From assembly GCA_903898185.1 (NCBI GenBank), contig CAIUEN010000184.1:1-34197 (forward strand): 34,197 bases of DNA, written 5' to 3'. A program made the translations under genes and the position numbers. How positions within the stretch are numbered: position 1 is the stretch's first letter; each line of letters begins with the position of its first letter. Positions 1 through 34,197 of this stretch are shown here, piece after piece. The stretch is from an uncultured Verrucomicrobiales bacterium (lineage in GTDB: Bacteria > Verrucomicrobiota > Verrucomicrobiia > Limisphaerales > Palsa-1400). Below the pieces are notes generated by a model. It was given only the letters and a program-made list of their open reading frames with translations. It had not been told where the DNA came from and made no database searches.

Positions 1-2
1 AT

Positions 3-302
3 ATGGCAAAAGCATCGAAACCATTAACCAAGTCTCAAATCGTAACATCACTGGCGGAAGCATCTGGAATCACCAAGAAGCAGGCGACGCAAACACTGGA
101 AGCTCTTGTGTCGCTGGCCTACAAACATGCCAAGAACACATTCACCATTCCCGGTCTTGGCAAGCTGGTGCTTGCGAATCGGAAGGCTCGCAAGGGACGC
201 AATCCTGCTACCGGAGAAAGTATCAAGATTCCTGCCAAACGAGTTTTGAAGTTTCTGGTCTCCAAGACGGCCAAAGACGCAATTCTGGGCGTCAAGAAAT
301 AG
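3..302 (+). CDS. HU/IHF-family DNA-binding protein
   Basis: 99-aa ORF; typical HU fold sequence (MAKASKPLTKSQIVTSLAEASGITKKQATQTLEAL...GRNPATGESIKIPAKRVLKF). Confidence 0.93.
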   Translation: MAKASKPLTKSQIVTSLAEASGITKKQATQTLEALVSLAYKHAKNTFTIPGLGKLVLANRKARKGRNPATGESIKIPAKRVLKFLVSKTAKDAILGVKK

Positions 303-649
303 CGACAATCAGGTTGGTTGCGGGAAAGCAGATGTGGGAGGACGCCGTTTGGGGTGGTTATGGGAATCATTGGGCAACCGGTGCTTTTCGTTGCTACGCA
401 GATGTTCCATTGCGAATGGCCCTTGCACCTGCCGGTTGCCAAGGCGTCAAAAGGATGCAACACGTAACTAAATAGCGGAAATCGGTGGAATGTTAGAAAG
501 AGAGTGCATACCCAAGTATGGCTGGGGGGAGGTACTATCTGCAGTTCGTGATGATGTCACTGGGAGACATAAGCATGTTTTATGCGCAAACGGTTCCCGC
601 AAACCCGCAAACTCTGTCTGGAAACATCAATAATTCAACCGATAGCAGT

Positions 650-1072
650 TCAGCCTTGGGGCGACTGAATCACGGAGAACATCAGGCCCATGCGAAAACG
701 AGCCAATCTTGCAATCAGGTCTGGCGGCAAGTATTCGGAACGCTGGGGAAACTCTGCATCTACGCCGAAATTCAGAAGCATTACGTCCACGCCAAAGCCT
801 TTAAGACGTTCCAAGTCTTTCTCGTGTTTGCACAGAAAGATTAAGGAGGCTTCGATTTGTTGCGATGGCAAACTAGAACTCCGTTCCTCATTCACCACCA
901 CGACAAAACCTGAATCGGGCCTGGGTTGAAGTTCAGGGTTATCCTTCGTTGGCACTTCGCCCTGGCGAAAAACCGAGACCGCTTTGAAGGGACTATTCTT
1001 TAGGTAACGTTCCACATCAAAGTTCAAACCAGTGGCTACAAATGTGCATACACCCATAAATACATTATGCAT
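650..1072 (-). CDS. hypothetical protein
   Basis: 140-aa ORF with protein-like composition; preferred to the opposite-strand ORFs at 518-844 and 690-929. No family recognised. Confidence 0.5.
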   Translation of the reverse strand: MHNVFMGVCTFVATGLNFDVERYLKNSPFKAVSVFRQGEVPTKDNPELQPRPDSGFVVVVNEERSSSLPSQQIEASLIFLCKHEKDLERLKGFGVDVMLLNFGVDAEFPQRSEYLPPDLIARLARFRMGLMFSVIQSPQG

Positions 1073-1109
1073 ATTTGCTGTCTGAAAATCAACAATCCAG
1101 AGAAAAGAA

Positions 1110-1343
1110 TCAGGGAGTGGTATTCAGGGATTTCCCTCCGGCATTCACCTCCGGCAACGAGCCAACCACTGTGACCAGGTCTCGATGCCCCTTGGCTTTA
1201 ATCCTGATGATGGCCCAACCAGTTTCCTCGTTGAAATATGTGACGCGCTCAATGAGGCCGGAGAGGCTTTCTAAACCAGGTTGATTGGGCGTTGTTTCGG
1301 GACTGGTCACGTAGCTATTCTGTATTTCTTGGGTGGTTGGCAA
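1110..1343 (-). pseudogene. RecD2-like helicase N-terminal remnant
   Basis: LSGLIERVTYFNEETGWAIIRIKAKGHRDLVTVVGSLPEVNAG resembles the N-terminal OB-like segment of RecD2/YrrC; similarity stops abruptly and the ORF ends after 77 aa with no helicase domain. Confidence 0.6.
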
Positions 1344-1798
1344 CGATTAGTCAGTAGTCCCCAAGTTATCGCAAGGCGAGATGGTGGCCGACCACGACGC
1401 AATCCTCTAAGCATGGCCATCTCCATTCGAGGAAATTCATCCACGAGTTCCTGAATGTTCGACTCATCCATTAAGGCAAATGGACCAGCGTTCGCTTCCC
1501 AAATGCTGAATCCGTCGTGGTTGCCTGCAATGTTGGATCGATGCCAACCAACGCTAAGAGTGAACTTGGCATCAAGGGCTTCTGGATTTGTGATGCCAAC
1601 ACAAACGAAGGAATAGCGAACATCGCTGATCGGATAAGAGGACGGATCGCACGAGATGCCTACAGTGAAAACGTTTGGGCCTTCTCGAATTAGGCCACAT
1701 GTGGCGAGCTTGAACTGGTCGCTCTTCTCGATAGCAACTCGAAGTCTCCCAACGTAAGGCTCCATCGCCTTGATGATTTTTTGTGTGACACCATGCAT
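1307..1798 (-). CDS. hypothetical protein
   Basis: 163-aa ORF with coherent composition; its 3' end overlaps the start of the RecD2-like remnant. Confidence 0.5.
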   Translation of the reverse strand: MHGVTQKIIKAMEPYVGRLRVAIEKSDQFKLATCGLIREGPNVFTVGISCDPSSYPISDVRYSFVCVGITNPEALDAKFTLSVGWHRSNIAGNHDGFSIWEANAGPFALMDESNIQELVDEFPRMEMAMLRGLRRGRPPSRLAITWGLLTNRCQPPKKYRIAT

Positions 1799-1824
1799 AG
1801 GAGTCCTTCGGAGGGTCTATCCGA

Positions 1825-2328
1825 TTACGGTTTCATGCCGCCAATCTGTTCCCAAAATGGTTCCAAATCACGAGCGTCGAGCGCCATGAGTTTTACGGCT
1901 TTGGCGTCGCCCAACTCAAAAGCCTCTGCCAAGCAGGCCCACGCCGTCGCCTGATTCCCGAGTTGGCACTCATAACAGGCCAGGTTGAACCGCACCAGCC
2001 AGTCGGTGGGGAATCGGTTGAGGATCTTGACCAGCACCAGACGCGCCTCTTCCGTTCGTTTCAGTTTATGGAAAGCGCATGCCAGGTAAATCGGACCAAA
2101 AGTCCTGTCTGGGTCGAGTTGGGAAATAGTCTGGGCAATGTTCAAGACTGCCGACCATCGGTCTGCCTTGGCATAAATGGCGCACCGCAATTCTAGCACG
2201 TCTGGATGCGTTCGAAGTGTCGGCGCAATCTTTTCCAGTTCCTCGTTCGCCTCATGCCAATTGCCCAATTCAAACCAGCCCAAGGCGACGGAAAGATGAT
2301 GGGAGTCTGGTGGTTCCAACGTTTTCAT
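1825..2328 (-). CDS. tetratricopeptide-repeat protein
   Basis: 167 aa; TPR-like helical repeats (ALGWFELGNWHEANEELEKI, LACAFHKLKRTEEARLVLVKIL, NLACYECQLGNQATAWACLAEAFEL). Confidence 0.8.
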   Translation of the reverse strand: MKTLEPPDSHHLSVALGWFELGNWHEANEELEKIAPTLRTHPDVLELRCAIYAKADRWSAVLNIAQTISQLDPDRTFGPIYLACAFHKLKRTEEARLVLVKILNRFPTDWLVRFNLACYECQLGNQATAWACLAEAFELGDAKAVKLMALDARDLEPFWEQIGGMKP

Positions 2329-2461
2329 GCCGTATTCTTACAGCAACCGCCGATTTGAAGCCAGCGTTGGGATTGGTCTGGACCCGTCAAAGGAATTCTG
2401 AGGATTCTCGTTCTCGATGGGGGAACTCAAAGTTTGAATCCGGCCACGCCAGCGGGCTATA

Positions 2462-2733
2462 TGCAACATTTGTGCGAGCAAGCCCGAGGGAGAAGACACA
2501 GGACGGCCACCAGTGGTCAAGGAATGGCCCCACAACGCTCTCAGGCATTCCTTTGGATCGTATTTCCTCGCAAGGTCATAAACGAGAACCTGACGGTGGC
2601 GGAAATCGGCAATTCCCCGGCTATGGTGTTCAAGCACTACCGTGCCGTCGTTAAGCCGGAAGCAGTCGAAGTATACTGGAACATCCTTCCGAAACAGGAA
2701 ATTGACGTGATTCCGATGCCCAAAGCCTGTTGA
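2462..2733 (+). pseudogene. tyrosine recombinase/integrase C-terminal remnant (frameshifted)
   Basis: Frame starting 2522 reads EWPHNALRHSFGSYFLARS* (HxLRH box II); frame starting 2581 reads NENLTVAEIGNSPAMVFKHYRAVVKPEAVEVYWNI (GNSPAMVFKHYR box with the Tyr). Two consecutive integrase motifs lie in different frames. Confidence 0.75.
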
Positions 2734-2817
2734 AGCGTTTACCCTATGAGATGAAGCGAGAATGTAAGTATGGGTTGTATGGATTGACGCCACGTTCCTC
2801 GCTGTTATTCTTAAAAC

Positions 2818-2961
2818 ATGATCGAGCAGACGCGTGATTCAGAATGTTTTGATCTGATAGTTGAATTGCGGACTCTCATGGGTGCCGCATTGGACTCCAT
2901 CGCTGGGAAGAGCACGGAAGGGGAAGCTTCATACCTGATAGCCAGCACCTTGCTCGTCTGA
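2818..2961 (+). CDS. small hypothetical protein (47 aa)
   Basis: Reads MIEQTRDSECFDLIVELRTLMGAALDSIAGKSTEGEASYLIASTLLV*; plausible composition but short and not in the supplied ORF track. Confidence 0.3.
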   Translation: MIEQTRDSECFDLIVELRTLMGAALDSIAGKSTEGEASYLIASTLLV

Positions 2962-2989
2962 TGAATTGAAAAGTGTTTAACTTGGAGTT

Positions 2990-3763
2990 TCATTGTGAAG
3001 GAGTGGGGGCAACTGTTTTTTCCTTTTCCTGAACAGCGAGATATTTGTTGGCAAAACGTTCAGATAACTCATCCAGGACTCCGAGAACGAGCTCTTGGAT
3101 TTTGATCTTCCCAGCATAACCGATCATGTTGTCTTGATAAATAAACACTGGCGCTGTGCGTAAATCTCCATCCCGAGCCAGCGTGACCCAATCGAGCACC
3201 TTCAGATTGATCGAGGTAGAGACTTGAGTTGTCAGTTTGTTCCACAATGCGTATACTTCAAAAGTAAGCGTTGCCCCGGCACCGTTATCAATTGGGATGC
3301 GGCTTTTGCGAAGCGCGAGTTCGAGTTTATTCCTGATCCGATCCTCCGTGATCTGGTCCTTTATCGAATCATCTAGTATTATATCGATTTTGAAGGCGGG
3401 TATCTTATACAAAACGTCTTCTGTCTTGAGAAGCTTTCGTCTTGCGAGCATCCTGGTTCCGAGGTCGATCAATGCTTTTTGTTCGTCTGAAAGCTTTGCA
3501 GGGACTTCAACTTCCTTGATTTTCTCCACCGGAACCTCTTTGATTTTTTCGACGGGTACCTCTTTGATCCGTTCCACGGGCACTTCTCTTATTTTCTCAA
3601 CCGTTACCGTTTTAACAACGTCTGGCCGGTTACGCTCGTGGAGCCATAGCGTACCAAAAACAACGGTGAGAAGGAATATGACGAAGGTTACAGATAGGAT
3701 TAGGACGGTGCTTCTCCCTGAAACGCCCACATCTGTCGGTTTTTCTACATTCGTATCCATCAT
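2990..3763 (-). CDS. single-pass membrane protein with tandem 8-aa VEKIKEVP repeats
   Basis: 257 aa; N-terminal TM segment (STVLILSVTFVIFLLTVVFGTLWL), then (VEKIREVP)(VERIKEVP)(VEKIKEVP)(VEKIKEVE), then a globular C-terminal region. Confidence 0.75.
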   Translation of the reverse strand: MMDTNVEKPTDVGVSGRSTVLILSVTFVIFLLTVVFGTLWLHERNRPDVVKTVTVEKIREVPVERIKEVPVEKIKEVPVEKIKEVEVPAKLSDEQKALIDLGTRMLARRKLLKTEDVLYKIPAFKIDIILDDSIKDQITEDRIRNKLELALRKSRIPIDNGAGATLTFEVYALWNKLTTQVSTSINLKVLDWVTLARDGDLRTAPVFIYQDNMIGYAGKIKIQELVLGVLDELSERFANKYLAVQEKEKTVAPTPSQ

Positions 3764-4206
3764 GGTTTGAGGTTCTTTGTGTTAGGATCGTATTCTTGTG
3801 GCTTTCCATTGGCAAGGGTCCATTTTTATAGGGGGGGGGAACGAATGCAAAAGCAACCGAAAAGGCAACGCAGGAAGTTGGTGATTCCGAACTCCATCCC
3901 CCCACTTCGTCTCGACAGTGACGGATAATTCCCCTTTGCAGACTACGCCTCAACAGTCACCGACTAGAACTCCGCCCCGAGAATCAGCTTGGTTAAGACC
4001 GCCACGGGCCACGGCATTGCCACCCATAATCCCTGGCAACCGCCGAGTCCCAAGCCGTTCGCCAACAGGATGTCTATAGTATAGTGGCAACGTTTTGCGC
4101 GTGACGACGTGCTTCAATTCGATGCTCTCCCCCCGTTGCTTGATATTTCCGGGCACCAGTGGTCAAATGCGTGAATGTTAGAGCTTTCGCAACCAATTCA
4201 GGACCG

Positions 4207-4956
4207 ATGAACAAAAAACGCGCAACATCGGTGGTCGTGGTCGCGTTATTTCTTTTGTTTCTGGCTGTGCCAACCTGGGCCGACGATTGGAACAACAAAG
4301 ACTGGCCCTACGCCAATCCAAGCGGCGCGTCCACCAAGCAGGACAATTACTTGGTCGAGCGTAAGGAGTTTACCATGTCGTACAGCAACGCGAAGGGGAC
4401 ACCAAACTGGACCGCTTGGTCTCTACAGGGGAGAGATATAGGCAAGGCACCTCGAATGGAATTTTACCCTGACCAAGACCTGCCACGCAGTTTCAAACGT
4501 GTCATGCCCGGCGACTACAGCAAATCTGGTTTCGACCGGGGCCACCTGTGCAACCATGAAGACCGGAGTTCCACGCATGAGACCAGCCATGCCACATTCA
4601 CGATGGCCAACATGATGCCACAGGCCCCAGATGTGAACCGCAAAGCGTGGGAAAAGTTTGAATCCTATTGTCGCAAACAGGTGAAACGAGGGGGATCTGC
4701 ATTTATTATATGCGGGCCAGCGGGAGTGGGTGGCGTAGGGAGCGAAGGTTCTGCGAAAACAATCGGAAAAGGTCGTGAGATCACAGTGCCAGCCTGGTGC
4801 TGGAAGATCGCCGTGTTCAAATCGGCTGGCGGAGAAGAAAAGACCGTTGCCATCATCATGCCCAACAAAATGGGCGTCGGTGAAGACTGGAAACCGTACC
4901 AAGTAGATGTTGGTGCTGTCGAGAAACTGACGGGCTATAGATTTGGCCGAAAATGA
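4207..4956 (+). CDS. secreted DNA/RNA non-specific endonuclease (NucA family)
   Basis: Signal-peptide-like N-terminus (MNKKRATSVVVVALFLLFLAVPTWA) and the DRGH catalytic motif in FDRGHLCNHEDRSSTHETSHATFTMANMMPQAPDVN. The ORF track starts at 4159; 4207 gives a cleaner signal peptide. Confidence 0.9.
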   Translation: MNKKRATSVVVVALFLLFLAVPTWADDWNNKDWPYANPSGASTKQDNYLVERKEFTMSYSNAKGTPNWTAWSLQGRDIGKAPRMEFYPDQDLPRSFKRVMPGDYSKSGFDRGHLCNHEDRSSTHETSHATFTMANMMPQAPDVNRKAWEKFESYCRKQVKRGGSAFIICGPAGVGGVGSEGSAKTIGKGREITVPAWCWKIAVFKSAGGEEKTVAIIMPNKMGVGEDWKPYQVDVGAVEKLTGYRFGRK

Positions 4957-5327
4957 ACGGAAAACATATGGATACCAAAACGAAACTCATTGAACTGACC
5001 AAAGGGCTGACTTTTCAGAGCGAGACAGATGCTGAACTGGAAGTGATCGAATGGAAAAGCGGGAATCCGAAGGAAAACACTGAAAAGCCTCTAAAAACTC
5101 TCTCGGTGGCCGAATTGCTGAAAGGAAGCTCCAAGGCTGAGAAATGGCACGGCAAAGAAGAGCGAGAACAGGTCAAACGATTTCAAGAGCTTCAAGAGTT
5201 TTTGGTTGAGGAACTCGAAGGTGCAAAAGCCTATAAATCCTCTGGTGTCGAAAAGGACATATTCGTGATCGGCAAAAGCAAAGAAGGTGCTTGGTTAGGC
5301 ATCAAAAGCAAGTTGGTGGAGACGTAA
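4953..5327 (+). CDS. NuiA-like nuclease inhibitor
   Basis: 124 aa; GLTFQSETDAELEVIEWKSG... and C-terminal DIFVIGKSKEGAWLGIKSKLVET match the pattern of cyanobacterial NuiA. ATGA overlap with the upstream NucA gene. Confidence 0.78.
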   Translation: MNGKHMDTKTKLIELTKGLTFQSETDAELEVIEWKSGNPKENTEKPLKTLSVAELLKGSSKAEKWHGKEEREQVKRFQELQEFLVEELEGAKAYKSSGVEKDIFVIGKSKEGAWLGIKSKLVET

Positions 5328-5888
5328 GTCGCAGAAATTATTAGTGATACGAGGTAATAAGGCTTTGTCGAGTCAGTCGCAGTCCCAGACATTGCGGCTC
5401 GCAATTCATCCCTCCCATCCGCCAAGTTCCAAATCGACCCGAAACACAACCTGTAGCGGTCTGCGGGAAGTTGCGGGACACTACCTGTTGTGGTAAGCAG
5501 TAACCATTTCCCCCCATCTCACCGCATCGACGACGGTTAAGGACAGCGGTATTCGCAACGACCCTAACGATTGGGCCCGTGAGCTGAGGGATCACTGTCC
5601 GGTTCTGCTCGTTTAACTCGAAGCCACACTGCCCCAAATGCTCGCCTAAGGAATTGTTGCACCACGGAAAACGATGCTTCTTATTCCATAGATTTTGTAT
5701 AAATGGAGCGACTTGATTTTGGGAGGAAAAATCCCGATTTTGACGTCATTAGGCGAGGATTTGGGTGCTTGCACAAATTGAAAAAATAGGATATGAATAA
5801 CCCCACCTCAGATTGGCTGGTTTTGATTCGATCTTTGGTGGCTGGCTTTTAATCGACCGCTGACACCTAAATCCAAAAACAACTAATA

Positions 5889-6389
5889 ATGAAGACTAAA
5901 CCCATTGATTTCAAAGGTCCTGTTCGTGCCTACCTCGAAACACTCACATACCATCGTACCGGCGTGGACATAGAAGCATTCGCGTTACGGCACGGCTCTT
6001 GTTTCACTCCTGCCCCACTGTTAACTGGCATCAAGCACGCCATGCCAAAAGCGTGCTTTACCAACGCGATCAATCTGGCGCTTTCACATCCCGAGCTAAT
6101 ATATGCCGAAGGCTTCGCTCGTCGCGCCCCCATTGGCGAACCAAACATATATTATCATCATGGCTGGTGCGTGGATTTGGCTGGTAATGTCGCCGATCCC
6201 ACCTGGGTTTCCCCCAGCGGAACCGATTACTATGGCGTGGCTTTTCAAACGAGCTTCGTGCGCGATTTCATCGCCGCCAACGGCCCTCAAAACCTGATCG
6301 ACCGCGAATGGATCGTTAAGCTTAACCTTCTGCAAGACCATCAATGGAAACACCCCATTCATGATAAAATTTCAAAAATGAAATTGTGA
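5889..6389 (+). CDS. hypothetical protein, possible papain/NlpC-like Cys-His-Asp fold
   Basis: 166 aa; spaced motif ACFTNAINLALSHPELIYAEGFA...YYHHGWCVDLAGNVADPTW suggests Cys...His...Asp residues. Fold assignment is inference. Confidence 0.6.
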   Translation: MKTKPIDFKGPVRAYLETLTYHRTGVDIEAFALRHGSCFTPAPLLTGIKHAMPKACFTNAINLALSHPELIYAEGFARRAPIGEPNIYYHHGWCVDLAGNVADPTWVSPSGTDYYGVAFQTSFVRDFIAANGPQNLIDREWIVKLNLLQDHQWKHPIHDKISKMKL

Positions 6390-6432
6390 ACAACAATTTC
6401 ATCCCAAGCCCACAAACAGTAATACACCTGAT

Positions 6433-6454
6433 ATTGGAGCCAATTGGCTCCAAT
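6433..6454. repeat. 22-bp perfect palindrome attggagccaattggctccaat
   Basis: Sequence equals its own reverse complement over 22 bp. Confidence 0.9.
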
Positions 6455-6623
6455 CTTGCGGATAGACCATTTTTTGCCATGAAGCAGAGCAATTGATTCT
6501 TGATAATTCACTTTGAGTTCGTTCATTGCCCTGTGTTTCCGTTTTGGAAACATTCAAAGCAATGATTTTCGCCTCAAATTTTCGCCTCAAAGGGTGGGTG
6601 ATTTTGCCCGCAAGTTGACACCA

Positions 6624-6908
6624 ATGGAAGTGATTGAATGGAAAAGCGGGAATCCGAATACCGGAAAGGCTCTGGAAACACTCACTGTGGCGGAATTGTT
6701 GAAAGAAAGCACCACCGTACAGAAATGGCACGGGAAGGAAGAGCGGGAACAGGTCAAACGATTCCAGAAACTCCAAGAATTTCTGCTGGCGGAACTCGAA
6801 GGTGCCAAAGCCTACAAATCTGGCGGGGTCAAAAAAGACGTATTCATTATCGGCAAGAGCAAAGAGAATACTTGGCTTGGAATCGAAAGCAAGTTGGTCG
6901 AAACCTGA
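6624..6908 (+). pseudogene. second NuiA-like inhibitor copy, N-terminally truncated
   Basis: MEVIEWKSGNPNTGKALETLTVAELLKE...VFIIGKSKENTWLGIESKLVET is closely similar to 4953-5327 but lacks the ~28 N-terminal residues. It could still be expressed. Confidence 0.65.
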
Positions 6909-7040
6909 ATGGCCGAGTGCTGACGCGATAGTTAACCGCCAATATTCGTTTGCCTGACGGGCGCGTCTTATACTTCTTAACCCGTTTTATCAGGGTTGAG
7001 TGAACTACCAATTTTCCCACCGGCGATCACAGGCAGTCCT

Positions 7041-7511
7041 CTAGTCTGGCTTTTTCCTAGTTGGTTTTCGATTAAGCTTAGCCAGCCGGGAGTCAGCCAC
7101 CCAGTCTTCAAGATTGCCCAGCCACCCTTTCGTCGATTTCGAGGAATTGTCGCTGAGTTCCACTTCCGCATTTCCTAGAGTATCTTGTTCCCTGTCGCCC
7201 TCTCTGGCTGACTTGTCGTCTTCGTCATCCCAAGGCTTCGCGTCGATAACCCGATTACGCAATATGATGTAGTGTGATTTGCACTCAAATTTGCGGTTTC
7301 CGATAGACGGTTCTAACGAAACGGTTTCCCCGTCAAAGACGAGTTTCCAGCCGGTGCGTGGTGCGAAGGGTGTTACCACTTCTTTCCCACATCCACAGCA
7401 ACAGCGGTGGACCGCCGTTGTAAAGTCGACCGAGACGTAGAGCACACCAGGCTCAATCGTCTCAGGAATGTGGTGAACGAACTTGTGTGCGAGTTTTGTG
7501 TGGACGATCAT
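7041..7511 (-). CDS. DUF6527-like Cys/His-rich protein
   Basis: 156 aa; HRCCCGCGKEVVTPFAPRTGWKLVFDGETVSLEPSIGNRKFECKSHYIIL pattern; ATGA overlap with the E1-like gene. Confidence 0.7.
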   Translation of the reverse strand: MIVHTKLAHKFVHHIPETIEPGVLYVSVDFTTAVHRCCCGCGKEVVTPFAPRTGWKLVFDGETVSLEPSIGNRKFECKSHYIILRNRVIDAKPWDDEDDKSAREGDREQDTLGNAEVELSDNSSKSTKGWLGNLEDWVADSRLAKLNRKPTRKKPD

Positions 7512-8680
7512 TTGGCGTTGTCCTCGTTCAACAGCATGTTCACGTCGGTTGTGTAGGTGCTATGGAGTTCCCGCTCGAGGTCACGATAGAAGCCCCTGAT
7601 TTTCTTCCATTTGACTATTGCCATGATGGCATTCAGAGCGTTCAAGTCCGCGACTTGAATGTTGGACGAATAGATGTCCTTCTCACCGCCACCCGCGAAG
7701 GAAATCTGTCCCGAGTGAACGTGGTCTCGTTGTCCTGGAATGCTTGCTGTAACCCTCAATATTCCGCCGAGCGTTCCATCCACCAGCTCCAATCCCATTC
7801 CGGTGTCCACAAATGGCACGTTGAGCTCCTCAAGTCGCTTGACCACCAGCCTCTTGCTTTCCCCTCCGTCAATGCAGATGAAGGCGAACGTCACGCCGTC
7901 GAGGAGATTGATGTTTGCTGGGGCAATGGCGACTGAATGAGCCACGATGTTGCGGTGCATTTTGGCGTAGATGCCTTTCAAGTAGTCGACCTTTTTTGGG
8001 GCTACCCGCAATTCTTCCAGCGATGGCGCCCCCGGTGCCCGGAACGCATTGTGTTGAAGGAACTCGTCGCCGTCAAATAGATGAATCTCGCGGGCGGGCG
8101 TTTTCGCGACGAAGTCCAGGACGTAGGATCCTGTGCCCCCAAGCCCGATTATCGCGACCGTTTCGTTCTGCAGCCGAGCTGTTAATTCACCAATTCCGAC
8201 GCGATCAGACGCGGTTTCGATGTAATTAAAAACGCTGGCTTCATCTGCCTCCGGCACGCGAAACGTACGAGCTGTTACCCCCGGCTTGAGAACGCTTGCC
8301 GGTCCCGAAAGGATCGCCACATACGTTGTCATCTTGTGGTAATAGTTGTCGTAACGTCCCGATGGCGGTCTGCTTGAAAAGGCGCACTTTGAGGTACCCA
8401 TTGGAACATTGCCACTTGGGTGCGCAATTTGAGAGATTCGGGTTCCATCCGCGTTGCAAGGGAAGTCTCCGTCGAATCCGCAAACGTGGTCGTCAGGCTG
8501 TCTGGTGATATTGCTGGCCATATTCAGACTGGAAATCAATGTTCCAGTGCGCACCTGGTTTTGGGAGTCCACATAGGGAACATCCCGCATCAGAAGCAAT
8601 CCTCCAACGATTTGCACGAAATACCCTTCCTCGCGGAGTCGTTTGAGGTCGGGACTAAGATTGAACGGTTCCTGTGACAT
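7508..8680 (-). CDS. ThiF/E1-like adenylyltransferase with extra N-terminal domain (possibly E2-like)
   Basis: ETVAIIGLGGTGSYVLDFVAKTPAREIHLFDGDEFLQHNAFR is the ThiF/E1 Rossmann nucleotide-binding segment; ~150 aa N-terminal domain (CGFDGDFPCNADGT...SKCAFSSRPPSGRYDNYYHKMTTYVAIL). Confidence 0.87.
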   Translation of the reverse strand: MSQEPFNLSPDLKRLREEGYFVQIVGGLLLMRDVPYVDSQNQVRTGTLISSLNMASNITRQPDDHVCGFDGDFPCNADGTRISQIAHPSGNVPMGTSKCAFSSRPPSGRYDNYYHKMTTYVAILSGPASVLKPGVTARTFRVPEADEASVFNYIETASDRVGIGELTARLQNETVAIIGLGGTGSYVLDFVAKTPAREIHLFDGDEFLQHNAFRAPGAPSLEELRVAPKKVDYLKGIYAKMHRNIVAHSVAIAPANINLLDGVTFAFICIDGGESKRLVVKRLEELNVPFVDTGMGLELVDGTLGGILRVTASIPGQRDHVHSGQISFAGGGEKDIYSSNIQVADLNALNAIMAIVKWKKIRGFYRDLERELHSTYTTDVNMLLNEDNAK

Positions 8681-9404
8681 TGAAAATGGTTCCTTCCTTT
8701 TTGACGGTTACTACTCCTCCGGCGCTAAGGGGCCCCGACGACGGCTTCGAAGCGGCATGAGTATAGGTGCAGGAGTAAGTCATGTTCGCTGGACGGGGAC
8801 CAGGAAACGCAAGTTGGACCACTTGTTCGTAGGTCACGTGCTCATCTTCCACGGTTCGCTCGCGGCCGTTGACCGTAATCACGTAATTCGTTTTGGGTTT
8901 CGGGCCGACGATGAAGCGTTCAACTCCGGAAGCCGTCAAATCGACCTGTTCTTCGGTTTCGATTAGCCGGTCCTGGCCACCACGCACCTCCAAAAACACG
9001 GCTTCGCCTTGACCTGGTTTGGCCAATTCGTAAAGCACGGAGCCAGCGATGCTCGGTTTGCCCCACTCGACTTGGTGATTTTTGACGGTCAGCTTGAAGG
9101 TGCGGTCCGTCTGGAATACGATGAACCGTTCGACCTCACGACCTCGCAGATCGAACGTCTCGTCGAGACGAACGTCTTCGAAATCCCCGTTGGGGAGAAT
9201 CGCGAAAAGGCTGAAGTCTCCATCGGGGTCAAGACCAGCACTGGTCAGGATTTGTCGTCCCAACGGCACTGGGTCGGTTACGTGTAGGTTTTTGAAGCTC
9301 AGGTCTCCCTGTGCGATTTGGATTCGGTAATTGCGGGCCGAACGTAAAGCACGTCCAGCGCGCACTGCTTCTCCAACATCTTCGATTTCAATAATATCGG
9401 TCAT
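8655..9404 (-). CDS. poly-ubiquitin-like (multiubiquitin-domain) protein
   Basis: From MTDIIEIEDVGEAV... (start 9404, internal to the 9554 ORF): three successive Ubl-like units (YRIQIAQGDLSFKNLHV..., FKLTVKNHQVEWGKPSIAG..., YVITVNGRERTVEDEHVTYEQVVQLAF...). 3' end overlaps the E1-like gene by 26 bp. Confidence 0.85.
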   Translation of the reverse strand: MTDIIEIEDVGEAVRAGRALRSARNYRIQIAQGDLSFKNLHVTDPVPLGRQILTSAGLDPDGDFSLFAILPNGDFEDVRLDETFDLRGREVERFIVFQTDRTFKLTVKNHQVEWGKPSIAGSVLYELAKPGQGEAVFLEVRGGQDRLIETEEQVDLTASGVERFIVGPKPKTNYVITVNGRERTVEDEHVTYEQVVQLAFPGPRPANMTYSCTYTHAASKPSSGPLSAGGVVTVKKEGTIFNVTGTVQS

Positions 9405-9450
9405 AGTTATTAACTTTCTGTTCAGCGGGGTTATTCCCGCTTTCACACGG

Positions 9451-12400
9451 TTAATCGCTACGACTAGGGGCGACCGGTAAAATTTTGTAGAATTTTTTGC
9501 GCAGGGGGCCTGATGGGGTCGGGCCACACACAAAAAAGCCTGGGCACTTGGCACAAGCGTGTGCCGATGGGGCGTAAGGGAAATGCCCGGAGCGTATCGA
9601 CTTCAGGTAATCCAGGAGTTTGTCCTGTCGGTTACTCAGCTTCTTGGGTGATAGGGTGACGGGTTCCACGGTCTCGTCAGCTAGGTAGACCAGCTCCACC
9701 ACCGCGCCTGGAAACGCTCTTTGGACGGCCGTCAAGAATACCGCTGTTCCAATATCATCTTGTTCATCGGAAGGCTTATGCCCAGTCCTGATACTTCGTA
9801 GAATTCGTTTGCCGTTAGAATCGATCAATACGTCGTCGGCCTGAACGATCATCTCGTCTTGACCGACGCTTAGGTTCAGTGAAGTGGGGCTCGCCACGGC
9901 CCGCCCACTTCGGTTTGAGATGAAGAATTGGAGCATTTTCGTCGCCAATGCCCGGTAGTCTGTTTCATACCCGTGGGTGGCCAAGCCTGTTTCCTCAAAC
10001 GCTTTCGTGATTCCTCGGTCCAGGTCTTCCTTTGTGCCTAACAGAATTTCTCCGGCGACGACGCCTTTCACCACGTACCGAACGGCCTCGTGCATTTGCA
10101 TGAACGCTGTTTCCGTTCGCCGTCCACCAACTTCCAGTATATGGGTGTATAAGAAACGACGGGGGCATTTTTCATAAAGAGCCATTTTGTGGCCCTCGAT
10201 GCTTATTTTCCCATCGACTGCTAGCTCGATCCGGTCATCCTCGGAGTCCTTTTGAGCTGGCAGTTGGGGTGTGACCTGTGATTTTGCCAGATGTGATTCA
10301 ATGGCCTTTACGAACGGCGAAATTGGTCGATTCGCTCCATTGGATTTCGTGGTGGGAGCATACAGCATCAATCGGTCTTTGGCCCTCGACAAGGCGACAT
10401 AGAATAGGCATTCCTGCTCCGCCTCATCTCCGGCCCGTAAAGCGTCCTCTACGCTTCCTTCGGCTCCCTCCACCATTCCATCGGGCGGTGGGCAAGCAGG
10501 TTGCCGCGAGGGTTTGGGGATTGTGCCCGCATTAAGCCCTGGCAGATGCACCACTGGAAATTCCAGCCCCTTGGCGCCGTGAATTGTCATCAGGCGAACT
10601 GCGTCGATGCTTTGCGCGCACGCCGGCAACTGACGCAAATCGCGTTCGTCACCCAACCGTACCAGTCTGCGGACCCTGTCCATAAGGCGAACAATTCGGC
10701 GATCACCAGTGGGTTGGGTTTTGACGAAGTTCATCAATTGCCAAATTGCTATCCCCTTCGCTCGATCAGCAACTTGGGTCCCATTTGATACTTTGGTCGC
10801 CATTCGTGTTCTATCGAGGAGAATGCGCGCCAATGTTTCCCAGGGTTTCGAGCATTGGTCGAAATCGCGTAGCGTTCCTGCTAACTTGTCCAAGGCATCT
10901 CTCCCTTGCGGGGTTACGTTATCCAGCTTCCTTTGGCCTTGAAGCCATTGCTCGGCAGATATCTGGTGTTCACGCAGATGTTCCAACACGACCGAGACGT
11001 CTGCGATGGACATCTCGAAATCGGGCAGACAGGCAATTCGTATCAATCCCATCGCTCTTCGGTCCGTAAGCAGGTTCAGGAAGGCGAAAAGGTCCTTTAC
11101 CTCAGGACGCTCAAAGAGACTCCCGAGGAACAGCACCGGCACGCCCAATCCTTCAAGGTCGTGGGCGATTTCCGACAACTTTTCATTCCCGGTGCATAGC
11201 ACGGCTTGGTCGCGGTATTTGTAACCGGCCAGGTACATGTCCTTGATCGATTCCGCGAGTATTTCCGATTGCTGATCCGCGCTCGCGAAGGTTCGAAATA
11301 GCGGGCGGTGACCACTTGGTCCCCGGGAGGCCTCTAATGAGCTGTCTTCGTCTCCGACCTTCATTCCCACAGCGAAGGACGAAAAAGTTCTCACGATTTC
11401 ATCAACAGAACGATAATTAAGCTTCAACCTCCCACGCTCGCCACCTGTGAAATCAGTGCGTCCAAACCGGTTAATGTTGTATGACGACGCGCCACGGAAT
11501 CGGTAAATCGACTGTTGAATGTTTCCAACCACCCAGATGTTGTTGTTTTCCGAGTGGAGGGCTTTCAGCAGGCGCACACTGCTCCGGTTGACGTCTTGGT
11601 ACTCGTCGACCAGAACGTGGTCATATTTCGTTTGCAGGTGTGCTCGCACCTCGGTGTTCCCTTCGAGGAGCAGAACTGGGAGAAGCACCAAGTCTCCGAA
11701 ATCGACGCACTCCTTTTTTCGTTTGAGTGCTTCGTAGATGGCATAGACCTTGGCGACTTCGCAGGCCCGTTGCGCGCATTCGACTTGCTCTTCCGAGACT
11801 GCGCTCTTGAGCATTTGTTCGGCGAGTTCGGCGTATCGTTTCGCATCGACAACTTCGTCTTTCGCGCGGGAGATTCCCGCAAGAATGTTCACGATGTTGT
11901 TGGTGGGGTCGTGAATGTTCCGGTAGTGACGCAGGTCAAGCCTGGCGAATTCCTCCTCCAGCATCTCGACTGCCTCAGTGCGCTCGAGCAAACGTGGTTC
12001 CTTCGGCAACCCTAGATCCGTGTGGAATCGCCGGATTATGTCTAAGCCAAAGCTGTGGAAGGTGCCAATCCACATCGCGCTCGCTTCTTGTTTCCGCTTT
12101 CTCGCGATTCGTTCTGCCATCTCGCCGGTGGCCTTGTTAGAGAACGTCAAAACCAGAATACGGCGGGGGTCAACGCCATCGTTGAGTAATTTTTCGACTC
12201 TCGCCGTTAAAGTTTTTGTCTTGCCGGTACCGGGGCCTGCTTCGAGCAGATATGCCTCTCCGGAGTATTCCACGGCTTCGGTTTGAAGTGAATTCAGCGG
12301 GCGGTCAGGCTTCAACTCAGCTTCTTTTTCATCTTCGGCTGGAGGCAGTAGGAGCGCATCCAGTAGCTGTTGTGCTACCACATCAAACGGGACTACCAGT

Positions 12401-12888
12401 TTGCTCGCGATATCCGAAGCTGTCATCCCTTGTTCCACATGCAAATGCCAAGCAACTGTTCTCGGCAACAGGAATTCGCGTGCAAAGAGATCCATCTGGA
12501 CCTCGCGTCGCTGGCGTTGGCTGTAATCGACCACCCGATCCATGCCGATGGGTGATGGCTCCGAAGCTCGGGCTGGGTCGATTTCCCATATGGGCTCGCT
12601 CCCCGTGTCATCCCCCAGTGATGCGTGGCCGAGCTCGTGTGCCACCAGAAATGCACGTTCGAACTCACTGCCAGCGTCTTCGTGGAGGATTAGCCTGTCT
12701 TCGGGTTTAAAGGTCGCGCGACTGCCATTGAGCGTTGACGCTCCTTTTAACACGACTTCAACGTCGATTTCCTGTCGTTTTGCTTCTGCCAGAGCGAACT
12801 CGTACGGCTTCCACGGATCCGCCCCCCTGGCAACGGCCTCACAGTGAAGTTTGCTGGCGGTTTGCCGAGCGAGTTCAATCGCATCCAT
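9451..12888 (-). CDS. ImmA/IrrE-like metallopeptidase - UvrD/Rep SF1 helicase - Cas4/AddB-like Fe-S domain fusion
   Basis: 1145 aa. Peptidase: LVAHELGHASLGDD and QMDLFAREFLLPR. Helicase: GPGTGKT, VDEYQDVN, MTIHGAKGLEFP, LFYVALSRAKDRL. C-terminus: YEKCPRRF ... CAKCPGFFVC (C...C-x2-C-x5-C). Confidence 0.92.
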   Translation of the reverse strand: MDAIELARQTASKLHCEAVARGADPWKPYEFALAEAKRQEIDVEVVLKGASTLNGSRATFKPEDRLILHEDAGSEFERAFLVAHELGHASLGDDTGSEPIWEIDPARASEPSPIGMDRVVDYSQRQRREVQMDLFAREFLLPRTVAWHLHVEQGMTASDIASKLVVPFDVVAQQLLDALLLPPAEDEKEAELKPDRPLNSLQTEAVEYSGEAYLLEAGPGTGKTKTLTARVEKLLNDGVDPRRILVLTFSNKATGEMAERIARKRKQEASAMWIGTFHSFGLDIIRRFHTDLGLPKEPRLLERTEAVEMLEEEFARLDLRHYRNIHDPTNNIVNILAGISRAKDEVVDAKRYAELAEQMLKSAVSEEQVECAQRACEVAKVYAIYEALKRKKECVDFGDLVLLPVLLLEGNTEVRAHLQTKYDHVLVDEYQDVNRSSVRLLKALHSENNNIWVVGNIQQSIYRFRGASSYNINRFGRTDFTGGERGRLKLNYRSVDEIVRTFSSFAVGMKVGDEDSSLEASRGPSGHRPLFRTFASADQQSEILAESIKDMYLAGYKYRDQAVLCTGNEKLSEIAHDLEGLGVPVLFLGSLFERPEVKDLFAFLNLLTDRRAMGLIRIACLPDFEMSIADVSVVLEHLREHQISAEQWLQGQRKLDNVTPQGRDALDKLAGTLRDFDQCSKPWETLARILLDRTRMATKVSNGTQVADRAKGIAIWQLMNFVKTQPTGDRRIVRLMDRVRRLVRLGDERDLRQLPACAQSIDAVRLMTIHGAKGLEFPVVHLPGLNAGTIPKPSRQPACPPPDGMVEGAEGSVEDALRAGDEAEQECLFYVALSRAKDRLMLYAPTTKSNGANRPISPFVKAIESHLAKSQVTPQLPAQKDSEDDRIELAVDGKISIEGHKMALYEKCPRRFLYTHILEVGGRRTETAFMQMHEAVRYVVKGVVAGEILLGTKEDLDRGITKAFEETGLATHGYETDYRALATKMLQFFISNRSGRAVASPTSLNLSVGQDEMIVQADDVLIDSNGKRILRSIRTGHKPSDEQDDIGTAVFLTAVQRAFPGAVVELVYLADETVEPVTLSPKKLSNRQDKLLDYLKSIRSGHFPYAPSAHACAKCPGFFVCGPTPSGPLRKKFYKILPVAPSRSD

Positions 12889-12889
12889 A

Positions 12890-13468
12890 TCATTCCCTCG
12901 ACATCAATTTGGCTCGCTGATCTTCTGGGATTCGGGCTTCGATCAAGAGCTGTTCAAAGCTCACTGGCTCGCTTTCTTGTGGTTTTCCGTCTGCCTTGTA
13001 GCTTACCGCAACCGTGCCACTCGGGGACGCGCTTAAATACTCCCGCAGAACGTCGATCTTGGTGTGTAACGCGGTCGCCAACCGGGCAAGAAACGGTTGA
13101 GGCACAGAACTTTCGATCACCTTGTGATCTCGGAATGCGCTCAAGATGCCCCTTGTGATTCCAAGCGCACTGGCGATCTCACGGAGCGCAGAGGTCGTCA
13201 GCGACGCAAAAGGGTTTACTCGAGCGGGCTTCATGGCTTTTTGATACTGGTTCCACGCACCCTTAATCAGTTCCTTATCGTGGTCAGACAGGGGACCCGA
13301 GTATTCCGTCTGGGGTTTGGACAATTCCTGCCAGAGGTCCTTCAAATCACTCGCTAGATCAGGGTAGTTCTTGCAGTAATCCGCGAGCGTTTCAGCGTTT
13401 AGTGTCGCCTCTACTGCAAACGCATCTAGTACGTCTTCCCGCGAAGGATTGGACATGTTCTCTTTCAT
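12890..13468 (-). CDS. HTH (XRE-like) regulator
   Basis: 192 aa; helix-turn-helix-like TTSALREIASALGITRGILSAFRDHKVIESSVPQPFLARLATAL; ATGA overlap with the upstream gene; next to the ImmA/IrrE-domain gene. Confidence 0.6.
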   Translation of the reverse strand: MKENMSNPSREDVLDAFAVEATLNAETLADYCKNYPDLASDLKDLWQELSKPQTEYSGPLSDHDKELIKGAWNQYQKAMKPARVNPFASLTTSALREIASALGITRGILSAFRDHKVIESSVPQPFLARLATALHTKIDVLREYLSASPSGTVAVSYKADGKPQESEPVSFEQLLIEARIPEDQRAKLMSRE

Positions 13469-14301
13469 AGTGGTTTGTTCCCCGTCAACTTTTCTTTGAG
13501 CGCTTGGAAGGCTTGATCTCGGTGTGACCGAATTGTCTTTTCCGACTTCCCAAGCGCTTTTGCAATCGTCACGGCATTCGGATCCTGTGAATCAATCGGA
13601 ATACCATTCAGCCACATTTCGATTATCTTTTTTTGGTTGTCCGGTAATGTGTTAATCGCCCCAGGCAACTGAGACCGGTAATATTCGTTGTCGATTTTTG
13701 CAGGATCGAACGGATCGACGCTCCCGCATGCTTCTTCCACCTCCGCCGATATTTCGCCGTTTCCGCCCTCGTTTTCGAGCGGTACGGATTGATTCTCCTC
13801 CTTCCAGGCTTTTTCACTGGCTGTTAACCGTAGTCGCCTCAGAGCCATGTTGAATTTGATCTCGAAGAAGTCCAGTTTCTCATCGTATTCAGATTCGTCT
13901 TTTGCCACCAACTCGGCAAAGCGACCAAAAACAGAGTCCCGAATTTGTTCATCTGTCAGGAAGACTCCTTCCCCACCGTAGTTCTCGTTGGCTGGCAGAT
14001 TGCGGAGAACACGCTCCATCAACATCGCGTGGAGCTTTTCCCTGTGCTCGATTGAAGCAGTCCCTTTGTTGTTGCGCACCAAATAGAGCAGACATTCGCT
14101 TGGAACATAATTGAGATCCTTCGTGTCCACGATGGCACAAACCTCCAAAACCTGCTGAGATTCAAGAGCCAAGAGCTGGACGATTTTCGCCTCGATTTTC
14201 TTGTCCCTGAGGTAGGTTTGGCTCTGAGGGTTCTTTTTCCTCAGAGGTCGTGCTTTCAGCGTGTTTTTCCCGTCCGCGACATTTCCGGCGTGTGTGCTCA
14301 T
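13465..14301 (-). CDS. RNA polymerase sigma-70-like factor
   Basis: 278 aa; C-terminal region-4-like segment LPDNQKKIIEMWLNGIPIDSQDPNAVTIAKALGKSEKTIRSHRDQAFQALKEKL. Confidence 0.65.
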   Translation of the reverse strand: MSTHAGNVADGKNTLKARPLRKKNPQSQTYLRDKKIEAKIVQLLALESQQVLEVCAIVDTKDLNYVPSECLLYLVRNNKGTASIEHREKLHAMLMERVLRNLPANENYGGEGVFLTDEQIRDSVFGRFAELVAKDESEYDEKLDFFEIKFNMALRRLRLTASEKAWKEENQSVPLENEGGNGEISAEVEEACGSVDPFDPAKIDNEYYRSQLPGAINTLPDNQKKIIEMWLNGIPIDSQDPNAVTIAKALGKSEKTIRSHRDQAFQALKEKLTGNKPL

Positions 14302-14492
14302 ATGCTGTTGATGTTCATCCTCCGGACATCGTTGAATTTAAACTCCCGTCCTCGAAGTTCTGCCTGCTGAAACAAAGAGCAGGGAATCTCGGCAAAGGCC
14401 CGCTTACCGACGAAGTTTTCGACATCGCAGGTTGCCATAATCGTTTCGCCTTCAATTAGTTCAATCATCGGCTGTGAATTTGGCTGGTCCAT
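14298..14492 (-). CDS. small hypothetical protein (64 aa)
   Basis: Lies between brxL and the sigma-like gene, ATGA overlap with the latter. May start at the internal Met (MIELIEGETIMATCD...). Confidence 0.5.
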   Translation of the reverse strand: MDQPNSQPMIELIEGETIMATCDVENFVGKRAFAEIPCSLFQQAELRGREFKFNDVRRMNINSI

Positions 14493-14513
14493 GGCGTCAG
14501 CAACCGTCTGCTG

Positions 14514-16562
14514 TTATTGAGCAGACTGAACGAGGTAAGACACTTCGAAGGCCTTGGTTAATCGCTCTTCCTGAACGCAAGTGGCCAGAGAAAACGGGCT
14601 GATCTCGTAGCGCTGGAAGATGTCCAAGCCACGGTCAAGGCTGATCTTCCAGCCCGTGTCGGTTGTAATACTCCGAGCGTGGAAGCCATCGGTGTTATCG
14701 TAGCTATATTCCAGACTTACACGCGAACCTGCGCACGACTCCTGAATCTTGCGCAGGTTATCTTCCTGTTCCACACATCGATCGGGATCACTTTTCGTCA
14801 ATACAACAACCTTGGTTTCCTCTCCCTCCGGCGTGAGCTCATGAATTAACTGCATGAATTCCATGAGGTTGCGGATTTGCCAGAAGGCTCGAATATACGG
14901 GTCTTGGACTGAAATCTGGCGGGCACCGCGAAGGTGAGCGGCGAAGAGTCGGCGAAATCCATAGCCCTTGCTGTTTTCCGGTACCACCAAGTGACCAGGC
15001 TTTGCCTTAACGCTGTCTTTCACCGTCGCGAATGGCGCGTCATGCTGATCGAGAGGCAATTCTTCTGATTGCTGTGGAGCTGTGGTTCGGTCATGGCGAA
15101 CAAGCGTTGGATACTGCTTTGCTTCGAGCGTTGTGACCTCTGTCTCCTTGTTCGATTCCAAATCGGTATAGCTGAACGTGACAGATGCAAACGTCTCATC
15201 GATTTTGAGAATCTGCTCCTTCACCCGGCGACGTCCCTCGAGCGCGAACGCCAAGATCTCTTCGGCTTCTTGTTTGGTGCTATTTTGATTGGGAAACAAG
15301 ACTTTCATCAGCCCGGAGAAGGTCTTTTGAACCCCATCGCGGTCGCGAGTCGTGATCTCGGAGTTGAGCGTGAAATGCTTTTGGTAGGCGTGAGAGAAAT
15401 CCTGATTGCGCAAGTGCCGAAGCACTTCTGCGAGGTAATCAACAATGAAGCCAAAGCCAGACGTAAAAAGCTCGGATCGCAAGGGGCTGGTCTCCCATCC
15501 CGCGTTGTAAAAATGAATGCGATCCAAAAAAGCAGGATCGATGTATTTATCCGGGAGCTCGTCGAAGAAGTTCGAGTGCTTCATCATATAGGGGACCGAC
15601 TTCCGGGTGTTCCCCATGAAAACCATGGAAGCTTCGGCGCCGAGCATTTCGATCCCTCGTGAAAAGCTCTTATTCGCCATGTAGTTCTTCATGATATCGA
15701 CAAGGTTTTTGTCGACCTTCTTGTCCTTGCCCGCGAATTCGTCGAAGCAAACACAATCCCAGTAACCCACGAGCCCAATCTTGCCACTGGCATTATTAAC
15801 GAAAAGCTTGGCGACCGTGATCTCGCCACCGGAGATGAGGATTCCGTGTGGTGAAAACTCGGAATAAATGTGCGATTTGCCCGTTCCTTTTGGGCCAAGC
15901 TCTATGAGGTTGTAATTCCGCTCACAGAATGGGATAAGGCGAACGAGCAGGAGGAGCTTTCCGCGACGGGAAAACATTTCTGGATTGAATCCCATGCTTT
16001 GGAGCAGAACATCCATCCATTCTTCCGTGGAAAACTCCTTGCGCGCGGTCAAAAACTGATCGACATCCACATGGGCAACTTGGATCGGTTTCAGGCTTTC
16101 CAGATGCCATGGTTCCTGCTTCACCTCTTCGACCGGCTGGTAGCTCAGCTCGGCAATACACCAAACACCCCCAACCAAGAGCTTTGGATGCTTCTTGATG
16201 TAATCTGAATCGACCTGCACCTTCCTCAAACCTAGATTTGTGAACTGGGCCTCATAGACGCCAGCCTTGTCATTGAGTTCCACTGTGACTTTGTCGATGA
16301 CCTTGTGGCGCCCTTTTTCCTTAATGGTCGACTTGATCAGTTCACTTTCGTTCCGGTGAACGAAATGTTTGGTAAGGATGTTTTTGACCGTTTCGATTCC
16401 GCTTTGGATCGAGGCTTCATCGTCTGTGGCGCAGTGCTGTCCAAGCAGGTATTCCAGCACGTAACTCGGAACGATGGCATTGCCTTTGATGGTCTTGGTC
16501 AGGTCCTTGTGAACGACCAGACCTGCAAAATACTTGTTAATCTTTTGGTCAAGTGACGTCAT
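14514..16562 (-). CDS. brxL: BREX AAA+ ATPase BrxL, variant with MIT_C/PLD-like C-terminus
   Basis: 682 aa; BrxL N-terminal/AAA+ region (LGQHCATDDEASIQSGIETVKNIL, LIELGPKGTGKSHIYSEFSPHGILISGGEITVAKLF, GYWDCVCFDEFAG, IMKNYMANKSFSRG). C-terminal ~150 aa reads ISVQDPYIRAFWQIRNLMEF...GFHARSITTDTGWKISLDRGLDIFQ. Confidence 0.92.
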   Translation of the reverse strand: MTSLDQKINKYFAGLVVHKDLTKTIKGNAIVPSYVLEYLLGQHCATDDEASIQSGIETVKNILTKHFVHRNESELIKSTIKEKGRHKVIDKVTVELNDKAGVYEAQFTNLGLRKVQVDSDYIKKHPKLLVGGVWCIAELSYQPVEEVKQEPWHLESLKPIQVAHVDVDQFLTARKEFSTEEWMDVLLQSMGFNPEMFSRRGKLLLLVRLIPFCERNYNLIELGPKGTGKSHIYSEFSPHGILISGGEITVAKLFVNNASGKIGLVGYWDCVCFDEFAGKDKKVDKNLVDIMKNYMANKSFSRGIEMLGAEASMVFMGNTRKSVPYMMKHSNFFDELPDKYIDPAFLDRIHFYNAGWETSPLRSELFTSGFGFIVDYLAEVLRHLRNQDFSHAYQKHFTLNSEITTRDRDGVQKTFSGLMKVLFPNQNSTKQEAEEILAFALEGRRRVKEQILKIDETFASVTFSYTDLESNKETEVTTLEAKQYPTLVRHDRTTAPQQSEELPLDQHDAPFATVKDSVKAKPGHLVVPENSKGYGFRRLFAAHLRGARQISVQDPYIRAFWQIRNLMEFMQLIHELTPEGEETKVVVLTKSDPDRCVEQEDNLRKIQESCAGSRVSLEYSYDNTDGFHARSITTDTGWKISLDRGLDIFQRYEISPFSLATCVQEERLTKAFEVSYLVQSAQ

Positions 16563-16577
16563 GTCATGTCCTCGTCA

Positions 16578-19094
16578 TTAAATATCGTCAAAATCGCTGT
16601 CGAAAGCCCTGCGCAGCTTGAAGGTGAATTCAAGATAGGTTGAGCACTGAGCTGTGCCTGGAATCAGCTCTTCAAGGCGCAAAAAAACTTCATGGCCGTT
16701 GAATTGGTCGGCCTCGCGACCAAAGACAAACTGTTCTCGACGCTCACGTTGGCGGGCGTCTTCCGCTTTGGAATCGAATTTGAGCGTTTTAGATTCGCTA
16801 ATGGGAATGCCCGTTCGAGAAACGAAGCAGGCTCGCAATTCACGCGGCAGGCACTTCTCCCCAACCGGCTCATTTTGCAGAAATGTAATCGTAACCTGGC
16901 CGGTGGTAATCTGTTGCCCACTGCGAACAATATCCACATCGACCCGGCCAACATCGCTGGTTCGCTCTTTCTTCACTTCAATCACCGGCAGAACGATCTC
17001 TTGGAGGGACGCGCCACCATGAACGAACCGGCTTCCGGAGCCTTTAAGACGCAACCGCTGTATCCCCTTTGGAATCGCAATTTTGAGATTACCGCCTAAT
17101 CCAAGTTCAGTCGCAGCAAACAGTCTCAAGCTCGGATCGTCTGATATTTCCGGTCCGACAATGAACCGGCGCTGATAATGGAGAGCCCCTGGCGGCTCAG
17201 CAATGGCCAGAAAATCACTTTCGGCAACCGGTTCGTGTTGGTAAATAAAGCCGTGGTCAGTAGTTACGATGAAGTGGCTGACGTTCATCGCCGCCGCCTT
17301 TTTTAAGAGTCGAACAACATCTTCGATGGCATCTTCAACCGCCGAGCAGGTCTTGTGCTCGGTGTCTCGTTTGTCGCCGATGGCATCAATGACGTCGTGA
17401 TAAACGAACACTACGTCATTAGAGCGCGCGAGTTCACGCCCATCGGTTTTGGAATTAAGGGCAAGAAAATCCTCAGCTGAAATGGCGGCTCCTTTGCCTT
17501 CGAAGTGTGTAGCGAGAATTTCGCCGCGAGATGTGGTTCCCGCCGTACTAATTCCGTCTGCGAGAACAACCTTGCCGTTAGGCGCGAATTCCAACACCCG
17601 ATGCGGTAACAGAGCTGCCATGCCGAGCTGCGTGTAAGAAGGCAACAGACCAAGAACAGGGCTGATTTCAGCCGTCCAACGATCTTCCCGCAAAATACGT
17701 TCCAGCAAGGCGCGTCCCGCTTCGAAGCGGAGCGCGTCGGAGACGATGACAAAAACTTTCTTCCCTTCCGAAAGGCGAGGCTGCACAAAACGAGAAATCA
17801 GGCTACGTTGGCTAGGGATTTCAGTACTGGCCCATTGAGGACAACGATCCATCCACTCCTGCCAACGTTGAGCCAACTTGCTCAAAAACTCGTTCACGTA
17901 AAGGCCTTCAACGCGGGATGCCAATTGTTCCAGGACGGCTGTCTGCGCCGATTCCGTGACGTGGAAGATAAAGTGTCGGTAGAGCTGATCAATGCGCCAC
18001 CAAGTAGAGGCATATTTGGTTAAACCTGCATCGAAAGACTCGATCGAGAGGTCTAATCTGGGCAAGGCTTCCAAGAACTCAGCCGCAACTGACAAGGCCC
18101 GGTAAAGCGAACGGATGCCCTTGTCGTGGCGCGCCCAATGAAGTTGCGAGCGGGTCTCGGCGCGTTGCCGCACTTCTGCTGGCGTGAGGGTGCCTTTGAC
18201 CAGTCCATCCCTCAAATCTGCCAGAATCCTGAAATCAATGCGGCGATAAGTTTCGTGTGTGAGCAGCGGCCGTACATCATCAACTTGATCAAGAGCGCCT
18301 TTAACGTTGAGCATGGTCTCGGCACGTTCCGACAAAGCTTCAAAGGTTGCCCGATACTCCTCGCTATCCTTCCAACGGTTCAGAAAGACCAGCGCCTGGC
18401 GTGGATCGAGCGTTGAACTGGCACCCAGTGGAGTAACCGCCCGGAACAAGCACAACACAAAATCCAGCAGGGATGGCGAGGGATTGACGTAACCAAAGTG
18501 CGTCGTCAGGTGTTTCCACAATGCCTTATAAAGACCGAATTTCTCCAACTGCACCCAGCGCTCGCTTTTGTTGCGAGCTAACTCACCGAGAAGGGTGAGC
18601 AGAATTGCATCAACCGTTGGTTCGGTTCGGCAGGCCACCGCTATCATTTTAGATCGAACCGTGGATTCGGTGTCGTCGGATTTGAGCCACTCTTTAAGTT
18701 TAGCAACCCGTTCGGCGTTGCGGAAAAACTCAAGATGCTGGGCTGTGAGGGTCTTGAACTCCGGCGGGAGACCAGCATCGATCAGGGCAAGCGAGGCCCG
18801 GTCGGGTGAAAAAGGCGGCCCATAGGCAAGCAACTGGTCCAGCAACCAGTTTTGGTTATCGGGGGGCTGGTGTTGACCACGGAAATAGAGCAGAAATTTT
18901 TGCAGTGGTTCGTCGCGTGCGATGCGGTGTTTCACCCCAAACTCATTATTTTGGACGGAAATTTTGACCACCTCCGGCAATTGAAGAGCGTCGAATTCCT
19001 GCTGCCAACCTGCGAGATCAGCATCATACCAAAAGACAATACGCTTCCGGGCGAATTCTTTTTCAAGGGCGCTTTGTATTTTTGCGGTGCTCAC
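16578..19094 (-). CDS. pglZ: BREX phosphatase-like protein PglZ (type A)
   Basis: 838 aa; alkaline-phosphatase-superfamily motifs VFVIVSDALRFEAGRALLERI, LLPSYTQLGMAALLPH, FIVTTDHGFIYQH. Confidence 0.92.
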   Translation of the reverse strand: MSTAKIQSALEKEFARKRIVFWYDADLAGWQQEFDALQLPEVVKISVQNNEFGVKHRIARDEPLQKFLLYFRGQHQPPDNQNWLLDQLLAYGPPFSPDRASLALIDAGLPPEFKTLTAQHLEFFRNAERVAKLKEWLKSDDTESTVRSKMIAVACRTEPTVDAILLTLLGELARNKSERWVQLEKFGLYKALWKHLTTHFGYVNPSPSLLDFVLCLFRAVTPLGASSTLDPRQALVFLNRWKDSEEYRATFEALSERAETMLNVKGALDQVDDVRPLLTHETYRRIDFRILADLRDGLVKGTLTPAEVRQRAETRSQLHWARHDKGIRSLYRALSVAAEFLEALPRLDLSIESFDAGLTKYASTWWRIDQLYRHFIFHVTESAQTAVLEQLASRVEGLYVNEFLSKLAQRWQEWMDRCPQWASTEIPSQRSLISRFVQPRLSEGKKVFVIVSDALRFEAGRALLERILREDRWTAEISPVLGLLPSYTQLGMAALLPHRVLEFAPNGKVVLADGISTAGTTSRGEILATHFEGKGAAISAEDFLALNSKTDGRELARSNDVVFVYHDVIDAIGDKRDTEHKTCSAVEDAIEDVVRLLKKAAAMNVSHFIVTTDHGFIYQHEPVAESDFLAIAEPPGALHYQRRFIVGPEISDDPSLRLFAATELGLGGNLKIAIPKGIQRLRLKGSGSRFVHGGASLQEIVLPVIEVKKERTSDVGRVDVDIVRSGQQITTGQVTITFLQNEPVGEKCLPRELRACFVSRTGIPISESKTLKFDSKAEDARQRERREQFVFGREADQFNGHEVFLRLEELIPGTAQCSTYLEFTFKLRRAFDSDFDDI

Positions 19095-19115
19095 GGTGGA
19101 AATATCATTGTGCTT

Positions 19116-21812
19116 TTAGGTTAGAATGCGAGTCGTTTGTGATCCGGAAGCGACGATGCCGAGCAATTCCAGTTCCGGCTGTCGGAACGGGATATCCAGG
19201 GAAGGAAGCGCTCGCCTCAATAAGGTCTCAGCTTGGATCAATATCTCTTTGTCTCCTGGTGGGAGCTCATTTGGAGCGGTTTCGATATCAGCAGGGAACT
19301 TGATCGTGGATGAAATCGTGTTCAGGGATTGGAGAACTTGCCAGTCTTTGAGAAGCTGAAAGCCTTGTGCATCGTGAGCGACCCCCAGAACAATCGACTT
19401 TGGTTGAGCCGGGTTCCCAGTAACCCGATCATAGCTACGAAAAACCAGCAACAAGCCCGCTTCGGGGGTCATCGGTTGCGAAGCATAAGCTTCGGGCAAA
19501 AGGCAGGCTTGTTCCAAAGCTGTATCAAATAGCCGACTCCCAATTCCAAGAAGGGTCCCCTTTTTATGCGAAGCCGATTTTCGGTTGAAATGCACATCTT
19601 CATAGCGAGCTCTCAATCCGGGTGTTTTCTGCCATGAATCTGGGGTCTTGAAGGCCAACTGCCCCTCAATTTCAGTCACTTGGCGACGATTGTGGCGCAT
19701 AGAGAGCCGGAAGAATGGTGCCAAATCGGGTAGATCAAGCTTGGGGACTTTGTCCGAAACCTGTGCGAAATCGAAATGCTGAGCGTGCCCGAGCAGGTCC
19801 TGAACCACCCGAACCGCATCCTCTCCACCCATTTGCCCCGTTTGTTCGTTAAACCAGTCTTCTAGTTTTGCGCGCGGAACTTGGTCGGCTGTGGCGAAAA
19901 CCGCATCGAGCATGCCGGGGCGGGCAATACCAAGAACCAGCTGATGCAGATCTTCCGGTTCCTCGGCAACGGCGTTAATGGAGCGCCTAATTCGTTCCAA
20001 TTTCTCATTTAAGAGCGTCCAGATGCGAGATTCAACAGTATCAGGGTTCTGAAAAAGCATCACTTTGACCACCTCTTGCTGGCCAATGCGATTGAGGCGC
20101 CCGACGCGTTGATGGAGACGCATGGGATTCCACGGGAGATCGACATGGATCAACCGCGAACAGCGTTCTTGAAGATCAATGCCCTCACCAGCCGCTTCCG
20201 TCGAGACCAGAAAGCGAACCTTGCCCGAATTGAAGCGGTCTTTGGCAGACTGTCTCGACTCACGAAGTGCTTTCAGAGTGCCGGTCGGAGTGACTACGCT
20301 CGGGAGAGCTTCATCACCGTTGATGAAAGAGGCGCTATTGTCTCCAAAGTTTTGCCAGAGTGCAGCCAAGAGTACAGCCTGCGTCACCTTGTATTCCGTG
20401 AAAAACAGCACGGACTCCCCAGGCGGCAGTTGGCGCACACGAGTGATAATGGCTTCGATCTTGGTCTCGACGGTGACTTTATCAGCGGTTGCGATGAGTT
20501 CGGCCAAACGCGCGCACTCGTTATTCATCAATTCGAGATAAAGCGTGACGATCTCGTTCTCAACAATCGGGTTGATCGCGTCAGGATCGTCACCGTAGCG
20601 GGCCAGACGTTTGGCGGCATCCTCGGCAGGCGGCAATTTACCCTGTATTTTGGCGGCAAGATCAGTAAGCTTCTTTAGACGTTTCTGCAATGCACTCCGA
20701 ACTGCTGCCACCGAGCTAGACGCCAGCTTTTGTAGCGCAATCAACACCAGCATGACGGTACGGCCCCGATCTCCTTGCAAGCCCGATGCGTATGCTTGGC
20801 CAGAGGCGATGAACTCCGTCATCGTCTTATAAAAGATGTCTTCTTCTGAATTGTAACGGTAAGGAACGGTTGTGGTCTGTGGCTCTTTAAACAGGCGTTC
20901 GCCTCGAAGATTGGTAACGTGATACTTGTTGTTTCTGACCAAAGCTTCTGGCAGTCGTGCCAATTGAGGTTCGACTGGCTTGCGGGGATCGAACAAGTCG
21001 GGACGAACCAAAGACATAAGTGCCAGAAAGCCGAAGTGCTTGCCGCGGTGAGGTGTCCCGGTAAAAAACAGCAACGATCGAAGCCGATCTGCCTCCTGCA
21101 ATTTCTTGATCAAGCGGTGCGCTAGAGTCATGCCGGACGCCTCATCGACGTTAAGGTGATGCGCTTCATCGACAATGATCAGGTCCCAAGGATCTGTTTG
21201 GAGCATGCGATCATGGCGCCCATCCTTATCCTCTCGCAATGTGTGAAAAGACGCGACTACGTTGGTGTTGAGCTTCCAGAAATCCAAACGGCCAGAGTCC
21301 TGATCAGGAAGGTATGCGGCCGTGCGTATATCGAACATTTCAAAAAGCCTCTTTTGCCACTGCTCAACTAAAGAGGCAGGACAAAGAATAAGAAGACGAT
21401 GAATTAGACCCAGATGAAACAGACGCCAAAGAATCAGCCCTGCTTCGATTGTCTTGCCCAAACCAACATCGTCGGCAACGACCCATCGCACCGGCCATCG
21501 TTCCGTAACCTTTCGACATACCCAAAGTTGATGTGGATACAAATCGATTCGACTCGGCGAAAAGACGCCCCAACTGTCATTGACGGCGCGAATGGTTTCT
21601 CCAAGTAGGCGGAGCACCACCGGCGAAGCGTGAGCCGGTTGGCCCTGGAGGTAAGCATCAGCAGCCGACCGTAAAAACGTCAACTCACGGGTCAGACATT
21701 CCTCAATTCCGCGCGAGAAGCGCACCAGCGTCGTGTCGCCTTTCGAGTATTCGACAACGCCACGACCAAAGGTCGAATGATTAACAGGGGAGCCTGGAAT
21801 TAGTGGGTTCAT
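19116..21812 (-). CDS. SNF2/RapA-like DEAH helicase (BrxHII/DrmD-like)
   Basis: 898 aa; VADDVGLGKTIEAGLILWRL, IIVDEAHHLN, FFTGTPHRGK, STEAAGEGIDLQ, LHQRVGRLNRIGQ. Confidence 0.92.
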   Translation of the reverse strand: MNPLIPGSPVNHSTFGRGVVEYSKGDTTLVRFSRGIEECLTRELTFLRSAADAYLQGQPAHASPVVLRLLGETIRAVNDSWGVFSPSRIDLYPHQLWVCRKVTERWPVRWVVADDVGLGKTIEAGLILWRLFHLGLIHRLLILCPASLVEQWQKRLFEMFDIRTAAYLPDQDSGRLDFWKLNTNVVASFHTLREDKDGRHDRMLQTDPWDLIIVDEAHHLNVDEASGMTLAHRLIKKLQEADRLRSLLFFTGTPHRGKHFGFLALMSLVRPDLFDPRKPVEPQLARLPEALVRNNKYHVTNLRGERLFKEPQTTTVPYRYNSEEDIFYKTMTEFIASGQAYASGLQGDRGRTVMLVLIALQKLASSSVAAVRSALQKRLKKLTDLAAKIQGKLPPAEDAAKRLARYGDDPDAINPIVENEIVTLYLELMNNECARLAELIATADKVTVETKIEAIITRVRQLPPGESVLFFTEYKVTQAVLLAALWQNFGDNSASFINGDEALPSVVTPTGTLKALRESRQSAKDRFNSGKVRFLVSTEAAGEGIDLQERCSRLIHVDLPWNPMRLHQRVGRLNRIGQQEVVKVMLFQNPDTVESRIWTLLNEKLERIRRSINAVAEEPEDLHQLVLGIARPGMLDAVFATADQVPRAKLEDWFNEQTGQMGGEDAVRVVQDLLGHAQHFDFAQVSDKVPKLDLPDLAPFFRLSMRHNRRQVTEIEGQLAFKTPDSWQKTPGLRARYEDVHFNRKSASHKKGTLLGIGSRLFDTALEQACLLPEAYASQPMTPEAGLLLVFRSYDRVTGNPAQPKSIVLGVAHDAQGFQLLKDWQVLQSLNTISSTIKFPADIETAPNELPPGDKEILIQAETLLRRALPSLDIPFRQPELELLGIVASGSQTTRILT

Positions 21813-21817
21813 GCGAT

Positions 21818-24800
21818 CTACGGGGTATAGTTCTGAGGTGCAGAATCCAGTTTTTCGTCATCCGAGGACACAGTCTCAAACACAACATCCAACACCCTTG
21901 CACGCAGTTGGGAATCCTCCGCCAAGAATTGAAGCGGCAGATCGAAGCAGTGGTTGAAGGTGGGATCCAACCCAAGGTCCTTGGCCAAGCTTTTGAGACC
22001 CGAGAAAATTACCTCCGATGCTGCCGCGCCAGGCAGTCCTTCGGGGAGACCAAACAGTTGCGTACAAAGCCTCCGAACTTTGCGGATGGGAGTGAAAGCA
22101 AAGCGGTAACCATTTGGATTCGTTAGGCGTCCCAGCCGGTACAGTTCGCGAAGGAGTTGGCAAGTGCCCATGCCGAGCATTCCTCCTAACGGCGGGGCGT
22201 CAATGCCGGTACCCCTCAAACTCGGATTCGCTTTCGGACTGAAAACCATGTTGAAGGACTCGGGCTGGGTCGAAATTTCCGCTGATCGTAGAGAATAGAG
22301 GAACGACTCTAAGTTTCGCGCCACCGCATAAAACGCGACAAACTGGCGCATTTGAAAGTGGTATTGAGTGTTTTGAATAAATGAATTGAGATAGTAATCC
22401 AGCGCTACCAACAATTTGTCTGGTTCTGTTGAGACGCTTGCGAAAACGTCCAGCCAGTTGTCTGCGACCAAAAAACGACTAAAACTTTGATCTCGGCCGA
22501 TTCTGTTGAACCCAAGGGGTAGCAAGGCAGCTTGGATGAACAGAATAAGCCAGCGCGATTCGGCGGAAGGCTGCAACACTTCATTCCAGTCGTCATCACC
22601 TGCCCATGGCAGTTTTCCAGGAAATCCAGATGGATAGGTCTTTTCCTCGTAGCGTGCTTCCCACGACTTCTGTTCTCGTCTCCACCACTCAGAGATCAGC
22701 CGGAAAGCGACTTTGGCAGGCATGACCTGAGTGGCTGGAATTTCCACCAGGATTGGGGGTAAGGGAAACAAAGGCTGAGTCCAAACCTCCCCTTTAAAAA
22801 ACTTCCGCTCTAGTTCGCTTTGGTCTCCGACAGGCAGGTTACAAAACGTCGCCGTGGATCGCTTGGTATCGAGCCAAGCTTTTTGGAGCTGGTCGGCGAG
22901 TTGTTGTCCCAACTCACCGTGGATCAGATATTGAAAGACAGCAGCGAGCTGGCTTGGCGACGACGCTCGCGCCCAATCGGCTAGCATTACCGCATTGGCG
23001 GTAAGCTGTCCACGGGCCTTCACGAAGAAGCGAAGCGCGATGTCCGAGTAACCAGGAGAAAGAACTGCCGAATCGGGAGCGAAAGCTGCCCGAAGCGGTT
23101 CGTCCTTTTCAATCAGATCAACAAGGGGACGGTTACATACCAAATTCGTTACAGAATAGTAGGCGCTGTTTTTCGCGAGTAGCTTAATTTGTTCAAGCCA
23201 CTTGTTAAGAGATTCCACTTCGAGAGTGTAAGGGGTGTTCGCCCCAAGGACGGCTTTGCATTCCAAGAAAAGCGCACCAATTCGGTCCCCAATATGTTGG
23301 TCGACCTCGAATTTTGATCCTATCTCGACAGCAAGCACGCTCTGTAGGGTGATATTCCTTAGGGGTTGAACACACTTTGTTAGTTGGAGGAACCTGTCTA
23401 TATCAGCATGAACTGTTTGGTTTGCCGGGAAAGCATTCTGGACCGACGCCCAGTTTGCGATTTGGTCAAAGCAACCGTTGGCTTTTTCAGCGAGCAGACC
23501 TGAGATGCAGAACTTCACCTCTCCACATTTGACCAGTCTCAAATACGGTCCCGGCAATGCGTTTGGCATAGCAGCGCGTTGCTGGATTAGTCGCCGCACC
23601 GCGCCTGCGACCGTACCCCACGCTAGCCAGCCAAGCACTTGCCCACCGTCTCTCAGGTCTTCCCACTTTAGAACCGGAGAGCTTCGGGTCATTTCGATCC
23701 AAAACTGATGCCACCAAGTTACGGCGTTGGCGCCTGTGTGCAGTCCGAGTTGCTCTGCAAGGCGGTCCCAGTCTGTGTCTGTCTTGTCGAAAAGTTCGAC
23801 GAGTGCATGTCCCCATGCAACTGCTGATTCCGTCGCAATATCACGGTTCTCGGTATTCAATGCGAGTCGCTGACGTCCCGCATCAGGCTTAAATGGAGCG
23901 TTTAATGCCCAACGCAGTTCAGAATGCTCGCTGGTCGGTGCTGTTATCCAAAGTTGGGGAAATTCGGGTGGTAACGATGAGATCCCGTTTCCCTCCAATC
24001 GTAAAAGCACAGTGGCTGGACGCTTGTCCATGGGAATGGGGCATCGAAATGCCAAGCAGTCCAATGTGCCCACTTGGATCCGGTTGATTCGGCCTGTTTC
24101 GGTTAGTGGCGTTTCAATGTTAGTGAACGTCAAGCTGCCCTCGCGTTCGAAAACGACCGTGCGTATGTTCCGAGAAAAAACTGTCAGCAGTGGAGCTATG
24201 CATTCGAACCGATCCATGGCTTTAAGAAGGTCCGTAACCTCTTCACCCGCCCAATTGAGACGGATGGCTGTGGTGGTGGCGGTATGGCCGCCGGAAACCA
24301 CCATGGCATTGTGACGCATTTCTTCGGCTACCAGTGGCTTGAGCGGTACGGGGAAGAATCCACCTCGAATCTCGAATGCGAGGCGTCCGCTGATAACCTC
24401 CGGCTGTTCAGCCACAAAAAAAACGCTTTTGAAGCCTAAGCCGAATCGGCCCGTGACCACCAATGGCAAATTTGTAGATCCAACTCCTTTATCCGAAAAG
24501 TTGAGTGTCAACATTTTTTGGAGATCTTGGTCAAATCCACGTCTCTCGCCACCTGTAAACCCTGGACAAGAATGCTGATTGATTGGACGGCCCCAATGAA
24601 AAAACTCCAAAGTGCAGTTATCGGAATTGAACCTCAACACGAACTTGTCCTCCCCAGCCAACAGGCCTCCTCTCATTTCTTCGAGCTCTGCGACTGCGTC
24701 GTCCGCGTTTTGGAATATTTCGAGTGCGACGGAGCCCATGTGGTAATCGTAGTCTGACATCTTGCACCGTATTGCGGATACCAAAGTCTGTCGGACGATA

Positions 24801-27800
24801 ACATCTTCTGGCGCAACAAGCAGATCGCGCAGTTTCGATTTTGCATTCCGCTCCAAACGACTCGCATCATCACCTCGACGGTGGGCGAGCGAAGGATTTC
24901 TATCCTGGAACAGATCTGCATCAACTCGAGCCTGCCTCGCGTCACCAAATTCACGCATGATTTGGGCAAGTTGGGGTGATTCTCGAACTCCCAGTTCTTT
25001 CAGCCGTGCTTCCGCCATATCGATCAGAAAACTCTGACTGCGCCGAAGATCGGCTTGCCCGGTATCAGCAATCTTATCGAGTACCCCCTTAATATTTGAA
25101 GGACACAGTGAGGCAACACCGTTGCAATAGACCTTTAAGATGATCGCTTCGATAGTGCTCGCAAATGCGGTCACCGATCCGTCTGTCAGTTCATCTGGTC
25201 GCTCTATCCACCGAAGCCGGAGCAAATGACACTCTGTATCGAGGCGATTTTGAAACCAGCGGCGACGCCATAGTTCTGATGGATCGCCAACCAACAAAGT
25301 GGTTACGTCTGAGGCCAAATCAACCTGAATTGTCTCACAAGTTATGGTATGAGCCCACGTTTTGGCTCCACGCACGATTTCGACCAAAAAACGGGCGGGG
25401 CCCATTAGTGGAAGGAGCTCCTGTGTTCGTTCGTCTAACAACCACGCGCAAAAATCTTTTGGGTCCTGATGCAGCCCACCCTGCAATAGCGATTGAAGCA
25501 AGATTACCATACTTGGGTGTCGGCCCAGCACGGCGACGAGCGCGGCAGGCAAATTATCACCAACATTCCCATTTCGAAAAGGACGCAGGAAATCCTCTAA
25601 CTTTTTTACTTCCACCTCAAAATCCGGCAGTTCAGTCAGTTGATTTCCGAACATGCCTCGTGGTGTCTTCTCGTTTTCCTGTGCTGCCTGGTTTGGTGGC
25701 ATCACCTGCAATGCACTCAGAATGGCAGCTTGTTCTACGCACAATTGAACGCCGGGATCAATATTCTCCGAAGGCCAGATTAGTTTGGTCGCCGGAACCC
25801 ATCGGCCTCGCTTATTTACAAGCAACAGATTCTGCAAAAGCGGTTCGATAATACCATCATCGCAAGCTTGACGCAAATATGCATCAAATGCAGTTCGGGA
25901 TTGAGATCCAGCAAGACGACTTAGCACCGATTCAAGCCTCACAACGCCTCCCTGATCGTATGGAAACCGCCTGAGCAGTGATGTCCAGATGGTTTCCTTC
26001 AACAAAGGTCCCCATCGCTCATCTTCTCTTCGACTCTCCAAACGACGGAGTTTTGCCAGAAATGAAGCGCCAGGCAGTTCGTCCAGAGTTTCTAAAGGGC
26101 GGAGAAAATCATCAATATCTTTCGGTAGAGCAGCGTCAGTAAGACCCAGGTGCCAATTTGGCTTTTCCTCCATCCAGAGAGACAACAATTTCAAGGCCTG
26201 ATCGACGCGTGGTAGATAATTCCTCAGTGTTTTGAAACCATCATGCTCACGTATCGCTTCGGGCAGAGACAGCACTCCTGCTAAACCGTCTTTTGCAGGA
26301 TCTAACAATCGTTCAAGATCGGAATCCAACCCCTCAATGATCAGAACTGAATCTGGTGCAATACTCCCAGTTAGAGCGAGTGGAATCCAAGTAACTTTCT
26401 TCAATTTTTGACCAATGCCGCGGACTGCCTGGTCACCATGTTTGAGAGCTTCCAAAATAAGTGGACATTGGTTGCTGGGATCAGCGACTCCGAGACAGTG
26501 CCGAACGACATAATTCCAGTCGAGCTCGGCAACGTAAGTTGCTTGATCGTCACCATTATTTTGGAAAAGCTGGTTCTGAACTCCGGAAGACAAATCATTA
26601 GCAGGCAATCGTTCAATTACTTTTGTCTCTGTAAGAAAAACTTGCCAAAGCGGTTGGAGGTCACTTGGGATCCCGGCATCAAAGCCGGGTTTATCGAGGA
26701 CGAAAAACTCGCCAAGCTCGCCTTTTTCGTCGCTTATTGGCACTCTCGATTCCGGGTGTCCCCTTAGAGTATGCAATCGAAGTTGACGAAGGACTTCAAG
26801 GGTGGCCTGTGGTGTCGCCCGGCCTGCCTCGAATAAGCCTTTGAGGAGAGAGGAAATATCGGCACAGGACCATTGCTCAGAAGGGAACTCGATGGCGCTT
26901 GCAACAGCTCGGTCTTTTGTTAACGTTGCCCAGGCACCCTCAGCGTTTACTGTGGAAACTCCCAACTCGCGCTGAATCTGCGCACTCAACACAGAAGACC
27001 ATTGGTCATGCAAAAATCGCCACGAGTGCGCGCCACCATCTTCCTTCAATAGCTCCTCAATGAGACGACTCCATATCTGTTGCCCAGGTTGAACAGATGG
27101 CATAAATAGGAGATTTTCAACATCCTTAGCGCGTGAGACATTGGCGTGCATGAGAAAGCGTATGGCGGTATGCATTACGGTTTCTCGGTGAGTCAATGCG
27201 GCAAAGGCATTAACCAATGTTAAACGCTCACTAAAACCTCCAAGGATAGTCTGCGTAAGGACGATTTCAGCCGCGACAGCGCCATTACAAACCGCCGATG
27301 GAATATTCGTCAACCACCTTGGAATACCCCAGCTAGGACTGACCAAACAAGACCAATTTGGGAGTGTTGCGCTCAAGAGATTAAACCAATTCTCCCCATC
27401 GTTGGTGCGTGTGAACAGCCGTTTGCTGTCTGTTAGCGAAATCCACTCAGTCACGCTAATTCGACTGACTGATTTGGTTCGCAAGTCGGTGGCGGGGAGC
27501 AACGGGAGTGCGCTGGCTTGCTCCAGAATTAAAGGAGTGATCGCCTTATTCTCATACAAATCTTCAAGAAATTGGTTGATCCAGGTAGCGGTCTTTTCGT
27601 TTCCGGCAGCATTGAGTTGAAGTTTCTTAAACAGCAGCAAAACCAATTCTTCCGGCCAGTTACTACACTTTCCGTTGAACAGGCCCAACAACGAGCCATC
27701 AGCGCCACGAGCAACTAGGGTACGGGTCTCGCTGATCGCCGCCAACCCTGGAATGTTGGTTACTATTTCGCGACTATTGTGAACGGTTGGGATTGCCAGC

Positions 27801-29302
27801 ACTGGCGTCTCAGAGGGAGCGCATTCCCAAACCTCAACACCAGTTCGCCATCGAGGTCGCCAGGCATTATTGCGGCAAATGGCCGCACTAAATTTAGACC
27901 ATACCCATGTCTGTTTTATGGCATTGGATAATTCCGCACACTGCTCCGAGTTTTGGGTTTGCTGAGTCGTGAAGGTTGCAAGGGTCTTTGGGATATGGGC
28001 CAAAGTGCCTTCTTTCGCGATAATCTGATTCCAACCGAGACATGCAGGGTTGGAGTTTGTCTTAAAGTCTTGCTGGAGCCCATCTACCCTACGGCGCTCA
28101 GTATCGAGGAAGAAGAAGCCGTGAAGGTTCAACGTTATTACCTGTTTCTGACAGGGCAAGGCTACCGTCTGGACACCATCCGGTTGCTCACCAACGGGAA
28201 AGAAAACTGACCACCGAACTTCTAATTTACCGACGCTGGATGGAGATGTAGTCAGGACAGTAGCGTAATGCGGCTCTCCTTTGTCATTCTGGTCCGCACT
28301 ACTCCCTGTCTCGGACATATCCACAATTTTCGGCCATTTATCGTGCGCCTTTGCTTCGGCAACGCGGGATTCTGGTAATGTGCCGGCATAACCCGCATAT
28401 TTAATCTCGACGAGCAGACCCGCTGAATCCTCCAAAATCATGGAACCGATCAACCGCTCCGGCTCCCTAATACTGCCGGGTTCAGAAATGCGATTACTTC
28501 CTTCGCCCAAAGACCACTTCGTTGACTTCCTCGTGCTTCCGCTCATGTCAATAAGCCGGATCCGATGTAAGTTCCGCAAGGTCACGAGTGAGGGCGCCAG
28601 CTTCCTTAGCTCTTCGTCAAGCGTTATACCCATTCGTCCATCTTTGCCTGGCAACAGATCACCCGAACTTTCGTGAATCCAAGCCACTGAACCTTTTGCG
28701 TCGTTGCGATGATCGCTATGACGCAATGGGAGCCAGAAGGCGAGCCAATGCCTACAACCCTCCCTAAACTCTTTCACTCCTAGAGCGATATGGGAAAAAA
28801 CCAAATCAGCCCCTGCGTTGTCGAACGCCTCGTCCCAATCAGCGTGCCGCCAGCCATTCCACGGATTGAAAAACTCGCAGATTTCCTCGTGATCCCATCC
28901 ATGTTCTTGATTGGCATTCGCAACCACAAAAAACGCTTCGCAGAGCGCAAAAACGCTTTTTAACCCTTTGCCAAACCGTCCTATCGCCCGAGGGTCGGCC
29001 CCCTTGGTGCCAAGCCCGAGACGGAAGATAGCATCTCGATGCTTTGGTTCGAAGTTTCCGTCGTTGACGGCACACAAACCTGGACCACGCAAAAGCGGGT
29101 GAGAAGCCTTGGGATCTCCGGGAGTCAGGATAAGGTCAAGATGATGTGCCCCCGCGTCCTCCGCATTCTGGATCAATTCCTTGATCAAACTTCCTTCCGT
29201 CCCGTAGCCACGCAGAAGATCGCGGATGTTCTGGATGTCGGCTTCGGGAGGATGTTGAACACCCCTTAGTCGATCGTGCTTTTGTGTGGCGTTGTTTGGC
29301 AT
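21818..29302 (-). CDS. giant protein with two sacsin/Hsp90-like (GHKL) ATPase domains
   Basis: 2494 aa. First domain: SLIKELIQNAEDAGAHHLDLIL ... IGRFGKGLKSVFALCEAF. Second (about 24.2-24.8 kb): SVALEIFQNADDAVAELEE ... VTGRFGLGFKSVFFVAEQPEVIS. Confidence 0.88.
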   Translation of the reverse strand: MPNNATQKHDRLRGVQHPPEADIQNIRDLLRGYGTEGSLIKELIQNAEDAGAHHLDLILTPGDPKASHPLLRGPGLCAVNDGNFEPKHRDAIFRLGLGTKGADPRAIGRFGKGLKSVFALCEAFFVVANANQEHGWDHEEICEFFNPWNGWRHADWDEAFDNAGADLVFSHIALGVKEFREGCRHWLAFWLPLRHSDHRNDAKGSVAWIHESSGDLLPGKDGRMGITLDEELRKLAPSLVTLRNLHRIRLIDMSGSTRKSTKWSLGEGSNRISEPGSIREPERLIGSMILEDSAGLLVEIKYAGYAGTLPESRVAEAKAHDKWPKIVDMSETGSSADQNDKGEPHYATVLTTSPSSVGKLEVRWSVFFPVGEQPDGVQTVALPCQKQVITLNLHGFFFLDTERRRVDGLQQDFKTNSNPACLGWNQIIAKEGTLAHIPKTLATFTTQQTQNSEQCAELSNAIKQTWVWSKFSAAICRNNAWRPRWRTGVEVWECAPSETPVLAIPTVHNSREIVTNIPGLAAISETRTLVARGADGSLLGLFNGKCSNWPEELVLLLFKKLQLNAAGNEKTATWINQFLEDLYENKAITPLILEQASALPLLPATDLRTKSVSRISVTEWISLTDSKRLFTRTNDGENWFNLLSATLPNWSCLVSPSWGIPRWLTNIPSAVCNGAVAAEIVLTQTILGGFSERLTLVNAFAALTHRETVMHTAIRFLMHANVSRAKDVENLLFMPSVQPGQQIWSRLIEELLKEDGGAHSWRFLHDQWSSVLSAQIQRELGVSTVNAEGAWATLTKDRAVASAIEFPSEQWSCADISSLLKGLFEAGRATPQATLEVLRQLRLHTLRGHPESRVPISDEKGELGEFFVLDKPGFDAGIPSDLQPLWQVFLTETKVIERLPANDLSSGVQNQLFQNNGDDQATYVAELDWNYVVRHCLGVADPSNQCPLILEALKHGDQAVRGIGQKLKKVTWIPLALTGSIAPDSVLIIEGLDSDLERLLDPAKDGLAGVLSLPEAIREHDGFKTLRNYLPRVDQALKLLSLWMEEKPNWHLGLTDAALPKDIDDFLRPLETLDELPGASFLAKLRRLESRREDERWGPLLKETIWTSLLRRFPYDQGGVVRLESVLSRLAGSQSRTAFDAYLRQACDDGIIEPLLQNLLLVNKRGRWVPATKLIWPSENIDPGVQLCVEQAAILSALQVMPPNQAAQENEKTPRGMFGNQLTELPDFEVEVKKLEDFLRPFRNGNVGDNLPAALVAVLGRHPSMVILLQSLLQGGLHQDPKDFCAWLLDERTQELLPLMGPARFLVEIVRGAKTWAHTITCETIQVDLASDVTTLLVGDPSELWRRRWFQNRLDTECHLLRLRWIERPDELTDGSVTAFASTIEAIILKVYCNGVASLCPSNIKGVLDKIADTGQADLRRSQSFLIDMAEARLKELGVRESPQLAQIMREFGDARQARVDADLFQDRNPSLAHRRGDDASRLERNAKSKLRDLLVAPEDVIVRQTLVSAIRCKMSDYDYHMGSVALEIFQNADDAVAELEEMRGGLLAGEDKFVLRFNSDNCTLEFFHWGRPINQHSCPGFTGGERRGFDQDLQKMLTLNFSDKGVGSTNLPLVVTGRFGLGFKSVFFVAEQPEVISGRLAFEIRGGFFPVPLKPLVAEEMRHNAMVVSGGHTATTTAIRLNWAGEEVTDLLKAMDRFECIAPLLTVFSRNIRTVVFEREGSLTFTNIETPLTETGRINRIQVGTLDCLAFRCPIPMDKRPATVLLRLEGNGISSLPPEFPQLWITAPTSEHSELRWALNAPFKPDAGRQRLALNTENRDIATESAVAWGHALVELFDKTDTDWDRLAEQLGLHTGANAVTWWHQFWIEMTRSSPVLKWEDLRDGGQVLGWLAWGTVAGAVRRLIQQRAAMPNALPGPYLRLVKCGEVKFCISGLLAEKANGCFDQIANWASVQNAFPANQTVHADIDRFLQLTKCVQPLRNITLQSVLAVEIGSKFEVDQHIGDRIGALFLECKAVLGANTPYTLEVESLNKWLEQIKLLAKNSAYYSVTNLVCNRPLVDLIEKDEPLRAAFAPDSAVLSPGYSDIALRFFVKARGQLTANAVMLADWARASSPSQLAAVFQYLIHGELGQQLADQLQKAWLDTKRSTATFCNLPVGDQSELERKFFKGEVWTQPLFPLPPILVEIPATQVMPAKVAFRLISEWWRREQKSWEARYEEKTYPSGFPGKLPWAGDDDWNEVLQPSAESRWLILFIQAALLPLGFNRIGRDQSFSRFLVADNWLDVFASVSTEPDKLLVALDYYLNSFIQNTQYHFQMRQFVAFYAVARNLESFLYSLRSAEISTQPESFNMVFSPKANPSLRGTGIDAPPLGGMLGMGTCQLLRELYRLGRLTNPNGYRFAFTPIRKVRRLCTQLFGLPEGLPGAAASEVIFSGLKSLAKDLGLDPTFNHCFDLPLQFLAEDSQLRARVLDVVFETVSSDDEKLDSAPQNYTP

Positions 29303-29305
29303 TGC

Positions 29306-32300
29306 CTAGTCCTCTTCCTGCTTTTCTAATCCCGGTATTGGAACTACCGCGCCTTTGAATTTGAGGTAGTTCACCTTTACGCCGTCATCGAGGTCCAGTT
29401 CGATGCGTTGCTGGGCCAGGGGCAACAGGACGTCACGTTCCCAGGATTTGATTTCTTTAAGCATCTTATCGATTTTTCCGAGGTCTTTGGTGGCTTTGGT
29501 GCGGTCGGCGGGACGAGCGGCTTCGTTGAGTGTAATGGATGTGAGCTGTCGGTGCTTTTCCTCCAGCTTGCCGATGAACTCGCGCACGTAGTCGTTGAGC
29601 AATAGGTGTATGGTGTCACGGGTGTATCGGTGCAGGTAGATAAGCGCCTGGAAACTGCTTTCGGGACTGCTGAACATCCAATAGATGGGGCGCTTCTTGT
29701 AGGTCCTGAGATGCTCCTTATAGAAATCCCCAGCGAGGAACGTCCGAAGATCCGCTGGCTTGGCCTTGCCAGTTTTGGCGTCCACCTTGCCAAGCGCGGT
29801 TTCGATAAAGGCGATGTTCTCGGCCAGGTTGTCCTCTCCGAATGTCACGCGAAGAAATTCGCGCAAACGCCCCACAACATCGTCAGGGAACCAATCGCCG
29901 TCGAGCACGGGTAGAATGCCATCCGCATCGGGTTCAAAACTCGGCTTGGGCACTTTGGCGAGGTAATCCTGCACGGTTGCACCGGCGTCGGCTAGGATGA
30001 CGCCGGGGGCATCGAGCGAATAGCGACCGAACATGCAACCGAGGGCGTACGAGATGAACGCGACCATGTCCTTGCGGATATCGGCACGAGCGAGCGTGAT
30101 TTGATCTTCGGGCACTTCCGGTTCGAGCTCGTCCTGCAAACCGTAGGCACAAATGAACAGCCGGTTGTTCTCCGTCTCTAATTCTTGCATCCGGTGGATG
30201 GCGTCCTCGCAGTTTGTTTTCCAATTCAGCCAACTGTCCGCCAGAGTCGTGCTTTTTAAGCCGGAACGGAGCAAAGGCAGGTAGCGAAAATCCCACGAAG
30301 TCTCGCAGTTGTCCCAGTCTGCTCGCGCGATGCAAATCGCTGATTCGGCAATTGCGCCTGCACGCCGTTCACTCTTTTCCGGCAAATGCGTGTCCCAAGG
30401 AATGTCTGCGATGTTACCGGCTTGGAAATTCAGTGTAGGATTAAGGGCTTTCAGAAAATGCCATGTTACCGAAGAACACAGCAGACTGAGAATTGGATAT
30501 GTTTTCGCTCCGGGGAAGACGGACGAACCGCCCACGTCAAACAAGAATCCAGGGTCTGAGTATCGAATACCAAAAGCGCTCGAACTAACGAACGTCCATG
30601 TAAGTCCTGGTTTGCAGTAGAATTCTGTGTTGATGATTCGACGAGACCAATGCGTTGTCTTGGGGTCTTTCGGATTGTGCAAAAGCCAGTGCTTAATCTC
30701 TGCGCCGTCATTCTCCCAGTTCACCACAAGTTCTGCATTTCCGAACCATTTACGAAATTCACCACCTTTGTTGTATGGAAACCATTTGCGACCGCTTTGG
30801 ACAGTTGCCTCCAAGGACTCACACTTGAATCCTATTCGGTCGAGCGATACTTCAAACCACTTTCTTACGAATCGCGCGTTATCATTGGTGGACATTCCTT
30901 GGCGTGGTTTCGCTACTGATCCAACCGAGGAAAGCTTTTCAAACGCCGTGAAGCTTGAAGGTTTCAGCCAATATGCGATGGGGCTCCCGGGAATGCGACG
31001 AAAGTCGGCTGAGACAGCCCTGTAACTAGGGAAGGCGCGGGAGGAGAGTCGTTCTTCAAGCTCTTCGTTCGAAGCAACATCGCCTTGTCGTGTGAACAAA
31101 CGTTTGTAGTAACCTGCCTCCGTCGGTCGCATCCCCTTTTTAATTACGTAGGAGCAACTGCCGAAATCCGATCCCCAAACACCGCGTCCATTATGGACGA
31201 GGCTCGAAATACCCGCCTCTTTTAGCAAAAAAGAGCGCAGCTTTTCGAATGTGCTTAGGAACATCCAATTGGGGATGCTGATCATTGCGACATAGGCATG
31301 GATGGGAATGAAATCCAAATTGCGGACCATGAAAGCGCCGTAAGCATCTGCTTTTCCGGCTTCCAAATTTTCTATAACGAACTGCTTCAAACTTTCGTTG
31401 AAGAACTTCGTGCCCATATACGGCGGATTAGCCACGACGACATGATACCGCTGACAGAGATATTCAGCTTGTTCTAACACGCAGAGGACTTTGGTATGCG
31501 TGTCGCGTAGGAACAGCAGACTGCCGAGGTCTATGGTCTCGATGACATCTCGAGCAGACGCGATACCCTTTTCGTCGAGGCATGGCTGGATAAGAGATCC
31601 ATAATTTTCCGCTTCCTCAAACTGGTGCAGAAGATTGCCCAGTTCCGGGTGGATGGCTGAGGGTTGAATGCGAAGTGCCTCGAAGTAGGCAGATAATTCG
31701 CCGTCTGCAAAACGAATATCTTGTAATGAAATGAAATGGGGCTGGACCGCCCGTCTGAAGAACCGGTTATCTTTTGCACGGGCCTTCATGCAAAGCGCAA
31801 ATGCGGCTAGCGCCACGGCGCGATCGCAAATATCCACCCCATAAAGGTTATGGCGTAGGATTAGACCGGGGATTTCAGGCGCGTCGTAGCCTTCCTCTTC
31901 GTAAATAGCGTAAAGAAGGTCGAATGCATAGGTCAGCATATGGCCACTACCACCGGCTGGATCAAGCAGGCGAATTTCTTCCGGCTTGGTAATTCTCAGG
32001 AAATCAGTTTCCGCTTCGCCTTCAATGTAGTAAGGCATTTTCTCGCGTAACTTGGATTGTGGACGATTCAGAAGCCAGAGGCGCCCCAGCGAGTTCTCAA
32101 CCAAGTAACGAACAATCCAATGGGGAGTGAAAAGCTGGGTCACAGCGGGAATATCCTGCTTGGGCACGGCGGCATTCCGTCCCATTACCTCGTCTTTTTT
32201 CTCCGAGATATAGTATTGGTAGAGCCATCCGAGAACTTCCTCGTTCTGACAGTCCTCGTCGGTGAGGCCTGCCCGGAAATCGGCCACAATCGAATGTTCG

Positions 32301-32833
32301 GTGAGCAGGTCGTCTGGGAGGAGCAGTTCCGTGGCATCTCCAATTCTCTCGAAGAGAAACGGCATGAGCCGGTGGTAGTAATTACACGCGGCCACCAGTA
32401 GCAGTTTGAAAGCCTGTGCTTCCGGGTGATCCACAGGAATACGCCCTGCAAGTAACTCATCGAAGGTGGCTGGATTGGCAATGCTGGCGCGAAGATCCGT
32501 ATCGAGCGCTCCGGCGCGGGCTTGTTGCAGAACTTCCGGCAGGGTCTCATTGGCCGTGGCGGGCGTAATCACACGAGCGCCAAACGGATGATAGCCATTC
32601 GCGTCCATGAATCGGAGCGCGGCAAGGCGGTTAAACCATGTGTAAGCGACGCGCTCAACTAACGGATCTCGTCCTCCCGTTTCCAGAGCCTTGCGCAACT
32701 CGGCGACTTGGGTGGCTTGCTGGCGCAGTTCCGCTGTATCAGCCGTGAGGACAAAATCCAGCCGTGCGCCAATGAGTTGGCGGAGTTTATTCCGGAATTC
32801 CTGGGCGAATGTTTTTAAAGCAGATTGGTTCAC
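29306..32833 (-). CDS. pglX: BREX adenine-specific DNA methyltransferase PglX
   Basis: 1175 aa; PglX N-terminus (VERVAYTWFNRLAALRFMDANGY), DPAGGSGHML and VVANPPYMGTKFF methyltransferase motifs. Confidence 0.95.
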   Translation of the reverse strand: MNQSALKTFAQEFRNKLRQLIGARLDFVLTADTAELRQQATQVAELRKALETGGRDPLVERVAYTWFNRLAALRFMDANGYHPFGARVITPATANETLPEVLQQARAGALDTDLRASIANPATFDELLAGRIPVDHPEAQAFKLLLVAACNYYHRLMPFLFERIGDATELLLPDDLLTEHSIVADFRAGLTDEDCQNEEVLGWLYQYYISEKKDEVMGRNAAVPKQDIPAVTQLFTPHWIVRYLVENSLGRLWLLNRPQSKLREKMPYYIEGEAETDFLRITKPEEIRLLDPAGGSGHMLTYAFDLLYAIYEEEGYDAPEIPGLILRHNLYGVDICDRAVALAAFALCMKARAKDNRFFRRAVQPHFISLQDIRFADGELSAYFEALRIQPSAIHPELGNLLHQFEEAENYGSLIQPCLDEKGIASARDVIETIDLGSLLFLRDTHTKVLCVLEQAEYLCQRYHVVVANPPYMGTKFFNESLKQFVIENLEAGKADAYGAFMVRNLDFIPIHAYVAMISIPNWMFLSTFEKLRSFLLKEAGISSLVHNGRGVWGSDFGSCSYVIKKGMRPTEAGYYKRLFTRQGDVASNEELEERLSSRAFPSYRAVSADFRRIPGSPIAYWLKPSSFTAFEKLSSVGSVAKPRQGMSTNDNARFVRKWFEVSLDRIGFKCESLEATVQSGRKWFPYNKGGEFRKWFGNAELVVNWENDGAEIKHWLLHNPKDPKTTHWSRRIINTEFYCKPGLTWTFVSSSAFGIRYSDPGFLFDVGGSSVFPGAKTYPILSLLCSSVTWHFLKALNPTLNFQAGNIADIPWDTHLPEKSERRAGAIAESAICIARADWDNCETSWDFRYLPLLRSGLKSTTLADSWLNWKTNCEDAIHRMQELETENNRLFICAYGLQDELEPEVPEDQITLARADIRKDMVAFISYALGCMFGRYSLDAPGVILADAGATVQDYLAKVPKPSFEPDADGILPVLDGDWFPDDVVGRLREFLRVTFGEDNLAENIAFIETALGKVDAKTGKAKPADLRTFLAGDFYKEHLRTYKKRPIYWMFSSPESSFQALIYLHRYTRDTIHLLLNDYVREFIGKLEEKHRQLTSITLNEAARPADRTKATKDLGKIDKMLKEIKSWERDVLLPLAQQRIELDLDDGVKVNYLKFKGAVVPIPGLEKQEED

Positions 32834-34197
32834 AGGGTAATTCGGTTGTTCTGTTTGAGTTTTGCCGAGTAGGCCGCTTTGACCGCTGTGAGGTAATCAG
32901 CAAGGTCCTGCTCAGTTTCCAGGACCGGTTTGGCAAAAGACACTTGAATAGACCTGGCGGCGATATATTGGATAGGAGCTTCTTTCGGCCCATCTTTCAT
33001 CTTTGGAGGCTCCTTGGCGGTCACAATTTCGGCAAGGCGTTGCAGTTGCCGGGGCAAAACTTCGTTTGTTGCGCGGTCGGCAAGCTGGCGGATAACCGGG
33101 GCCAGACGCTCTTTTTGAACCTGAGCCAGTGCATCGTCAAAAGGACGGAGAATCTCGTTCTGTTCTTCTGGAAGCAATCCGCTGAATTCGGGCATGCCTT
33201 TGGGACGCACCCGCGCCTGCTCAATCTGTGTGCATGCCTGTTCACGTGCCGTCGTAACGACCTGTGCAACTTTGGTTCGCGACGAGTCCAATTTTACTTT
33301 GGCCTGTTGGAGGGTGTTGCTTTTATAGGGGGAGGCGGATGCTATGGTTTCCCGGAGATCAGACGCATCGGTGCCTGGAACGTCAGAAAGATTGGCGGAT
33401 TCATCGCGGAGGAACTTGACAATATCGTCGTAGATGGCCCGCTTTGGTCCTGTGTAAAATTGTTTGAGCGGATCAATGACGGTTTCTTTGTTATCCAACA
33501 ATTTCTCAGAGAATTCGGCCAGATTCTTGAGGCAATGAGCCCATTCGCGATCTGCCAGAGTTTTCAGTTCTGTGGCAAGGGGTGTGAGGGATGCCATGAA
33601 CGGATAGGTGCCAGCATGAGATGCGAGGACTTCGAGCTCTGTCGCCTCGGCTCGGACCTTCTTCTGAAACTCCATCGCGGCATCCTTGGCATCAGTTGCC
33701 GGGTTGGTGACGTTGAAGAACTCGTGATGAAATTTCTTTAGCTTGCCCACAGTCGCCGAATCAAACTGTTCCTGCAATGTAATTACCGTACTTCCGAAAT
33801 TACGATTACTGGTCAGGGCCTCCAAGGCTTCATTGGCTGTGAGGATGTTGGCGCCAGACCGGAGTTCGGCCCTTCCTCGCATGAAAAGCCGGGCGACCAG
33901 GCTAAGTGTAGGCCGTAGAAAAACGACCAGTTTTCCACTTCAAGAAATGCCCACTTTTTGGAACCAATAACCGTCCTGAATTTGAGGGGTAATTACGATG
34001 CACAGACCGGCGTTCCCACGCGGAAATGCTTTCCCTAACACTAGTTCAAGAACTGTGCAACTTTGGTTCCAAAAAGTGGGAATCTTCTGAGGCTGGAAAC
34101 GGGCCGGTTTTCTACGGGCTAGGCTAAGTGTAGCGATCTGGGGCCAGCCATAAGGGCGTTTTTCGAACATGCCCAAAAGGTCATTGATCGCGACACG
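32830..34197 (-). pseudogene. brxC: BREX P-loop ATPase BrxC, interrupted by insertion and truncated by window end
   Basis: RVAINDLLGMFEKRPYGWPQIATLSL (right of insert) joins in frame to VARLFMRGRAELRSGANILTANEALEAL...YLTAVKAAYSAKLKQNNRITL (ORF 32830-33882) when the insert and one direct-repeat copy are removed. Confidence 0.85.
33899..34133. mobile_element. MITE-like non-autonomous insertion with flanking direct repeats
   Basis: Direct repeat aggctaagtgtag at 33899-33911 and 34121-34133; near-terminal inverted repeat aggccgtagaaaa/agcccgtagaaaa; perfect 18-bp inverted repeat cccactttttggaaccaa (33950-33967) vs ttggttccaaaaagtggg (34063-34080); no transposase ORF inside. Confidence 0.85.

What the first reader, a model, noticed from the sequence alone, without database searches (positions are those of the whole stretch)
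14514..14990. BrxL variant: Lon peptidase domain apparently replaced by a MITD1-like (MIT_C/PLD-like) domain
After the AAA+ region the C-terminus reads ISVQDPYIRAFWQIRNLMEFMQLI...VVVLTKSD...GFHARSITTDTGWKISLDRGLDIFQRYE, matching the MIT_C pattern of eukaryotic MITD1 (DPYI..hQ..N...F; D.GW.I...RGLD.F). No Lon S16 GPSAG-like Ser/Lys motif is visible. MITD1's domain binds membranes, which raises a possible membrane or lipid role for this BrxL.
Basis: partly seen in the sequence, partly recalled or inferred. Interest (0 to 1): 0.78.

Follow-up and report, generated by a model that had tools for sequence, protein, structure and literature searches.

The report
BrxL with PLD-fold (MITD1-like) tail
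A bacterial anti-phage (BREX) protein has a tail related to a human cell-division protein and to nuclease-type folds instead of the usual Lon-like tail; this tail swap is real but is already a widespread, published variant, and it points to DNA attack rather than to membranes.

Summary
The 682-aa BrxL at 14514-16562 (-) has BrxL_N, the BrxL AAA+ domain, and at residues 533-677 a MIT_C domain (PF16565, E 4.6e-35), with no Lon_C match. A second BrxL in the same genome does match Lon_C (E 1e-15), so the absence is meaningful. A confident AlphaFold2 model of the domain (pLDDT 94) matches MITD1 (TM 0.88), then Zucchini/PLD6 and other phospholipase-D-fold proteins. It is not new. All 80 closest relatives carry it in type 1 BREX loci, PADLOC has a separate full-length model, and Rakesh & Krishnan (2026) report 1030 of 2913 type 1 BrxLs with Lon replaced by a C-terminal 'HKD-endoDNase' bearing an HRD motif, which is H628-R630-D635 here. 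No evidence supports a membrane role. The likeliest function is a DNA-directed, probably nucleolytic, effector on a DNA-loaded ring, but catalysis is unproven: Lys is always Arg, the Asp is replaced in about 9% of sequences, and MITD1 also keeps the His and Arg. New details: a second, divergent MIT_C-BrxL lineage lies closer to human MITD1 than to this one; brxC here is interrupted by a MITE-like element; a sacsin-like/SNF2 pair sits between pglX and pglZ.

The parts
14514..16562 (-). brxL, 682 aa, MIT_C-type
   Evidence: TIGR02688 6.7e-186; PADLOC PDLC02508 over 1-679, 1027 bits
16140..16535 (-). BrxL_N domain, residues 10-141
   Evidence: PF20442 3.5e-49
15174..16109 (-). BrxL AAA+ ATPase domain, residues 152-463
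   Evidence: PF13337 1.1e-128
14532..14966 (-). MIT_C / PLD-fold domain, residues 533-677, in place of the Lon-like domain
   Evidence: PF16565 4.6e-35, 8.1e-36 in six-frame search; AF2 model pLDDT 94; Foldseek MITD1 TM 0.88, then Zucchini
14658..14681 (-). HxRxxxxD motif (H628, R630, D635), counterpart of the HKD motif
   Evidence: H and R invariant in 62 of 62, D in 56 of 62; weak profile alignment to PLDc_2 puts H on H, R on K, D on D
16578..19094 (-). pglZ, type A, directly upstream of brxL
   Evidence: TIGR02687 1e-208; adjacent to MIT_C brxL in nearly all relatives whose contig reaches it
29306..32833 (-). pglX (brxX), BREX type 1 methyltransferase
   Evidence: NF033452 1289.7 bits
32830..33939 (-). 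3' part of brxC (model positions 819-1171), cut off from its 5' part by a repeat element

Best explanation
This is a type 1 BREX BrxL of the known MIT_C/PLD-fold ('BrxL-HKD') kind. The N-terminal and AAA+ domains load as an ATP-dependent ring on DNA, as shown for canonical BrxL. The C-terminal domain, in place of the inactive Lon-like domain, brings a single-copy PLD-fold module with an HxR(x4)D motif to that DNA. As in other single-motif PLD-fold nucleases, two copies would have to pair to form one active site. Because the Lon-like tail pairs the two rings tail to tail, a self-pairing PLD-fold tail could replace it and place a phosphodiesterase at the ring junction, adding DNA cutting to PglZ nicking. 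Shown here: domain identity, replacement of Lon_C, fold, motif conservation, BREX context. From the literature: ring loading and the Lon-tail role. Inferred: pairing and catalysis.
For: Domain identity and fold. Lon absent here but detectable in the sister BrxL; every near-full-length BrxL sampled has one tail or the other and never both. H628 and R630 invariant in 62 of 62, D635 in 56 of 62. After MITD1 the nearest solved fold is Zucchini/PLD6, a single-motif PLD-fold nuclease (its nuclease activity is general knowledge). Without being forced, the profile alignment to ordinary PLDc_2 proteins sets H628/R630/D635 on HKD (low significance). DNA-loaded ring and ring-pairing role of the canonical tail: PMC10164562. 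Independent published reading as HKD-endoDNase with an HRD motif: PMC12839542.
Against: No activity has been measured here or in the papers that could be read. HKD Lys is Arg throughout; the Asp is N, S or G in 6 of 62; and MITD1, for which I know of no enzymatic activity, keeps the same His and Arg, so their conservation may be structural. E568, K639 and D643, conserved in this lineage, are missing from the second lineage and from MITD1. The profile alignment to PLDc_2 is weak (P 0.03). No dimer could be modelled.
Confidence: 0.5

Rival explanations
1. The MIT_C tail is a non-catalytic assembly or DNA-phosphate-binding module that replaces the equally inactive Lon-like tail, for example by pairing rings; restriction is done by PglZ and other parts.
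For: The Lon-like tail is itself catalytically dead and only pairs rings (PMC10164562). The two tails are mutually exclusive. H and R are retained in MITD1, and Asp and Lys are not strictly kept.
Against: Very strong conservation of H, R, W, D647 and other polar residues and PLD-superfamily fold matches are more than a plain dimerisation domain needs.
Confidence: 0.35
2. One reading: the MIT_C domain binds membrane lipids and takes this BrxL to the membrane.
For: Homology to MITD1, whose PLD fold binds membranes according to the title of Hadders et al. 2012 (cited in PMC9477494).
Against: Net acidic domain in all 62 sequences, no transmembrane-like stretch, no MIT domain, BREX and DNA context throughout.
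Confidence: 0.06
3. Chance motif match or assembly chimera: the C-terminus is not really MIT_C or not really fused to BrxL.
For: The source is a 535-contig draft genome.
Against: E 4.6e-35; the same fusion at 58-65% identity in 80 of 80 relatives, in plasmids and in viral-labelled contigs.
Confidence: 0.01

Closest known systems
BrxL-HKD variants of type 1 BREX (Rakesh & Krishnan 2026, PMC12839542; PADLOC model PDLC02508)
   Same: BrxL N-terminus and AAA+ domain with the Lon-like tail replaced by a PLD-fold domain bearing an H-R-D motif, in a type 1 BREX locus with PglZ type A
   Different: Nothing in the protein itself. The locus differs by a sacsin-like/SNF2 pair between pglX and pglZ and an interrupted brxC. 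That the published set is the same as MIT_C is inferred from the matching motif and position; the paper's main text does not use the name MITD1 and its alignment files were not readable.
Canonical BrxL (8emc, Acinetobacter; Lon-like tail)
   Same: N-terminal and AAA+ domains, E 9e-143 over residues 3-477
   Different: C-terminal domain unrelated; no Lon_C match here
Human MITD1 C-terminal domain (4a5z, 2ymb)
   Same: Same fold (TM 0.88, 28% identity); DPYIR, HxR and GW...RGLD signatures
   Different: MITD1 has an N-terminal MIT domain and no ATPase; it has N, M, G and R where this BrxL has D635, K639, D643 and E568
Zucchini / PLD6 and other PLD-superfamily proteins
   Same: PLD fold, HxK/HxR motif region
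   Different: Low sequence similarity; Lys to Arg; not an endonuclease by any test made here

Membership tests
BrxL (type 1 BREX) | BrxL_N plus BrxL AAA+ domain | tested here: met
   PF20442 and PF13337, TIGR02688 over its cut-off
BrxL (type 1 BREX) | Located in a locus with brxA, brxB, brxC, pglX and pglZ | tested here: met
   pglX, pglZ and 3' brxC in the window; brxA, brxB and 5' brxC on contig C200, joined by a 214-bp overlap at 98%
BrxL with Lon-like tail | Lon_C-like C-terminal domain | tested here: not met
   No Lon_C hit; a Lon-tail profile built here gives no hit; the control BrxL of the same genome does hit
MIT_C (PF16565) | Full-length profile match over the curated cut-off | tested here: met
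   121 bits against 25, profile positions 1-141 of 142
MIT_C (PF16565) | MITD1-like PLD fold | tested here: met
   AF2 model, Foldseek E 3.1e-16, TM 0.88
HKD (PLD-superfamily) nuclease | HxK(x4)D motif | tested here: inconclusive
   HxR(x4)D: His present, Lys replaced by Arg in all, Asp in 56 of 62
HKD (PLD-superfamily) nuclease | Nuclease activity | not testable with these tools
   Needs a biochemical assay
MITD1-like membrane binding | Binds lipids | not testable with these tools
   Only indirect: net acidic domain, no transmembrane-like stretch

The most novel reading that the evidence does not exclude
The membrane-binding domain of the eukaryotic cytokinesis protein MITD1 and the BREX BrxL tail are one domain family in which the bacterial BrxL form is the older, DNA-cutting one. 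MITD1 would then be a eukaryotic offshoot of an anti-phage effector domain. In support, the second BrxL lineage (L002) is markedly closer to human MITD1 (137 bits, E 3e-39) than to the BrxL tail in this window (67 bits).
Probability: 0.25. Interest if true: 0.6.

Novelty: already known. Interest (0 to 1): 0.25.

Why it matters
Public annotation still calls these proteins 'Lon protease-like BrxL', although neither tail type has a working protease site. Knowing that roughly a third or more of type 1 BrxLs carry a PLD-fold tail makes a direct test possible: does this tail cut phage DNA, and does that explain restriction in BREX systems where PglZ is not enough? The caveat raised here (Lys always Arg, Asp not strictly kept, His and Arg also kept in MITD1) says the published assumption of activity needs an experiment.

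Tried and rejected
Chance or chimera: rejected. Weak MIT_C hits in eight or so Verrucomicrobiota proteins of 371-430 aa: the one checked is an ABC transporter, so chance. Single or double origin of the MIT_C tail: the N+ATPase trees put MIT_C BrxLs in two clades separated by Lon-tailed ones, but an AU test does not reject one clade (p 0.176), so unresolved. Profile-profile comparison with PLDc_2: correct register at the motif but P only 0.03, and the global mode failed; not used as proof. MIT_C outside BrxL in viral contigs: none found; 12 of 13 loci are shown to be BrxL (the other, L210, holds only a fragment). Papers on Menshen (gkaf357) and MITD1 (PMC3491508) are not held. Searches for a paper linking BrxL to MIT_C or MITD1 found none.

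Full report
WHAT IS THERE. The finding covers the 3' end of an intact 682-codon ORF on the minus strand, 14514-16562. Pfam reads it as BrxL_N (10-141), BrxL AAA+ ATPase (152-463) and MIT_C (533-677, E 4.6e-35, 121 bits against a cut-off of 25), with no Lon_C. NCBIfam's BrxL model covers residues 8-455; the longer Lon-type model TIGR02653 matches only over 3-479 and falls below its cut-off. PDB chains of canonical BrxL align over 3-477 and MITD1 over 525-663.

INTERNAL CONTROL. The same genome encodes a second BrxL on contig C494. Its N-terminal and ATPase part is 51% identical, and it matches Lon_C at 9.8e-16. The Lon-like domain can thus be seen when present, and the window protein does not have it. 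In the sample collected here (96 MIT_C, 24 Lon, 5 short), every near-full-length BrxL had one tail or the other and none had both. Four of the short ones are divergent proteins without a tail. The fifth, L115, groups with MIT_C proteins but has a 57-residue tail and is probably broken or cut.

FOLD. A model of the domain from 62 relatives has mean pLDDT 94.1 and pTM 0.89. Its best PDB matches are MITD1 (E 3.1e-16, TM 0.88, 1.9 A), then mouse Zucchini/PLD6 (2.3e-5), bacterial phosphatidylserine synthase and other PLD-superfamily members.

ACTIVE-SITE QUESTION. The domain has HxR(x4)D: H628, R630, D635. Over 62 domains that include the divergent lineage, H and R are invariant, D is present in 56 (N 4, S 1, G 1), and W638, R644, D647 and Q650 are invariant. 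In a larger set of 81 from this lineage, H is 80 of 81, R 81 of 81 and D 74 of 81. A profile alignment to ordinary PLDc_2 proteins of related genomes, weak by score (P 0.03), nevertheless lays H628 on the HKD His, R630 on the Lys and D635 on the Asp. MITD1 keeps the His and Arg but has Asn for D635, Met for K639, Gly for D643 and Arg for E568 (alignment). The second BrxL lineage also lacks K639, D643 and E568. The conserved pair is compatible with catalysis but does not prove it, because it persists in MITD1.

HOW COMMON. All 80 best relatives in a scan of bacterial and archaeal genomes align through residue 675 or beyond, so they carry the tail, across Verrucomicrobiota, Pseudomonadota, Thermodesulfobacteriota, Chlorobiota and others. 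Where the contig reaches, they sit after pglZ in BREX loci. In less biased samples, 388 genomes of the window's phylum gave 12 MIT_C-type and 11 Lon-type BrxLs, and 369 genomes of the class around a MIT_C-bearing Aeromonas gave 7 (the centre included) and 11. Plasmid copies are annotated simply as 'BREX system Lon protease-like protein BrxL'. Twelve of 13 hits in viral-labelled contigs are also shown to be BrxL, mostly beside pglZ; the thirteenth is a fragment.

WHAT IS ALREADY KNOWN. PADLOC-DB of 2023 has two full-length BrxL models: PDLC02508 fits the MIT_C type and PDLC02506 the Lon type. Rakesh & Krishnan 2026 (PMC12839542) report that in 1030 of 2913 type 1 BREX taxa with BrxL the Lon domain is replaced by an HKD-endoDNase with Lys changed to Arg (HRD), citing an earlier report; they suggest it increases DNA damage. 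I equate that set with the MIT_C type from the same place, fold and motif; their alignments could not be read. The cryo-EM study of canonical BrxL (PMC10164562) shows ATP-dependent loading on DNA as rings, tail-to-tail pairing through the C-terminal domain, and no protease site. The main text of PMC12839542 does not mention MITD1, and no paper linking the two was found.

MECHANISM. The likeliest working is a DNA-loaded BrxL ring whose tail pairs with another tail and forms a PLD-type phosphodiesterase site that damages invading DNA alongside PglZ. Identity, replacement, fold and conservation are shown here. DNA loading and the pairing role of the other tail type are from the literature. Pairing of this tail and catalysis are inferred. 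The main rival is a non-catalytic assembly module. A membrane role is least likely: the domain is net acidic in every sequence (-1 to -11), no transmembrane-like stretch exists, and the setting is a DNA-restriction locus.

A SECOND LINEAGE. Four sampled BrxLs (L125/L002, L126/L003, L130/L004, L167) carry a divergent MIT_C tail; the three aligned here (L002-L004) are only about 25-32% identical to the window's. They lie next to PglZ proteins that score best, but below cut-off, with the BREX-6 model. The L002 tail matches human MITD1 at E 3e-39 (137 bits), about twice the bit score it has against the window's tail (67 bits; the two programs' scores are only roughly comparable). On the ATPase tree the two MIT_C groups are apart, but one origin is not rejected (AU p 0.176).

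SETTING. The genome holds the complete type 1 gene set for this locus: brxA, brxB and the 5' part of brxC on contig C200, and the rest here. brxC is interrupted at model position 819 by a roughly 230-bp element with 66-nt inverted arms that occurs in many copies in the genome, often at contig ends; C200 and the window contig share the flank and element over 214 bp at 98%. If the assembly is right, this BREX copy may be inactive in this strain, which does not affect the conclusions on the family. Between pglX and pglZ lie a 2494-aa sacsin-like protein and a DrmD-type SNF2 helicase that none of the 80 relatives shows. A sacsin-like/SNF2 pair also adjoins a BREX-2 locus (pglY, pglZ) of the same genome, and relatives of the pair occur on plasmids of Deinococcus, Trichormus (near DISARM genes) and Sphingomonas.

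VERDICT. True observation, correct domain identification, ordinary in the sense that it is an established and published BrxL variant; the membrane idea is unsupported. Interest is modest; the MITD1 kinship and the unproven catalysis are the parts worth a follow-up.

Noticed in passing
window 33900-34197 with contig C200 end (L223 10774-10925): brxC is interrupted at model position 819 by a ~230-bp element with 66-nt inverted arms that is multicopy in the genome (84 matches, many at contig ends), so this BREX copy may be inactive.
   Followed up: yes
window 19116-29302: A 2494-aa sacsin-like ATP-binding protein and a DrmD-type SNF2 helicase are inserted between pglX and pglZ; 0 of 80 relatives have them. 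A similar pair adjoins a BREX-2 locus of the same genome (L141) and relatives occur on plasmids (L211 near DISARM, L212, L213). The main text of the 2026 BREX survey does not mention sacsin.
   Followed up: partly
L002, L003, L004, L167 (contexts L214-L217): A second, divergent MIT_C-BrxL lineage with BREX-6-like PglZ; the L002 tail is much closer to human MITD1 than to the window's tail.
   Followed up: partly
L140 (contig C494) and L141 (contig C340) of the window's genome: The genome has three BREX loci: this one, a type 1 with a Lon-tailed BrxL, and a BREX-2-like one with PglY and PglZ-2.
   Followed up: partly
window 7041-9554: Multiubiquitin protein, E1-like DUF6791+ThiF protein and DUF6527 protein: a bacterial ubiquitin-like cassette downstream of the BREX genes.
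   Followed up: no
window 9451-12888: 1145-aa protein fusing an IrrE/M78 peptidase-like domain, a UvrD helicase and a PD-(D/E)XK nuclease domain.
   Followed up: no
window 12890-14301: A sigma-70 region 4-like protein (278 aa) and an unmatched 192-aa protein directly downstream of brxL.
   Followed up: no
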